From NCBI RefSeq assembly GCF_000058485.1, contig NC_008278.1, forward strand, positions 5,388,962 to 5,452,961: DNA of 64,000 nt, written 5' to 3'. Every line of letters begins with the position of its first letter. Within the stretch, counting starts at the first letter, position 1. Source of the DNA: Frankia alni ACN14a (GTDB taxonomy: Bacteria > Actinomycetota > Actinomycetes > Frankiales > Frankiaceae). Under the pieces are notes generated by a model. That model saw only the letters and a program-made list of their open reading frames with translations, searched no databases and had not been told where the DNA came from. The translations under genes and the position numbers were made by a program. Shown piece by piece: positions 1-64,000 of this stretch.

Positions 1-3000
1 ATCACGCAGCCGGCGACGACGAGCGGCGCGGTGGCGAAGCCGAACTCCTCGGCGCCGAGCAGCGCGCCGACGACGACGTCGCGGCCGGTCTTGAGCTGGC
101 CGTCGACCTGCACGACGATCCGGTCGCGCAGCCCGTTGAGCAGCAGCGTCTGCTGGGTCTCGGCCAGGCCCAGCTCCCAGGGGGCGCCGGCGTGCTTGAG
201 CGAGGTCAGCGGGGACGCGCCGGTGCCGCCGTCGTGCCCGGAGATCAGCACCACGTCGGCGTGCGCCTTGGAGACGCCGGCGGCGACCGTGCCGACGCCG
301 ACCTCGGCGACGAGCTTGACGTGCACCCGCGCCTTCGGGTTGGCGTTCTTCAGGTCGTGGATGAGCTGGGCGAGGTCCTCGATCGAGTAGATGTCGTGGT
401 GCGGCGGCGGGGAGATCAGCCCCACGCCGGGCGTCGAGTGCCGGGTCTTCGCGATCCACGGGTAGACCTTGTGGCCCGGGAGCTGGCCGCCCTCGCCGGG
501 CTTCGCCCCCTGCGCCATCTTGATCTGGATGTCGTCGGCGTTGGCCAGGTACTCGCTGGTCACGCCGAACCGGCCGCTGGCGACCTGCTTGACCGCCGAG
601 CGGCGCAGGTCCCCGTTGGCGTCGGGGACGAAACGGCGGGCGTCCTCGCCGCCCTCGCCGGTGTTCGACTTGCCGCCGAGCCGGTTCATCGCGATCGCCA
701 GGGTCTCGTGCGCCTCCGCGCTGATCGACCCGTAGGACATGGCGCCGGTGGCGAACCGCTTGACGATCTCCGAAACCGGTTCGACCTCGTCGATCGGCAC
801 CGGTGGGCGTACCCCGGTGCGCAGCTCGAACAGCCCGCGCAGAGTCGAGTTCTCCCGGGACAGGCCGTCGACCTTGCCGGTGTACTCCTGGAAGACGTCG
901 TACTGGCGGGTCCGGGTGGCGTGCTGGAGCAGGAAGACGGTCTCCGGGTTGAACAGGTGGATCTCGCCCTCGCGCCGCCACTGGTACTCGCCGCCGACCT
1001 CCAGGCCCCGGTGGGCGAGCTCGGAGGCGACCCGCGGGTGCGCACGGCGGTGCCGGGCGGCGACCTCGTCGGCGATGACGTCCAGCCCGATGCCGTCCAG
1101 GCGCGAGGGGGTGCCGACGAAGTAGGCGTCGACCAGCTCCTGGGACAGTCCGATCGCCTCGAAGACCTGGGCGCCGGTGTAGCTGGCGACGGTGGAGATG
1201 CCCATCTTCGACATCACCTTCAGCACGCCCTTGCCGAGCGCCTTGATCAGGTTCTTCTCGGCCTGCTCCCGGGACACGTCGGCGATCTCGCCCTCGGCGA
1301 TCAGGGTGTCGATCGACTCGAACGCCAGGTACGGGTTGACCGCCGCGGCGCCGTAGCCGGTGAGCAGGGCGATGTGGTGCACCTCGCGGGCGTCGCCGCA
1401 CTCGACGATGAGGCCGACCTTCGTCCGGGTCCGCTCCCGGATCAGGTGGTGGTGCACGGCCGCGGTGAGCAGCAGCGACGGGATCGGCGCCTTGCGCTCG
1501 TCGGAGTCACGGTCGGAGAGCACGACGATGCGCGCCCCGTCGGCGATGGCCTCGCTGACCCCGGCGCAGATCTCGTCGAGGCGGGCCGCGAGCGCCGCCC
1601 CGCCCCCGTCGACGTCGTAGAGGCCGCGCACGGTCACCGAGGCGAACCCGGGCATGTCCCCGTCGTCGTTGATGCCGATGATCTTCGAGAGCTGGCCGCT
1701 GGAGATCACCGGGTAGGGCAGGTGCACCATCCGGCACGACGCCGGCGACGGCGCGAGCAGGTTGCCCTCCGGGCCCAGGGTCCGCCCGAGGCTGGTGACC
1801 AGCTCCTCCCGGATCGCGTCCAACGGCGGGTTGGTGACCTGCGCGAACAGCTGGGTGAAGTAGTCGAACAGCAGCCGGGGACGGCTGGAGAGCACGGCGA
1901 CGGGAGTGTCGGTGCCCATCGAGCCGATCGGCTCGGCGCCGGCACGCGCCATCGGCGCGACCAGGACGCGCAGCTCCTCCTCGGTGTAGCCGAACACCTG
2001 CTGGCGGCGCAGCACCGAGGAGTGGCCGTAGATGACCTGCTCGCGGTCGGGCAGGTCGTCCAGCGAGATCAGCCCGGCGTGCAGCCACTCGGCGTAGGGG
2101 GCGGCGCCTGCCAGCTCCGACTTGATCTCCTCGTCGCTGACGATGCGCTTCTGCGCGGTGTCGACGAGGAACATCCGGCCCGGCTGCAGCCGACCCTTCT
2201 GGACGATCTTGTGCGGCGGGATGTCGAGCACGCCGACCTCGGAGGCCATCACGACCAGCCCGTCGTCGGTCACCCAGTAGCGCGAGGGGCGCAGGCCGTT
2301 GCGGTCCAGCACCGCGCCGATCACCGTGCCGTCGGTGAACGCGATCGACGCCGGGCCGTCCCAGGGCTCCATCAGCGTGGAGTGGAACTCGTAGAAGGCT
2401 CGCAGCGCCGGATCCATCTCGGCGTGGTTCTCCCACGCCTCGGGGATCATCATCAGCACCGAGTGCGGCAGGCTGCGCCCGCCGAGGTGCAGCAGCTCCA
2501 GCACCTCGTCGAAGCTCGCCGAGTCGCTCGCGCCGTCCGCGCAGATCGGGAACAGCCGGGCCAGGTCGCCGGGGATGAGGTCGCTGGCCAGCAGCGCCTC
2601 GCGGGCCCGCATCCAGTTCCGGTTGCCACGGACCGTGTTGATCTCGCCGTTGTGCGCGACGAACCGGTAGGGGTGTGCCAGCGGCCAGCTCGGGAACGTG
2701 TTCGTCGAGAAGCGGCTGTGCACGAGCGCGATGGCGCTGGCGAACCGCGGATCGTCGAGGTCGGGGAAGTAGGCCGAGAGCTGATGCGTGGTCAGCATGC
2801 CCTTGTAGACCAGCGTCCGCGACGACAGCGAGGACAGGTAGACGCCGGTCTCCCGCCGGATCCGCTTGCGCACGCAGAACGCCCGGCGCTCCAGGTCACC
2901 CACGTCGAAGCCGTCGTCGGCGCCGTCCGCGGCGGCACCCTCGGCCGGCCCCTGCGCGTTCGCGACGCCCTTCGCCCCCGCGCCGGGCAGGCTGCCCGGC

Positions 3001-3443
3001 AGGGCGAGGAAGAGCTGGCGCATCCTCGGCTCCACCTCGCGGGCCGCGTGCCCGACGATGTGGCTGACCGTCGGCACCTCGCGCCAGCCGAGGACCCGCA
3101 GGCCCTCCTGGCGGACGATGCGGCTGATCGTGCGCACCGCGTCGTCGCGTTCCCCCGCGACCTGCGGCAGGAAGGCGATGCCGACCGCGTACCGCCCGGG
3201 CGCGGGCAGGGCGAAGTCGACCACGTCGCGCAGGAACAGATCGGGGACCTGGACCAGGATGCCGGCTCCGTCGCCGGTGTCCGGGTCACTGCCCGACGCA
3301 CCTCGGTGATCGAGGTTGCGCAGCACGGTCAGGCCCTGGTCGACCAGTTCGTGGCTACGTCGGCCGCGCACGTCGACGACGAAGCCGACACCACAGGCGT
3401 CGTGTTCGAAGGTGGGGTCGTAAAGACCTTGCGCACTCGGCAT
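1..3443 (-). CDS. gltB: Glutamate synthase large subunit, C-terminus cut by window edge
   Basis: Large subunit of ferredoxin- or NADPH-dependent glutamate synthase, which makes two glutamates from glutamine and 2-oxoglutarate. The ATG at 3443 gives [18 protein letters not shown]; the Cys of DACGVGF is the class-II amidotransferase nucleophile, exposed after removal of a 14-residue propeptide. The frame stays open for 1147 codons to the window edge. The last residues include [10 protein letters not shown] of the FMN domain and end at AGCV, the first cysteine expected for the 3Fe-4S cluster, so roughly the last quarter of the usual ~1500 aa is missing. It lies downstream of lgt on the same strand, an order common in actinobacteria. 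Family assignment is certain; the cofactor donor is not visible. Confidence 0.95.
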
Positions 3444-3581
3444 CCGGCGAAGTCCTGTCCATCTTCAGGGGCTGAAGGAGGTGCGGACGACGCTGTCCGA
3501 GGTGAAACGAGACATGACAGCGCTGGCCCAGCGCCGGCTGCCTCCTGTCGAGTGTGCCACGCGCCGCGTCGATGCGCCGTG

Positions 3582-3587
3582 ATCATA
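3582..3587 (-). promoter_or_regulatory. Candidate -10 box of gltB
   Basis: The minus strand reads TATGAT here, in an AT-rich patch of the 266-bp lgt-gltB gap, about 135 nt before the gltB start. I see no convincing -35. The gap otherwise holds no gene. This is an inference from composition only. Confidence 0.25.
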
Positions 3588-3709
3588 TATGTCCAGGAGA
3601 TCACGGCCGTATAACGTCACATTTCCGGGCATGACCACGGGTGGCCCGAGTAGTGCGGCGGCACCGTGCCGTGAGCCCGGGCGCGTCGCTCGGGCAGCGC
3701 CGTGAACGC

Positions 3710-4843
3710 TCAGGTCGCGGGCGGTCTTTCGACCCGCGTCCGCCCGGAGGACACCGCGGCCGCTCCGTTCTCGGCCCCCGCGACCGGCTGCTCCCCTGCC
3801 CCTGCCCCTGCGCCGTCGGCGTCGTTGACGTTGACGTTGACGGGATCGGCGCCGTTGACGTTGGCGCCGTTGACGTTGCTGGGATCGGCGCCGTCGACGT
3901 CGGCGCCGTTGACGTCGACCCCGTCCGTGGCGTCGTCGTGCCGGGTGGCCGTGCGGGTCTCGCCGGCGGTTTCGCCGGCGGCGTCCGTCGGCTGGCGCCG
4001 GGTCCGATCCTGGACCAGCCCCAGCGCCCGCTGCTCCTGCGGGGACACGTCCGGGTCCACCGGCCGGCGCACGACCAGCAGCGCCACCACCGCGCCGACG
4101 CACACGATCGCGGAGGTCCAGATGTTCACGCGCAGGCCGAGGATCTCGTCCGCGGTGTCGATGCGCAGCATCTCGATCCACAGCCGGCCGAACGTGTAGA
4201 GCGCGACGTACAGGGCGAACAGCCGGCCACGGCCGAGGCGGTGGCGCCGGTCGACCAACAGCAGGATGGCGGCCACGACGAGGTTCCACAGGAATTCGTA
4301 GAGGAACGTCGGCTGGTACGTCGCCACCCCCGGGTCGGCCCGGTGCGCGGGGTCGATGCGCACCGCCCAGGGCAGCGTGGTGGGCTTGCCATAGAGCTCC
4401 TGGTTGAACCAGTTGCCCCAGCGCCCGATGGCCTGGGCGAGGATGATCCCGGGCGCGGCGGCGTCGGCGAACAGGGCGAGGCTGATCCCGAGACGCCGGG
4501 CGGCGAGCCAGGCGCCCAGCGCGCCGCCGGCGATGGCCCCCCAGATCCCCAGCCCGCCGTTCCAGATCTTCACCACGTCGGCGACGTGCCCGTGCTCGCC
4601 GAAGTAGGCGTCCGGGGTGCTGAGCACGTGGTAGATCCGGGCACCGACGATCCCGAAGGGGACGGCCCAGTAGGCGATCTCCCCGGCGAGCGCCGGGTCC
4701 ATGCCCCGGGCACGCAGCCTGCGTCCGGTGACGACGACGGCGACGACGATGCCGATGATGATCATCAGGGCGTAGGCGCGCAACGGCACCGGCCCGAGAT
4801 GCACCACACCGCGGGAGGGGCTGGGGATGGCGGCGAATACCAC
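3710..4843 (-). CDS. lgt: Prolipoprotein diacylglyceryl transferase with repetitive tail
   Basis: Membrane enzyme that transfers diacylglycerol from phosphatidylglycerol to the lipobox Cys of prelipoproteins. The 377-aa product has about seven hydrophobic helices in residues 15-270, the Lgt signature GRWGNWFNQELYG near residue 140, and GRLWIEMLRID near 225 carrying the second conserved Arg. The catalytic core ends near residue 275. The last ~100 residues are a hydrophilic tail with repeated VNGAD/VNVND motifs, encoded by a short direct repeat at about 3820-3922 and unlikely to be catalytic. Start GTG 4843 follows a TAGCCT box by 7 nt, suggesting a leaderless message. It sits between trpA and gltB, as in many actinobacteria. 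Confidence 0.95.
   Translation of the reverse strand: MVFAAIPSPSRGVVHLGPVPLRAYALMIIIGIVVAVVVTGRRLRARGMDPALAGEIAYWAVPFGIVGARIYHVLSTPDAYFGEHGHVADVVKIWNGGLGIWGAIAGGALGAWLAARRLGISLALFADAAAPGIILAQAIGRWGNWFNQELYGKPTTLPWAVRIDPAHRADPGVATYQPTFLYEFLWNLVVAAILLLVDRRHRLGRGRLFALYVALYTFGRLWIEMLRIDTADEILGLRVNIWTSAIVCVGAVVALLVVRRPVDPDVSPQEQRALGLVQDRTRRQPTDAAGETAGETRTATRHDDATDGVDVNGADVDGADPSNVNGANVNGADPVNVNVNDADGAGAGAGEQPVAGAENGAAAVSSGRTRVERPPAT
3820..3922. repeat. Degenerate tandem repeat coding the Lgt tail
   Basis: Short units around gttgacgtt and gatcggcgccg recur here. Read on the minus strand they encode the VNGAD-like tail of Lgt. This looks like replication-slippage expansion inside a coding region, not a CRISPR or operator array. 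Confidence 0.7.
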
Positions 4844-4850
4844 GGTCGTC

Positions 4851-4856
4851 AGGCTA
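4851..4856 (-). promoter_or_regulatory. Candidate leaderless -10 box of lgt
   Basis: The minus strand reads TAGCCT, then 7 nt, then the GTG start of lgt. TANNNT 6-9 nt before a start codon is the usual pattern for leaderless actinobacterial transcripts. No clear -35. Confidence 0.4.
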
Positions 4857-4903
4857 TCCCGCGGGCCGCGGAGACCCGGCGGGGGGCCGCGGCGCCACTC
4901 CGG

Positions 4904-5731
4904 TCAGGCCGAGGCCGGGACGGGGGCACGCACCCCTTCGGCGAGCTCGGCGGCCAGCCGGCCGATGCCGGCGAGGGCGGCGGCGTCGCCGGTGCCCGAG
5001 CGCTGCGCGTCCACCAGCACCTTGACCAGCGCCGAACCGACGATCACCCCGTCGGCGAACCCGGCGACCTCGGCGGCCTGCGCGCCGGTGCTCACCCCGA
5101 GGCCGACCGCGACCGGCAGCTCGGTGGTGGCCCGCACCCGGGCAACCAGATCGGCGGCCTGGCTGCCGACCGCGGCGCGGGTGCCGGTGACGCCCATCAG
5201 CGAGGCGGCGTAGACGAACCCGCGGGAGATCCCGGTGACCCGCCGGATCCTGGCGTCCGAGGAGCTCGGCGCGACGAGGAACACCGGGTCCAGCCCGTGC
5301 TCCGCGCTCGCCGCGAGCCAGGGGTCCGCCTCCTCGGGCGGCAGGTCCGGGGTGATCGTCCCCGCTCCGCCGGCCGCGGCGAGGTCGGCGGCGAACCGCG
5401 CCGGGCCGTAACGGTCGATCGGGTTCCAGTAGGTCATGACCACGGTCGGCGCACCGGTGGCGGCGACCGCCTCGACGGTGCGCAGCACGTCCACGGTCGT
5501 CACCCCGCCACGCAGCGCCGCGTCGGCGGCGTCCTGGATCACCGGCCCGTCCATGGTCGGGTCCGAGTAGGGCAGGCCCACCTCGACGACGTCGACGCCC
5601 GCCGCGACCATCGCCCGCATGGCCGCGACCGCGCCGTCGACCGTCGGGTAGCCTGCCGGCAGGTAGCCGACCAGCAGGGATCGACCCTCCTCGCGGGCGG
5701 CCGTGAAACGCTCGTCCAACCGACTCTGCAC
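4904..5731 (-). CDS. trpA: Tryptophan synthase alpha chain
   Basis: Cleaves indole-3-glycerol phosphate to indole and glyceraldehyde-3-phosphate and channels indole to TrpB. The 275-aa TIM barrel carries the family signature VEVGLPYSDPTMDGPVIQ around residues 49-66, holding the catalytic Glu and Asp. The C-terminal phosphate-binding segments GLGVST and VIVGSALV are intact. It lies 48 bp downstream of trpB and 60 bp upstream of lgt on the same strand. The start ATG at 5731 gives a normal-length N-terminus (MQSRLDERF). Confidence 0.97.
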   Translation of the reverse strand: MQSRLDERFTAAREEGRSLLVGYLPAGYPTVDGAVAAMRAMVAAGVDVVEVGLPYSDPTMDGPVIQDAADAALRGGVTTVDVLRTVEAVAATGAPTVVMTYWNPIDRYGPARFAADLAAAGGAGTITPDLPPEEADPWLAASAEHGLDPVFLVAPSSSDARIRRVTGISRGFVYAASLMGVTGTRAAVGSQAADLVARVRATTELPVAVGLGVSTGAQAAEVAGFADGVIVGSALVKVLVDAQRSGTGDAAALAGIGRLAAELAEGVRAPVPASA

Positions 5732-5779
5732 CGTGCTGCGTCCGTTCCGTCGGGCCCGAGGGCTGCCTGTGCGCCGGCG

Positions 5780-7102
<1,323 letters not shown>

Positions 7103-7161
7103 GGTGCGACTGTATCGGTCCGCACCGACAGTCCGGACGGACCCGCCGACCGCCGGGCCCG

Positions 7162-7965
7162 CTAGCGGCCGACCCTGGCCGCCGGATGCGCCCCGGCGGC
7201 CACGAGGTCGGCGACGGTCTGGCGGGGATCGCCGGTGACCGCCGCCTCGCCGACCAGCACCGCGTCGGCCCCGGCGGCCGCGTAGGCGAGCAGGTCGTGC
7301 GGGCCGCGCACCCCGGACTCGGCGACGGTGATCACGCCGGGGGGGACCATGGGCGCCAGCCGGGCGAACGTGGCCCGGTCGACCTCCAGAGTGCGCAGGT
7401 CACGGGCGTTGATGCCGATCAGCCGGGCATCGGCGTCCAGCGCGCGGCCGAGCTCCGCCTCGTCGTGCACCTCGACGAGCGCGGTCATGCCCAGCGACTC
7501 GATCCGCTCGCGCAGGCCGACCAGCCGGGGCTGGTCGAGCGCCGCGACGATGAGCAGCACGAGGTCCGCCCCGTGCGCACGCGCCTCGAAGACCTGGTAG
7601 GGCGAGACGATGAAGTCCTTGCGCAGCAGCGGGACGTCCACCGCGCGGCGCACCGCGTCGAGGTCGGCGAGCGACCCGCCGAAGCGGCGCCCCTCGGTGA
7701 GGACGCTGATGGCGGCGGCGCCGCCGGCCTCGTAGTCGAGGGCGAGGGCCGCGGGATCGGCGATGGCCGCCAGCTTCCCCTTCGACGGGGAACTGCGCTT
7801 GACCTCGGCGATCACCGATACCGGGGAGTTACGGAACACGGTGAGCGCGTCCCTGGGGTCGGGGACGCGCTCCACGCGCTGCTTGAGGTCGGCGAGGGGG
7901 GTCTGCTGCTCGCGGGCGGCCAGGTCGGCCCTGACCCCGTCGAGGATCTCGGCGAGGACGCTCAT
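7162..7965 (-). CDS. trpC: Indole-3-glycerol-phosphate synthase
   Basis: Closes the indole ring from carboxyphenylaminodeoxyribulose phosphate. The 267-aa TIM barrel shows [13 protein letters not shown] (substrate Lys and Glu), LLRKDFIV and [13 protein letters not shown] start at ATG 7965 ([10 protein letters not shown]), where family members usually begin; an upstream start at 8040 would add 25 residues unlike the family. The gene has its own upstream region, divergent from the SOS-boxed ORF at 8209, so transcription of trpCBA is probably separate from trpE. Confidence 0.95.
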
Positions 7966-8171
7966 CGACCCGCGCTCGCGGCTGTCGCGGTCATGCCGCG
8001 ATGGTAGGCCAGGCCCGGTGGCCCGACCCGAGGCCCCCACAACTTGCTACGACCCACAACGCTACGTAGCCAACGGTCGGGCAACGACGGCCCGCCTGCC
8101 GGCCGGTCGGCCGCGGCGGTCCGCGCCACGCCGTGCACGGGGCGCAGTGGCGCCAGTGGCCTTCGATCCCC

Positions 8172-8177
8172 TATAGT
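8172..8177 (+). promoter_or_regulatory. Candidate -10 of the SOS-boxed ORF
   Basis: TATAGT overlaps the left arm of the LexA box, a placement that would let the repressor block RNA polymerase directly. No clear -35 is visible upstream. Confidence 0.5.
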
Positions 8178-8193
8178 CGAACACGCGTTCGAC
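8176..8193. promoter_or_regulatory. LexA (SOS) box
   Basis: GTCGAACACGCGTTCGAC is a perfect inverted repeat (7-bp arms, 4-bp centre). It matches the actinobacterial LexA consensus TCGAAC-N4-GTTCGA at all 12 fixed positions. It overlaps a TATAGT -10 and lies 15 bp before the start of the plus-strand gene at 8209, so that gene should be DNA-damage inducible. Divergent trpC starts about 210 bp away and could also be affected. Confidence 0.85.
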
Positions 8194-8208
8194 ATCGAGG
8201 GAGTTCTC

Positions 8209-8574
8209 ATGGACACTCGCCGCACCTCCTTTCCGCTGCTCCCGGGCATCTCCCTGGTCCCCGGCCAGGCCCTGCCACGCCGGGCGGCCGGCGCCGGGCC
8301 GGCGGCGGCCCCCGCCCGGGCCGAGGACCTCGCCCGGGCCGGCGCCGCGGCGCCGGCCTGGGCGGAGCAGCTCGACGCGCTCGCCCGCTGCCTGGCTCGG
8401 ATGGACGCGCTCATGGCGATGGTCGAGGCCGACCTCGACCGCCACACGCGGGTTCTCGCCGCGCTGGCCGACCCACTTCCGCAGCTCGTGCCCGTGGCCA
8501 TGCCGCCGGATCTCGACGTCCCCCCGTATCCCGATCTGCCCGGCGGCGCCGCCGGGCGCGGCGAACAGCGATGA
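8209..8574 (+). CDS. Small SOS-regulated protein of unknown function
   Basis: Unrecognised 121-aa Ala/Pro-rich protein. The ATG at 8209 has a GAGGGAG ribosome site 6 nt upstream and follows a perfect LexA box; a longer reading from 8044 would start before the promoter and is rejected. Residues 45-85 (around WAEQLDALARCLARMDALM) look like one amphipathic or coiled-coil helix. The ends are Pro-rich and probably disordered. There is no signal peptide or membrane segment. It stands alone on the plus strand inside the trp cluster, and its stop abuts the convergent stop of the trp-associated membrane gene. Cell-division or damage-checkpoint roles are common for small SOS genes, but nothing here shows that. 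Confidence 0.75.
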   Translation: MDTRRTSFPLLPGISLVPGQALPRRAAGAGPAAAPARAEDLARAGAAAPAWAEQLDALARCLARMDALMAMVEADLDRHTRVLAALADPLPQLVPVAMPPDLDVPPYPDLPGGAAGRGEQR

Positions 8575-9222
8575 TCAGGTGGGGTCGTGGCCCCGCTCGA
8601 TCGCGTCCCAGGCGTCGACCGGCCGGGCCTCGCGGGCCTGGTAGCGGCCGGACATCCCCGGCCAGGATCGGCCTCGCAGGACGGCGAGGGCACCGGCGGC
8701 GGTGAGCAGCACGCCGCCGAGCATCGCCAGCCAGGGCGCGGCCGTGCGGTGCACGCCGCTGATCTCCGCCTGCCCGCCCGGGGCGAACTGGCGGACCTGG
8801 TCGGTGTCACGCAGGGCGGACAGCGGATCGACGCCGATGGCCCCCGCCACGTAGGCGATGCCGATCCCGGCGGCGACAGCCAGCAGGCCGACCACCGGCC
8901 GGCCGATCCGCCGGGTGGCGACGATCGCGACCGCGGCGGCGAGGCCGACGAGGGCCAGCGCCGTCGCCGCCGAGGCGATGTCGCCGCCGGTCCAGTGCAC
9001 GGCGAGCGGCGCCGCCACGGCGGTGGCGTCCCGCTCGCCACGGGGGGTGCCCACGCGGGCGGAGACCCAGGTCGCCCCGCCGCACACCAGGACCAGACCC
9101 GCGCCGAGCAGGCAGCCGAGCACGGCGAGCACCCGTTCCCGGCGTCCCCGGCGGGCCGCCCGCGCCGCGCCGGCATCGTCGGTCGGGGCCGTCGGGGAGT
9201 CCGCCGGCAGGCCGGCGCTCAT
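8575..9222 (-). CDS. Trp-operon-associated integral membrane protein (TIGR02234-like)
   Basis: A 215-aa protein with about four hydrophobic segments (near residues 29-50, 75-100, 108-128 and 163-183), between a basic N-terminus and a short acidic tail. Size, topology and position next to trpE match the actinobacterial tryptophan-associated membrane family (Trp_oprn_chp), whose biochemical role is unknown. Its start overlaps the trpE stop by 4 bp, so it is translationally coupled to trpE. Confidence 0.85.
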   Translation of the reverse strand: MSAGLPADSPTAPTDDAGAARAARRGRRERVLAVLGCLLGAGLVLVCGGATWVSARVGTPRGERDATAVAAPLAVHWTGGDIASAATALALVGLAAAVAIVATRRIGRPVVGLLAVAAGIGIAYVAGAIGVDPLSALRDTDQVRQFAPGGQAEISGVHRTAAPWLAMLGGVLLTAAGALAVLRGRSWPGMSGRYQAREARPVDAWDAIERGHDPT

Positions 9223-10757
9223 GCCGGCGGCCGCAGCGACTCGGCGACCTCGATCGCGCGCAGGACCGCCGCCGCCTTCGTGCGGCTCTCCAGGTCCTCG
9301 GCGTCGGGGTCGGAGTCGGCGACGATCCCGGCGCCGGCCTGGACGTAGGCCACGCCGTCGCGCAGCACGGTGGTGCGGATCGCGATCGCGGTGTCCAGGT
9401 CACCACCGAAGTCCAGATAGCCGACCACGCCGCCGTAGAGGCCGCGGCGGGTGGGCTCCAGCTCGTCGATGACCTCCATCGCGCGCACCTTCGGCGCCCC
9501 GGAGAGCGTGCCCGCCGGGAAGGTCGCGGTGAGCACGTCGACGGCGCTGCGCTCCGGCGCCACCTCACCGATCACCGTGGAGACGATATGCATGATGTGC
9601 GAGAACCGCTCGACCGCGGCGAACTCGACGACGCGCACCGAACCGGGCACGCAGACCCGACCGAGATCATTGCGGACCAGATCGACGAGCATCACGTGCT
9701 CCGAGCGCTCCTTCGGATCGGCGAGCAACTGCGCCGCCAGCTCCGCGTCGCGTTCCGGTGTCGCGCCCCGGGGCCGGCTGCCCGCGATGGGATGCAGCAG
9801 CGCCCGGCGCCCGGTGACCTTGACGTGCGCCTCCGGCGAGGAACCGACGACATCGTGGTCGCCGAACCGCAGCAGGTACATGTACGGGCTCGGGTTGGTC
9901 GTGCGCAGCACCCGGTAGACGTCGAGGGAGTCGGCGGCGGTCGTCCGCTCGAAACGCTGGGAGACCACGATCTGGAAGCACTCGCCGGCGCGGATCTCCT
10001 CGATGGCCCGCTCGACCGCGGCCTGGAAGGCACCGGGCGGCGTGGCGGAGACGAAGTCACCGACCCCGCTGGCCGCCCCGCTGGTCGTCGCCACCGTCGG
10101 CTCGGTCCACTTCGCCAGGTCGCTGGTCATCGCGTCCAGCCTGGCCACCGCATCGTCGTACAGGGCGTCGAGGTCCGGGCGGGCGGCCTCGGCCGGATCG
10201 CCGCCGGGCTCGGTCGACGCCCCCGTGAAGACGTTGGCGACCAGCAGGCACGAGCCGTCGGCGTGGTCGAGGACGGCGAGGTCCGTGGTGAGCAGCATCC
10301 GCAGCTCGGGCAGGCCGAGATCGTCGACGGCGTGCGAGGGCAGCCGCTCGATGCGCCGGACGATGTCGTAGCCGAGGTAGCCGACGAGGCCGCCCATCAG
10401 CGGTGGGGCGTCCGGATCGTTGGCCGCGCGCAGGGAGCGTTCCACCGCGCGCAGGATGTCCAGCGGGTCGCCCTCGGTGGGCACGCCGGGCGGCGGCGTG
10501 CCCACCCAGACCGCCTGGCCGTCGCGTTCGGTCAGCGTCGCCGCGGCCCGCACCCCGACGAACGAGTACCGCGACCACACCCCGCCGTGCTCGGCGGACT
10601 CGAGCAGGAAGGTGCCCGGCCCGCCGGCGAGCTTGCGGTAGATCCCGACCGGGGTCTCGCCGTCGGCGAGCAGCCGGCGGGTGACGGCGACGACCGGGCG
10701 GCTGCCGGCGGCGGCGTGGAAGGCGGCCCGGTCGGGGCGGATCCGCCCGGTGGTCAT
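9219..10757 (-). CDS. trpE: Anthranilate synthase component I
   Basis: Makes anthranilate from chorismate with ammonia supplied by a TrpG partner, which is not in this window. The 512-aa product has the N-terminal regulatory domain and the chorismate-binding domain with [27 protein letters not shown] and [17 protein letters not shown]. It overlaps hisI upstream and the membrane protein downstream by 4 bp each, so it is part of one his/trp transcript. Confidence 0.96.
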
Positions 10758-11152
10758 CGGGCCGGCCCGGCGTCGGCCGTGACGCCCGGGTCACCCACGC
10801 GCGTGGGCAGCGGATCGGCGACGAAGCAGTTCCGGGTGCCGGTGTGGCAGGCGGGACCAATCTGGTCCACCCGGACGAGGACGGCGTCGCCGTCGCAGTC
10901 GAGGGCGACCGAACGGACCCACTGCTGGTGGCCGGAGGTGTCGCCCTTGACCCAGTACTCCCCGCGGCTGCGGCTCCAGTACGTGGCCCGCCCGGTGGTC
11001 AACGTGCGGTGCAGCGCCTCGTCGTCCATCCACCCGAGCATCAGCACCTCGCCGGTGTCGTGCTGCTGGGCGATGGCCGGGAACAGACCGGCGTCGTTGC
11101 GACGCAGGCGGCTGGCGATGGCGGGATCCAGAGCGGATGGACGTACGGTCAC
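10754..11152 (-). CDS. hisI: Phosphoribosyl-AMP cyclohydrolase
   Basis: Third step of histidine synthesis. The 132-aa protein shows [29 protein letters not shown] and the metal-binding cysteines in ALDCDGDAV and [10 protein letters not shown]. It is the monofunctional actinobacterial form without a HisE domain. Its start overlaps the upstream ABC exporter gene and its stop overlaps trpE, each by 4 bp. Confidence 0.96.
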
Positions 11153-13131
11153 GGCTCCATTCTGCTCGTCCGCGGCGGCGGGGCAGGGCGCACGTCGACC
11201 GACCCGACCGGCGCCGCCGGGGCCACCGCCCCCGCTTCCGGGCCCGACACCGCCGCCGCCGGACCCACCGCGACCGCCCCAACACCCGCCGCCCAGGACT
11301 GGTGCATCCGGCGGTACACCCCGGGCACGGCGACCAACGCGTGGTGATGGCCTCGTTGCACGATGCGCCCGGCGTCCACGACGACGATGTCCTGCGCCGC
11401 CTCCGCGGTCGACAGCCGGTGCGCGATCGTCACCGAGGTGCGGTCCCGGGTCAGTTCGACCAGCGCCGCCGACAGGCGCACCTCGGTCTCGGGGTCCACC
11501 GCGGAGGTGGCCTCGTCCAGGACCAGCAGGTCCGGATCGGCCAGCCGGGCGCGGGCCAGCGCGACGAGCTGCCGCTCGCCGGCCGACAGTCGCGACCCGC
11601 CCTCCCCCACCCGGGTTGCCAGCCCCGCCGGCAGCCCGGCGAGCCAGTCGGCGAGGCCCAGTGCCTCGAAGGCGGCGCGGACGGCCTCGTCGTCGGCCCC
11701 GGGGCGGCCGTAGCGGACGTTGTCGGCGATCGTGAGGTCGAACAGGAACCCGTCCTGCGGCACGAGCAGCACCCGGCCGCGCAGCGAGGCGAACCGCACC
11801 TCGGGCAGCGGCACGCCGCCGATGCGCACGGTGCCCGTGGTCGGATCCATCAGCCGGGTGAGCAGCTTGGCCATGGTCGTCTTGCCGGACCCGGTCTCGC
11901 CGACCACCGCCACCCGGGTGCGCGGGGCGATCTCCAGGTCGACGTCGCGCAGCACCGGCGGCCCGTCGGGATAGGCGAACCCGACCCCGTCGAACCGCAC
12001 CCCCAGCGGTCCGGCCGGCAGGTCCCGGCCGGCCTGGGCCGTGACCGGGCCGCGTTCTCTGCCGGGAGCCGGTCCGACGCGACTGCGGGGCGCCGGCAGT
12101 CGGCCGACGGCCGGGCCGAGGGCGGGGTCGCGGACGTCGGTCGGGATGTCCAGGACGTCGAGCACCCGGCGCAGCCCGGCCAGCGCGTTGGCCGCGTCGT
12201 TGAGCACCTCGGTCATGGACTGGATCGGCATGACGAACAGGGTCATCAGGAACAGGAACGCGATCAGCCGCCCGGTGGTGAGGGAGCCGGCGACGCCGAG
12301 CGCCACTCCCGCCGTCACGACCGCGGCGGTGGCCAGCGCGGCGACCAGCTCACTGAGCGAGAAGACCCCGGCGACGACCCGCTGCGCCTCGATCTGGGCG
12401 GACCGATAGCGGCCGATGGTCCGGTCGATGCGCCGCCCGGTCCGTTCCTGGACGCCGTAGGCCCGCACGACCGGGGCGCCGACCACCGCCTCGGACACGG
12501 CGCCCAACAGCTCGCCGACCCGTTCGCGCACGATCGCGTAGCGACCGGCGAGGCGGCGCTGCACCAGCCGGGTCACGACGAACAGGGGGACGAAGAACGC
12601 GTAGACGAGGAGGGTCAGCTGCCACGAGTAGACGACCATCAGCACGGTGGCCAGCAGCATCTGGCCGGAGGAGACCAGCAGCATCACGCCGCCGAACTGG
12701 AGGAACTGCGACATCTGGTCGACGTCGCTGGTCACCCGGGAGGTCAGCGAGCCGCGGCGTTGGGCGGACTGGCTGAGCATCGACAGGTCGTGGATGTGTC
12801 GGAAGGCGTGCACCCGCAGGGTGGCGAGGGTGCCCTCGGACAGGCGGTAGAGCCGCAGGTTCATCCGGTAGGTGGCGACGGTGGTCAGCACGATGACGAC
12901 CGCGGCCGCGCCGACGGCCACGGCGACCAGGCCGACGTCGGCGCCGTCGTCGGTGAGCCCACGGTCGAGGGTCTGCTGCACGACCACCGGGATGACGACC
13001 TTCCCCGTGGTGGCCACCAGGGCAAGCGCGAGCGTGCCGAGCAGGCCCCGGGTCAGGTCGGGGGACAGCGCGCGCAGCCGGCGAAACGTTGCCGCGAGCG
13101 TGGGCTGGACCGGCGGGGCCGGAGTCCTCAC
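11149..13131 (-). CDS. ABC exporter half-transporter with catalytic NBD
   Basis: A 660-aa type IV ABC exporter: six membrane helices in residues ~30-320, then a nucleotide-binding domain. It has Walker [10 protein letters not shown], Walker [13 protein letters not shown] with the catalytic Glu, and H-loop IAHRLS. The signature is LSAGERQ instead of LSGGQ. It overlaps the next ABC gene upstream and hisI downstream by 4 bp. The divergent signature pairs with the degenerate Walker B/H-loop of its partner, the pattern of heterodimeric exporters with one consensus and one degenerate ATP site. Substrate unknown; the link with histidine genes may be only transcriptional. Confidence 0.9.
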
Positions 13132-15107
13132 GGGGCCGCCTCCGGTTCGAGCTCCCGGACGTGCTCGGAGACGGCGGGCTCTGGGAGGGCAGGCTCACGC
13201 CCCTGGACGGCGGGCTCGCGGACGGCGGGCTCGGGGAGGGCGCCGGCCGCGCGGGCGGCGGCCTCGTAGGCGGTGAGCAGGGCGGTGTAACGCGGGGAGG
13301 AGGCGAGCAGGTCCTCGTGTCGACCGCGTCCGATGACCCGGCCGGCGTCGAGGTGGATCACCTCGTCGGCCAGCGCGATCGTGGAGCGGCGCTGGGCGAC
13401 GACCACGACGGTCGAGGCGCCGGCACGTGCTCGCAGGTCGGCGAGGATCGCCGCCTCCACCCGGGGATCGACGCTGGCGGTGGCGTCGTCGAGGACGAGC
13501 AGCCGCGGGGCGCGGACGAGCGCGCGAGCCAGGCCGATCCGTTGGCGCTGGCCGCCGGACAGGGAGGTCCCGCGCTCGCCGACCATGGTGTCGAGGCCGT
13601 CGGGCAGGGCGGCGACGAAGCCGTCGGCCTGCGCGCGGCGCAGCGCCGCCCAGACCTCGTCGTCGGCGGCCTCCATGCCCAGGGTCACGTTGGCCCGCAC
13701 GGTGTCGTCGAACAGGAACGCCTGCTGGGCGACGACGGCGACGGCTCGGCTCACCTCGCCGGCGGCGAGTTCGCGCAGGTCGACACCGTCGAGCAGCACG
13801 GTGCCGGCCTGCGGGTCGACGAGCCGCGCGAGCAGGTTCACCAGGGAGGACTTGCCGGCGCCGGTGCGGCCGGTGATCGCGACGACGCTGCCCGCGGTCA
13901 CGTCGAAGCTCACCGCGTCCACCACCGGCCGCGGCGGCGGATCGCCGGCGCTCGCGCGCTCCGCCGGCTCGCCGCTCGGGTCTGCGCCGGCGTCGAGAGT
14001 AGCACCGGAGGAGGTCGGGTAGCTGTAGGTGACGGCGTCGAGGCGCAGTGACGCGGGGCCAGTCGTGGTCAGCGTGCGCGAGCCGTACTCCTCGTGCCCT
14101 TGGGCCCGCAATACCGCCTCGACCCGGTCGTAGCCGACGACCTCCCGCGGCAGGTCCCCGAACACCCAGCCGAACGCCCGCAGCGGGAAGGCGAGCAGGG
14201 TGAACAGGTAGGCGACCCGAACGAGCTGGCCGACGTCCATCGCCCCGGCGTCGATGCGGATCGCGCCGACCAGCAGCACCAGCAGGATCCCCAGGTTCGG
14301 CAGGGCCTCCATCACGGGGTCGAACAGGCCCCGCAACCGGCCCGCGTGGATCATCGCGTCGCGCAGGTGCTCGGCGCGGACGGCGAAGCGGGCGGTCTCG
14401 TCCTCCTCCCGGCCGAGGGTCTTGACGACGAGGGCGCCGTCGAACGACTCGTGCGCCACCGCGCTGACCTCCCCGCGCAACTGCTGGGCCCGGGAGTACA
14501 GCGGCCACACCCGCCGCCCGTACCAGACGTTGAGCACGCCGAACGTCGGGAAGATCACGAAACCGATCAGCGCCAGCACCGGGTCGGTGACCACGAGCAG
14601 CACCAGCGCCACCACGAGCATGACGAGCGCGCCGAGCGCGAACGGCAGCGGCATCACCGGGGCCCAGGCCGCCTCGACGTCCGAGTTGGCGTTCGACAGC
14701 AGCGTGCCGGTGGAGTGCCGCTGATGCCAGGACAGCGGCAACCGCAGGTACTGGCGGGTCACCGCGTGCCGGTGCCGCGCCTGCAGCCGGAACACGACCG
14801 TTCCGCCGGCGAGGCGGCGCAGGAACATGCCGAGCGCCCGCGCGAGGCCGACGAGGCTCAGCGCCGCCGCGGCCAGGGCGACTCCCGACCAGTCGGCGTA
14901 CCCCCGCCGGATCGCCGGGATCACCACCCGGTCCGTGGCCTCGCCGAGCACGAGGGAGCTCGCCACCCCCGTCAGCGTGAACAGGCAGCCACCGACCGTT
15001 GCCACGGCGAACAGGCGGGGCTCGTCGCGGATGCCCCGCCCGAGGTTCGCGAAGCCCTGGCCGATGACCCCGGGTTGTCGCCCCGGCTCCGCCACCCGCT
15101 CCGACAT
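13128..15107 (-). CDS. ABC exporter half-transporter with degenerate NBD
   Basis: Partner of the ABC gene just downstream (4-bp overlap). About six membrane helices lie in residues ~40-320. The NBD has Walker A GRTGAGKSS and canonical LSGGQRQ, but Walker B is LLVLDDATASVD (Asp for Glu) and the H-loop is VAQRRS (Gln for His). Those two changes mark the degenerate half of heterodimeric exporters. A ~30-residue insert (GADPSGEPAERASAGD) precedes the NBD. The last ~45 residues repeat EPAV/EPAL motifs. I prefer ATG 15107, placed 6 nt after GGAGG, over GTG 15113, which lies inside that spacing. Confidence 0.9.
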   Translation of the reverse strand: MSERVAEPGRQPGVIGQGFANLGRGIRDEPRLFAVATVGGCLFTLTGVASSLVLGEATDRVVIPAIRRGYADWSGVALAAAALSLVGLARALGMFLRRLAGGTVVFRLQARHRHAVTRQYLRLPLSWHQRHSTGTLLSNANSDVEAAWAPVMPLPFALGALVMLVVALVLLVVTDPVLALIGFVIFPTFGVLNVWYGRRVWPLYSRAQQLRGEVSAVAHESFDGALVVKTLGREEDETARFAVRAEHLRDAMIHAGRLRGLFDPVMEALPNLGILLVLLVGAIRIDAGAMDVGQLVRVAYLFTLLAFPLRAFGWVFGDLPREVVGYDRVEAVLRAQGHEEYGSRTLTTTGPASLRLDAVTYSYPTSSGATLDAGADPSGEPAERASAGDPPPRPVVDAVSFDVTAGSVVAITGRTGAGKSSLVNLLARLVDPQAGTVLLDGVDLRELAAGEVSRAVAVVAQQAFLFDDTVRANVTLGMEAADDEVWAALRRAQADGFVAALPDGLDTMVGERGTSLSGGQRQRIGLARALVRAPRLLVLDDATASVDPRVEAAILADLRARAGASTVVVVAQRRSTIALADEVIHLDAGRVIGRGRHEDLLASSPRYTALLTAYEAAARAAGALPEPAVREPAVQGREPALPEPAVSEHVRELEPEAAP

Positions 15108-15159
15108 CGTCACCCTCCGTCAACACGTCACGGCAGCGGCGCCGGCGTGGTGGCGGCGG

Positions 15160-15924
15160 TCAGCGCACCGGAACGCCCGTGTCCCGCAGCGCCGCCTTCA
15201 CCTCGCCGATGCGCAGCTGCCCGAAATGGAACACGCTGGCCGCGAGCACCGCGTCCGCGCCCGCGCCGACCGCCGGCGCGAAATGAGCGAGGTCACCGGC
15301 CCCGCCGCTGGCGATCACCGGCACGTCGACCTCGGCGCGCACGGCGGAGATCATCTCCAGATCGTAGCCGTCCCGGGTCCCGTCGGCGTCCATCGAATTG
15401 AGCAGGATCTCGCCGGCACCGAGCTCGACCACGCGCGAAGTCCAGCCGACCGCGTCGATTCCGGTTCCCCGGCGACCACCGTGCGTAGTCACCTCGAAGC
15501 GGGGACCCGCCGGATCCGGGCAGCGCCGGGCGTCCACCGAGATCACGATGCACTGGTTGCCGAACCGGTGCGCGCACTCGCGGACCAGCTCGGGCCGGCC
15601 CACCGCGGCCGTGTTGATCCCCACCTTGTCGGCCCCGGCGCGCAGCAGCCGGTTGACGTCGTCAGCGGAACGGACCCCGCCTCCGACGGTGAGCGGGATG
15701 AACACCTGCTCGGCGGTGCGCCGGACGATGTCGTACGTGGTCTCCCGGTCGCCACTCGACGCCGTGATGTCGAGGAACGTCAGCTCGTCGGCGCCCTCGG
15801 CGTCGTAGAGCCGGGCCATCTCGACCGGGTCCCCGGCGTCGCGCAGGTCGGTGAAGTTCACGCCCTTGACCACCCGCCCGCCGTCGACGTCGAGGCAGGG
15901 AATCACCCGAACCGCGACGCTCAC
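15160..15924 (-). CDS. hisF: Imidazole glycerol phosphate synthase cyclase subunit
   Basis: Works with HisH to make imidazole glycerol phosphate and AICAR. The 254-aa barrel starts [21 protein letters not shown], with the first catalytic Asp in CLDVD and the second in [10 protein letters not shown]. Phosphate-binding loops are TVGGGVRS and IASGGAGD. The GTG start at 15924 overlaps the priA stop by 4 bp. A longer fused reading frame to 16512 is a shadow across priA. Its partner hisH lies 24 kb away, past the island. Confidence 0.97.
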
Positions 15925-16649
15925 CCCGCCACGACCGTAGAGGTGACGGCGAGGGCCTCGGGGAGGGTGAAGGCACCCGCGTAGAGGGCCTTGCCGACGA
16001 TCGCGCCCTCGACGCCGGGCACCGCGGCGATCGCCACGAGGTCGGCGAGCGCGGACACTCCCCCGCTGGCGACGACCGGCCGGTCGGTCACCGCGGTCAC
16101 CGAGCGCAGCAGCTCGACGTTCGGGCCGGTCAGCGTGCCGTCGCGGCGCACGTCGGTCACCACGTAGCGGGCGCAGCCGTCGGCGTCGAGGCGGGCGAGC
16201 ACCTCGAACAGCTCGCCGCCGTCCTGGGTCCAGCCGCGGGCGGCCAGCGTCGTGCCGCGCACGTCGAGCCCGACGGCGATCCGGTCGCCCACCCGGTCGA
16301 TCGCCCGGCGCACCCAGTCGGGATCCTCCAGGGCGGCCGTGCCGATGTTGACCCGCGCCGCGCCGGTGGCCAGCGCCGCGTCGAGGGAGTCGTCGTCGCG
16401 GATGCCGCCGGAGAGCTCCACGGCCACGTCGACCGAGCGGACGACCTCGGCGATCAGCTCGCGGTTCGAGCCGCGGCCGAACGCGGCGTCGAGGTCGACG
16501 AGATGGATCCACTCGGCGCCGTCACGCTGCCAGGTCAGCGCCGCCTCGAGCGGATCACCGTACGAGGTCTCGGATCCGGCCTCGCCCTGAACGAGCCGGA
16601 CGGCCCGCCCGTCGGCCACATCGACGGCGGGAAGCAGAGTAAGCGTCAC
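15921..16649 (-). CDS. priA: Bifunctional HisA/TrpF isomerase (PriA)
   Basis: Isomerises both ProFAR (histidine) and phosphoribosylanthranilate (tryptophan), as established for actinobacterial PriA. The barrel begins [13 protein letters not shown], with the catalytic Asp in PAVDV and the general acid in [11 protein letters not shown]; phosphate loops are ELSGGIRD and VASGGVSA. No trpF is present among the trp genes here, consistent with the dual role. GTG 16649 follows a TAGGGT box by 7 nt (leaderless pattern); GTG 16658 would lie inside that box. The usual upstream neighbour, hisH, is displaced by the island, so this promoter may be what keeps the downstream genes expressed. Confidence 0.95.
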
Positions 16650-16656
16650 ACCGGCC

Positions 16657-16662
16657 ACCCTA
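16657..16662 (-). promoter_or_regulatory. Candidate leaderless -10 box of priA
   Basis: The minus strand reads TAGGGT, then 7 nt, then GTG 16649. It sits at the left edge of the inserted region and could drive priA-hisF-ABC-hisI-trpE independently of hisD. Confidence 0.4.
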
Positions 16663-16841
16663 CGGCCACGCGCGACGGCCCGAGATCACTGCCGCCGGCA
16701 CCGCCGGTGACGACCCGTCTCGACGACGTCGCTCCCGACCGGGATGCTCGGCAGTGGCAGATCTTGGACTATGGCTGGGCGACGGCCGGCGTCCTGCGCG
16801 TCGCGCCGGCCGGATGTGGCGTCACCCCGGGGCGACGCCGG

Positions 16842-18047
16842 TCAATCGCACCTGGGGTACGGCCACGGGCCGTTCAGGTAGTCAAACATGGCGTTCCAGC
16901 TGTAGTACGAGCTCGCCGTGTCGGATTGGCACGCTATGAAGCTGTACATGAAACCACTCGGGTCACGGTAGTCGGAGCGATTGGTGAAGAGTGTGCTATG
17001 GAAGACCAAAAACACCATCTCCACATCGCCACTGACGTCCCAGTACACGGCTTTCGGCCCCTGGCCGTCCATGATGCCGGCATCTGGCAGGTTCGCGAGA
17101 GCCGGCCATACGTCAGTCACACCCAAAGGACGGGCCCAAGGCCCCATGGGCAGCATATCTCCGCTGCTTGCATCGAGCAGGACGACCCGGTTTCCCGCGA
17201 TGAACAGGTAGGAGTCGCCGAAGGCCGTGGCACAGGAGATGCCGTTGGCCCACTGCTCTTTCTCTTCCTCGCCGAACTCTCCGCTGTCGATCCGGCTGAG
17301 CCCCCTCCAGATATCCGTCAATTTCGACGGCGACCAGGTGACCGAGGCTCCGTTACCGTCCGTTCGCGCACAGTAGGTGTCGTTGAACAGCCACCACATC
17401 CCAGTGCGGGGGACGAAGGTGCATGTATCCAGCCCACTGTCAAACTGCTTGTAGTCCTTGAGGCAGGGCCATCCATAGGTGCCCCTGAAATCCTCCGGGT
17501 TAGTGTGCATGGAGTTCCCGTCATACCCCGTGGAGAAGTAGACCGACGACACGGACTCGTCCGGATTCGAATTGGTGGCAGTGAAAGTCCAACGGTTCTT
17601 GTAGAGGTTGATGGAGTTCACGGTCCACCACCGCAGGCCGTTCACAGGGTCCGGCGGGTTCCATCCTCCCGGCGGGACGTAGCCCTCGTCCGGCACCGGC
17701 ATCACAGCAGGATCGGGAATCCACCCCTCCAGTTTGACCCTTCCGTCCGACACCTGGGCCGACACCGCCTTGATCGACTCCACCTCAACATCAATATACG
17801 CCTTAACCGCCTCGAAGAGCGGCGCGAGCTCCTCGAGCCCCTCCATGGCCGCTTTCAGGAACTGATCGAAGAGCTTGTCCATGCCGCCGATCCAGACGAC
17901 CGCCTGCTTGCTCAGGTGAATGGCATAATAGAGGCCACTCACTTCGCAGTAGACGTCTCCGCTGATGTCGGCCTTGCCGATGTCGGTCGCCCCGGTGTGC
18001 GAGCGGTGCGTGAGCGTTCCGTCAACCGGTTGATGGGGAAGCAGCAA
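16842..18047 (-). CDS. Orphan 401-aa protein of unknown function
   Basis: Not recognised. It starts at TTG 18047, supported by a strong AGGAGGAG site 5 nt upstream. Composition is unlike its neighbours: rich in Trp, Tyr, Asn and Ser. Residues ~35-100 are predicted helical (LFDQFLKAAMEGLEELAPLF). The rest looks beta-rich, with spaced Trp/Tyr motifs (WWTVNSINLYKNRWTF, YLFIAGNRVVLLD, KAVYWDVSGDVEMVFLVF) reminiscent of blade-like repeats such as hemopexin or beta-propeller, and several Cys. No signal peptide or membrane segment. It is the first gene inside the island, next to priA. Confidence 0.7.
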   Translation of the reverse strand: MLLPHQPVDGTLTHRSHTGATDIGKADISGDVYCEVSGLYYAIHLSKQAVVWIGGMDKLFDQFLKAAMEGLEELAPLFEAVKAYIDVEVESIKAVSAQVSDGRVKLEGWIPDPAVMPVPDEGYVPPGGWNPPDPVNGLRWWTVNSINLYKNRWTFTATNSNPDESVSSVYFSTGYDGNSMHTNPEDFRGTYGWPCLKDYKQFDSGLDTCTFVPRTGMWWLFNDTYCARTDGNGASVTWSPSKLTDIWRGLSRIDSGEFGEEEKEQWANGISCATAFGDSYLFIAGNRVVLLDASSGDMLPMGPWARPLGVTDVWPALANLPDAGIMDGQGPKAVYWDVSGDVEMVFLVFHSTLFTNRSDYRDPSGFMYSFIACQSDTASSYYSWNAMFDYLNGPWPYPRCD

Positions 18048-18458
18048 GGTGACTCCTCCTGTCAGGACCGTCGGCCAAAGGGTAGGAGATCAAGCGGCTC
18101 GGCGATGGGCATTCGAGAACTTTTGTCCGTCTAGGTGATGGGATGCTCTGGTCTGGTACAGGATCAGCGCCCGCCATATCCTCGGCGCGCACGAACCGAG
18201 CGGCACGTCGCAAGCCCTGCTGGGCACGAGGAGGCAGGTGTCGAGCAGCGGGGAGACACCTTGTTCGGCCATCAGCCTTTTGACGGGCGGCTTCCAGCGC
18301 CGCGCCGCCTGGGACTCGTCGGGGCTGACGTCATAGCGGCCGAGACGCTCGGTATCGGCGCTCTTTACCCAGATCGGAGGCCATCCGCTCTGTGCGGCGG
18401 ACCATGCGTGGGCACAGTCAAGCCGAAGCCTCCGGGCTCCGACCGTCCCGCCGTCGAT
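18048..18458. other. Gene-poor stretch at island left side
   Basis: Only short, mutually overlapping frames without ribosome sites or recognisable motifs. The segment separates the orphan gene from the integrase remnant. Confidence 0.5.
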
Positions 18459-18939
18459 CCCCTACCGCGCCACCCTCGATCTCAAGACTGTCTCCGAGCT
18501 CCTTGGCCACGCCTCCGTCCACTTCACCGGTGACGTCTGCACCTCGGTCTTCGCTGATGCCGATCGGGCCGCCGCGAGGGCCGCGGCCGAGATCATCCCT
18601 CGCCGTCGGCCGACAGATGCTGCACCGCAGGCTGGCCCAGCCGACACGACAGTCGCCGCGGAGAGCAGCCGAGGATCGACGAACCAACACCCGACACCCC
18701 CCGACCTGAGCTTGACCTTTGAGCCTCCGTCCACACGATCAAACTGCCCGGGATGTCGCCCAGTACCTGGGAGGCGAGTCTGTCGAGGCGCTTCCGATCT
18801 CCGTAGTTCCCTTCCACTCAAACAATGGGCGAGTGAGGCGCCCTCACGGGATCTTCGGGTCGACGCACACCCCCCACGCTGCACCCCCGCCCGCGTCAGC
18901 AATCACTCTCGGCCATCGTCAAACAAGATCAATAAATGA
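18459..18939 (+). pseudogene. Tyrosine recombinase (integrase) C-terminal remnant
   Basis: The frame reads RATLDLKTVSELLGHASVHFT followed by GDVCTSVFADADRAAARAAAE and IIPRR, the typical C-terminal end of an actinomycete phage-type integrase (LGHxS.xxT..Y). The catalytic Tyr position of the usual TYTSV is Cys here. All upstream domains are missing. The frame then runs through unrelated sequence to a TGA at 18939. It is probably the relic of the element that brought in the island. Confidence 0.7.
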
Positions 18940-19009
18940 TCATCCACAGTTCGTTCGGCACCACGCGGCACCACCAGGGCCAACTGTTGATCTCTGCAGT
19001 GACCGGGGC

Positions 19010-19225
19010 TCTGTCTGTTTCATGCTCGAACGGGAGAAAGGCACCTGCGCCGAAGCCGCGTTCCTGCGCTCCATCAGCACCGGACAGATCAGCCTGATCC
19101 CACTGGCTCGCCAGGACCTCGACCGGATGATCGAACTGGTCGAAAAGTACAGCGACTTCCCGCTCGGCGCCGTCGACGCCTCCGTTCTCGCGATCACCGA
19201 ACGGCTCGACGCGAAGCTCCCATGA
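19010..19225 (+). pseudogene. VapC-like PIN toxin remnant
   Basis: The frame reads VCFMLEREKGTCAEAAFLRS and then DFPLGAVDASVLAITERLD, typical of the C-terminal half of VapC PIN-domain RNases. The N-terminal part with the first acidic residue is missing and the end after ERLD is truncated, so it should be inactive. No VapB antitoxin is visible. Its stop overlaps the ATG of the following GNAT remnant. Confidence 0.6.
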
Positions 19226-19505
19226 CCTTCGGGTTCGGCCCGCTCTGAGCAGCGATCGAGAGTTCCTCTTCGACGTGAGGCGAGCCGCCCTACGGGCATA
19301 CGTCGGACAGACGTCGGGGTGGGACGATGCGGAACAGCGCATAACCGCTGACAGGGAGTTCGCCGACCTGCCATTTGCCGTGGTCGAGGAGAGCGGGCGA
19401 GCCGTCGGCTACGCGTGTGTCATCCACCAGAGTAAGTACGACTTCGTCGAGGAGATCGCGCTGCTCCCCGAGGCGCAAGGTCGTGGCATTGGCACCCATC
19501 TGTTA
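19222..19505 (+). pseudogene. GNAT acetyltransferase remnant, frameshifted and truncated
   Basis: After the ATG at 19222, a one-base deletion puts the conserved sequence LRVRPALSSDREFLFDVRRA in another frame. It continues through FAVVEESGRAVGYACV to the acetyl-CoA motif EAQGRGIGTHLLR, then stops matching at about 19505, where minus-strand debris begins. It lacks the last third of the fold. A fragment could start at GTG 19275, but function is unlikely. Confidence 0.6.
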
Positions 19506-19790
19506 CGGGGCATCCACATCGTCGGGATACCAGGCCAGCACCCGACGCCGCACGGTGAGCAGATCAAGCGAGTCGTCCCGGACCACGCCGCCCGTGAGGC
19601 TGGCCAGAATCTGGGTCGGGGCCAGTAGCAGTGGTCACTGCCACCTGGTGATGTGGCCGGCAGCCTCTCCAGGGCGACGTCGATCGGCGTGGTGTCGAAG
19701 CCCGGCGGGACGAACAGCCGCACCCGGGGGCCGAACCGGACACGACTCCAGAATCTCCCCACGGCGTCCCGTCATGAACCAGACGACGCC
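19503..19790 (-). pseudogene. Unidentified decayed coding sequence
   Basis: Two minus-strand frames carry protein-like sequence that appears to join by a frameshift: VRLFVPPGFDTTPIDVALERL, then LLTVRRRVLAWYPDDVDAP ending at TAA 19503. I do not recognise the family. It begins exactly where the GNAT remnant breaks off, marking a junction between fragments. Confidence 0.35.
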
Positions 19791-20072
19791 ATGATCCCAC
19801 CGCCCCGCCGACGGATCGCGCCCGCGAGATCCCGAAGGCCCGCCCGAGACCACCTGACCACCTTGGGCCAGCTCCACGCCGGCCGCCCGGGGGCTCGGGG
19901 GTCGCCCCCGAAAAAATTGCGGCCCGCCGCGAAGCCACCAACGGGTGGCGAGCACGACGGGCCGGCTCGTGGACCTAACGCACCACAATAAGAACCGCCT
20001 GATCTTGGTCCAGGGGCCAGAAATCACCATCCGTCCGGTCTCCACGCGGCCGGTGACCAGGGGCGATGCCCG

Positions 20073-20867
20073 GTGACCACGCCAACCGAGACATCATCTA
20101 CCGGATCGAACGAGTGTTCCGCATACCTGGCGGTTCCCGCGACGCCGGTCCGCCTGGTCACCGCGATCGCAGGGGTCGTGGTCGGGCTGACGTTCCTGTT
20201 CGGCCTCGGCAACGTCGCCGCTCTCGGTATCCACCTCGGTGTCCCCACCTACGTCGCCGTCCTCGTCGCACCCGCGGTCGACCTGTCCGTCGTCGGCCTT
20301 CTGGGCACCCGGTATCTGGCCCTGCACCACGGGCCCGCCGATGTGATCCGCTCCGCGCGGCGGCTGCTCATCTTCGCCAGCCTGGTCACCCTGGCGCTGA
20401 ACATCGCCGAACCCCTCATCACCGGCCACTACGGCAAAGCCGCCTTCGACGCCGTCGGACCCCTCCTCCTGATCGGATGGTCCGAGATCGGCCCGAGGCT
20501 CCTGCAGGCCATGCAGACCACCACGGCCAGCGCCCAGCCATCTCCCAGCCCGGTCATGGATGCACCTGACAGAACCACGGCCGCCGTGACGGGCATGCCG
20601 CCAACCAGCGCGGCCGAAGGAGCAACCGCGCCAAGCGGGACGGCAACTCAGCACGACGATCCGGGCGCACGGGAGCAGGACCTGCTGCATCGCGCGCGGG
20701 CCGAGGACGTGCTGCACTGGCAACAGCACCAACGACCGATCTCTGCGGAGACGCTGCGTAAACGGCTCGCCGTCGGTATGGGGACCGCCCGCGGCTTGGT
20801 CACCCAGCTGCGCACTGATACCCACATCGCCCTCGACACTCGGGATGTTCGCGGGAACTGTTCATGA
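20073..20867 (+). CDS. SpdB/DUF2637-like membrane protein with C-terminal HTH
   Basis: The 264-aa product has about four hydrophobic helices (residues ~25-130), with ALGIHLGVPTYVAVLVAPAV in a layout like the DUF2637/SpdB proteins of actinomycete integrative elements. A Pro/Thr-rich linker follows, then a helix-turn-helix-like end (residues ~205-255: AEDVLHWQQHQRPISAETLR). Start GTG 20073. SpdB-type proteins act in plasmid spread between hyphae, but no TraB, Rep or excisionase is nearby, so this is probably an element relic. The HTH end is duplicated at 22606-22790. Its stop overlaps the convergent nuclease-like gene by 6 bp. Confidence 0.65.
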   Translation: MTTPTETSSTGSNECSAYLAVPATPVRLVTAIAGVVVGLTFLFGLGNVAALGIHLGVPTYVAVLVAPAVDLSVVGLLGTRYLALHHGPADVIRSARRLLIFASLVTLALNIAEPLITGHYGKAAFDAVGPLLLIGWSEIGPRLLQAMQTTTASAQPSPSPVMDAPDRTTAAVTGMPPTSAAEGATAPSGTATQHDDPGAREQDLLHRARAEDVLHWQQHQRPISAETLRKRLAVGMGTARGLVTQLRTDTHIALDTRDVRGNCS

Positions 20868-22160
20868 ACTTAGGGAGATCGAGAGGATGGCTCCGTCGGG
20901 TGAGGCTGCATGTGCCCGAGTTGTCTGCCTTGCCTGAGACCGCCGATGGCGGGCAGAGAGTTCATTCGCGAACTTCGCCTGCGCGCTAAGCACAGCGCCC
21001 GGGCCGTCTGTTGACAAAGCCTTGATGATGGGCTTCGCGACGCCATGGAAAACAGTGAGTGCCTGGCGGCCAAAACTGATCCGGGTCCGGCGTCCCACAG
21101 CCTCGCCGTATGGGGTTCTGGTTGTCGGCGGACGCTCCAGCCGCGCAGTGTCAACCGACGGCCGACCGGCCAGATCGCCGCGCCAGGCATTCGGAGCCCA
21201 GCGGCGGGCAGCATTAGCGTCATCTGCGAGACCGGCGAGCCGCGCCCAGGAGACGCGGAGCGCTGCGGCCACCAGCACTTCAGATGGAAGATCGCTCAAC
21301 CGTGCATCTAGCGGACTTGCATCCGTCCGTATTCGCGCTGTATTGAAGCCGAGCACAGTCTGGTCAGGTGTCAGAAGATCCATGGGCGCCTCGTGGAGCC
21401 TGTCATCCCCCGAGAGTTCCAGCGCCCGGTACTGCACCGTGTCGCCTGCGGCGACGGTACTCACTGCCAGTCCGGACGGCCGTTGGCCATCGACGAGAAG
21501 GCTACCCAGTTGGCCTGTGGCCCTCGCGAGTTGCGGCACGGCGATGCTGGGATCGGATGTGCCCTTGCACTCAAGAACGTGCACGCGGAAATGGCGAGGA
21601 GACTTCGAGGGGTCGTTCGCGACGAGGAGGTAGTCCGGGTATCGATGTCCAGCACTCACCTCGATCTCCCTGCCTGCGACGCTGAGCGACCCCCAGCGCA
21701 GAGCAACGTCGATATCAACCGGGTCGACCAGGTTGAGCGCCCTCGGGCTGGGGGCTGAGGCCTGTAGCCACCGTTCGGCGAGCAGGACACCGAAACCGAT
21801 GCCGAGATCCTCGGAGACATGGCGGCGCTGGGTCCCCACAATTTGCGCCCCCGTGTTACTGACTCGAAGCAACCCGTCGGAACTATCGCATTCAAAGAAC
21901 GCGTGGTAGCGGGCCAGCCCCCACAGCCGGTAAAGTTCGGCCGCGTCGTCGTGGGGACGTGGCCGCGTCGCGATAGCGAGCCTGTGAAGCGCCTCGGCGG
22001 GCCTCAGGTCGATGTGCTCCTTGATGCAGGCCACGGGCACGACCACATGCCCCTTCGGGAAGTCGCCGTGTCTCGTGACCAAGTTTACAAGATCGGCGTT
22101 ACTCTGGCCCTTAACCCTTGCCTTGGTCCGGATAGCTTCCACAGCCTCAGCGAGATCCAC
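20862..22160 (-). CDS. Putative PD-(D/E)xK nuclease-like protein
   Basis: An unrecognised 432-aa protein. Around residues 175-200 it shows YPDYLLVANDPSKS followed by a strand ending VLECKGTSD. This fits a PD-(D/E)xK nuclease core (Asp, then Glu-x-Lys) with the usual spacing and a preceding Gly/Ser-rich strand. The C-terminal third is basic (RHRRSQARQ). Start is GTG 22160, the first possible start after an in-frame stop; no strong ribosome site. The gene lies between two copies of an HTH-coding segment, in a setting full of defence genes, so an antiphage or restriction role is plausible but unproven. Confidence 0.55.
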   Translation of the reverse strand: MDLAEAVEAIRTKARVKGQSNADLVNLVTRHGDFPKGHVVVPVACIKEHIDLRPAEALHRLAIATRPRPHDDAAELYRLWGLARYHAFFECDSSDGLLRVSNTGAQIVGTQRRHVSEDLGIGFGVLLAERWLQASAPSPRALNLVDPVDIDVALRWGSLSVAGREIEVSAGHRYPDYLLVANDPSKSPRHFRVHVLECKGTSDPSIAVPQLARATGQLGSLLVDGQRPSGLAVSTVAAGDTVQYRALELSGDDRLHEAPMDLLTPDQTVLGFNTARIRTDASPLDARLSDLPSEVLVAAALRVSWARLAGLADDANAARRWAPNAWRGDLAGRPSVDTARLERPPTTRTPYGEAVGRRTRISFGRQALTVFHGVAKPIIKALSTDGPGAVLSAQAKFANELSARHRRSQARQTTRAHAASPDGAILSISLSS

Positions 22161-22491
22161 CTGTCGAGGATCGCAGCCTCCCCGATACGGCCGTCACCGG
22201 GATGTTCTGCGCTCCGGCCGACGGGCAGCCCGTGATGTCGCCGACGACGGAAGCACGTTCACGGTGCGCACGGCGAACCTCGATGCCGCTGCCGCTGGCG
22301 AGCGGCGATACCTTATACCAGCGAGAGCGAGCGCCTTCCCGCGCGGTCGCAGTATAGGGCCGCCCGACCGCGGCGTCCGGCGCGGCATGGGTGTGGATCG
22401 CGGACGACGGTGCGTTGTGGCCGCTGACCCCGTTCGCCTCCGCCCACCCGAGGACAAGGTGAACGTGCTCGCCTGCCTCCTCGGCGCGCAC
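22147..22491 (-). CDS. Possible small ORF upstream of the nuclease-like gene
   Basis: A 114-aa frame overlapping the start of the nuclease-like gene by 14 bp on the same strand. Its first half (GEHVHLVLGWAEANGVSG) looks protein-like; the second half is Arg/Ser-rich. No family recognised and no strong ribosome site. It may be spurious, but it is the only credible content of this stretch. Confidence 0.25.
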   Translation of the reverse strand: MRAEEAGEHVHLVLGWAEANGVSGHNAPSSAIHTHAAPDAAVGRPYTATAREGARSRWYKVSPLASGSGIEVRRAHRERASVVGDITGCPSAGAQNIPVTAVSGRLRSSTGGSR

Positions 22492-22495
22492 GTCT

Positions 22496-22795
22496 GTGCT
22501 GGACGGTCAGGCCGAGGGCGACTCGCCCGAGTCGATCCGGGTCGACCAGCCTATGGTGCCGCACATCCATGGTCCGGTCGAGGCGGGACCACGCCGAGAG
22601 GGATCGGGCGCACGGGAGCAGGACACGCTCCAGCGGGCACGTGCCGAGGACGTCCTGCACTGGCAGCAGCACCAGCGGCCGATCTCTGCCGAAACCCTTC
22701 GTAAGCGCCTCCACGTCGGTGCAGGTACCGCCCGCAAGCTCGTCACTCGGCTACGCGGCGACACACATATTACACTGAATAGCCGAGTGCCGTAG
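22496..22795 (+). CDS. Stand-alone HTH segment, paralogue of the SpdB-like tail
   Basis: The 99-aa frame from GTG 22496 ends with a near copy of the C-terminal domain of the gene at 20073. Both contain ARAEDVLHWQQHQRPISAET and LRKRL. The membrane domain is absent. It may be a short DNA-binding protein or the leftover of a second SpdB-like gene. The two copies flank the nuclease-like gene, as if it had inserted between or been captured by duplicated DNA. Confidence 0.45.
   Translation: MLDGQAEGDSPESIRVDQPMVPHIHGPVEAGPRREGSGAREQDTLQRARAEDVLHWQQHQRPISAETLRKRLHVGAGTARKLVTRLRGDTHITLNSRVP
22606..22790 (+). repeat. Direct repeat copy 2 of an HTH-coding segment
   Basis: About 185 bp resembling 20663-20855 at roughly 80% by eye, in the same orientation, beginning with gggcgcacgggagcaggac in both copies. 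The copies bracket 20862-22600. Confidence 0.7.
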
Positions 22796-22904
22796 ATAAG
22801 CACCCCGTAGCTCACGCCATCCGATAGTCAAGAAGGGGAGGGCGTAGACCCTGAGATCATCCACTGACTCCTTCCAGTCAAATAAGGCTGCCAGTAAATG
22901 CACC

Positions 22905-23981
22905 CTACCGATTTTCCCAATCTTGCAAGTAGCTCGTAACCGTGGGCGCGTTCTTCGCGAGGGCACTGCGCCAATTCAGAAGTCCGTCGTTTTGCAAACG
23001 ACCGACGATAATAATTGGGTGTACACCAAGTTTCTTGGCGACCGCCGTTAGCCAGGTCCGACCTACGCGTTCTGGAATGGCGGGGATCGGGCTGGGTAGC
23101 ACCCATTTCGCGGCGAGCTCATTGGCATCTTTTTCCTGATGCCTGCCGTTGCCGTTTTCCTCGTCTAGGATCACAGTGTCGGTGATGTGGTCAAGTACGA
23201 CATGCGCCACCTCATGCAAGATGGTGAAGAGCACCTTATCAAGCCGTTGACCGCGACCAGAAATTCCGATTACGGGCGTCCCGCCCATACTGAACGCGGC
23301 CCCGTCAATCTTACTGGAAGGGAATGCCTCCACATAGACTAGCCGAACACCAACATCCGCAAATCTCCCTGGCAAGTCGGCGAAAGCTTGTGGATTTTGC
23401 AGGTCGCGGCTCAACCGTTCAGCCAACCCTCGCAGTCGGATTGGAGAATAGACTGAAACCGTCTGGCTCTCTGCTTGCCGTCGCACGCAGGCTAGCCACG
23501 TTAGCTGGGTAGACGACGCCTGATCGCCAAGATTGCTTCGCCGCGCGGCCATCGGGAGTTTAGGTTGCTCCCCAATGTGGTCTATATTGAGTAGCCGGCA
23601 TAGTTGGTCCGCCTGCCCACCGAGCGTAGTCGCAGTGACTATCCCACGTTTGCGTAGGACGGCAAGGGGTGCGAGCTCCGTCAGACGGGCCCGTAGCCTC
23701 ACGTCGTCCAATTTCCTGCGGGCGCCCTCATCCTGTTCTTGTCGCCACAGGTGATATTGGTCTTGGTACCTCAGCCAGTATTCGGGACTTGTGCCGAGCG
23801 CCGCCGAGATCTGGGCTGCCGACTCTCGCGTGATCTCCTTCTTACCAGAAATGATCTCCGAGACCACCTGTGCGGGTCGGCCGATGATCTCGGCAAATTC
23901 CGCCTGGGACCACCCCCGCGCGTCCAGTTCCTCTAGGAGGTGCTCACCCACCGGGAAGGCTTCCGCAGGTCCGGTATTCAT
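22905..23981 (-). CDS. higA: HigA-type antitoxin fused to ImmA/IrrE metallopeptidase
   Basis: Antitoxin half of a HigBA module. Residues ~10-65 form an XRE/HigA helix-turn-helix (WSQAEFAEIIGRPAQVVSEI). Residues ~200-300 carry an ImmA/IrrE-type zinc peptidase domain with ILHEVAHVVLDH and a downstream EKDANELAAKW helix that could supply the third ligand. Length (358 aa) fits the long HigA/COG3093-COG2856 type. ATG 23981 overlaps the higB stop by 4 bp. The HTH probably represses the shared promoter near 24304-24331. The peptidase may respond to stress by cleaving a repressor or the toxin complex; that is inference from the family. Confidence 0.85.
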   Translation of the reverse strand: MNTGPAEAFPVGEHLLEELDARGWSQAEFAEIIGRPAQVVSEIISGKKEITRESAAQISAALGTSPEYWLRYQDQYHLWRQEQDEGARRKLDDVRLRARLTELAPLAVLRKRGIVTATTLGGQADQLCRLLNIDHIGEQPKLPMAARRSNLGDQASSTQLTWLACVRRQAESQTVSVYSPIRLRGLAERLSRDLQNPQAFADLPGRFADVGVRLVYVEAFPSSKIDGAAFSMGGTPVIGISGRGQRLDKVLFTILHEVAHVVLDHITDTVILDEENGNGRHQEKDANELAAKWVLPSPIPAIPERVGRTWLTAVAKKLGVHPIIIVGRLQNDGLLNWRSALAKNAPTVTSYLQDWENR

Positions 23982-24292
23982 GACGCTGCCTCCCGCATGC
24001 TGGACCCGACGATGGCCACCACCGTCACCTGGTCTGTCTTGGAGTCATCGAAGGTCAACAACAACCTCGACCCGTTTACCAACCGAATCGAGCAACGCGT
24101 CCCGTCACGACCGTTCTCAGCTCTCAGGTCTAAGGACGCGACCTGCCGCAGATCTTCACGGTCCCTCGCGGCGAACAGCGACTGGAGCTTTTGGCGGTAG
24201 GACCTGACGAGGTCCGGCTCCCACTCGATCGGCCGGAACGCAGCATCTACGGCGAGGCGCCGAAGCCCCTCGTTGTCGTAGATCAGCAGCAT
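23978..24292 (-). CDS. higB: HigB-like RelE/ParE-family toxin
   Basis: A 104-aa protein in the toxin-first order typical of higBA. The sequence MLLIYDNEGLRRLAVD, with YRQKLQSLFAARDREDLRQV and a final DDSKTDQVTVVAIV, fits the RelE-fold killer-protein family that cleaves mRNA on the ribosome. ATG 24292 has GGAGGC just upstream; GTG 24304 would precede that site. Divergent from the Ubl cassette. Confidence 0.75.
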   Translation of the reverse strand: MLLIYDNEGLRRLAVDAAFRPIEWEPDLVRSYRQKLQSLFAARDREDLRQVASLDLRAENGRDGTRCSIRLVNGSRLLLTFDDSKTDQVTVVAIVGSSMREAAS

Positions 24293-24303
24293 GCCCGCCT
24301 CCA

Positions 24304-24331
24304 CCTATCACCCCGGGGCTGACGACGTCAA
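24304..24331 (-). promoter_or_regulatory. Candidate higBA promoter
   Basis: The minus strand reads TTGACG (24331-24326), a 16-bp spacer, then GATAGG (24309-24304), 11 nt before the higB ATG. Reasonable -35 and -10 elements; HigA autoregulation would act here. Confidence 0.4.
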
Positions 24332-24399
24332 CACAGATCACAGCGACCATACCGGCCTGCGGCGGCTCCCCGGCTCCGATCGCAGCCAGGATGGTCGTG

Positions 24400-24432
24400 T
24401 ACTGTCAATGTCGAGTTCACCCCATGGGTGAA
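24400..24432 (+). promoter_or_regulatory. Candidate promoter and operator of the Ubl cassette
   Basis: TACTGT at 24400-24405 could be a -10. It is followed by an inverted repeat with perfect 7-bp arms, TTCACCC-CAT-GGGTGAA, at 24416-24432, where a repressor would block early transcription. It lies in the 236-bp gap between divergent higB and the Ubl gene. The regulator is unknown. Confidence 0.35.
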
Positions 24433-24528
24433 GGACAGAAGACGGCTACCCGACCACCCCACCTGGGGAGTGTGACGGGCGGGCGTCGTGATGGGTGTCG
24501 GAGCCGGCGCCCAGAGAGGAGAGGCAGG

Positions 24529-24801
24529 ATGGCCAGCGCAGCGGAGGTGGAGGCGGAGCTCGCCCGTCGTCCCTCGGGTATCCCGGTGACGGTCAACGGC
24601 CAGCGGGTCGACCTCCCGGACCGGGAGGTCACCGGACTGGAGATCAAAAAGGCGGCGGTCCAGCAGGGCGTCGCGATCGAGGTCGGCTTCCAGTTGTCGG
24701 TCCGGGAGGGCCAGCGCTACCGGGTCATCGGCGATGGCGACCCAATCCGGGTTCACCCGAAGCAGGAGTTCATCGCGGTCGCGCCGGACGACAACTCGTG
24801 A
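24529..24801 (+). CDS. Ubiquitin-like protein (multi-ubiquitin family type)
   Basis: The 90-aa product looks like one beta-grasp domain of the bacterial multi-ubiquitin family: VTVNGQRVDLPDREVTGLEI then KKAAVQQGV, and YRVIGDGDPIRV before the last strand QEFIAVAP. The C-terminus is APDDNS, with no Gly-Gly and no tail to be trimmed. ATG 24529 follows a purine-rich AGAGGAGAGGCAGG site. Its stop overlaps the E2-like GTG start by 4 bp, the first link of a three-gene cassette. It probably serves as the conjugated or bound modifier of the neighbouring JAB-E1 and E2-like proteins. Confidence 0.75.
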   Translation: MASAAEVEAELARRPSGIPVTVNGQRVDLPDREVTGLEIKKAAVQQGVAIEVGFQLSVREGQRYRVIGDGDPIRVHPKQEFIAVAPDDNS

Positions 24802-25184
24802 CCGCGCTCTCCGCGGCCGTCGCGGAGGCCATCGACGCTGTCCGGGAGCAGTTCGCCGACACCGCGGTGGACGTCGTCCCGGACGGCGCCGGCGGCGCCT
24901 ACATCGTCGTCGAAAGCATCGATGTGGCCCCGCTCTACGACCCGCCGACGACGTGGCTCGGTTTCCACCTCAACGCCACCTACCCCGCGTCCGACGTCTA
25001 CCCGCACTACACCGGCCTGCTCACCAGGACCGACGGCCAGCCACTCGGCTCTGCGATCCAGAGCGTCACCTGGCGGGATCGGCCGGCGCTTCAGCTCTCC
25101 CGCAGTTCCAAACGCTGGAATCCCGCCGTCGACAACGCGGCGCTCAAGGCCCAGAAGGTCCTGACATGGCTGACCTCTCAGTGA
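24798..25184 (+). CDS. E2-like (UBC-fold, Prok-E2_E type) protein without cysteine
   Basis: The 128-aa product between Ubl and JAB-E1 genes resembles the prokaryotic E2 family E: WLGFHLNATYPASDVYPHYTG in the position of the UBC core, then LQLSRSSKRWNPAVDNAALK and a final KVLTWL helix. It contains no cysteine at all, so it cannot form the thioester of a classical E2. It may bind the Ubl or substrate non-covalently. GTG start within the Ubl stop; a 19-bp overlap with the next gene shows tight coupling. Confidence 0.65.
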   Translation: MTALSAAVAEAIDAVREQFADTAVDVVPDGAGGAYIVVESIDVAPLYDPPTTWLGFHLNATYPASDVYPHYTGLLTRTDGQPLGSAIQSVTWRDRPALQLSRSSKRWNPAVDNAALKAQKVLTWLTSQ

Positions 25185-26596
25185 ACCCGCCGGCCACCGG
25201 CTGGAGCCTGACCATCCCGATCAGGCTCTGGACGATGCTGGCCGACCACCTGTTCTCCGACGGCGACGAGCACGGAGCCGTCATCCTCGCCGGCTACACG
25301 GACGGCCCCCGCGGCACCCGGCTGTTGGCCCGCGACGTCATACTTGCCGCCGACGGCACCGACTTCGTCGACGGCACGACCGGCTACCGGGCGCTCGACG
25401 CGACGTTCGTCCGCGACCAGGCCCTCCGCGCCCGCGACGAGAAGCTCGCCTACCTCGCCGTCCACAACCACTCCGACATCCTCCAGCCCGGAGCTGTCGC
25501 GTTCTCGACGATCGACATAGCCAGCCATGAACGCGGATACCCAGCCCTGCGGCAGATCACCGGCCAGATCGTCGGTGGGCTCGTCCTCACCCCCCGAGCC
25601 GCCGCCGGCGACCTTTGGCTCCCCGACGGCACCCGCGCTGTCCTCGCCGAGACCGTCGTTCCGGGAAACAACATCATCCGGCTCCGCCCGCGGCCGGCAC
25701 CCACACCTGGCACCGCCCCACGGTGGGATCGGCAGGCGCTGCTGTTCGGCACGGCAGGGCAGCAGACCTTCGCCAGGATGCGCGTCGCGGTCGTCGGCCT
25801 CGGCGGAGCGGGGAGCATCATCACCGAACTCCTCGCCCGCCTCGGCGTCGGTGAACTCGTCCTGATCGACGGCGACCGGGTCGAAGTCACCAACCTGCCG
25901 AGGCTTCTCGCCGCCGAACCGGACGACGTCGGCGAACTCAAGGTCGATGTCGCCGCGCGCAACGCGCGCCGAGCCAACTCCGCCATCCAGATCACGGCCA
26001 TCGCCGAACGTGTCGAGCATCCCGACGCCCGCGACGCGCTGACCACCTGCGACTGGATCTTTCTGGCTGCGGACAGTCACTCCGCCCGGCACTGGGTCAA
26101 CCTCACCGTCCACCGGTACCTGATCCCCGCCAGCCAGGTAGGCGTCAAGATCCCGGTGGGTCCGGACGGCGAGATCGGTGAGATCCACGCCGCGGCTCGC
26201 TTGCTGCTGCCTGCCGAAGGCTGTCTGTGGTGCAACGGGCTGATCGACTCGACCCAGCTCGCGATCGATATGCACTCCGCAGCCGACCGGCGCAACGCGC
26301 AGTACGTCCCAGACGTCCCGGCCGCGAGTGTCATCGCGCTGAACGCGCTGCCCACCGCCGAGGCCGTCAACCACTTCATGCTCGCCGCCGTCCGCCTCCA
26401 CGACGACCCCACCGACAGTGCCTCGGTCCTGCACCACCCGCGAGGGCGCGATCGTGCGCTCCAGGACAGCCGACAAGATCCCGACTGCCCTTGGTGCACC
26501 AGGGCCGGCGGCCTCGCACGCGGCGCCGGTGACGTAGCGGAGGGCGCTGCCCGGCTTGTCGGCGTGCCCCGTGTACAAGCCCAAGATGGCTTGTGA
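25166..26596 (+). CDS. JAB deubiquitinase-like and ThiF/E1-like fusion protein
   Basis: 476 aa. Residues ~15-160 form a JAB/JAMM metallopeptidase: VHNHSDILQPGAVAFSTID carries HxH and SxxD, with about four residues more between them than the canonical HxH-x7-SxxD. Residues ~195-470 are a ThiF/MoeB/E1 adenylyltransferase: VVGLGGAGSIITELLARLGV, LVLIDGDRVEVTNLPR and AADSHSARHW. A zinc site is formed by CLWC (near 353) and CPWC (near 440). Apart from these only one other Cys (TTCDW) is seen, so a transthiolation Cys is doubtful. One protein would thus both activate and remove the Ubl. Confidence 0.85.
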   Translation: MADLSVNPPATGWSLTIPIRLWTMLADHLFSDGDEHGAVILAGYTDGPRGTRLLARDVILAADGTDFVDGTTGYRALDATFVRDQALRARDEKLAYLAVHNHSDILQPGAVAFSTIDIASHERGYPALRQITGQIVGGLVLTPRAAAGDLWLPDGTRAVLAETVVPGNNIIRLRPRPAPTPGTAPRWDRQALLFGTAGQQTFARMRVAVVGLGGAGSIITELLARLGVGELVLIDGDRVEVTNLPRLLAAEPDDVGELKVDVAARNARRANSAIQITAIAERVEHPDARDALTTCDWIFLAADSHSARHWVNLTVHRYLIPASQVGVKIPVGPDGEIGEIHAAARLLLPAEGCLWCNGLIDSTQLAIDMHSAADRRNAQYVPDVPAASVIALNALPTAEAVNHFMLAAVRLHDDPTDSASVLHHPRGRDRALQDSRQDPDCPWCTRAGGLARGAGDVAEGAARLVGVPRVQAQDGL

Positions 26597-26694
26597 CGAT
26601 CTTCTGACCGGATGCGCGACGGCCGACCGATCCGGCAGACCACGTGATGGCATGCGTCCGTTCCGGGGGTTCAGGGCCGTGGGTGGCAGGCTGT

Positions 26695-26706
26695 CCGACA
26701 TGTCGG
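26695..26706. promoter_or_regulatory. 12-bp palindrome upstream of hsdM
   Basis: CCGACATGTCGG is a perfect palindrome about 80 bp before the hsdM start, in the 187-bp gap after the Ubl cassette. It may be an operator, but a palindrome of this length can occur by chance. Confidence 0.25.
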
Positions 26707-26783
26707 GGCTGCGGCTAGCCTTGCCGGCAGGGGCGACCCGTGCACGGCCGGCCGGCGGTTGGATCTGAGACGAGCAGGGGGAC

Positions 26784-29204
26784 ATGTTGGGGCGCAAGCT
26801 GACGTTGCCGCAGCTGGAACGGCATCTGTACGCGGCGGCGGACATCCTTCGCGGCAAGATGGATGCCTCGGAGTTCAAGGAATACATCTTCGGGATGCTG
26901 TTCCTCAAGCGCGCGTCCGACGAGTTTGAGGTCGCCGAGGAGCGGGTCATCGCCCAGCTCATCGCTGAAGGGCGCAGCCGCGCGGACGCCGAGCAGCGGG
27001 CCACCGCCCGAGCACGGTACAGGGACACCCTCTACGTCCCGGAGGAGGCCCGGTGGGCTCGGTTGCGGGACCAGGTACACCACAACGTCGGCGACGAGCT
27101 GAACAAGGCGCTTCTTGCGTTGGAGGAGTGCAACAACACGGCGCTCGAAGGTGTCGTCCAACACATAGACTTCACCCGGACGGTCGGCCAGTCACGCATC
27201 CCGGACCGCAAGCTACGTGATCTGATCGCGCACTTCAATACGGTCAGGCTGCGGAATGAGGACTTCGAGTTTCCCGATCTTCTGGGTGCCGCGTATGAGT
27301 ATCTGATCGGGGAGTTCGCTGACTCGGCCGGTAAAAAGGGCGGTGAGTTCTACACTCCGCGGGCGGTCGTGCGGATGATGGTCGCCCTCGTCGACCCGAA
27401 GCCGAAAATGGAGATCTACGACCCATGCTCCGGCTCGGCCGGCATGCTGATCCTCGCCCGGGACTGGGTCGCCGAGCACGGCGGTGACCCGCGGGACCTA
27501 CGGCTGGCCGGCCAGGAGTACAACGGCGGCGTCTGGTCGATCTCGAAGATGAACCTGCTGCTCCACGGCATCCCCGACGCGGACATCAGGAACGGGGACA
27601 CCCTCGCCGAGCCGATGCACGTCTCCGGCGGAGAGTTGGAGCGGTTCGACCGGGTGCTGTCGAACCCGCCGTTCTCCCTGAATTACAGCCGGGAGGGGAT
27701 GGAGCGGGAGAACCGGTTCCGGTGGGGCTGGGCTCCCGAGGGTGGCAAGAAGGCTGACCTGATGTTCGTCCAGCACATGGTCGCGGTGCTGCGCGCGAAC
27801 GGCGTCGCCGCGACAGTCATGCCGCACGGCGTGCTGTTCCGCGGTGGCACCGAGCGCGACATCCGCACCGCCCTCCTCAACGACGACGTCATCGAAGCTG
27901 TGATCGGGCTGGCACCGAACCTGTTCTACGGGACGGGCATCCCCGCCTGCGTGCTGGTGCTGCGGGCGCCAGGGGCGAAGCCGGCCGAGCGCGCCGGCAA
28001 GGTGCTGTTCATCAACGCGGACGCAGAGTTTCGTGCCGGCCGGGCACAGAACTACCTCATGCCGGAACACGTCGAAAAGATCGTCGCGGCATACCGCGAG
28101 TTCACCGACATTCCCGGCTACGCGAAGGTCGTCACCCGGGACGAGCTGCGCGCGGGCGGTGACAACCTAAACATCCGCCGGTATGCCGACAACGCGCCGC
28201 CCCCCGAGCCGCAGGACGTCCGCGCCCACCTGCACGGCGGAGTGCCGCGTGCCGAGGTCACGGCGAAGGCCAACTTGTTCGCCGCGCATGGGTTCGACCC
28301 CGGCGCGGTGTTCGTCGACCGGGATGCCAACTACCTCAACTTCGCCGACGTGACGAGAGACGACCTTCGGCGGCTCGTCGAGGAGCACCCAGGGGTGCTC
28401 ACCCGGGAACGCGAGGCAGCGGAAGCGCTCTCCGCCTGGTGGGAGCGCAACCGCGAGGTCTTCGACAGGCTGGCAGCGGCGCGCGGGCTACGCACCACAC
28501 GAACAGCCCTGCTGGCAAGTTTCTCCGCGGCGCTGACCCCCATAGGCCTGCTCGACCGCTTCCAAGTCGCCGGCGTGTTCGTCCGCTGGTGGGACGCCGT
28601 CCAGTTCGACCTGCGCACCCTCGCCGCGAACGGCTACAACGGAGTGCTCGACGGCTGGGTGACCACCATCATCACCGCCGCCGAGGACTCGAAGTCGAAG
28701 TCCGACCCATTCGACCACCGGCTGGTCCGGGCGCTCCTCACCGACTTTCTCGGCGAGCTAGCCGAGGTAGAGGCCCAGCGCGCGGAACTCGATGCCAAGA
28801 TTAAGGCAGGTACGGCCCCGGCGAACGACGGCGAAGAGGAGGATGCCGGCGAGGAGAGCGCCGATATCGAACGACTCTCCCCCGCGGAGCTAGCTTCCTC
28901 GAAGCGGGAGCTGACCGCGGTGAAGCGGCGACATCGCGAGCTGACCCGTGAGGTAGTCACTCGGCTGGAGAAGGCCCGCGCCGAGCTGACCACCGCCGAG
29001 GTCCAAGACCTAGTGCTCCGTCTCTTCCTTGAGACCCTCGCCGAGCATTTGAACGGACGTGTCGCAATCCATCTCCGCCAGGTGGCCATAGCTGTAGAGA
29101 ATTGGTGGGATAAGTACGCGGTCTCCCTGCGTGAGCTCGAATATGTCCGCGCCGCTGCAACAGCACAGCTCGCCGACTATCTCAAGGATCTCGAATATGA
29201 GTAA
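26784..29204 (+). CDS. hsdM: Type I restriction-modification methyltransferase subunit
   Basis: N6-adenine methyltransferase subunit of a type I RM complex. The 806-aa product has the N-terminal HsdM helical domain ([20 protein letters not shown]), SAM motif [13 protein letters not shown] near residue 213 and catalytic NPPF near residue 293. The C-terminal ~300 residues extend beyond the usual ~500-550 aa, with an acidic linker ([11 protein letters not shown]) and helices that probably contact HsdS. ATG 26784 follows AGGGGG by 3 nt. It overlaps hsdS by 8 bp. Confidence 0.95.
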
Positions 29205-30462
29205 GTCGAATTCCACTCAATGGACTACGACTTCACTAGGCTCCATAGTAACATTCTGGCCCGGATACGCTTTTCCGGAGGTCGAGCAGGGTAAAATTTC
29301 GGGTGATATTCCCTTTTTTAAGGTTGGAGACATGTCTCGGCCGGGGAATGATGTCGCACTAAACTCGGCCGAACACTACGTGACCTCGCGGACTTGTCGA
29401 TTTTTTGGATGGAAGCCTTGCCCGGCGGGGGCGGTTGCATTTGCGAAAGTCGGAGCCGCACTACTCAAGAACAGGCGCCGACTGATCACGCAAGACACCC
29501 TTCTCGACAATAACATGCTCGCCGTCGCACCGCGTCCCGGCATCAGCTCGCGGTACCTGTACTGGCTGATGCAGACGATTGACTTTTCCAGATTCGTTCA
29601 GGATGGAGCGGTCCCGTCTGTTAATCAGAATCAGATTGGTTCCTACAAGGTAGCCATCGCACCCTTGTCAGAGCAACAGAAGATCACCGAGGTCTTAGAC
29701 ACTGTAGATGAGGCAGTTCGGTCGACGGAGCGCCTCATAGCGAAGCTATATATTGAGCGCGCGGGCATCATCCAGGAGCGTCTAGGCGAGTGGGAATCAC
29801 GCCACGCCGACAACTCCGATGGGAGCTCACGGGACGTTCGCTGGGTACAGCTCGGCGATATAGTACGCGAAACACTTCTAGGCACTCCACTAAGGGGCAG
29901 GAAAGACGGCAACATACTACTAGTAAAAATGGGAAATATCTCCGGCGGCATGCTCAACATGGAGCACACCGAACACATCTCCCGGTCGATCGTCGGGTCG
30001 TCGATAGGCCACCTCGAACTCCAACACGGAGATCTACTATTCAATACCCGGAACACGCCAGATTTGGTCGGCAAGACGGCCGTATGGCCAAAAAATTTGC
30101 CGCCAGCTATTTGTGATAACAATATTCTTAGGATACGCTTCCAACCCGAGGTGCTACCCGAATTCGTCAATGCATATATGAGCTGGGGGCTTGGCAGAAA
30201 CAGGCTGGCGAGGTTGGCTACAGGAACCACCAGCGTGGCGGCAATTTATTGGCGGGATCTATGCAAATTCCCAATTCCCGTACCCGCTATCAGCGAGCAG
30301 CGCCGATTGGTCAGCGGTATCGACTACTCAGGGTCGCGGTTGTCCTGCGAGCAAGTCGAGCTTGAAAAATTTCTTCTGATTAAGCAGGGGTTGATGGATG
30401 ATCTCCTAGCTAAGCGGGTAGGTGTATGGGATGTGTCGGATGTGGATACGCTGACGGCATGA
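29197..30462 (+). CDS. hsdS: Type I restriction-modification specificity subunit
   Basis: DNA-recognition subunit with two target-recognition domains. The 421-aa protein begins [15 protein letters not shown]; each half ends in the usual conserved segment ([17 protein letters not shown] near 170 and [12 protein letters not shown] near 375). ATG 29197 lies inside the end of hsdM. Base composition drops and AT-rich codons rise relative to hsdM and hsdR, the common sign of exchanged or fast-evolving specificity genes. The target sequence cannot be read from the protein. Confidence 0.92.
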
Positions 30463-33400
30463 CCGGGGGTGCTGAGTTCGAGCTGGTTGAGCGTCCGTTC
30501 GTCGAGCAGCTGTGTGGTCTGGGCTGGGCTCATCTCGCCGGGTCGAAGCACGATCCGATGGCGAGCGGTCGGACGTCGTTCTCCGAGGTACTGGTGGAGG
30601 GTCGGCTGCGGGCGGCGCTGCAGCGGATCAATCCGGGACCGGACGGCGGGCCGTGGCTTGACGATGGCCGGCTCGCGCAGGCCGTAGCCGCGCTGACCCG
30701 CCCGAAGGCGACCAAGCTGGTCGAGATCAACGAGGAGCTGACGGAGGCACTGCTGCTCGGTGTGCCCGTTGAGGGGATTCCAGAGGTCGACGGTAGCCGG
30801 AACCGGCGGGTCCGGTTCATCGACTGGGACACGCCGTCGAACAACGACTTCCTGGTGGTCAACCAGTTTCGGGTGGACATCCCGGGCAGCCAGGGCCGCC
30901 GCTACATCGAGCCGGACCTCGTGCTGTTCGTCAACGGCATCCCGCTGGTGGTCGTGGAGGCGAAGAGCCCGACGACGTCGTCTCCGATGGCGAAGGCGAT
31001 TCGCCAGCTGGCTCGGTACGCCGACCAACGGGGGGCTGTCTCCCGGGAGGGTAACGAGCGGCTGTTCCACACCAACCAGGTCGTTGTCGCCACGAGCTGG
31101 GATGTGGCGAAGGTCGGGACGTTCACCTCGGATCCGGATCATTTCGCCGAGTGGAAGACGACCGAACCTGCTCCGGAGGTCGAGGTCGCCAGAGTGCTCG
31201 GGGTGAGCGAGCTGACGAGCCAACAGCGGCTCGTCGCAGGCATGCTCGCCCCGGAGCGGCTGTTGGACATCGTCCGGCACTTCACGCTGTTCATGCCGGC
31301 GCAGGCCGGCCGGAGAGTGAAGATCGTCGCTCGCTACCAGCAGTACCGGGCTGTCCAGCGCACAATCCACCGTCTGATCACCGGCAAGACCCGGGTGGTG
31401 GACGCCGAGTTCGACCGGCGTGGCGGGATCATCTGGCACACGCAAGGCTCGGGTAAGTCGCTGACCATGGTGTTCCTGATCCGGGCCATGCGGACGCATC
31501 CCGATCTCGTCAGTTTCAAGGTCGTGGTGGTCACCGACCGGAAGGATCTCCAGGCGCAGCTTGCGAAGACCGCCGAGCTAACCGGGGAGACACCCCGGAC
31601 GGCGAGGAAGGTCGAGCAGGTTCGCTCGTTGCTGTCTGTTCCGGGCAAGGCGCTGCTCTTCGCGATGATCCAGAAGTATCGGAACCCGGACGCGGCGAAG
31701 GACGCCCCGCTGGAGGTGAAGTCACTCGGGGTGCTGGACCCGTCCGAGGGCGTGGTCGTGCTCGTGGACGAGGCGCACCGCTCGCACAGCAGCACGCTGC
31801 ACGCCGTGCTGTTGGACGCGTTGCCGAATGCGGCAAGGATCGGGTTCACCGGGACGCCGATTATCATGGGGAGACGGAAACGTACCCATGCGATCTTCGG
31901 CCCGTATCTAGACCGGTACACCATCGGCGAGTCCGAGGCTGACGGTGCGACCGTACCGATCCGCTACGAGGGCCGTACGACGAAAAGCGACGTTCAGGAC
32001 GCGGCGGATCTCGACGAGCTGTTCGAGGACATGTTTCCCGACCTCACCGACACGCAGCTGGCGAAGATCCGACGCCGATGGGGAGCGACCGGCAACGTTC
32101 TCGAAGCGGAGAAGATGATCGCGGCGAAGGCCCGCGACATGCTCCGCCACTACGTCGACACCGCGCTGCCCGGCGGATTCAAAGCGCAGGTCGTCGCGAC
32201 CAGTCGGCTCGCCGCGGTGCGCTACCGCGAAGCGCTGTTGGCCGCCCGCGATGAGATGGTTGCCCGACTCGATGCGCTGCCCGCCGAGTTGCGCACGGCC
32301 GAGGCCGCGGACCGGGCCGCCTCCGCCGAGGGCATCCCCGGCCTCGGGCGCGCCCGGCTGCGCGACGTGCGGGCCTGGCCGTACCGCGACCTGATCGCCC
32401 GGCTCGACTTCGTCCCGGTCATCTCCGGCGAGCAGAACGAGAAGGACTGGCGCGACTGGACCGACGAGGCCCGGCAGAAGATCGTGATCGAGGAGTTCAA
32501 GAAGCCGCTGCCCGCGCCCGACGATCCGACCCCGGACCCGGCCACGACCAGCACGGTCGCCTTCCTGCTGGTCAAGTCGATGCTGCTGACCGGCTTCGAC
32601 GCGGCCGTGGACCAGGTTATCTACCTCGACCGGCGGATCAAGGAAGCCGAGTTGCTCCAGGCCATCGCTCGGGTGAACCGCACCGCGCGGGGCAAGGCCA
32701 ACGGCTACGTCGTCGACTACTTCGGCGTTGCCAAGCATCTGCACGCCGCGCTGGAGGCGTATGCGGCTGAGGACGTCGACGGGGCGCTGGCAAGCATCAC
32801 CGACGAGCTCCCGCTGCTGGCCGACCGGCACGCCCGGGTCCGCGCGCTGTTCACCGACCGCGGCCAGGAGCGCTTCCACACCCCGGCTGATCAGGAAGGC
32901 TGCGTCCAACTGCTGGCCGACGACGCGCTGCGGGCCGCGTTCCAGGTCGCCTACCGGGCACTGACCCGCAGTCTGGAGACGGTCCTGCCACGGCAGGAGG
33001 CACTGCCCTATGTCGCCGACACGAAGGCGTTCGGGGTGATCGGCCTGCTCGCGCGGCGACGCTACGACCGCGACGACGCCGACTTCGACGTCTCCGTCTA
33101 CGGCGAGAAGGTACGCCGCCTGATCGACAACCACATCGTCGCGCTCGGCATCAGCCAGAAGATCCCACCGGTGTCGCTCACCGACGCCCAGTTCGACGAG
33201 AAGGTCGGCGGACTGACGTCGAAGCGGGCGAAAGCGTCGGAGATGGAGCACGCCCTACGCCACCACATCAGCGGCATGCTCGACGCCGACCCGGTTCGCG
33301 CGCGCACTCTGTCCCAGCAGCTGTCCGAGATCCTCGACCGGCTCCGTGACCAGTGGGACCAGCTCGCCCTCGAACTCGGCGACCTGATCGACAAAGCACG

Positions 33401-33791
33401 TGCCGGGCGGACCGCTGCCGAGAATCCCGACGACGCGCCTGACGGTGTCCAGCTGACTCCGATCGAACGTCTCTTCTTCGACGTTCTACGCGCGGAACGG
33501 GTCGCCGAGGGCAAGGAGATGACACCGGTCGCCGTCGAGGCCGTCGCCGAGCTGGTCACCTTCATTGTCGATCATCTGCGTAGGGAGATCGGAAGGGTGC
33601 ACTTCTGGGGGAACGCTCACGCCCAGCAACGCTTGCACAGCTGGATCACCGTCGCGGTCAGCGACGTGTCGATCGACGGAGACGACCTGTTCGACCAGGA
33701 CCGGGCGGAGGCCATCGCCGACCAGATCGTCGAGTTGGCACGGCACAACCACGCTGCGGTTATCACGACAGTCCCGCCCACGGTCGGCTAA
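30459..33791 (+). CDS. hsdR: Type I restriction endonuclease/translocase subunit
   Basis: Motor and nuclease of the RM complex. The 1110-aa product has a PD-(D/E)xK nuclease near residues 150-170 (PDLVLFVNGIPLVVVEAKS), Walker A TQGSGKSLT near 330, VVVLVDEAHRSHS near 433 and helicase motif VI (QAIARVNRTARGKANGYVVD). The C-terminal helical domain binds HsdM. ATG 30459 overlaps the hsdS stop by 4 bp. All three subunits look intact, so the system should be active. Confidence 0.95.
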   Translation: MTGGAEFELVERPFVEQLCGLGWAHLAGSKHDPMASGRTSFSEVLVEGRLRAALQRINPGPDGGPWLDDGRLAQAVAALTRPKATKLVEINEELTEALLLGVPVEGIPEVDGSRNRRVRFIDWDTPSNNDFLVVNQFRVDIPGSQGRRYIEPDLVLFVNGIPLVVVEAKSPTTSSPMAKAIRQLARYADQRGAVSREGNERLFHTNQVVVATSWDVAKVGTFTSDPDHFAEWKTTEPAPEVEVARVLGVSELTSQQRLVAGMLAPERLLDIVRHFTLFMPAQAGRRVKIVARYQQYRAVQRTIHRLITGKTRVVDAEFDRRGGIIWHTQGSGKSLTMVFLIRAMRTHPDLVSFKVVVVTDRKDLQAQLAKTAELTGETPRTARKVEQVRSLLSVPGKALLFAMIQKYRNPDAAKDAPLEVKSLGVLDPSEGVVVLVDEAHRSHSSTLHAVLLDALPNAARIGFTGTPIIMGRRKRTHAIFGPYLDRYTIGESEADGATVPIRYEGRTTKSDVQDAADLDELFEDMFPDLTDTQLAKIRRRWGATGNVLEAEKMIAAKARDMLRHYVDTALPGGFKAQVVATSRLAAVRYREALLAARDEMVARLDALPAELRTAEAADRAASAEGIPGLGRARLRDVRAWPYRDLIARLDFVPVISGEQNEKDWRDWTDEARQKIVIEEFKKPLPAPDDPTPDPATTSTVAFLLVKSMLLTGFDAAVDQVIYLDRRIKEAELLQAIARVNRTARGKANGYVVDYFGVAKHLHAALEAYAAEDVDGALASITDELPLLADRHARVRALFTDRGQERFHTPADQEGCVQLLADDALRAAFQVAYRALTRSLETVLPRQEALPYVADTKAFGVIGLLARRRYDRDDADFDVSVYGEKVRRLIDNHIVALGISQKIPPVSLTDAQFDEKVGGLTSKRAKASEMEHALRHHISGMLDADPVRARTLSQQLSEILDRLRDQWDQLALELGDLIDKARAGRTAAENPDDAPDGVQLTPIERLFFDVLRAERVAEGKEMTPVAVEAVAELVTFIVDHLRREIGRVHFWGNAHAQQRLHSWITVAVSDVSIDGDDLFDQDRAEAIADQIVELARHNHAAVITTVPPTVG

Positions 33792-33882
33792 ATGCGCCAC
33801 CGAACTGACAGCAGCAGGAGGGGCGAGCGTAGACCACACCGTCTCACCGGCCCAGTCGACGCAGTCCGACGGGCCGACCCCC

Positions 33883-33888
33883 TACGCT
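33883..33888 (+). promoter_or_regulatory. Candidate leaderless -10 box of the YgjP-like gene
   Basis: TACGCT ends 6 nt before ATG 33895, the leaderless pattern. The metallohydrolase gene may be transcribed separately from hsdMSR. Confidence 0.35.
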
Positions 33889-33894
33889 TGCTCT

Positions 33895-34680
33895 ATGACA
33901 AGCGGCGAGAGCGTGCGGATGACGATCGGAGGCTTGGACTTCGTCGTCCGCGCCTCCGAGCTCCGTCGCACCGTCGGGATCACCGTCGACCGGGACGGAA
34001 CCCTGCTGCTGCACACCCCAACTGACGCCGACCCGGACCGGCTGGCACGGTGGGTACGCGGCCATCGCTCGTGGATTCACCAACGCCTTGCGGAGAAGGA
34101 CGTCCTGCTCTCCCCTCGGCCGGTGAAGCAGTTCGTCAACGGAGAGGGCTTCGACTACCTCGGCCGGCACTACCGCCTGCTCCTCACTGACGATCCGACG
34201 GTGGACGACGGCGGTGTCCTCCCCCGGGCTGGCCGCCCAGCCGCTGGACGCCACCGAACCCCGGCGTCCCCGGTGCGCCTCATCCGGGGCCGAATACACC
34301 TGCCCCGCAGCCTGGCCGCGACAGACATCGACGGCGCCGCAGCACTGATCGGCTGGTACAGGCACCGAGGGGCAACCTGGCTACCACCCCGCATCCGTCC
34401 CTGGGCCAGCCGCATGGGCGTCGACATCACCGGCCTCGACATCCGCGACCTCGGCCACCGATGGGGCTCGCTCAGCACCACCGGCCGAATCAACATCCAT
34501 TGGGCGACCATGCAGCTCCCGGTCAGTCTCGTCGACTACGTCCTCGTCCACGAACTCGCCCACGCCCACGAACGAAACCACACACCGACCTTCTGGCGAC
34601 TGGTCGAACGCGCCATACCTGACTACGAGACCCGCAAGAACAGGCTCGCCGCCCTCGGTGCCACCCTCTGGCTCGGATAA
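33895..34680 (+). CDS. YgjP/DUF45-like zinc metallohydrolase
   Basis: The 261-aa protein belongs to the YgjP-like (WLM/M48-related) family: LGHRWGSLSTTGRINIHWAT, then LVHELAHAHERNHTPTFW near residue 215 with the HExxH zinc motif and the third His in NHTPTFW. Members often sit just after hsdR in type I RM loci, with an unknown role. ATG 33895 is preferred; ATG 33922 is a later option. A low-complexity stretch (residues ~100-125) interrupts the N-terminal beta domain. It lies about 100 bp downstream of hsdR on the same strand. Confidence 0.85.
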   Translation: MTSGESVRMTIGGLDFVVRASELRRTVGITVDRDGTLLLHTPTDADPDRLARWVRGHRSWIHQRLAEKDVLLSPRPVKQFVNGEGFDYLGRHYRLLLTDDPTVDDGGVLPRAGRPAAGRHRTPASPVRLIRGRIHLPRSLAATDIDGAAALIGWYRHRGATWLPPRIRPWASRMGVDITGLDIRDLGHRWGSLSTTGRINIHWATMQLPVSLVDYVLVHELAHAHERNHTPTFWRLVERAIPDYETRKNRLAALGATLWLG

Positions 34681-34786
34681 CAGCGGCTGACCACCTGCGT
34701 CAAGGAACGGCGGCGGCACTGGCAGGGAAGGGACTCTCCCTCGAGAGGTGTTTTCGGCCCGCGAAACTTTGGCGAGGGCGTGCGAC

Positions 34787-37504
34787 TCAGCAAACCTCGC
34801 CGCGCCGTTCGTAGGAAACGATGATCAATTTGACGTTGACGGTAAGGGTGTCATCAGGACCTAGGACGCGTTCGCAGTCAGCATAAAGGCTCTTGTACCG
34901 CACAATCGCGTCATCGGCATGTTCGGCGTCCGCGTACGCCGTGGCATGCATGTGGCGGACGAGTAGCGTCACCAGGTGATCGGGTCCGAACCGTCGCGTG
35001 CTGTCTACTGCCAGTTGTTCGAACCGATCGACCGCGTCTATTACGCCGAGTAGCTCGGTGTAGACCAGTAGCAGGTTGTTTCGCGCTACCAGCGCGTCAG
35101 GGTGAACAGTCCCCTGTAGGCGTATACGGTCAGCCAGTAATTGCTCGGCGATGGGACGAGCTTCGGCGGTCCTTCCTGCTTCCTGATAAGCGCACACGAG
35201 GTTGTGTCGTGCGACTAGTGTCCTCGGATGATCGGGTCCGAACAGCTCCTGGAATTCGTCGACGGTCCGCTCGTGGGGCTGCACCTGGTCTGGGTTGTCG
35301 ACTACCAGCGAGTCGGCGAGGCTGCCACGTATGAGCACGCTCAGCGAATCGTTGGGGCCCAGGTGCCGCTCGGCGTCTGCGAGGGTCCACCCGAGCAGGC
35401 CGGTCGCTTCAGCCAGCCGTCCCGCGGCCCGGTAGGTGCATGCCAGGTTGTGGCGGGCGGTCAACCCTGCTCGGTCTCCGACGCCGAATGCCGCTTCGAA
35501 ACGGGGCACAATGCGCTCGTAGAGCGCGATCGCCTCGTCGGTCCTCCCGTCCGCGCGTAAGGCCTCAGCGAGGTTGTTGTACGCGAGCCACGTGTCTGGG
35601 TGATCGACACCCGGAAGGCGTTCAAGGCCGGCGACAACCCGCTCGTACAGATCGATCGCCTCCGTTGTCCGCTTAGCAGAAATGTAGGCCGCGCCAAGAT
35701 TGTTGCAGGCGGCCGCTGTATCCCTGTGGTCAGGACCGAGACGCGATTCGTCGAGCGCCAGGGCTCGTTCTAGGTAAAGAACCGCGGCCTCGGACTGTCC
35801 CTGCTGGTTGAGGTACCTACCGGTGACGTCACAGATCCTTGATACCAGCCCAGCTGTCACAACGTCACACTGGTCATCAATGCCGTCGAGCGCTGCCCGC
35901 ACGTGAGGTATCAGCTGCCGCCACCGCGGCCAGCTCGTTGGATCTTCAGAGGCGTTGGGTAGCCCGGCGGCGAGAAGTCGGATGATTCCAACCGTGGCCG
36001 CAGCCTGATCGGCTGGCGTCATGTCCTCCCGGACTGCTGCGGCGGTCAGCCGGTGAACGGTCAGCGTTGATCCGGCACGACGCGCCAGACTGAAACTAAC
36101 CAGCACCCCGACGGTCTCCGCCCAGTCGAGCTGATCCTTGGCTGCCCGCCGCAGCGGCCCGTCCGCCAGTGCCGCTGCGGCACCATCGGTGAACAGGTCG
36201 AGGGGAATCGGATCAGCGGCGCAGAAAGCGCACAGCGAGAGCAGCTCCACCGCTGCCAGCCGCTCCGCCTGAATCCGTGCCACCGAAAGCCTCCACAGAT
36301 TTGCCACCGTCACGCCGGGTCGATCCGCCACGCGCCCGCGGTCGAGCAAGCTTCCGAGCCGCTCGATCAACAAGCGGACGTACTCGGCCGGGGGCAGCCC
36401 GGTCTGCACGAGGAAGCTGGCCGCCTGCTCGACTGCCAGCGGCAGGTAGCCAAGCAGATCCGCGATCCACCCGGCTTCCGTCTCCTTGATTCCTTCGACC
36501 CGAGGGACGAGTACCCTGACCGCCTCGTCCTTGCTGAATGCGCCGACCTCAACCGCCGCACCGACGCTGTCGAGCCCTACCAGACGGGAAGTCACCAGCA
36601 GTCGCCCGTGCGGACCCGACGGCCGGAACGGATCGACGACATCCAGCTCGTTGACGTCGTCGAGTACCAGCAGCCAGCGCCGCCGCTCTCGATTCAGCGA
36701 CGCGGCGACCTCAGACCAGCCGGCGTCGTCGGAGAGGCCGAGCTTGACTCCCAGCGCCGCGACCTGCCCAGCGACCACCGCCGCGTCACCCGCGTTGATC
36801 CACCACACGACATCGAAATCGTCGGCGAAGCGGTGGGCGTACTCGACCGCGAGCGCCGTCTTACCAGTCCCGGCCATCCCGTAAAGCGCGCAGACAGCGG
36901 CGGTACCGGCGCCCGAGAGGCCATCGCGCACCGCGTCGAGGAACTCCTCACGATGAATGGTCCGTGCCAGCCGCGGGGGGACGTTCCACACCTGGGGCAA
37001 CTCGAAGGGCAACAGCGTCCCGATGCTCGCGTCAGGTAGTTGGAAGCCTCCGGGGAAGCCCGGCTCCGTAGCCGGCTTGCGCCGTCCACCTACGACGGCT
37101 TCGAGGAGCCGCTCCCGCGCCGTCTCCCTGTCGATCCCGAACAGGTCCACCGCTTGGATCTGGCCCAGCAACGCCGGGGGCAAGCAGTCTTCCACCCGGA
37201 CAACCAGCACGCGCCTGTTCAGCCCGGCGGGGTCCGTCGCCCAGCCAACTTCCCATTCCGCGCCTCGAGTCGCCGACGCCAGATAAGCCTCCGAAAGCAC
37301 CACCACGGAGCGTGCACCACTCGCCAGCGTCCGCTGCAGGTCAGCGACAGGATGCGACCCAGGCACGGCATCCCAGGCGCGGATCAATGCCCTATGGCCT
37401 GCGGACTCCAAGGTCCAAGCGACCCACTCCGCCCACTCGGCGTCGTCGACGACGTACGAGACGAGGAACTGCTGCCCTGTCTCAGGTCCACCGCTGTCCG
37501 ACAC
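34787..37504 (-). CDS. TIR-NB-ARC-TPR STAND protein
   Basis: A 905-aa signal-transduction NTPase of the kind used in bacterial immunity. Residues 10-135 are a TIR domain (QFLVSYVVDDAEWAEWVAW; SEAYLASATRGAEWEVGWA with a candidate catalytic Glu). Residues ~180-470 are an NB-ARC module with Walker A GMAGTGKTA near 208, Walker B WLLVLDDVNELD near 278 and GLPLA-like LGYLPLAVEQAA near 355. Residues ~560-890 are TPRs (NNLGAAYISAKRTTEAIDLY, NNLAEALRADGRTDEAIALY, HNLVCAYQEAGRTAEARPIA). GTG start at 37504. Likely senses a phage ligand through the TPRs and depletes NAD through TIR; that is inference from related systems. Convergent with the YgjP-like gene. Confidence 0.9.
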   Translation of the reverse strand: MSDSGGPETGQQFLVSYVVDDAEWAEWVAWTLESAGHRALIRAWDAVPGSHPVADLQRTLASGARSVVVLSEAYLASATRGAEWEVGWATDPAGLNRRVLVVRVEDCLPPALLGQIQAVDLFGIDRETARERLLEAVVGGRRKPATEPGFPGGFQLPDASIGTLLPFELPQVWNVPPRLARTIHREEFLDAVRDGLSGAGTAAVCALYGMAGTGKTALAVEYAHRFADDFDVVWWINAGDAAVVAGQVAALGVKLGLSDDAGWSEVAASLNRERRRWLLVLDDVNELDVVDPFRPSGPHGRLLVTSRLVGLDSVGAAVEVGAFSKDEAVRVLVPRVEGIKETEAGWIADLLGYLPLAVEQAASFLVQTGLPPAEYVRLLIERLGSLLDRGRVADRPGVTVANLWRLSVARIQAERLAAVELLSLCAFCAADPIPLDLFTDGAAAALADGPLRRAAKDQLDWAETVGVLVSFSLARRAGSTLTVHRLTAAAVREDMTPADQAAATVGIIRLLAAGLPNASEDPTSWPRWRQLIPHVRAALDGIDDQCDVVTAGLVSRICDVTGRYLNQQGQSEAAVLYLERALALDESRLGPDHRDTAAACNNLGAAYISAKRTTEAIDLYERVVAGLERLPGVDHPDTWLAYNNLAEALRADGRTDEAIALYERIVPRFEAAFGVGDRAGLTARHNLACTYRAAGRLAEATGLLGWTLADAERHLGPNDSLSVLIRGSLADSLVVDNPDQVQPHERTVDEFQELFGPDHPRTLVARHNLVCAYQEAGRTAEARPIAEQLLADRIRLQGTVHPDALVARNNLLLVYTELLGVIDAVDRFEQLAVDSTRRFGPDHLVTLLVRHMHATAYADAEHADDAIVRYKSLYADCERVLGPDDTLTVNVKLIIVSYERRGEVC

Positions 37505-37685
37505 AAGGCTATGATCTCACCCTCCGCCGTCCACCGGTTGGAGCCTTCGCCCGCGGCAGGGTCTGTCCCGTGAACAACGTTTCCGGCGGTTCGATCAGTT
37601 GGTCGCGGTACACCCCAGACGCCGACCTCCACGCCGCCTTCCATCCACCTGCACCTCCATCGGCGAGCCCCATGTCGATAGCTCA

Positions 37686-38084
37686 TCAATGCCTGACTGG
37701 CCCGTCCTGCTGCGTGCTGCACCACGGGCAGATCACGGTCGGCGCGGACGCGGGAACCTCGAATCGCGCGCCGCACCGCCTCCGGGACCTACCCGAACGC
37801 CAGCGGCGCCGTCGGCGGCCGACACACACCATGGCCGTGTCGCAGGGTGATTCGTCGCCGAGCGTGCGCGGATGCGCATCGCGGCACACCGCGCAGACCG
37901 GCTCCGGGGGCGCGGCAACGAGCGTCGGATTCACCTCGGTCGCTGAGATGATCCGCCGATAGCTGGAGTGCGGGGTCGGACCGCCGCAGACATCACAGTG
38001 CAAGTAGAGATCTGGCCGGGGCGTAGGGCTCCACGCGTCCCGCGCGATGAAGGCAAGCGCCGCGAAGAACTCGCGTACCGTCAT
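37686..38084 (-). CDS. Small zinc-ribbon protein
   Basis: A 132-aa frame starting MTVREFFAALAFIARDAW at ATG 38084. It carries three CxxC pairs: CDVCGG, CAVCRD and, at the very end, CPWCST, enough for one or two zinc ribbons. An Arg-rich stretch ([14 protein letters not shown]) sits between. The layout suggests a nucleic-acid-binding accessory protein of mobile DNA, but the family is not recognised. It lies upstream of the TIR gene on the same strand, about 180 bp apart. Confidence 0.5.
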   Translation of the reverse strand: MTVREFFAALAFIARDAWSPTPRPDLYLHCDVCGGPTPHSSYRRIISATEVNPTLVAAPPEPVCAVCRDAHPRTLGDESPCDTAMVCVGRRRRRWRSGRSRRRCGARFEVPASAPTVICPWCSTQQDGPVRH

Positions 38085-38440
38085 CTCGCGATCTTCTGGC
38101 TCACGACCGCGTGAGTTCCGGCTCCTCCACACGACCCATCATGATCTCACCCGATCAACCAGCCTGTCGGGCGATCGGCCTCATACGCCAACAGCCAGTG
38201 GGGGCAGCTGGTGGGTCTCGACAACCGCGGCCTCCAACCGGCCGAACAGGAAACGCGCTTACCCGGCCGGGAACAGGCAAACGTGGACGAACCGCGCGAG
38301 CGCTGGGACAACCCGACACCAGAACAAGCCATCGGAGGCGGCGAAGGGCGACGCCGTGGTCGCCCAGGAACCGCTCCCAGCAGCAATAGAGTGCCCCGCA
38401 GCCGATACAGGCCAGAGAGCCTGAAGGGGGCACGCTACTG
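38085..38440. other. Stretch without convincing gene
   Basis: Overlapping frames on both strands without ribosome sites. One plus-strand frame (38211-38441) ends one base into the ATG of the next gene (TGATG), so a short coupled upstream ORF is possible but unsupported by motifs. Confidence 0.4.
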
Positions 38441-38689
38441 ATGGCCGGTCCCGACCACGCCCAGGACGATTCCCGCACGGAGAGCACGGAAGCCGGCAAC
38501 CAAGCTGGCGCGGGACCGTCCCGGAAAGCACGACGACAACCCGTCGCCCGCCACATGGTCATCGAGCGGGTCGAGACCATACCCATGACGGCCGAGGAAC
38601 GGCGAAGAGCAGTCGAGGCGCTCGCCGAGCTGATCCTGCACTGGGAGCACACCACCGCAGCCGCCACCAACTCGGAGGAACACCGGTAG
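38441..38689 (+). CDS. Small hypothetical protein of mobile-element type
   Basis: An 82-aa frame with a hydrophilic N-terminus and a clear amphipathic helix at the end (MTAEERRRAVEALAELILHW). Such short proteins are common next to recombinase or plasmid genes in actinomycetes. No recombinase is seen here. Function unknown. Confidence 0.5.
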   Translation: MAGPDHAQDDSRTESTEAGNQAGAGPSRKARRQPVARHMVIERVETIPMTAEERRRAVEALAELILHWEHTTAAATNSEEHR

Positions 38690-38803
38690 GGCCGGAGGCC
38701 CGGCCGCCTGCCGCGGCTGACGTTCCGCATCGCTCTCAGCGACATCGCGCCCTTGGTGTCCGCCCGCTGGCGCGCCTCGGCCGGGCCGGTCACGCCGACA
38801 TGG

Positions 38804-38977
38804 TCAGAGCGTCTCGCGCCGAGGGTACCGGGGATGGGTCTCCCGCATCCACGCACGGAACCGCCGGAGCCGCTCCTGGTGATTCACCTTCCGGGACTTC
38901 GCAGCGTCCGTGCACGGGCGTGATTCGGGGGCACCGCACTTCGGGCACGTGACGAGCCTGGCCCGCCCGACGGTCAC
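38804..38977 (-). CDS. Small zinc-finger ORF, 5' end unclear
   Basis: The frame reads LVTCPKCGAPESRPCTDAAK followed by SRKVNHQERLRRFRAWMRE, a Cys-Cys-Cys-His arrangement like small actinophage/actinomycete zinc-finger proteins. Protein-like sequence continues upstream in frame to about 39190 (EGRYQQALADYDRQVDEWHR), but only a weak GTG at 38977 is available as a start. It is either a 57-aa protein or a 5'-truncated relic. Confidence 0.4.
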   Translation of the reverse strand: MTVGRARLVTCPKCGAPESRPCTDAAKSRKVNHQERLRRFRAWMRETHPRYPRRETL

Positions 38978-39451
38978 CGGATCGGAAACCGTGCCACCGG
39001 CACGCCGGTGCCATTCGTCGACCTGGCGGTCGTAGTCGGCCAGCGCCTGCTGGTACCGGCCTTCGTGGACGAGGGAGACGCGGGGCGCGGGTGGTGTGTC
39101 CGGCTCCGGCGGTCTCCAGTCCGGATCAAAGGCCGCGAACGACCCGCATGCTGACCCAGTCCCAGCAGCGGTGACTACCGACAGGAGTCGACTGCTACAG
39201 AGCCAAAGGAGGCTCGAACCACCTGCCCGGCCCGCCGACCTGCAGTTTCGGCGGGCACGAGCACGTCCACAACGTGCGAACCAGCCTGTTTCTGCAGGTC
39301 AGGCGGTTCGTCACGCTGCGGGGTGGACCGGGCGGGGCCCGAACCCTACCGGTGACCGATGCCCCGGTTTCGACCGGAGCAGCGGCGGGAATCCCGCCGG
39401 TTCGCGCGGCGTGCCATGCACGCCACGCCGGACGAGGCGGGAGGCTGTCGC
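38978..39451. other. Right end of island, no intact gene
   Basis: The left part is the upstream continuation of the zinc-finger frame. The right part (39321-39348) holds a tRNA T-arm-like vestige on the minus strand. No complete gene seen. Confidence 0.4.
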
Positions 39452-40021
39452 ATGACCAGTACCGATCACGAACTCGCCGATGCCGTCAGCACCGTGCGCT
39501 ACGAGGTACGTCGGCTGTCCGTCGCGACGGACCTGAGCTACGACGAGACGGTCCGCCGCTATGAGCAGGCGGTTCCCGCCCTCGACGAGGCACGCTTCGC
39601 TGCTCTCGCCGCGGGCGAGCCGACCTGGGACGACGTCCGGGTCGCGACCGCGCCGAACGCGCCGCACGACTTCCTCCGCTACTGGCGCGGCGAGTTCACC
39701 TGGATGTTTCGGGCGGCCGGCGACGAGGGGCGGTGCGTCGAATATCTGATGGGCAACCATGTGATCGCCGAGCGGATGTTCCGCCATGACCCGGGGGTGC
39801 TGCTGCACGCCCCGCTGCGGACCACGATCCACACCGACCGGGCGGGCACGACCTGGTTCAGCGTCGACCAGCCGAGCACGCACTTCCGCAGCTACGGCAG
39901 CCGGGCGATCACGATCGTGGGCATCGAGCTGGACCTGAAGCTGGCCGCCCTGCTGGAGCACCTGGGCCTGCCCGTGCCCGCGGCGCTCACCGCCGGCCGG
40001 GTCCCCGCCCACGCCGGCTGA
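39452..40021 (+). CDS. DUF302-like domain protein
   Basis: The 189-aa protein starts at ATG 39452, behind a good GGGAGG site. Residues ~90-170 resemble DUF302: EYLMGNHVIAERMFRHDPGV, then APLRTTIHTD and TTWFSVDQPS, like the family's GNP...HdP..aldLP..v.V pattern. The family has no firm function. No signal peptide. It converges on hisH with a 65-bp gap. It could belong to the island or to the ancestral chromosome. Confidence 0.65.
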   Translation: MTSTDHELADAVSTVRYEVRRLSVATDLSYDETVRRYEQAVPALDEARFAALAAGEPTWDDVRVATAPNAPHDFLRYWRGEFTWMFRAAGDEGRCVEYLMGNHVIAERMFRHDPGVLLHAPLRTTIHTDRAGTTWFSVDQPSTHFRSYGSRAITIVGIELDLKLAALLEHLGLPVPAALTAGRVPAHAG

Positions 40022-40086
40022 CTCACCCCGCCGCCGACCCGGCACCAGCGGCGGCGATGGCGGCGGCGATCGCGATGGTGCCGCCG

Positions 40087-40716
40087 TCAGGACAGGGTGG
40101 CGAGCCAGTTGGTCAGCAGGTGCGCGCCGGCGTCGCCGGACTTCTCGGGGTGGAACTGGGTGGCGGCCAGGGCGCCGCGCTCGACGGCCGCGGCGAACGG
40201 CTCGCCGTGCTCGCCGATCGTGTCGCCGGCGTCGGGATCGGCCTTCGCCGCGTAGGAGTGGACGAAGTAGAAGCGGGTGTCCGCGGGCAGCCCGGCGAAC
40301 AGCGTGGACGCCGCGGGCGGGCGCACCGTGTTCCAGCCCATGTGCGGCAGGATCGGCGCGGCGAGGCGGCGCACCTCGCCGGCCAGCACGCCGAGCCCGG
40401 CCGTGCGCACGCCGTGCTCGTCGCCGAGCTCGTAGAGCACCTGCATGCCCACGCAGATGCCGAGGACCGGCCGGCCTGCCGCCACCCGTTCCCGCACGAC
40501 CGGCCCGGCGCCCACCCGGTCGAGACCGGCCATGCAGGCCGCGTAGGCGCCGACGCCGGGCACGACCAGCCCGTCGGCGTCCAGAGCGGCATCAAGATCA
40601 TCGCCGACCGTCACGTCGGCGCCGACCCGGGCGAGCGCCCGCTGCGCCGAGCGCAGGTTACCCGAGCCGTAGTCGAGGACCACGACCCGCGGGCGCCGGC
40701 CCGTCGGCCCGGTCAC
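40087..40716 (-). CDS. hisH: Imidazole glycerol phosphate synthase glutaminase subunit
   Basis: Class-I glutamine amidotransferase that feeds ammonia to HisF. The 209-aa protein has the nucleophile Cys in [12 protein letters not shown], the oxyanion strand [10 protein letters not shown] and the catalytic His-x-Glu in [10 protein letters not shown]. It overlaps hisB by 4 bp. The next gene in the pathway order (priA) lies 23 kb downstream past the island. Confidence 0.97.
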
Positions 40717-41300
40717 AGCACACCCTTGGTGGACGGGACGCCGGCCACCCGGGCGTCGAGCGCCACCGCGTCGCGCATGGCCCGGGCGACCGCCTTGAAC
40801 TGGGCCTCGACGACGTGGTGGGCGTTGCGGCCGGACAGTACCCGCACGTGCAGCGCGATCCGGGCCGACGCGGTGATCGACTCGAAGATGTGCCGGGTCA
40901 GCGTGGTGTCGTACGTCCCGATCAGGCCGACGAGGTCCGGCTCGACGTGGACGCAGTACGGCCGGCCGGACAGGTCGACCGCGGCCTGGGCGAGGGCCTC
41001 GTCGAGGGGGACCAGCGCGTCCCCGAAGCGGCGGATGCCGGCCTTGTCGCCCAGGGCCTCGCGCAGCGCCGAGCCGAACGCGATCGAGGTGTCCTCGACC
41101 GTGTGGTGGGAGTCGATGTGCAGGTCACCGCGGGTGCGCACGGTCAGGTCGAACCCGCCGTGCTTGCCGAGCTGGGACATCATGTGGTCGAAGAACGGCA
41201 CGCCGGTGTCGGAGCTCGCCACGCCCGTCCCGTCGAGGTCGAGCTCGACCAGCACGTCGGACTCCAGCGTCTTGCGTTCGATCCGCGCGGTGCGGGCCAT
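40713..41300 (-). CDS. hisB: Imidazoleglycerol-phosphate dehydratase
   Basis: Dehydrates IGP to imidazole acetol phosphate. The 195-aa monofunctional enzyme has both manganese motifs, DSHHTVEDT near residue 64 and NAHHVVEA near 161, plus [19 protein letters not shown] 41300. No HisB phosphatase domain is fused, as in other actinobacteria. Confidence 0.97.
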
Positions 41301-41483
41301 CGGGGCTTCCTCGGTCTTTCTCGGTCACGGGTGGGACCGGCGGAGCGGGGCGGCTGAGGGGGCGGCAGGGCGAAAGCGGCGGGACGAAAGCGGCGGGACG
41401 AAAGCCGCGCGGCGAGGTGGAAGCGGCAGAAGCGGCGGAAGCGGCAGGGCGGAAGCGGCAGGGCGGCAGCAGGAGCGGCGGGG
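41301..41483. repeat. Purine-rich short repeats between hisC and hisB
   Basis: A 183-bp gap, unusual within this otherwise overlapping operon. It is built from units such as gaaagcggcgggac and gaagcggcagggcg on the plus strand. No ORF with a ribosome site. Transcribed on the minus strand it gives a CU-rich leader before hisB. Confidence 0.6.
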
Positions 41484-42692
41484 TCAGCCCCCGGCCAGGG
41501 TGACGATGCCGTCCGCGGCGACGTCGCTGCCGGCGAGGACGCGGCCGAGCGCGGCGAGGAACGCGTCGACCTCGGCGGGCAGGCCGGCGGTGACCCGCAG
41601 CCAGCCGGGCAGGCCGACGTCGCGGACGAGCACCCCCGCGTCGAGCAGGCCGCGCCACACCGCACGCTGGTCGGCGAACAGGCCGAAGAACACGAAGTTC
41701 GCGTCGCTGGGCGCGAGCCGCAGGCCGAGGGCCCCCAGCTCCACCACGATACGGTCCCGCTGCGCCTTGACCGCCTCCACCGTGGCGAGCAGCTCGTCGG
41801 CGTGCGCGAGCGCGGTACGGGCGACGGCCTGGGTGAAGCTGGACAGGTGGTAGGGCAGCCGGACGAGCTGCAGCGCGTCGACGACGGCGGGGTGCGCGGC
41901 GAGGTAGCCGACCCGGGCGCCGGCGAGGGCGAACGCCTTGCTCATCGTGCGGGTGACGATGAGGCGCGGGTGGCGGGGCAGCAGCGTCAGGGCGCTGGGC
42001 ACCCCGGCCCGGCGGAACTCGGCGTACGCCTCGTCGACGACGACCATGCCGCTGCCGACGCGCGCCATCGCCTCGCAGGCGGCGACGACGACGTCCAGGG
42101 GCAGGGCCGTGCCGGTCGGGTTGTTCGGCGAGCATAGAAACAGCAGCGCCGGGCGGTGGCGCTCGACAGCCGCGGTCACGGTCTCTGCGGAGAGGGTGAA
42201 GTCCGCCGCGCGCTCCTCGCGGACCCACTCGGTCGCCGTGGCCAGGGCGATGAGCCGGTGCATCGAGTAGGACGGCTCGAAACCGACCGCGACCCGCCCG
42301 GGGCCGCCGAACGCCTGGCAGAGCTGCTGGAGGATCTCGTTGGAGCCGTTGGCGGCCCAGACCTGGGCGGTGTGCACGCCGAACCCGGCGTCGGGCGTGA
42401 GGTAGTAGGCGAGGTCGGCGCGCAGGGCCTCGGCGTCGCGGTCGGGGTAGCGGTTGGCCTCGGTGGCGACGAGGGTCGCGGCCTTGCCGAGCGCGTCGAC
42501 CAGGCCGATCGACGGCGGGTGCGGGTTCTCGTTGGTGTTGAGCAGCACCGGCACGTCAAGCTGCGGCGCCCCGTAGGGGGACAGCCCACGCAGGCTGTCG
42601 CGCAGCGGCAGCCCGTCGATGTCGAGCGGGCGCCAGGGCCGGTCGTCCCCGGCGGGGCCGGCCTCGGCGGGGTGGGACGCCTGGATCGTCAT
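41484..42692 (-). CDS. hisC: Histidinol-phosphate aminotransferase
   Basis: PLP aminotransferase of fold type I. The 402-aa protein has [10 protein letters not shown] near the N-terminus, [30 protein letters not shown] and the PLP-lysine motif [20 protein letters not shown] 42692 overlaps the hisD stop by 4 bp; longer readings to 43628 are shadows over hisD. Confidence 0.97.
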
Positions 42693-43984
42693 CGGAATCG
42701 AGCCTCCACGGCGTCGGCGTGTGCGGTGAGATCCTCGGCCCCGGCGAGCGCGGCGAGGCGCGGGGCGACGGCGTGCAGCGCGTCGCGGGTGGACTCGACG
42801 ACGTGGACCTGGCGCTGGAAGGCGGCCACGGCCAGGCCGCCGGAGTGCCGCGCCGTCCCGCCGGTGGGCAGGACGTGGTTGGAACCGGCGAGGTAGTCGC
42901 CCAGCGGGACGGGGGCGTGGGGGCCGACGAACACCGCCCCGGCGTGGCGCACCCGGGCGGCGACCGCGGCCGCGTCGGCGGTCTGGACCTCCAGGTGCTC
43001 GGCCGCCCAGGCGTCGGCGACCGCGAGGCCGGCGTCGACGTCGGCGACGAGCGCCACGGCGCCCTGGCCGGCGAGGGCCTCCTCGACCCGCTCGCGGTGG
43101 CGCGTGGCGGGCACCTGCTTGCCGAGCTCGATGTCGACGGCGTCGGCGAGCTCCACCGACGAGGTGACGAGCAGGCAGGCCGCCATCGGGTCGTGCTCGG
43201 CCTGGGCGATGAGATCGGCGGCGACGAACGCCGGGTCCGCGGTGGCGTCGGCGAGGATCGCGACCTCGGTGGGGCCGGCCTCCGCGTCCACCCCCACGAC
43301 GCCGCGCACGAGCCGCTTGGCGGCCGTCACGTAGACGTTGCCCGGGCCGGTGACGACGTCGACGGGCGGGCAGCTCGCGGTGCCGTAGGCGGCCATCGCG
43401 ACGGCCTGGGCGCCGCCGGCGGCGTAGACCTCGTCGATCCCGAGCAGGGCGCAGGCGCCGAGCACGACCGGGTGCGGCAGGCCGTCGTTGTCCCGCTGCG
43501 GCGGGGAGAACACGGCCAGCGAGCCGACCCCGGCCTCCTGGGCGGGCACCACGTTCATCACGACGCTGCTCGGGTAGGCGACCCGCCCGCCGGGCACGTA
43601 CAGCCCGACCCGCTCGACCGGCACCCACCGTTCGGTGACCGTCAGGCCCGGCCCGACCTCGATCGTGACCGCCTCGCGCAGCTGCGCGCGGTGCACCACC
43701 CGGCTGCGGCGGATCGCCTCGACGAGCGCGTCGCGCACGGCCGGATCGAGGGCGTCGGCGGCGGCGTCGAGCGCCGCCTGCGGCACCCGCAGGCTGGCCG
43801 GACGCACGCCGTCGAACCGGGCGGCGGCGTCCAGAACGGCCGCGTCGCCGCGGGTCCGCACGTCCTCGCAGACGGGACGGACGGCGTCGACGGCGGCGTC
43901 CACGTCGATCGCGGCCCGGGGCAGCAGACGCCGGACATCGGCCGCGGAGGGCACCGCACCCCGCAGATCAAGCCTTCTGAGCAC
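42689..43984 (-). CDS. hisD: Histidinol dehydrogenase
   Basis: Catalyses the last two oxidations to histidine. The 431-aa protein carries [29 protein letters not shown]-type zinc region [19 protein letters not shown] and [21 protein letters not shown] start at 43984. It is the first gene of the his operon, divergent from the BpsA-like gene with only 71 bp between them. Confidence 0.97.
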
Positions 43985-44055
43985 GATACGAGACTAGCCG
44001 CCGAGCCGGGGGGCGGTGAAATCACAGCTCGCGGCGGGGTGTCACGCTCATCTGC

Positions 44056-45939
44056 GTGACCGACACCCGTACCCCGCCGCCCCCGGCCGGTCCGCCGCCC
44101 ACCCCCGATGCGCCGGCGGGGTCCGTGACCGTGCCCGGGGAGTCGTTGGCGACGCTGCTGCACGGCTACCGGGTGCACGCACGGGCGCCCCGCGGCGTGG
44201 TGGCGGCGCTGACCGAGCGGCCGCGGACCCTGCGCGCCCTGATCCAGGACTCGGGGCTGCCGCGCCGCTCGGTCGAGGAGATCCTCGGCTGCCTCGGCGA
44301 CGATCTGCGGACCGGGGCCGGTGGAACGTTCGTGCTGCGGCCCGCCGCCGTCGACCGCTACCGCGCCCTGATCGACTACGACGAGCTGCGCGCGGGCACC
44401 CCGCTCGACTCCCTCGCCGCGGCGATCGGCCGCAACGATGCGCTGGTCACGACCATGCACGAGCTCATCGCCTCGGCCCCGCGCCCCCGAGCCGAGCTGG
44501 ACCACGTGCCGGCCACGGCGGCGACGGTGGTCCGCCGGGCCGTCTGGCTGGCGACCCACTTCGACCTGCGCGACGCCCATCTGCTGTGCGTGGGCGACCA
44601 CGACCTGACGTCGCTGGCCGTCGTCCTGCTGGCCGCTGCCGCGGCCTCGGCCCCGGGCTCGGCGCGGCGCGGGCCCGCGGTCACGGTGGTGGACATCGAC
44701 GAGGACCTGCTGGAGTTCCTCGACCGGTCGGCCCGGTCGCGGGGCGTGCGGCTGCGATGCCTGTACGCGGACCTGCGCTTCGGGCTGCCGCCGTCGGTGG
44801 CGGGCAGCGCCGATCTCGCCTTCACCGACCCGCCCTACACCCCGCAGGGCGTGTCGTTGTTCGCCGCCCGCGGCGCCCAGGGCCTCGCCGACCGGGAGCG
44901 CGGCCGGGTCCTCGTCGCCTACGGGTTCAGCGACCGGGTGCCCACCCTCGGCTGGAAGGTGCAGCGGGCCCTGCTCGACCAGGGGCTCGTCTTCGAGGCG
45001 ATCTGGCCGGCCTTCCACACCTACGAGGGCGCGGAGGCGGTCGGCGCCCGCGCCGACATGTACGTCTGCCAGCCGACCCCGGCCACCTGGAAGCACCTCG
45101 ACCGCCCGGCGCCGGCGCGCGGGCCGGTGCCGACGGCGATCTACACCCGCGGCCGGCAGTCCACCGAGAGCCGGCCGGTACCGCCGGCGCAGCCCGTCCT
45201 CGCCGCGGCCACCGCATTCCTCGCGGCGGCGCCGGGCCGGTCGGTCTTCGTCGGCGAGCGCCCGGAGCTGGCCGCGGCGGCCCACGCACACCTTGCGACG
45301 GTCCTCGAACGCGGGTTGCCGACGGCCGCCGCCGGAGCGGGCGGGCCGCTGTCCGCCGTCGCCGACCTGTCCGACGATCCGGGCCCGTGGCTGACGCGGC
45401 TGCTGCTGGCCGTCAACGCCGACCGGCTCGCCGTGATCGTGACCGCCGATCATTCCGTCCTGGGCGCCGGGGGCAGCCGGTCGGATGCCCTCGACCCGCT
45501 GCGGGCGAAGTGGGTTCCCACGCCCGAGCACGACGCCACCGCCGATCACCACGCCGCCACCGATCACCAAGGCGGCGGCGATCACCACGGCGACGGCGGG
45601 GACGGGGCCTGGGGTGGTGCCCGCCTGGTGACGTTCGCCGCGGTCGACCCCGCCGACCTGGATCCCGGCATGCGCCTCGCCCGCTGGCTGCTGGACCGGC
45701 CGCACGGCAAGATCGGCAACGTCTGGCGCGACGGCCTGATCCGCGTCGTCCGGACGGCCGAGGGCCGGGCGCCGTCCCAGCGGGAGGCCCTGGCGGCCGC
45801 GCGCCGGGCCGTCGCCGATCCCGATCTGCTCGCCGCCCGGCTGATCGACCTGCCGCGGCACGCACTTGCCTCGACGCTCGCCGCCGCGGTGACCAGCGTC
45901 GAGCCGCCCCGCGAGGGCGAGGCCGCCGCGGGTGGGTGA
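44056..45939 (+). CDS. BpsA-like branched-chain aminopropyltransferase with N-terminal winged helix
   Basis: 627 aa. Residues ~40-110 form a winged helix (TLRALIQDSGLPRRSVEEIL). Residues ~150-330 are a Rossmann-type core with VVDIDEDLLEFLDRSARSRG and AFTDPPYTPQGVSLFAARG near 258. This matches the bis(aminopropyl)spermidine synthase (BpsA/DUF43) family, which adds aminopropyl groups to make branched polyamines in thermophiles. The C-terminal half is less conserved and holds a His/Asp-rich insert (DHHAATDHQGGGDHHGD). GTG start 44056. Actinobacterial members are not well characterised, so substrate is uncertain. Confidence 0.75.
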   Translation: MTDTRTPPPPAGPPPTPDAPAGSVTVPGESLATLLHGYRVHARAPRGVVAALTERPRTLRALIQDSGLPRRSVEEILGCLGDDLRTGAGGTFVLRPAAVDRYRALIDYDELRAGTPLDSLAAAIGRNDALVTTMHELIASAPRPRAELDHVPATAATVVRRAVWLATHFDLRDAHLLCVGDHDLTSLAVVLLAAAAASAPGSARRGPAVTVVDIDEDLLEFLDRSARSRGVRLRCLYADLRFGLPPSVAGSADLAFTDPPYTPQGVSLFAARGAQGLADRERGRVLVAYGFSDRVPTLGWKVQRALLDQGLVFEAIWPAFHTYEGAEAVGARADMYVCQPTPATWKHLDRPAPARGPVPTAIYTRGRQSTESRPVPPAQPVLAAATAFLAAAPGRSVFVGERPELAAAAHAHLATVLERGLPTAAAGAGGPLSAVADLSDDPGPWLTRLLLAVNADRLAVIVTADHSVLGAGGSRSDALDPLRAKWVPTPEHDATADHHAATDHQGGGDHHGDGGDGAWGGARLVTFAAVDPADLDPGMRLARWLLDRPHGKIGNVWRDGLIRVVRTAEGRAPSQREALAAARRAVADPDLLAARLIDLPRHALASTLAAAVTSVEPPREGEAAAGG

Positions 45940-46000
45940 GGGGTCGGCGACGCGGCGCTCACACCCGCGGGGACGCCGCACTTCGCCCCACTGGACGTCC

Positions 46001-46006
46001 TACGCT
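46001..46006 (+). promoter_or_regulatory. Candidate leaderless -10 box of the response-regulator gene
   Basis: TACGCT ends 6 nt before ATG 46013, the leaderless pattern. No obvious -35. Confidence 0.4.
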
Positions 46007-46012
46007 GGGAAG

Positions 46013-46933
46013 ATGGCGACGCCCGCAGGCCACCACCGCACGGGACGGATGCCGGACCCGCCACGCCAGCCCGATCCCGGCGGCGCCCGGGTCCTGGTGG
46101 TCGAGGACGACGACGGGCTCGGGACGCAGCTCGTCCGCGGGCTGGACCGGGCCGGCTACACGGCGAGCCGGGTGCGCACCGGCGGCGCCGCCCTCACCCA
46201 GATCGCCGGTCCCACCCCGCCCGACCTGGTGCTGCTCGACCTGGGCCTGCCGGACATGGACGGCGCGCAGGTGTGCGGACGCATCCGCGAGCGCACCGAC
46301 ATCCCGGTGATCGTCGTGACGGCCCGGGGGGACGAGGCCGACCGGGTCGAGGCGCTCGACCTGGGCTCGGACGACTACCTGGTCAAGCCGTTCGGATTTG
46401 CCGAGCTGCTGGCCCGGATGCGGGCCGTGCGCCGGCGCACCGCCGGGCGGACCGGCGGTGGGGACGCCGACCTGCTCCGGCACGGCCCGCTCACGCTCGA
46501 CCGGCGCAGCCGCCGGATCACCGTCGACGGCCGCCCCGTCGCCGTCACCGCCCGCGAGTACGACCTGCTGGCCTTCCTCGCCGCCGACCCGGGCCGGGTA
46601 CGGACCCGGCAGGAGATCTTCACCGGGGTCTGGGGAGACTGGTTCGGCTCGCCGAAGGTCCTCGACGTGCACATCGGCGCTATCCGCCGCAAACTGGGCA
46701 AACCGGAACTGATCGAGACGGTGTACGGGGTCGGCTTCCGGCTGGCCGGCGCCCAGGCCGCCAGGTCCCACGCCACCGCGACGCAGGCCACCGGAACGCA
46801 GGCCACCGGAACGCAGAGCACCGGAACGCAGAGCACCGGCACGCGGGGCACCGGCACGCGGGGCGTGGTCGGGCCGGCCGATCCGGCCCGCCTGCCGGTG
46901 CAGGGTGGTTGGCGGCAGGAGCTGCCGGGCTGA
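46013..46933 (+). CDS. OmpR-family response regulator with repeat tail
   Basis: 306 aa. The receiver domain (residues ~27-140) has the acidic pocket VVEDDDG, the phospho-Asp in VLLDLGLPDMDG near residue 73, and KPFGFAELLARM. The winged-helix output domain (~155-250) ends PELIETVYGVGFRLAG. The last ~55 residues contain pentapeptide repeats TQATG/TQSTG/TRGTG from a 15-bp tandem repeat. The stop overlaps the kinase ATG by one base (TGATG), so the two are co-translated. Confidence 0.93.
   Translation: MATPAGHHRTGRMPDPPRQPDPGGARVLVVEDDDGLGTQLVRGLDRAGYTASRVRTGGAALTQIAGPTPPDLVLLDLGLPDMDGAQVCGRIRERTDIPVIVVTARGDEADRVEALDLGSDDYLVKPFGFAELLARMRAVRRRTAGRTGGGDADLLRHGPLTLDRRSRRITVDGRPVAVTAREYDLLAFLAADPGRVRTRQEIFTGVWGDWFGSPKVLDVHIGAIRRKLGKPELIETVYGVGFRLAGAQAARSHATATQATGTQATGTQSTGTQSTGTRGTGTRGVVGPADPARLPVQGGWRQELPG
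46781..46864 (+). repeat. 15-bp tandem repeat in the response-regulator tail
   Basis: About 5.6 copies of a unit related to ACGCAGGCCACCGGA, each coding a T-(Q/R)-(A/S/G)-T-G pentapeptide. The reading frame is kept, so copy-number change would alter tail length without frameshift. Confidence 0.9.
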
Positions 46934-48648
46934 TGAGCCGGCGGATCCTCGCCGCCCAGCTCCTGCTGACCGCGGCGCTGCTCGTCGGGCTGTGCGTCCC
47001 GATGGGTCTGGACGCCACCCGGCACGACCGGGCCCTGTTCGGGCTGCGGTTGTCCGCGTCGACCGACGCCTACGTCGCCGAGGTGAAGTGGCGGCGGCTG
47101 TCACCGGACGCCGCGCCGCTGCCGGTGCCCCGCCGCGACAGCGCGGACGTGCCCCCCGACGAACTGCGCCTCTACCGGCCCGACGACACCCCCGTGGCCG
47201 ACACCGGCGAGGACATCCCGGTCACGCCGCAGGACCTCGACCGTGCGCACCACCACAGCATCACGCTCGAACCGAGCGACGCCAACGGGCACCGCATGAT
47301 CCTCGTGGCACCGGTGTCCAACGCGAACGGTCTGGTCGGGGTCCTCGCGGTCGCGCGCAGCGACTACGGCCTGCGGGCCTCGATCAATCAACGGTGGACG
47401 AAGATCGCCGTCGGTGGCCTGCTGGTCGCGCTGGCGGCCCTGGCGATCTCCATCCTGCTGGCCCGCTGGGTGGGCCGCCCGCTGCGCCGGCTCGGACACG
47501 CCGCCGGCGAGCTCGGCGCGGGCGACCTGACGATCCGGGCCCGGGCCGTCGGCGGCCCGCCCGAGGTCCGGGAGGTCGCGGCGACCTTCGACGCGATGGC
47601 CGACCGGATCCAGTCCCTCGTCGACAGCCAGCGGCACTTCCTCGCCGACGTGTCCCACCAGATCCGCACCCCGCTGACCGCGATGCGGCTGCGCCTGGAG
47701 CTGCTCGAACAGGACGTCGACGCCACCGTGGCCGCCGAGGTGGCCGGCACCCTGGTCGAGGTCCACCGGCTGTCCCGCATGGTCGACGGGCTGCTTGCCG
47801 TCTCCCGGGCCGAACACGCCCCGACCGCCGCCCGGCGGGTTCCCCTCGCGCCGGTGACCGCGCAGCGCTGCCTGATCTGGCGACCGGTGGCCGCCGCCGC
47901 GGACATTGCGCTGACCTGGGACGTCGACGACACGCACATCGTGACCAGCGGCCCCGGCCATCTCGAGCAGATCCTCGACAACCTGCTCAGCAACGCGCTC
48001 GAGGCCACCCCGCCCGGCGGCCGGATCCGGATCGAGTCGCAGCCGGCCCCGCCGACCCTGACCGGACCGGCGATCCGCCTCACCGTCACCGACAACGGCG
48101 GCGGCATGAGCGCCGAGCAGCGCAGGGCGGCCTTCCGCCGCTTCGGCGGCGCGGCCGGCGGGCGCGAGCTGGGACAGGCGCAACAAGCCGAAAGCGAACG
48201 GGATCCCGACAGCGAGCGGGATCCCGACAGCGAGCGGGACTCAGCCGGCGAGCGGGACCCCGACACCGAGCAGGGGTCCTGGGCCGATCGGGGATCCGGC
48301 GGCGGGCGAGGTGGCCCGGACGGGCGGGTCGCCGACCCGGACCGGACGCCGCGGCGCGCCGATCGGCGGGGCCACGGGCTCGGACTCGCGATCGTGCACG
48401 CCCTGGTGACCGCCGACGGTGGGACGATCACGCTGGCCCCCGCCGCGACCGGTGGCCTGTGCGTCGTGCTCGACCTGCCGTCGGCGAGCCCGCAGCCCGG
48501 CGAGAGCGCCGCGGCGGTTCCGCCGCAGCGGGCCGGAGCCGGCCACCTCCGGCATCCCTCGGAGCTCGGGCTCCCGGAACCGGAGTTCGGGCTCCTCGAC
48601 ATCGTCGACGATGCCTACCGGGACCGCGAGGCCGGGCGAGAAGCCTGA
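46933..48648 (+). CDS. Sensor histidine kinase with insert in the ATP lid
   Basis: 571 aa. One membrane helix at residues ~5-25 and a second at ~155-180 flank an extracytoplasmic sensor domain. A HAMP follows (~180-235), then the H-box ADVSHQIRTPLTAMRL near 242, N-box DNLLSNALEA, G1 TDNGGGM and G2 RGHGLGLAIVHAL. Between G1 and G2 about 65 extra residues rich in SERDPD repeats enlarge the ATP lid. It pairs with the overlapping response regulator. Signal unknown. Confidence 0.93.
   Translation: MSRRILAAQLLLTAALLVGLCVPMGLDATRHDRALFGLRLSASTDAYVAEVKWRRLSPDAAPLPVPRRDSADVPPDELRLYRPDDTPVADTGEDIPVTPQDLDRAHHHSITLEPSDANGHRMILVAPVSNANGLVGVLAVARSDYGLRASINQRWTKIAVGGLLVALAALAISILLARWVGRPLRRLGHAAGELGAGDLTIRARAVGGPPEVREVAATFDAMADRIQSLVDSQRHFLADVSHQIRTPLTAMRLRLELLEQDVDATVAAEVAGTLVEVHRLSRMVDGLLAVSRAEHAPTAARRVPLAPVTAQRCLIWRPVAAAADIALTWDVDDTHIVTSGPGHLEQILDNLLSNALEATPPGGRIRIESQPAPPTLTGPAIRLTVTDNGGGMSAEQRRAAFRRFGGAAGGRELGQAQQAESERDPDSERDPDSERDSAGERDPDTEQGSWADRGSGGGRGGPDGRVADPDRTPRRADRRGHGLGLAIVHALVTADGGTITLAPAATGGLCVVLDLPSASPQPGESAAAVPPQRAGAGHLRHPSELGLPEPEFGLLDIVDDAYRDREAGREA
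48193..48264 (+). repeat. 18-bp tandem repeat in the kinase ATP lid
   Basis: Four in-frame units related to agcgagcgggatcccgac code SERDPD-like hexapeptides between the G1 and G2 boxes of the kinase. Confidence 0.85.
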
Positions 48649-48796
48649 CGGGCCCGCGCTGGGCCCGCCGCCGCCCGGGGTCCCATCTGTGATCTTTACC
48701 GTTTCTTTCCCGGCCGAATCGCGGTAACGCACCGGCAATCCGATGCCGGACGGTTATTTTCGCACCGAGCGACCAGGGAGGGAGTACCCACAGATC

Positions 48797-49558
48797 ATGC
48801 CAAGAAGCCCGGCGCAACGCATTCGGGAAGTCACGGCGCTCGGTGCCGAGACGGTTCGCCGCCAGGTCGTCGGGGGTGGCGGCCGAGGTTCCAAATCCAC
48901 CTTTCTCAGCGGCAGAATCGCGGCATATCTGACCGAGCACAGCTCACCGCCCGACGAGGTCCTCGACGACCTGTCGGCGGTCACCGCCGCACTGCCCGAG
49001 GCGGAGATGCAGGTGCCCGCCGAACAGGGCACGCTGCTGACCATCCTGACCGCCGCGATCGCCCCGCGGCGGGCCGTCGAGGTCGGCACCTTCACCGGCT
49101 ACTCGGCCCTGTGCATCGCCCGCGGCCTGCCGACCGACGGCCGCCTGCTCTGCCTCGACGTCAGCGAGGAATGGACCACGATCGCTCGCAAGCACTGGGC
49201 GCGGGCCGGCGTCACCGACCGGATAGACCTCGTCCTCGGGCCGGCCGCCGACAGCCTCGCGGACCTCGCCGAGGAACCCACCTTCGACCTGGCCTTCATC
49301 GACGCGGACAAGGTTTCCTACCAGCGCTACTACGACCTGCTTGTTCCCCGCATGAACCCCGACGGGGTCATTATCGTGGATAATGTTCTCCAATACGGTG
49401 AAGTCGTGCGCCCGCGCTCGGAGAATCCGGCGGTGGTCGCCGTCCGGGAGTTCAACCGGCTGCTCGCCGCCGATTCCCGGGTACAGGTCGTGATGCTGCC
49501 GATCGCCGACGGGCTGACCATCGCCCGCAAGCTGCCCTCCCCTCGCGGCGGCGACTGA
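48797..49558 (+). CDS. Class I SAM-dependent O-methyltransferase (family 3)
   Basis: The 253-aa protein of the caffeoyl-CoA/catechol O-methyltransferase type has SAM motif I AVEVGTFTGYSALCIARGL, acidic LCLDVSEEW, metal-binding AFIDADKVSYQRYYDLL and IIVDNVLQYGEVV. I start at ATG 48797 behind AGGGAGGGAG, although the spacing (12 nt) is long; ATG 48743 would add 18 poorly conserved residues. Upstream DNA (48690-48770) is less GC-rich and probably holds its promoter. Substrate unknown. Confidence 0.88.
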   Translation: MPRSPAQRIREVTALGAETVRRQVVGGGGRGSKSTFLSGRIAAYLTEHSSPPDEVLDDLSAVTAALPEAEMQVPAEQGTLLTILTAAIAPRRAVEVGTFTGYSALCIARGLPTDGRLLCLDVSEEWTTIARKHWARAGVTDRIDLVLGPAADSLADLAEEPTFDLAFIDADKVSYQRYYDLLVPRMNPDGVIIVDNVLQYGEVVRPRSENPAVVAVREFNRLLAADSRVQVVMLPIADGLTIARKLPSPRGGD

Positions 49559-49696
49559 CGCGGGCGCGGCGGGCGGGCGGGCGGGCGGCATGTCACACCG
49601 CGGCCGGCGGCCCCGTCCCTCCCCACAGGGGTCGCCGTTCGGGTGGCCCCGCCCCGGGGCGGCACGGCCCCGGCCAGTCGGGAAGGGGATCAGGAG

Positions 49697-50140
49697 ATGA
49701 CCCAGCGGGTGAACGTGGCGGAGGTCGCGCCGGAGGGGTATCGGGCGATGCTCGGCCTGGAGCGCTACGTCCGGCAGAACGTCGACGGCACGGTCCTCGA
49801 GCTGGTCAAGCTAAGGGCTTCGATCATCAACGGCTGCTCGTTCTGCGTGGACATGCACAGCCGGGACGCCCTCGCGGCCGGAGAGTCCTCGCGCCGGCTG
49901 TTCGCAGTCGGGGCCTGGCGGGAGGCGCCGTTCTTCGACGAGCGCGAACGCGCGGCGCTCGCGCTCACCGACGAGGCCACCCGGCTCGGCCCGGACGGCG
50001 TGACCGACGAGACCTGGGCACTGGTCACGAAGAGCTGGTCGGAGAAGGAGGCCGCGGACCTGATCCTCGCCATCGTGACGATCAACGCGTGGAACCGGAT
50101 CGCGATCCCGAGCCGTCTGAGCCCACCCATCGACGCCTGA
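49697..50140 (+). CDS. AhpD/carboxymuconolactone-decarboxylase-like protein
   Basis: The 147-aa protein has the family signature NGCSFCVDMHSRDA with the redox CxxC and following His, after the helix VLELVKLRASII. Such proteins act as alkylhydroperoxidases or thiol-dependent oxidoreductases. ATG 49697 sits just after GGAAGGGGATCAGGAG. It is probably independent of the convergent SDR gene 25 bp away. Confidence 0.85.
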   Translation: MTQRVNVAEVAPEGYRAMLGLERYVRQNVDGTVLELVKLRASIINGCSFCVDMHSRDALAAGESSRRLFAVGAWREAPFFDERERAALALTDEATRLGPDGVTDETWALVTKSWSEKEAADLILAIVTINAWNRIAIPSRLSPPIDA

Positions 50141-50165
50141 GCCGAACTCTCCCGAGGGAGCGGTA

Positions 50166-51047
50166 TCACAGGGTGACGGAGGTGTCTCCGGGGTAGAGGG
50201 TCCAGCCGTCGCCCGCGCGACCCCAGCCGCTGGACGCCCAGGCGCCGCCGTCGATGTTGAGGGTGACGCCCGTGATGTACTTCGCCCGGTCGGAGCTGAG
50301 GAACACCGCCGCGTCGCCGACCTCGTCGGCGTGGCCCTCGCGGCCGAGCGGGACGTAGCGCTCCACCTCGGTCCGGCGCTCCGGCGACAGCGGCGGCAGG
50401 TTGTCGGGGTCGACCGGGCCGGCGAAGATGCCGCGCATGCCGGCGGTGGCGGTGTGGTCGGGCGCCAGCGCGTTGACCCGGATCTGGTCCTCGCCGAGTT
50501 CGAGGGCCATCGTCCGGGTGAAGGAGATCATGCCGGCCTTGCAGGCGGCGTAGACGGCGTAGAGCGGCGCCGCGCGCTGCCCCTCGATGCTGGTGATGTT
50601 GAGGATCGATCCGCCGGCACCGCCCGCGGCGATCAGCGGCGCGGCGGTCGACGTCGCCGCGATCATGCTGACCAGATTGATGTCGATGTGCCGGCGCCAG
50701 CTGCGCTCGCTCTGCTTCAGGAAGCGGTTCGCCTTCACCCCGCCGGCGTTGTTGACGAGGATGTCGAGCCGACCGAACTCCCCGTGTGCGGCGGTGATCG
50801 AGCCGGCCAGTGCCTCGGTGTCCATCACGTCGGTGGGCAGCGTCAGCGCCGTGCCGCCCGCCTTCTCGATGATCTCGAGCGTGCTCGCGGCACGCTCCGG
50901 ATCGATTTCGACCAGCCCCACCGACACCCCGACGCGGGCCAGCGCCACCGCGATGGCCTGCCCGATGCCGGCCCCGGCGCCGGTGACCACCGCGGCCTTC
51001 CCGGCCAGGCCCAGCTCGAACGACTGCTCCGGGATCGCCTGCGTCAT
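50166..51047 (-). CDS. Short-chain dehydrogenase/reductase
   Basis: The 293-aa classical SDR shows the cofactor motif VVTGAGAGIGQAIAVAL, NNAG in ILVNNAGG, catalytic Ser in ILNITSIEG, and YAVYAACKAG with Tyr-x3-Lys. C-terminal ITGVTLNIDGG closes the fold. I start at ATG 51047, which has AGGAG 9 nt upstream; the longer frame to 51170 only translates the upstream 20-bp repeats. An acidic residue after the second strand (VEIDPER) suggests NAD use. Substrate unknown. Confidence 0.9.
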   Translation of the reverse strand: MTQAIPEQSFELGLAGKAAVVTGAGAGIGQAIAVALARVGVSVGLVEIDPERAASTLEIIEKAGGTALTLPTDVMDTEALAGSITAAHGEFGRLDILVNNAGGVKANRFLKQSERSWRRHIDINLVSMIAATSTAAPLIAAGGAGGSILNITSIEGQRAAPLYAVYAACKAGMISFTRTMALELGEDQIRVNALAPDHTATAGMRGIFAGPVDPDNLPPLSPERRTEVERYVPLGREGHADEVGDAAVFLSSDRAKYITGVTLNIDGGAWASSGWGRAGDGWTLYPGDTSVTL

Positions 51048-51069
51048 CGTCGCTGCTCCTCTGGCACGG

Positions 51070-51129
51070 CTGGACGGAATCCGGCACCGCTGGACGGAAT
51101 CCGGCACCGCTGGACGGAATCCGGTGCTG
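51070..51129. repeat. Three 20-bp direct repeats upstream of the SDR gene
   Basis: Three consecutive units of CTGGACGGAATCCGGCACCG, the third with changes in its last bases. Each unit contains the small inverted repeat CGGA-A-TCCG. They lie 23-82 bp before the SDR start, where an operator would be. A regulator with two DNA turns between sites is conceivable. Confidence 0.85.
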
Positions 51130-51238
51130 CCGGCCAGCAGCACCTGGTGAGACACCAAATCATCACGCACCGACCGGCGGCAACCGGACGCCTGCGCCTG
51201 CGCCGGCGCCGGCGCCTTCTGACAGCGACGGCTACCGT

Positions 51239-52108
51239 GTGCACGTGTCCCATGTCGCGCAGGAACCAGCGGACGAGGCGGTCGCAGTGCCGGGCGGGTC
51301 GCTGTGGACCCTGTCGCGGGGGTCGGGGCCGCCGATGGTTCTCGCGCATGGCGGGCCAGGGCTGTCCAACAACCTCGAACCCGTCGCGGGGATGGTCGAC
51401 GATGTCGCGCGCGTACACCTCTACGACCAGCGAGGCTGTGGACGCTCTCGGGCGAGCGGGCCGTTTGACATCGCCACCCTCGTGGCCGATCTGGAGGCTC
51501 TGCGCACGCACTGGCGGCATGAGCGTTGGGTGGTCGGCGGCCATTCCTGGGGTGCGGCGCTCGCGCTGTTCTACGCTCTCGCGCACCCTGACCGCACGCT
51601 CGGCGTCATCTACCTGGCGGGGACGGCCATCCGCTGGGGATGGAAGGACGGCGTGCAACGCGAGCGGCTGAGTCGCCTCACCGCGGCTGAACGCCAGGAG
51701 TTGACGGCGCTCGGCGCACGCCTGGAAAGCAACGGGGACGAACGCGACCGGGCACGGTTCCTGCGTCTGATGTGGTCCACGGACTTCGCCAGCCGTGCGG
51801 CGGCGACCGTCCTGGACAGCGAGCCGCTGTACGGCTATCCGCGTGCCGAGGCGGTGGCGCGCGCGGTGCAGAGCGACTGGAAGGCTCGACTCGATGCTGG
51901 CATCGACGACGACCTGCGGCGACTCACGGTGCCGGTGCTCGTCGTTCACGGCAGGCGCGACCCCGATCCCACGGGGGCGCGCGAGGTTGCGGACCTGGCG
52001 CCGCGTGGCCGGTGGGTGCCGCTGGACAACGCCGGGCACTCTCCGTGGCTCGAGCGGCCGGCGGAGATGCGTCAGGTGCTACGCGCCTTTCTGGGCTCGC
52101 TGAGCTGA
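51239..52108 (+). CDS. Alpha/beta hydrolase, proline iminopeptidase-like
   Basis: The 289-aa protein has the oxyanion motif AHGGPGLSNN, DQRGCGRSRASG, the nucleophile elbow VGGHSWGAALAL, Asp in VVHGRRDP and His in DNAGHSPWLERP. HGGPG and DQRG are typical of prolyl iminopeptidases and related hydrolases. GTG 51239 is the annotated start; a second GTG lies two codons later. Its end overlaps the convergent peptidase gene by 30 bp. Confidence 0.88.
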   Translation: MHVSHVAQEPADEAVAVPGGSLWTLSRGSGPPMVLAHGGPGLSNNLEPVAGMVDDVARVHLYDQRGCGRSRASGPFDIATLVADLEALRTHWRHERWVVGGHSWGAALALFYALAHPDRTLGVIYLAGTAIRWGWKDGVQRERLSRLTAAERQELTALGARLESNGDERDRARFLRLMWSTDFASRAAATVLDSEPLYGYPRAEAVARAVQSDWKARLDAGIDDDLRRLTVPVLVVHGRRDPDPTGAREVADLAPRGRWVPLDNAGHSPWLERPAEMRQVLRAFLGSLS

Positions 52109-53620
52109 GGAATTCCCGGCCCGGTCGATGTGGGGCTGGGCGAGCATCCGGTCGAGCAGGCGGGCGAGGAAGACGGTGTGCCGGTGCAGCAACGCCGGGT
52201 CGAGCTTGTCGAGCTGGTCGCCCGGGCCGACCTGGAGCAGGTACGCCGGCCCGCTGATGAACGCCGCCGTCGGCAGGCCGAGCCGGTAGGGGAACGTGCC
52301 CTCGCCGTAGAGCCCGTCGGCAGCCGGTGGGAGCACGGCGGCCCGGGTGAGCCCGCCGGCCCGCACCTCGTCGAGCGCGAGCCGGCGCAGCCGTTCGCTG
52401 TGTCCGACGGCGACGACGACGGGTTCGCTGCGGCCGGTCGGCCCGTAGGGCACGGTGCCGCCGCCTTCGTCCCAGCCCGTCGCGCCGAGATGTTCGGCGA
52501 CGAGCGCCATCGCGAGGCGGTCCCGCAGCCGCGGGTGGCGGCGCAGCCAGGCGTCGGGCTTCACCGTCGCCGCGTCGGCGGTCATGTGCGCCGGGGAGAA
52601 CAGGAACACCGCGTCGCGCCTGCGCCGCGCGGCCGGGCCCCGGCGGGCGAGCCGCTCGGCGAGCGCGAGCAGGGCCGGCCCGCCGTTCTCCTCGATCGCG
52701 TTCTGCCCGTCGGTGTGCGTGGCGACAAGCACGTCGCCGCCCGCCCGCGCCGAGCCGCGGGGGTCGGGGTCGCGGTTTCGGTCGGCGCCGCACTCGGGGT
52801 CGGGGTCGGGGCTGCAGTCGGGGTCGGGGCTGCAGTCGCGGTCGCGGTCGGAGTCGGGCAGCCGGGCCAACAGGTAGTCGACGGAGCTGTCGTCGTGGCG
52901 GGCGGTCAGGACGACGGTGGCCCGCAGCGGGCCGGCCGCGAGCAGGGCTCGCAGTCGGGCGCCCTGCTCGCGGTCGACGTGCAGGGTCGGCAGGCCGGCG
53001 TACGGCTGCTGGTGCGGGGTGTACTGGCCGGCGGCCAGCGCCGGTGGCAGATCGAGGATCTCGATCATCGCGAGGGCACCGTGCCGGCGGGCGAGGGCGA
53101 GATCGGGTGGTGCCGGGACGCCGAGCCACACCCGCGAGTAGTCCTCGGCGGCGAGCAGCGCCCGCGCGTCGGGCGGCTCGACGGCGTCGGCGAGGTCGGT
53201 GAGCACCGCCGCGGGCAGCCGGGCGACCGGCGCGTCGGCGAGCACGATCGCACCCGCCACCGACCGGCCCCGGTAGTCCGCCGCGCCGCCCGCGCCGACG
53301 TCCACCACCGTCGCCGTCACCCCGCGGGTCGACGTCTCCCCGGAGTACGGACGGTAGGAGGCGACGGGCACCGTGACGCTCACCCCTCGTGCGTCGACGA
53401 CGCGTAGCGCCCAGTCGTCGGCGAGCCAGCGGGCCAGGGGGACGGGATGGCGGGTCACCGCCAGGCCCAGCCTCCGCAACTGCGCGTCAAGGTCGTCGAT
53501 GTGGCGGTGGTGCGCCGGTGAGCCGGGCAGCCGCGGGCCGAACGAGACCATCCGCTCGACTGCTTCCCAGAGGGCGCCCTGGCTGTTTAGGCCCCCGCTC
53601 CTACTCGGTCCCGTCATCAC
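52079..53620 (-). CDS. M28-like peptidase with PA-type domain
   Basis: The 513-aa protein has an N-terminal ALWEAVERMVSFGPRLPGSP segment usual for M28 aminopeptidases, a PA-like region (AADYRGRSVAGAIVLADAP), then LVATHTDGQNAIEENGGPAL, where the H-x-D and following acidic position fit the zinc site. The usual DNxSG is replaced by EENGG, so metal binding may be altered. No signal peptide at either GTG 53620 or ATG 53617. A Pro/Asp repeat insert (DCSPDPDCSPDPDPEC) lies near residues 260-290. Substrate unknown. Confidence 0.7.
   Translation of the reverse strand: MMTGPSRSGGLNSQGALWEAVERMVSFGPRLPGSPAHHRHIDDLDAQLRRLGLAVTRHPVPLARWLADDWALRVVDARGVSVTVPVASYRPYSGETSTRGVTATVVDVGAGGAADYRGRSVAGAIVLADAPVARLPAAVLTDLADAVEPPDARALLAAEDYSRVWLGVPAPPDLALARRHGALAMIEILDLPPALAAGQYTPHQQPYAGLPTLHVDREQGARLRALLAAGPLRATVVLTARHDDSSVDYLLARLPDSDRDRDCSPDPDCSPDPDPECGADRNRDPDPRGSARAGGDVLVATHTDGQNAIEENGGPALLALAERLARRGPAARRRRDAVFLFSPAHMTADAATVKPDAWLRRHPRLRDRLAMALVAEHLGATGWDEGGGTVPYGPTGRSEPVVVAVGHSERLRRLALDEVRAGGLTRAAVLPPAADGLYGEGTFPYRLGLPTAAFISGPAYLLQVGPGDQLDKLDPALLHRHTVFLARLLDRMLAQPHIDRAGNSSAQRAQKGA
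52756..52858. repeat. Short tandem repeat inside the M28-like gene
   Basis: Units around ggggtcggggctgcagtc recur, coding Asp/Pro/Arg-rich residues (DCSPDP, DRNRDPDP). Coding low-complexity expansion. Confidence 0.75.
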
Positions 53621-53764
53621 CGCGGAACCTACCCGCCGCGGCCGTCCCCGCCGTTCGCCGCGACGAACGACCGCCGACGAACTGTCGCCTCGAAACCCGC
53701 ATGCCGCTTCGCCGACCGCGACACCTCGGCGGCGACAACGACGGATCGTGCCCGCGCCGGCCCG

Positions 53765-54418
53765 CTACGGCGTCTCCCGCGTCGCGGCCTGTATCCGCTG
53801 GGCCGCCCTCTCCTGGGCGACCAGCAGGCGGAGTGTCTCGATGTCGGCGACGTCCTTCTGCCGCCATGGCCGGCCATGACGCAGGTGCGGGAACTGCTCC
53901 TTCATCGCGAGCATGCCATCGGCACTCATGACCAACATCGCCGTGCCGTCGAGCATCGCCCGCTCTTCGGCGAAGGACCCCGGCGGGAACAGCCAGTCAG
54001 ACCATCGGCCCAGGGGCTGGCTGCATGACCCGTCTGGCCACCTGTCGAAGTACGCGGTGCTGAACGGAACATCGCCCCAGGTGAACTCGCAGGATTCCGC
54101 CGGCGGCCGGGTCGCCAGCGCCACGGCCCCGGCCTTCGTGAGCGCCACCTTCGATCGCTCGGCGTGGCGGCGCTCCACCCAGAACTCGACGTCACCGTGC
54201 TCGCGAGTGATCCGCCCGATCCTCGCGTCCAGTCCCCAGCCTCCGAACAGCCAGGCCGGGATGCCGACTTCCTGGAGCAGCGACAGGATCCTGCGAATGA
54301 CGCGCAGTTGCCCTTCGGCCTGCTGATCCACGGCCTGATCCTTCCAGGGCTCGTCGAGGAGAAGGTCGGCCAGCGTCCGCTGGCGGTAACCAGACGAACC
54401 ACCCCACGCGTGACACAT
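53765..54418 (-). CDS. Aminoglycoside/lincosamide-type nucleotidyltransferase-like protein
   Basis: The 217-aa protein contains AWLFGGWGLDARIGRITREH followed by GDVEFWV, the nucleotidyltransferase pattern of LinA/AadA-like resistance enzymes (GGW..D...G..TR.H.D.D), but with DVEFWV where most have D-x-D. The rest (ESCEFTWGDVPFSTAYF, RPWRQKDVADIETL) fits the same family. ATG 54418 has AGGTGG upstream. A resistance role is only family inference. Confidence 0.7.
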   Translation of the reverse strand: MCHAWGGSSGYRQRTLADLLLDEPWKDQAVDQQAEGQLRVIRRILSLLQEVGIPAWLFGGWGLDARIGRITREHGDVEFWVERRHAERSKVALTKAGAVALATRPPAESCEFTWGDVPFSTAYFDRWPDGSCSQPLGRWSDWLFPPGSFAEERAMLDGTAMLVMSADGMLAMKEQFPHLRHGRPWRQKDVADIETLRLLVAQERAAQRIQAATRETP

Positions 54419-54532
54419 CGTGCCACCTGGAAACGCGCCGCCACCAGGGGCTGGGCAGCGGAGCCGCTGTTCTTGCAGAGCCCGATAATGCAGTGGCCTG
54501 CCCGGAGGCGGATCGATAGCCTCCGGCGAGTG

Positions 54533-55429
54533 ATGTACGAGGACCCGCGTGCGTACCTGCTTGGGCTTGAGGGCATTGCGTTGTTGCGCGCGTTCACCGG
54601 CGAGTCTGACCGTGACTTCGTAGCGGCCCGGATCGCGGAGATACGCAGAGTGCTCGCCGACGAGGCGTTGGCACACGCGGCGGTGGAAGTCGACCGGGTG
54701 GACACGGTTACGGGCTATCGGCTGTGGTCAGCGACGTATGACGGGCCCAACGGGGCGTTCGACGTCGACGAACCCGTGGTCAGGGAGATCGTGGACCCGC
54801 TGCCCGTCGGTGTTGCTCTGGACGCCGCGTGCGGGACCGGTCGCTACGCCGAGTTTCTCGCCGGGCGTGGCCATCGGGTCATCGGCGTGGACCGCTCGCC
54901 CGACATGCTCGCCCGCGCACGTACTCGGGTGCCGCAGGGCCAGTTCCTGCTCGGTGATCTGCACCGGCTCCCCGTGGCCGACGCCGAGTTCGACCTGGTC
55001 GTGTGCGCCCTGGCGCTGACCCACATCGGCACGCTCGGGCCGGTCCTGGCGGAGTTCGCCCGGGTCCTGCGTCCAGGCGGTCACCTGGTGATCTCCGACA
55101 TGCACCCCGAGACGGTGGCGCTGGGCTCGATTCCCTCCGTCCGCGGTGCGGATGGCCGACCTGGACATCTGAGTGCCCACCGCCACCTGATCGGGGACTA
55201 TCTGCGAGCCGCGCTGGCGGTGGGACTGCGCGTGCGTCGCTGCGAGGAGCCTTCCGCGCCGGCCGACGAACCGTCGGGGCCGGCCGACCAACAGGGCACG
55301 TTCGCGGAGGTGGGACCGTGGGAGCGGTGGCCGTGGTGCCTGGACGACATGGTGCCCGAAGCAGCGCGAGCCGCCAGGGCCGGTGTGCCGGCGCTGGTCA
55401 TCTGGCATTTCCAGTCGGCTGAATCGTGA
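54533..55429 (+). CDS. Class I SAM-dependent methyltransferase
   Basis: 298 aa starting MYEDPRAYLLGLEGIALLRA. SAM motif I is ALDAACGTGRYAEFLAGRGH near residue 90, with VIGVDRSPDMLARAR, LPVADAEFDLVVCALALTHI and LRPGGHLVISDMHP. It matches the methyltransferase-11/25 type; substrate unknown. ATG 54533 is chosen because related proteins begin MY(D/E)DPRAYL. It is divergent from the nucleotidyltransferase. Confidence 0.88.
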   Translation: MYEDPRAYLLGLEGIALLRAFTGESDRDFVAARIAEIRRVLADEALAHAAVEVDRVDTVTGYRLWSATYDGPNGAFDVDEPVVREIVDPLPVGVALDAACGTGRYAEFLAGRGHRVIGVDRSPDMLARARTRVPQGQFLLGDLHRLPVADAEFDLVVCALALTHIGTLGPVLAEFARVLRPGGHLVISDMHPETVALGSIPSVRGADGRPGHLSAHRHLIGDYLRAALAVGLRVRRCEEPSAPADEPSGPADQQGTFAEVGPWERWPWCLDDMVPEAARAARAGVPALVIWHFQSAES

Positions 55430-56041
55430 CACCACCGTCTGTCCTGACACGGAGCGACGCCGGGCGCGCACCGTCGTGTGAAGGACGCCATGGCGCCATC
55501 CGGGGACGTGGGCGCCCCCGTTACCTATGCTGAGGCCGTCCTGCTACTACAACACGTAGAAGCGGAGCTGGTCCCGGATGAGCACCGTCCCGGCCTGGGC
55601 GTCACCATGCGCCTGACCCGCACCACCCGTCCCCACCAGGCGAGGCGTCCGACCTGCACCGATGGCGCGTCGGGCACGCCCACGGCGGCTGGCGCGCGCG
55701 AGGAACGGCCGGGGGCTCCGCCGGACGGCTGACGACGCCACGCACACACCACACCGCCTGGCCGACGGCCCGTGCGGGCCACCCGCATCAGGCCACATCG
55801 CCCGCCACCGCCGGCCCGCCGCACCAGCCGCACCGCCGCACCAGCCCCACCCCCGGGCCAGCCGCACCGCCAGGCCAGTCCCACCGCCGGGCCAGCCGCG
55901 CCCGGTCTCCCGGCCGGCAACACCCCGGCCCGGACGCGCAGGCGCGCAGGTGCCGTGCCGGCGTGTTCCGGGGCGGGCCGGGCCGCGCCGCGGGCCCCTG
56001 CCCGGCGCCGCGCGCCGGCATCCAAGTCCGGAGGTCATCCC
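55430..56041. other. Intergenic, Pro-codon-rich low-complexity DNA
   Basis: 612 bp without a convincing gene. A short frame at 55478-55732 begins plausibly (PVTYAEAVLLLQHVEAELV) but lacks support. The right half is CCG/CCA-rich in all frames. The promoter of the flavohemoprotein must lie here; I could not identify an NsrR or other operator. Confidence 0.5.
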
Positions 56042-57304
56042 ATGCTGTCCGAACGTTCCGCCGCCGTCGTCGGAGCGACCGCGGGCGTGGTCGCCGAACA
56101 TGCCGTCGAGATCACCGCCGCGTTCTACCCGCGCGTGTTCGACGCCCATCCCGAGCTGCTGAACCTGTTCAACCAGGGCAACCAGGCCACCGGTGAGCAG
56201 CGGCAGGCGCTGGCCGCGGCCATCGTCGCCTACGCCGGCCATCTTCTCGCCGGCCCGGGCTCGTCGTCGTTCGCCCCGGTGCTGCGCCGCATCGCGCACA
56301 AGCACGTGTCACTGGGGGTTCGGCCCGAGCAGTACACGATCGTCGGACAGCATCTGCTCGCCGCGGTCGGCGAGGTGCTCGGCGACGCGGTGACCCGCGA
56401 GGTGCACGACGCGTGGGACGAGGTCTACTGGCTGTTCGCCACCGCACTCATCGCCGAGGAGGGTCGGATCTCCCAGCGCGTCGGCGCGGACCCGGATCGC
56501 GTCTGGCGGCCCTGGCGGGTGACCGCGCGCACGGTGGCGACGGCCGAGGTGATCTCCTTCGACCTCGTGCCGGCCGGCCCCGAACCACTGCCGACGTTCC
56601 TCGCCGGACAGTACGTCTCCGTCGCGGTGGACCTGCCCGGCGGCGGCCGGCAGGCCCGGCAGTACAGCCTGTCCCGGGCGCCCGGTGCCGGCAGCCTGCG
56701 GATCACCGTGCGCCGGGTGCCGGGCCCCGCCGGCGCGCCCGCGGGCGCCGTCTCCTCCCACCTGCATGACCAGGTCAAGGTCGGCGACATCCTGGACGTG
56801 AGCCCGCCGACCGGCGACGTCACGCTCGCCACCGGCGCCGACCCGCTCGTGCTGATCAGCGCGGGCATCGGCGTCACCCCGATGATCGCGATGCTCGGCC
56901 ACACGGCCCGCCTGCAGCCGGAACGCCCGGTCGTGGCCGTGCATGCCGACCGCTCCCCCGACCACCACGCGCTGCGCTCCGAGATGCTCGAGATGGGTGC
57001 CCTGCTGCGGGACTTCCGGCTGCACACCTGGTACGAGTCCGGTGTCGGCAGGCCGGCGGGCATCGGCACCGCGACGGGCACGGGCGCGACGGCGGGCGCC
57101 GGCGGGTCACGGGGCGAGTCCCGCCACAGCGGCACGGTCGACCTCGACGCGGTCCCCCTGCCCGACGGTGCCCGCGCCTACCTGTGTGGACCGCTGCCGT
57201 TCCTGCGCGACGCCCGCGCCGGCCTGCTCCGCCGCGGCGTACCGGCGCAGCGGATCCGCTACGAGGTCTTCGGCCCCGACCTGTGGGCCGGCTCCCCGAC
57301 CTGA
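56042..57304 (+). CDS. hmp: Flavohemoprotein (nitric oxide dioxygenase)
   Basis: 420 aa: a globin domain (residues 1-140; proximal His in RIAHKHVSLGVRPEQY; HPELLNLFNQGNQ in the distal helix), an FAD domain with RQYSLSRAP near 206, and an NAD domain with GIGVTPMIAMLGHTARL near 276 and YLCGPLPFLRDAR. It oxidises nitric oxide to nitrate with NAD(P)H and oxygen. ATG 56042 follows a consensus GGAGG site, so longer upstream readings are rejected. A Gly/Thr/Ala-rich insert (GIGTATGTGATAG) sits in the NAD domain. Symbiotic or soil actinomycetes commonly carry this gene. Confidence 0.95.
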   Translation: MLSERSAAVVGATAGVVAEHAVEITAAFYPRVFDAHPELLNLFNQGNQATGEQRQALAAAIVAYAGHLLAGPGSSSFAPVLRRIAHKHVSLGVRPEQYTIVGQHLLAAVGEVLGDAVTREVHDAWDEVYWLFATALIAEEGRISQRVGADPDRVWRPWRVTARTVATAEVISFDLVPAGPEPLPTFLAGQYVSVAVDLPGGGRQARQYSLSRAPGAGSLRITVRRVPGPAGAPAGAVSSHLHDQVKVGDILDVSPPTGDVTLATGADPLVLISAGIGVTPMIAMLGHTARLQPERPVVAVHADRSPDHHALRSEMLEMGALLRDFRLHTWYESGVGRPAGIGTATGTGATAGAGGSRGESRHSGTVDLDAVPLPDGARAYLCGPLPFLRDARAGLLRRGVPAQRIRYEVFGPDLWAGSPT

Positions 57305-57416
57305 CGGGACGTCCCGGGTCCACGGACCGCCCGCGGGTGGGCGCGCGGGACGCCGGCCGGGCGGGCCCGTCGGCCGGCCGTCGACGGACGGGCCGCCGTC
57401 AGCGGGCTGGCCGCCG

Positions 57417-60400
57417 TCAGCGGTCGAAGGTCGCCCGGGCGGGTACCGCGAAGCCCAGCTCGGCCAGCCGGTCGACGATGCGCCGCGGCGTCCAGCGGTA
57501 GCGCCACGACGCGACGAGGACCTCGGCGCGGGAGAACGCCCGGTCGACATGCCGGCCCTGGTGATCGCGCAGCAGGTCGACGAGCGCGCCGTCGACACCG
57601 TCGATGAACGCCTCCCGGGCCGCGTCGAACAGCCGCGGGACGTCGCAGCCGAGCGCGGCCAGTCGGTCGGCGACCCGGCCCGGCGTCCACCGCAGGTAGC
57701 CGGCTGCGCCGATGACGTGGGCGAGTGGCACCGGCCCGCGCCCGAGCCACGGCCCTCGACCGTCCAGCCGGGCGCTGAGCAGCAGTACATCCCGTGTGGT
57801 CAGCCCCGCCGCCGACGCCGTCCCATCCAGCTCAGGGAGGCGTACGGCCAGGCCGAGGCGGCGCACAGCAGGGTCGAGGCGGCCGTGGTCGACGTGCAGA
57901 TCGAGGTCGGTGAAGGTCCGCGCGACCTCGCCGGGCGCCCGGCCGGTGAACTCGGCGACCCCGAGCGTCGCGGCGGCCGACACCGGTGTCAGCTGCGGGT
58001 CGGCGGTGTCGGCGCGGTAGAACGCGACGGTCACCGCGGTCCGCTCGACGCGGTCCATCTCCCGCATCCCGTCCGGCACACCGAACCCGAGCCGGGCGTA
58101 GCGCTCCCGCACCTCCGCGACGTCACAGCCGAGCACGCAGGCCGCGTGCAACAGATGCGCCCGCGGCAGGCGCCCGCCGGCCAGCCACGGCGACTCTCCG
58201 TTCAGATCACGGCTGAGCAGCACGAGATCCACCGCGTCGACGGCGGCCGGTGCGGCGTACCCGGTGACGGCCTCGCCGCCGAGATCCGCCGTCGCGAAAC
58301 CCAGCCGGTACAGCGCGTCGACGAGGTCCGCCGGGCGCCGCCCGGTCAGCCCGGCGACGGCAAGCACATGTCCCGGCGGGACGGCTCCGTCGGCGAGCCA
58401 CGGCGCCTGCCCGTCGACGTCCCGACTCAACAGGTCGAGATCGTCGTCGGTCACCTCCACGTCGAGGTTGCGGTCCCAGGGCGCGACGCCGTCCGGCCCG
58501 GCGGTCATGGCCTCCGGCCGCAGCCCAAGGCCGCGCAGCCAGCGCGCGAGGTCCCACGGCGAGCGGCCCGACAGCCGCGCGGCGGCAAGGAGCCCGGCTC
58601 GGGTGGGCTCCGCCCAGATCCGCTGGGCCCCCCGGGGGTTCGCCGGGCTCAGCAACGCGGTGAGAATCCGGTCCTCCGCTGTGGTGAGGGCGATCTCGGG
58701 CACCGCGCCGGTGCGAAACCCGAGGTCGCCGAGGCGGCGCGCAATCTCACTCGGCGACCGGCCGGTCGCCGCCGCGACATGCAGCACCTGAGCGGCTGAC
58801 ATCGTCTTCGCCGGCAGCCACGGGCCATCGAGACCGGCGTCGCGCGACAGCAGACGAACGTCCTCGGTGGCCAGCGGCGACGCATCCCAGCCGTCCGGAT
58901 CGGGAACCGCCACGCCCAGGTAGCGGACCCGCTCCGCAAGCTCGGCGGGACTGCGGCCGAGCCGCGTGGCGGCGGCCAGCAGGTGGGCGACCGGGAAGGC
59001 GGTGCCGCGGTCCCGCGCCACCGACAGCACCGCGCCATCGAGACGGGTGCTGAACAGGACGGCGTCCTCGGGCTTCGGCTCGAAACCGGTGAGGTCGGGC
59101 GCGGCGATACCGATGCGGTCGAACAGCCCCGCCAACGACTCCGCCGGCAGGCCCAGCGTCCCGGCGAGCCCGAGTACGTCGATCAGACCGACCCGGTCGC
59201 CATGGGCGAGGCGCCGCAGCCCGGAACCATCACCACCAGTCAACGTCCGCGTGTCCGCCGGGTCGGCATCGGCGAAGTCCGCGACCGTGAAGCCAAGGCC
59301 GCGCAGCTGCGTGATCACTTGGTCCGGGGGCGCGGCCGTCTGCTGCGCGGTGCGCAGCACCGAGATCCGGGTGACCGGCGCCCCCGCCTGGCGGAAGTCC
59401 CAGGAGTAGTCGGCGTGGACCAATTCGGGCTCGAAGCTGTCCACGGCCGCCGGCAGCTGGCTGGACCGCGCCGCCGAAAGACCCAGTGCGGCGAGCCGGC
59501 GCGCGACTTCACGGGGAGAGCGCGCGGTCCGCACGGCCGCCAGCAGAACGAAGCCGACGGGCACCGGCCACCGGGCGAGTGCGTTGCGCTCGTCCGCGTT
59601 GAACAGCAGAACGTCGTCCTGCTCGAACGGGGTGGCCGGCACGCCGGACGGCACGTGGGCGCGGTGCCCGAGAGTCCGCAGGCGGGCGGACAGCGCGTCG
59701 ATCGTCAGGCCGGTGTGCAGCGCGGCGCGCAGCACGTGGGCCAGCGGGACCCGATCCCGCGACAGCCAGGGGGCCCGACCGGTGAGATCAGCGCTGAGCA
59801 GGACGAGGTCGAGAGGACGCACCTCCAGTTCGCCAGTTCCGGCGGGGAAGATCTCCAGTCCCAGCTCCCGCAACCGACCGACGACCTCGGCGAGCCCGAG
59901 ACCGAGGCTCTGCGCGGCGAGTACGGCATGGCCCAGGGGCATCTCCGACACCAGCAACGGCGCGCGGCCGTCCAGATCGGCGCTGAGCAGCAGCAGGTCG
60001 TCCCGGGTGACGGCGGCGACGGTCGTGGCCTTGCCGCTCCACGTGCCGAGGCCGAGCGCGTCGATCCGCCGATGGATCTCGCCGGGAGGGCGGCGCAGCT
60101 GGCCAGCCAGGAACAGCACGATGCCCAGTTCACGCAGCGGCTTCGTGAGGATGAACGTGGGCCGGCCGATACCCGCAAGCACCAGGTCGCTCGGCACGGA
60201 TCGGGACTCGGCCGGTGGCCCGGGCCTGGTGGCGGTCGCCCACACCTCGAGCCGACGAAAGACGAGGGCATCGGGGAGGAACGAGTAGCCGGCGTTGCTG
60301 TCCAAATGCTGGCGCGGCGCCGCCGGCAGGAGCTCGCCATCGAGCGGGAAACAACCGACCCGCTCCATCGGCACCGCCGCGCCCTCGGCAGACGGCCAGG

Positions 60401-63400
60401 TCCGGGCGCCGCTGGCCAGCAGCGCGGCAAGGATCGCATCCGCGACCAGGGGAAAATAGCGAGCGAGGGACGACAGCCACTCGTACGTCAGCTCGAAGGC
60501 GCCGGCGGCGAGCAGCCGGGGTATCGCGGCCGAGAGCCGCCCGTCCACCGCCGGCTCGTCGACCAGCTCGCGGATCTCGTTGCGGTCGACCGACAGCTCG
60601 GGTGCGAGCGGGCCGGTGAGGTTGACAACGACGCCGAACACGGTGTGGCCCACCCAGAGGCCGTCGGACAGCAGCGCACCAAGACCATTCGCCCACCAGA
60701 CGCCGTCGCCCGCGGGCACGATCGGCGACGTCCAACGGCGAGCAGACCCCTGGAGCGGGCTACCGTCGCCGACGGGAGCGGAGTCGGCCAGCTCGCCGGG
60801 GGCCCAGTGAGCGCGGGAGACGCCTTCGGTGGCCTGCGTCTCGAACTCGGCGACCCAGAGAATGCGACGCAGCAGGTCGACGCAGGACACCGTGGCCTGG
60901 CCCGCCCCGCGGCTCAGGTGCAGCCGCACGCTGGTCCCCGCGGCCGCGCCCGGCCCGAGGTTCTGGACCCGGAAGAGGTTGCCCGGGCCGGCGATGGTGA
61001 CCCGGAACCGGTCGCCGGGCCGGCCGTCCAGGCCGAGCCGACACGTGTCGATCGTGATCTCGTCGGCGATCATGAAGTAGGACAGCACGCCGACGCCGAA
61101 GCGGCTGTTCGGATGGAACTCGATCGGCGGATTGCAGGACTTCCAGGCGACCATCTCCTCGATGACCTCGGGCAGGTCCACCGACCGGGTGCCGGCCTCG
61201 GCGAAGACGTCGGTGAGCTCGCGCAGGCCCATCCCGATGCCGTTGTCGTGGCATTCGAGGTAGGCACCGCCGTCCGGCTCGAAACCCTGGGTGAAGCTGA
61301 TCCGCCCGGTCCACGCGCTCAGCCGCCCGGTGGTGCGGGCCAGGTACTCCTCGCGGGCCCGGCGGTAGCGGCAGGCGTCGAGGGCGTTCTGGTAGAGCTC
61401 GCGGATCGCCAGCCCCCGGTTGGTGTAGAGCTGCTCGCCCATGAGCAGCTCCTGCACCTTGTCCTCGGCCAGCCGGAACTGGGCACCGGCCGAGCTGTAG
61501 GCGGGCTGCCCGTCGATCTCGACGGCGCGCACGGCGTCGGCGGTGGCATGGGTGGGCAGGTGGGCCAGTGCCGGTATCTCGCCGGTGACCCGGTGAGCCT
61601 CGGCGAGCAGGCTGTCGAGCTCGGTGGTGTGCCGCTCCAGAGCGACCTGGACGGCCTGGTGCTGGCAGCGGGCGGCCAGCGCCCGGCCGGACCGACCCCG
61701 ATGCTGCCACTGGGCCTGGCGGATGGTCTCGCCCAGCACGCCGAGGTCGACCGGGTCGCCCACGCCGAGGTGCTCGACGATGACGTCCGGCAGGGCCGCG
61801 GGTTCGAGGGCCATCCGCTGGCCGATGGTCAGCAGGTAGCCGACGAACCGTTCCCGCAGGGTCATCTCGTCCCCGGTCGCGGGTGCCACCGTGACCAGGT
61901 CGAGCAGCGCCGCGGCCTGGCCGGGCCGGTTCAGGTACGCCGGGTCGGCGCGCACCGCGGTGAGCAGGGCACTCGCCCGCGCGGCGGTGAACACATCCCC
62001 GGCCGGCGTCTCGGGATCGACCCCGGCGAGCAGGCCGGCGAGCACCGGGCCGGTGTAGGACTCCGGGCGCCGGGCCACCCAGCGGTGTGCGAGCCACCAG
62101 CCGATGGCCTCGGCCGCGTCCGTGTCTGCGGCCCGCCGGGCCCGGTCGATGCGGCGCAGCAGCCGAGGGTGCAGCCGGGTGAAGGTCTCGAACTCCGTCC
62201 GCTCGGCGTCCCGTCCGGCCGTCCAGCCGTCCCGGTCGGATCCGGCCGGGTGAGCGACGGACGCGCGTGCCACCAGGGTCGTCCAGAGGGCTTCGTGCAG
62301 GAACGGCACCGCGACCAGCAGGCCGGCCTCGGCGGGCGAGAGCGGTGGGGGATCGGCCGGCAGCCGCCTGACCAGGAACTCCAGCCGTTTCATCAGGCGC
62401 AGCGCGAGCGTCTGGTCCAGCCAGGGATCGGCGCGCAGACCGGCCGCGGCGTGGTCGCGCCCGACACCCAGGCGGGCGACGAGGTCGAGGGTCTGCGCGC
62501 GCAGCTCCTCGGCGGCCGGGCCGTCCCCCATGAGGGTCCAGGCGGCGTGCCGATCGGCGGCGCGCCGCCAGGGATGCTCCGGGGATGCCGGCGAGTCGGC
62601 GGACGGGGCGGCCGGGAACGGTCGGAACTCGTGCGGGTCGCAGTGCAGGACCAGCCGCAGCGCGCAGGGAGCCGATCCGCCGCCGCCACCGTCCGGACTC
62701 GCCGAGCCGGCGACGCAGTCGGCGACGGTCGCCGGGTCGATCGTTCCCTGCGCACCGACCGAACCAGCCGCACCGACCGAGCCGGCCGCACTGACCGAGC
62801 CGTCGGTTGCCGCGTCGGTCGACCCGGGGAGGGCCAGGCGACGGCGCAGCGCCTCCTGGAGAATCCGCAGATCACCGGGGACGACGGGGCTTGCCAGGAC
62901 GTCCACCAGGGCCCGAAGCAGCGGCGATCGCACGCTCGGCGACGGCGTCTGCCGGATCAGGTACGCGACCTCGGTGCCCTCGGCCACGGGCAGGCGCCCC
63001 TGCGCCCAGCCGTCCTCGGTCATGGCGGCGCGCGCCTCGTCGTCGGCGAGGTCGGCCGCGGCGTCGACGATCACCAGCACGCGGCCGGCGGCGCTGTGGG
63101 AGATCGTGCGTGCCCAGTCCAGGGGCACGCACAGGTCCCAGAACGGCTGGTAGCCGAGGTCGGCGTCGGCGGGGACGAGGAAGTCGCGACCGTCATGGTG
63201 GACCCCGTGACCGGCCAGGACCAGCAGCAGCGTGTCCTCGGCCGCCGCGTCGCGCAGGAACGCGTGGATCGCCGACTTGATCGCGCTGTATCCGAGCCGC
63301 GACCGGTCGTGGACGTCGGCTCGGTAGCCGACCCGTTCCAGGGACTCGGCCGTGGCGTCCATGAGCGGCGCGAGCCACGGCAGCGAGGGCAGCCCCTCGT

Positions 63401-64000
63401 CGTCGTAACCGGGCACGCCGATGAGCAGTGCCCGGCATTCCCCTGGCGTCTCGGGCTCCGCGCGCATCGGCGGCACCGTCTGGGGGCCGCCGGACGCCTC
63501 GGCCCGCGCGCCGGCCGGCGGCCAGGTCGCATCGCTGCGCGGGCGCGCCGCTGTGGCAGGGGGCGGCGCGGGAGACGACGGCACGATCGACGGGCCGGTC
63601 ACAGCGGTGGACGGGCCGTCCGGGAAACCGGGGAAGAACGGCGCGCGTCGAGCGGTCGGGGCTTTCGGTGGGATGGGTCCGCCGCCGGGGAAATGCGGCT
63701 CGGCGGGGGGCTTCGCCCGGCCGGAGATGGCAGCCTGGACGGCGTTCAGGAGGACGTCGCGGGCGCCGTGCGCGGCCAGGCCGAACAGGTCGACGGAGAC
63801 CCTCGAGCCGAGCACCCCGGGACGCGCGCAGTTCTCGATCCGCACCGGGAGCAGCCGGCGGGCCGCGCCGTCCGGGTCGGCGACGAACGCGGCCTGCCAC
63901 TCCTGCTCGCCGTACACCGAATCCAGATAGGCACCGGAGAGGACCGCCAGGGTGCGGGTGCTGTACCGGATGCCGTCCTGCATGGCGGCGGACCAGTTGG
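57417..64000 (-). CDS. Giant TIR / caspase-like / Hsp90-type ATPase / repeat protein, N-terminus cut by window edge
   Basis: At least 2193 residues; the frame is still open at 64000 (NWSAAM precedes the first in-window ATG at 63983). Residue numbers count from that ATG. ~1-95: TIR domain (RTLAVLSGAYLDSVYGEQEW, VSVDLFGLA). ~95-180: Pro-rich linker. ~182-400: caspase-like fold (CRALLIGVPGYDD; His in VLAGHGVHHDG near 259), but the expected DAC is DAA near 304. ~830-1160: Hsp90/GHKL ATPase, with AIRELYQNALDACR, CHDNGIGM, RFGVGVLSYFMIADEI and the Hsp90-like LSVDRNEI. ~1270-2188: about 13 imperfect helical repeats built on DLVLLSxDLxGRxPWL...PLAHVLxAA...RLxxLG. It probably acts as a chaperone-like sensor or switch for a TIR effector. 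Confidence 0.85.
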   Translation of the reverse strand, partial: NWSAAMQDGIRYSTRTLAVLSGAYLDSVYGEQEWQAAFVADPDGAARRLLPVRIENCARPGVLGSRVSVDLFGLAAHGARDVLLNAVQAAISGRAKPPAEPHFPGGGPIPPKAPTARRAPFFPGFPDGPSTAVTGPSIVPSSPAPPPATAARPRSDATWPPAGARAEASGGPQTVPPMRAEPETPGECRALLIGVPGYDDEGLPSLPWLAPLMDATAESLERVGYRADVHDRSRLGYSAIKSAIHAFLRDAAAEDTLLLVLAGHGVHHDGRDFLVPADADLGYQPFWDLCVPLDWARTISHSAAGRVLVIVDAAADLADDEARAAMTEDGWAQGRLPVAEGTEVAYLIRQTPSPSVRSPLLRALVDVLASPVVPGDLRILQEALRRRLALPGSTDAATDGSVSAAGSVGAAGSVGAQGTIDPATVADCVAGSASPDGGGGGSAPCALRLVLHCDPHEFRPFPAAPSADSPASPEHPWRRAADRHAAWTLMGDGPAAEELRAQTLDLVARLGVGRDHAAAGLRADPWLDQTLALRLMKRLEFLVRRLPADPPPLSPAEAGLLVAVPFLHEALWTTLVARASVAHPAGSDRDGWTAGRDAERTEFETFTRLHPRLLRRIDRARRAADTDAAEAIGWWLAHRWVARRPESYTGPVLAGLLAGVDPETPAGDVFTAARASALLTAVRADPAYLNRPGQAAALLDLVTVAPATGDEMTLRERFVGYLLTIGQRMALEPAALPDVIVEHLGVGDPVDLGVLGETIRQAQWQHRGRSGRALAARCQHQAVQVALERHTTELDSLLAEAHRVTGEIPALAHLPTHATADAVRAVEIDGQPAYSSAGAQFRLAEDKVQELLMGEQLYTNRGLAIRELYQNALDACRYRRAREEYLARTTGRLSAWTGRISFTQGFEPDGGAYLECHDNGIGMGLRELTDVFAEAGTRSVDLPEVIEEMVAWKSCNPPIEFHPNSRFGVGVLSYFMIADEITIDTCRLGLDGRPGDRFRVTIAGPGNLFRVQNLGPGAAAGTSVRLHLSRGAGQATVSCVDLLRRILWVAEFETQATEGVSRAHWAPGELADSAPVGDGSPLQGSARRWTSPIVPAGDGVWWANGLGALLSDGLWVGHTVFGVVVNLTGPLAPELSVDRNEIRELVDEPAVDGRLSAAIPRLLAAGAFELTYEWLSSLARYFPLVADAILAALLASGARTWPSAEGAAVPMERVGCFPLDGELLPAAPRQHLDSNAGYSFLPDALVFRRLEVWATATRPGPPAESRSVPSDLVLAGIGRPTFILTKPLRELGIVLFLAGQLRRPPGEIHRRIDALGLGTWSGKATTVAAVTRDDLLLLSADLDGRAPLLVSEMPLGHAVLAAQSLGLGLAEVVGRLRELGLEIFPAGTGELEVRPLDLVLLSADLTGRAPWLSRDRVPLAHVLRAALHTGLTIDALSARLRTLGHRAHVPSGVPATPFEQDDVLLFNADERNALARWPVPVGFVLLAAVRTARSPREVARRLAALGLSAARSSQLPAAVDSFEPELVHADYSWDFRQAGAPVTRISVLRTAQQTAAPPDQVITQLRGLGFTVADFADADPADTRTLTGGDGSGLRRLAHGDRVGLIDVLGLAGTLGLPAESLAGLFDRIGIAAPDLTGFEPKPEDAVLFSTRLDGAVLSVARDRGTAFPVAHLLAAATRLGRSPAELAERVRYLGVAVPDPDGWDASPLATEDVRLLSRDAGLDGPWLPAKTMSAAQVLHVAAATGRSPSEIARRLGDLGFRTGAVPEIALTTAEDRILTALLSPANPRGAQRIWAEPTRAGLLAAARLSGRSPWDLARWLRGLGLRPEAMTAGPDGVAPWDRNLDVEVTDDDLDLLSRDVDGQAPWLADGAVPPGHVLAVAGLTGRRPADLVDALYRLGFATADLGGEAVTGYAAPAAVDAVDLVLLSRDLNGESPWLAGGRLPRAHLLHAACVLGCDVAEVRERYARLGFGVPDGMREMDRVERTAVTVAFYRADTADPQLTPVSAAATLGVAEFTGRAPGEVARTFTDLDLHVDHGRLDPAVRRLGLAVRLPELDGTASAAGLTTRDVLLLSARLDGRGPWLGRGPVPLAHVIGAAGYLRWTPGRVADRLAALGCDVPRLFDAAREAFIDGVDGALVDLLRDHQGRHVDRAFSRAEVLVASWRYRWTPRRIVDRLAELGFAVPARATFDR

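Follow-up and report, generated by a model that had tools for sequence, protein, structure and literature searches.

A distinct clade of Bub-type cassettes with a serine-ended ubiquitin-like protein

The window analyzed here, a 64,000-nucleotide stretch of Frankia alni ACN14a DNA, carries a three-gene ubiquitin-like (Ubl) cassette of the Bub type. By sequence comparison, the cassettes whose Ubl ends in Ser are one distinct clade of that type. Conserved residues and predicted structures incline us, with moderate confidence, towards a conjugation cassette in which the Ubl would pass as an oxyester from Tyr380 of the E1 to Ser101 of the E2, with removal by the JAB domain. We give about an even chance to the broader proposition that a widespread clade has given up the C-terminal Gly, in favor of a Ser-attached Ubl, a Cys-free Tyr-to-Ser relay and a JAB domain tuned to the D-D-N-S ending.

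Genes, folds and known relatives of the cassette

The Ubl gene (24529-24801, + strand) encodes a 90 aa protein with a single beta-grasp domain, and is followed on the same strand by an E2-like gene (24798-25184, GTG start, 128 aa) and a JAB-E1 fusion gene (25166-26596, 476 aa, with JAB at about residues 12-172 and E1 at about 185-450). These gene limits agree with an earlier sequence-only reading of the DNA, which had described three genes overlapping by 4 bp (Ubl/E2-like) and 19 bp (E2-like/JAB-E1); the translations likewise confirm its E2-like protein with zero Cys residues and its Ubl ending in APDDNS. The Ubl matches Pfam Multi_ubiq (PF14452, 1.9e-16), with one domain in the window protein and longer Ubls (214-266 aa) in some relatives, while the JAB-E1 protein matches Pfam ThiF (6.6e-38). 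The gene order and the Ubl ending recur in relatives of at least 14 named phyla, which together with the Multi_ubiq and ThiF matches indicates that the cassette is more than a chance arrangement. PADLOC also returned E1-E2 matches for it.

The best PDB match of the JAB-E1 sequence was Citrobacter BubCD (1e-22, residues 12-405), with MccB as the next family (3e-15). A single-chain AlphaFold model made on the clade alignment (pLDDT 89.6) gave BubCD in the first eight rows of a PDB comparison (1.3e-34 to 1.7e-31), followed by ThiF and MccB. By sequence and modeled fold, the protein is a BubCD homologue. The E2-like protein had no match in Pfam, NCBIfam or PADLOC, and a PDB search with its single sequence came back empty, so that a profile was needed to reveal its relationship to BubB: one built from seven E2-like relatives matched Citrobacter BubB with an E value of 3.3e-4. 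BubB was also the sole PDB match at E 0.001 or better (1e-5, TM 0.78) for a single-chain AlphaFold (AF2) model on the clade alignment (pLDDT 92.9), and VIA-align gave Z 13.5 against 9eae_C, the next matches being eukaryotic E2 and UEV chains (8.3). Profile and model thus identify the E2-like protein as a BubB homologue with an E2 fold. An unrelated fold, which the sequence-only reading had named as a way in which it could fail, is rejected by these fold matches, with BubB at their top. For the single Ubl sequence, a PDB search likewise gave no relative; its best match, at 0.006, was a designed repeat protein.

Operons of this composition have been described before. In excerpts of Iyer et al. 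2006 (PMC1779556), the type 6e operon combines one to three Ubl domains and a Cys-less E2/RWD-like domain with a JAB-E1 fusion and with protein Y, which has a metal-binding signature; actinobacteria are among its hosts. Excerpts of a 2026 paper (PMC13373217) name such operons Bub and count 544 of them, 219 with CapW or CapH+CapP regulators. Operons that pair a Cys-less E2 with a JAB-E1 have hence been known since 2006 as type 6e, and were named Bub in 2025-26; a lack of thioester chemistry is thus no novelty of this cassette, and Bub homology accounts for what looked like a strange, non-conjugating set of proteins. The earlier proposal of a distinct way of attaching or sensing a Ubl has to be narrowed to its unusual Ser end, since a Cys-less E2 with a JAB-E1 has been in print since 2006 (PMC1779556, excerpts). 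The clade with a Ser-ended Ubl is, on present alignments, what remains unusual relative to known Bub.

The likeness to Citrobacter Bub (BubA/BubB/BubCD; PDB 9ea4, 9ea5, 9ea8, 9eae and 9eav) extends to a Cys-less E2 of the same fold with a conserved Ser, a JAB domain fused N-terminally to a ThiF-type E1 with matched Tyr370/Tyr380 and JAMM Asp104/Asp117, and a Multi_ubiq domain number (one in the window) within the 6e/Bub range of one to three. However, E1 identity to Citrobacter is only about 24%, the window-clade Ubl is Ser-ended, the E2 motif is S-R-R/K in the window clade vs. S-R/W-H in 15 of 18 other E2s, and no DUF6527 gene was found in the window clade. Within the DNA searched by profile models, none of the 86 clade loci listed has such a (protein Y-type) gene; as controls, a two-sequence model recovered 6/6 annotated proteins and an eight-sequence model found L028, L029, L110 and L112. 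Such a gene accompanies many 6e/Bub operons but not every one, and does not appear to be essential, as four loci of other Bub types (L121, L122, L126 and L127) list none either. Type 6e, as excerpted, shares with the cassette the Ubl protein, the Cys-less E2-like domain and the JAB domain at the E1 N-terminus, but lists protein Y, not found here, and has its E2 called inactive; the section describing it does not take up how the Ubl ends.

More distant systems offer partial parallels. Bil and type II CBASS use Cys-based transfer. BilABCD and the type II CBASS proteins Cap2/Cap3 resemble the cassette in their E1, E2-fold and JAB parts and in their defense context (excerpts of PMC11354881), but differ in that the parts are separate or E2-E1 fused and the modifier or substrate is Gly-ended.

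Relatives were gathered with an E1 alignment query, which succeeded where a single-E1 query had given no match in a first genome scan. The best 80 of 95 loci from named genomes, many of them MAGs, were joined by seven plasmid regions and two further genomes to give 89 loci. A Ubl was obtained from 84 of these, and removal of identical sequences left 80 distinct Ubls among the matches listed, the window Ubl not counted. The Ubl tail played no part in the locus search, although the E1 query was itself built from DDNS loci. The five loci without a Ubl are L063, L093 and L100, which lie at contig ends, and L106 and L076. Raw frames read by eye suggest that the last two are broken members: transposase-like sequence lies within the E2 region of L106, and an E2 remnant alone precedes the E1 of L076. 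A 74-row E1 tree, the product of a quick search with long-branch warnings that included about half of the clade rows, separated the 47 clade rows from all the rest by a branch whose SH-aLRT value was 100. Label shuffling gave a value as low in 0/500 cases, and one outgroup row (L014) fell among the other Bub-like rows.

The serine end of the Ubl

The last four codons of the Ubl gene (24787..24798, + strand) encode Asp-Asp-Asn-Ser. DDNS also ends 73 of the 80 distinct relatives among the matches listed, with HEDS in two and QEDS, DENS and DHCS (the last in L105) in one each; the remaining two have extra residues past the motif (DDNS-SEPTC in L073 and DDTS-WR in L097). Ser thus closes the motif in 80/80 and is the end of the protein in 78/80. 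The mature Ubl of a canonical cascade ends in Gly; here the motif at that end is Ser-terminated in every distinct relative listed, and the tail lacks any conserved Gly. This agrees with the sequence-only reading, which had described a Ubl without Gly-Gly and would have been contradicted by processing to a Gly end. Of five invariant residues in an alignment of 38 relatives (N23, K40, A43, L56 and S90), one is the terminal Ser, in an alignment whose mean column identity is 19%. No other tail residue is as well conserved as this Ser, and the residues that precede the motif are variable (VAP, IEN, VDG, IAD, VDN).

Both Ser codon families are used among the relatives listed (61 TCN, 12 AGY). Clustering at 60% identity gave 30 Ubl clusters, 24 of them with DDNS, from at least 14 named phyla; this spread, with the low column identity, means that relatedness does not account for the Ser end. 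We also considered that the ending might be an artefact of stop/start overlap, and rejected this since 44/44 loci without a Ubl-E2 gene overlap are still Ser-ended. No Ser-ended Ubl was reported in the literature searched, the scope of which stops short of Ye 2026 and Gong 2025, so that earlier notice is possible.

The Ubls of other Bub types are different. Among 18 read by eye, 14 have a terminal or near-terminal Gly, or one where Ubl and E2 join: TTTEG (L028, L029, L123), TTEGGAA (L124), DQTEG (L125), KANFG (L131), TSPGVR (L127), TFGGGV (L130), VGNLG (L115), QGNFG (L118), INPGIRR (L114), QTDG/E2 (L121, L122) and QREG/E2 (L129). The Ser of DDNS therefore occupies the place held by Gly in most relatives. 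The other four, also Multi_ubiq proteins, lack such a Gly and finish in SAQVA (L126), AADVA (L119), DTGQS (L110) and GPTPVS (L007); variation of the last residue between clades may therefore be more general. The junction sequences belong to Ubl-E2 fusions within a single protein (1788-2528 in L121, 1755-2507 in L122 and 1816-2520 in L129), where the Gly would be a natural JAB cleavage site in these other Bub types.

These Gly-type tails bear on an alternative in which DDNS is a propeptide, trimmed by JAB or another protease so that an inner residue is adenylated. In its favor are related systems, in which Ubl precursors are processed by JAMM proteases, and other Bub types, which have a Gly followed by a tail (L124, L127, L130) or by a fused E2 (L121, L122, L129). 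In addition, the motif is non-terminal in L073 and L097, so that Ser might precede a cleaved residue. However, there is no shared Gly or other residue before DDNS for trimming to expose, and conservation within the tail peaks at the Ser, which is the last residue in all but two of the distinct Ubls listed. We consider trimming of DDNS unlikely.

The Asn of the motif raises another alternative, modeled on microcin C7. In that system, the terminal Asn of the peptide is cyclized and adenylated by MccB, a ThiF-fold enzyme that acts on a non-Gly peptide end. By analogy, the terminal Ser would be lost here and the exposed Asn cyclized and adenylated. MccB would share ThiF-fold adenylation with the cassette; among PDB families it ranks directly behind BubCD in sequence and close behind ThiF in fold, and Asn precedes Ser in 74/80 Ubls among the matches listed (73 DDNS, 1 DENS). 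But the Asn place is also taken by Asp, Cys or Thr (HEDS, QEDS, DHCS, DDTS), while Ser is never replaced. MccB moreover has no E2 and no JAB, acts on a terminal Asn, and gives a much weaker match than BubCD. An Asn-based activation of this kind is very improbable.

Conserved residues and a candidate Tyr-to-Ser relay

The E1 has Cys at positions 295, 353, 356, 441 and 444, the last four forming the CLWC and CPWC pairs; the few further Cys noted by the sequence-only reading thus come down to one (C295). The four zinc Cys are the sole invariant Cys among the 68 aligned E1s listed, C295 following with 57/68. Similarly, Cys occurs in at most 11 of the 69 aligned E2s listed in any column. A hidden catalytic Cys in either protein is rejected by these columns, in which Cys aligned elsewhere in homologues were sought and none was conserved; the catalytic Cys that a canonical cascade has in both E1 and E2 is thus absent.

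Other residues are strictly kept. Ser101 of the E2 (codon 25098..25100, + strand), the putative substitute for Cys as acyl acceptor, is present in 69/69 E2s and is followed by R102 in 68/69. Its counterpart in the E2s of other Bub types is the Ser of a W-S-R-H motif, and the position is Ser in 11/11 proteins across clades. In the E1, the residues E35, H100, H102, S114, D117, R189, N243, R246, K259, D303 and Y380 are invariant among the 83 clade sequences listed. Five of these are the JAMM residues (E35, H100, H102, S114, D117; 25268..25516, + strand), and Tyr380 (26303..26305, + strand), the proposed acyl-carrying residue, is also kept in 19 of 21 other relatives. With a chain-number offset of 2, the JAMM Asp of the window protein, D117, is the counterpart of Citrobacter D104, and its Y380 that of Y370.

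These patterns leave intact the earlier suggestion that adenylation and JAB cleavage are possible, the residues for both being in place. The accompanying claim that thioester transfer is not possible stands in so far as there is no conserved Cys; transfer as such may nevertheless occur, given invariant Ser101 and Tyr380 and the homology to BubB and BubCD. With a Cys relay ruled out by the Cys columns, the conserved residues point most naturally to a relay from Tyr to Ser. Bub is said, in work attributed to Ye et al. 2026, to proceed via oxyester rather than thioester intermediates. Indirect support for such chemistry comes from the title of a PDB entry, the complex BubCD(D104A/Y370F)-BubB-BubA(155-229), Y370 being mutated in 9eav.

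From the conserved residues we infer the following catalytic steps. The E1 half would bind the Ubl and adenylate the C-terminal carboxylate of Ser90 of DDNS, rather than that of a Gly. Tyr380 would then receive the Ubl as a tyrosyl oxyester, and Ser101 of the Cys-free E2 as a seryl oxyester, before its move to an amine or hydroxyl of a target. The fused JAB metalloprotease would remove the Ubl again, and might also shorten the few precursors that run on past the motif.

The acidic tail may be read by JAB R75, H121 and R123 and by the basic residue that follows Ser-Arg in the E2. R75, Y96, S120, H121 and R123 are invariant in the clade (83/83 among the matches listed) and are mostly different elsewhere: of 21 other relatives, 15 have a residue at position 121, which is Glu or Asp in every case, and Arg is found at position 123 in 2/21. 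Ser-Arg is followed by Arg or Lys in 66/69 clade E2s listed, as compared to His in 15/18 others. Such an acidic-to-basic swap in JAB and E2 would suit an acidic D-D-N-S tail. It should be noted that these clade-specific residues lie on one branch and so represent a single evolutionary event, not independent co-variation, and do not amount to proof.

The same proteins could instead form a non-covalent sensor, with the E2 as an inactive RWD-like binding domain and the E1 merely adenylating and holding the Ubl. The excerpts of Iyer et al. 2006 (PMC1779556) take the loss of the Cys to mean that such E2s have no catalytic activity, and those of PMC13373217 state that phage protection by Bub operons had not been shown, both of which fit a sensor. 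An idle domain, however, would need neither an invariant Ser101 nor an invariant Tyr380, and a JAMM site intact in 83/83 suggests that there is something to cleave. A sensor of this type is quite improbable in our view, and we retain the Tyr-to-Ser relay as the preferred reading.

To our knowledge, Ub, ThiS, MoaD, Urm1, the SAMPs and the Bil Ubls are all activated through a terminal Gly. This requirement is usually explained by a narrow E1 channel. A Ser held at the Gly place, motif-wide and in at least 14 named phyla, makes the question of whether the residue must be Gly directly testable. If the preferred reading is correct, Ser may add chemistry or specificity, for instance orthogonality to other Ubls or a hydroxyl next to the activated carbonyl. 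Tryptic digestion would leave QEFIAVAPDDNS on the modified residue rather than a Gly-Gly remnant, so that standard proteomic searches would miss the conjugates.

Putative regulators, neighboring genes and spread

Two genes lie divergent from the Ubl operon on the − strand: an Xre/HigA-like fusion of an HTH domain to an ImmA/IrrE (M78) peptidase (22905..23981; HTH_3 1.1e-10, Peptidase_M78 5.6e-8), which we propose as regulator, and a small gene of 108 aa (23978..24304), weakly assigned as HigB-like by its position. In PADLOC, the fusion matches PD-Lambda-2_B (1.3e-29) and capP (1.8e-5). The HigB-like protein found no match in Pfam or PADLOC, nor did a single-sequence search of the relatives' loci return one; a two-sequence model including the L021 protein found L068. 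An upstream stretch of 1.5 kb or more was present in 75 clade loci, and in 64 of them an HTH and/or ImmA match lies within 2.5 kb upstream; of the same 75 loci, among the matches listed, 25 have both, 51 have them on the opposite strand and 11 have none. HTH/ImmA-type neighbors are likewise reported, in excerpts, for Bub operons. What had been called a HigBA neighbor is therefore better described as a HigB-like gene with an Xre/HigA-ImmA fusion, at the usual place of the relatives' HTH/ImmA regulator. The divergent regulator probably holds the operon off until stress or infection, and the cassette may have a role in defense.

PD-Lambda-2 is a toxin-antitoxin-like defense system with a HigB-like and an Xre-peptidase component (PMC9519451, excerpts). 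The window pair resembles it in having a HigB-like gene beside a HigA-like Xre-peptidase fusion, but differs in that no C component was identified and in its divergent orientation to the Ubl operon, at the relatives' HTH/ImmA place.

The type I restriction-modification (RM) genes hsdM, hsdS and hsdR (26784..33791, + strand; Pfam, PADLOC) lie downstream of the cassette. The sequence-only reading was right about their presence, and they are common to one congener, G010, to which the window is 90-91% identical over 24489-29023 and 30382-34727 (cassette, hsdM and hsdR); however, similar RM proteins occur near only 7/87 loci among the matches listed, and RM as a fixed partner of the cassette is rejected. 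The sole part of the RM locus that breaks the G010 match is hsdS (29023-30382), an apparent specificity swap with hsdM and hsdR kept. At its other end, the match breaks off at window position 24489, 40 bp short of the Ubl gene, and G010 has HTH and ImmA genes there instead. We read this as an apparent swap of regulator modules at one operon between the window and G010.

The cassette was found in 1 of 12 other genomes of the same genus, and some of its relatives are located on plasmids (the seven plasmid regions among the loci examined). This combination favors horizontal transfer of the cassette. A phage-borne cassette was rejected: of 107 candidate stretches examined in viral contigs, none proved to be a relative.

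Some further genes of the region deserve mention. A gene for a YgjP-like metallopeptidase (33895-34680, + strand) follows hsdR, largely within the stretch shared with G010, and just beyond the RM genes lies a likely STAND-type defense gene (34787-37504, − strand) encoding 905 aa with TIR, NB-ARC and TPR parts. On the other side of the cassette, a 432 aa protein (20862-22160, − strand) has no match in Pfam, PADLOC or the relatives' loci. Two ORFs (20073-20867 and 22496-22795, + strand) have a C-terminal piece in common, ARAEDVLHWQQHQRPISAETLRKRL, and both stretches match one place in G010, suggesting a possible duplication beside the edge of the island.
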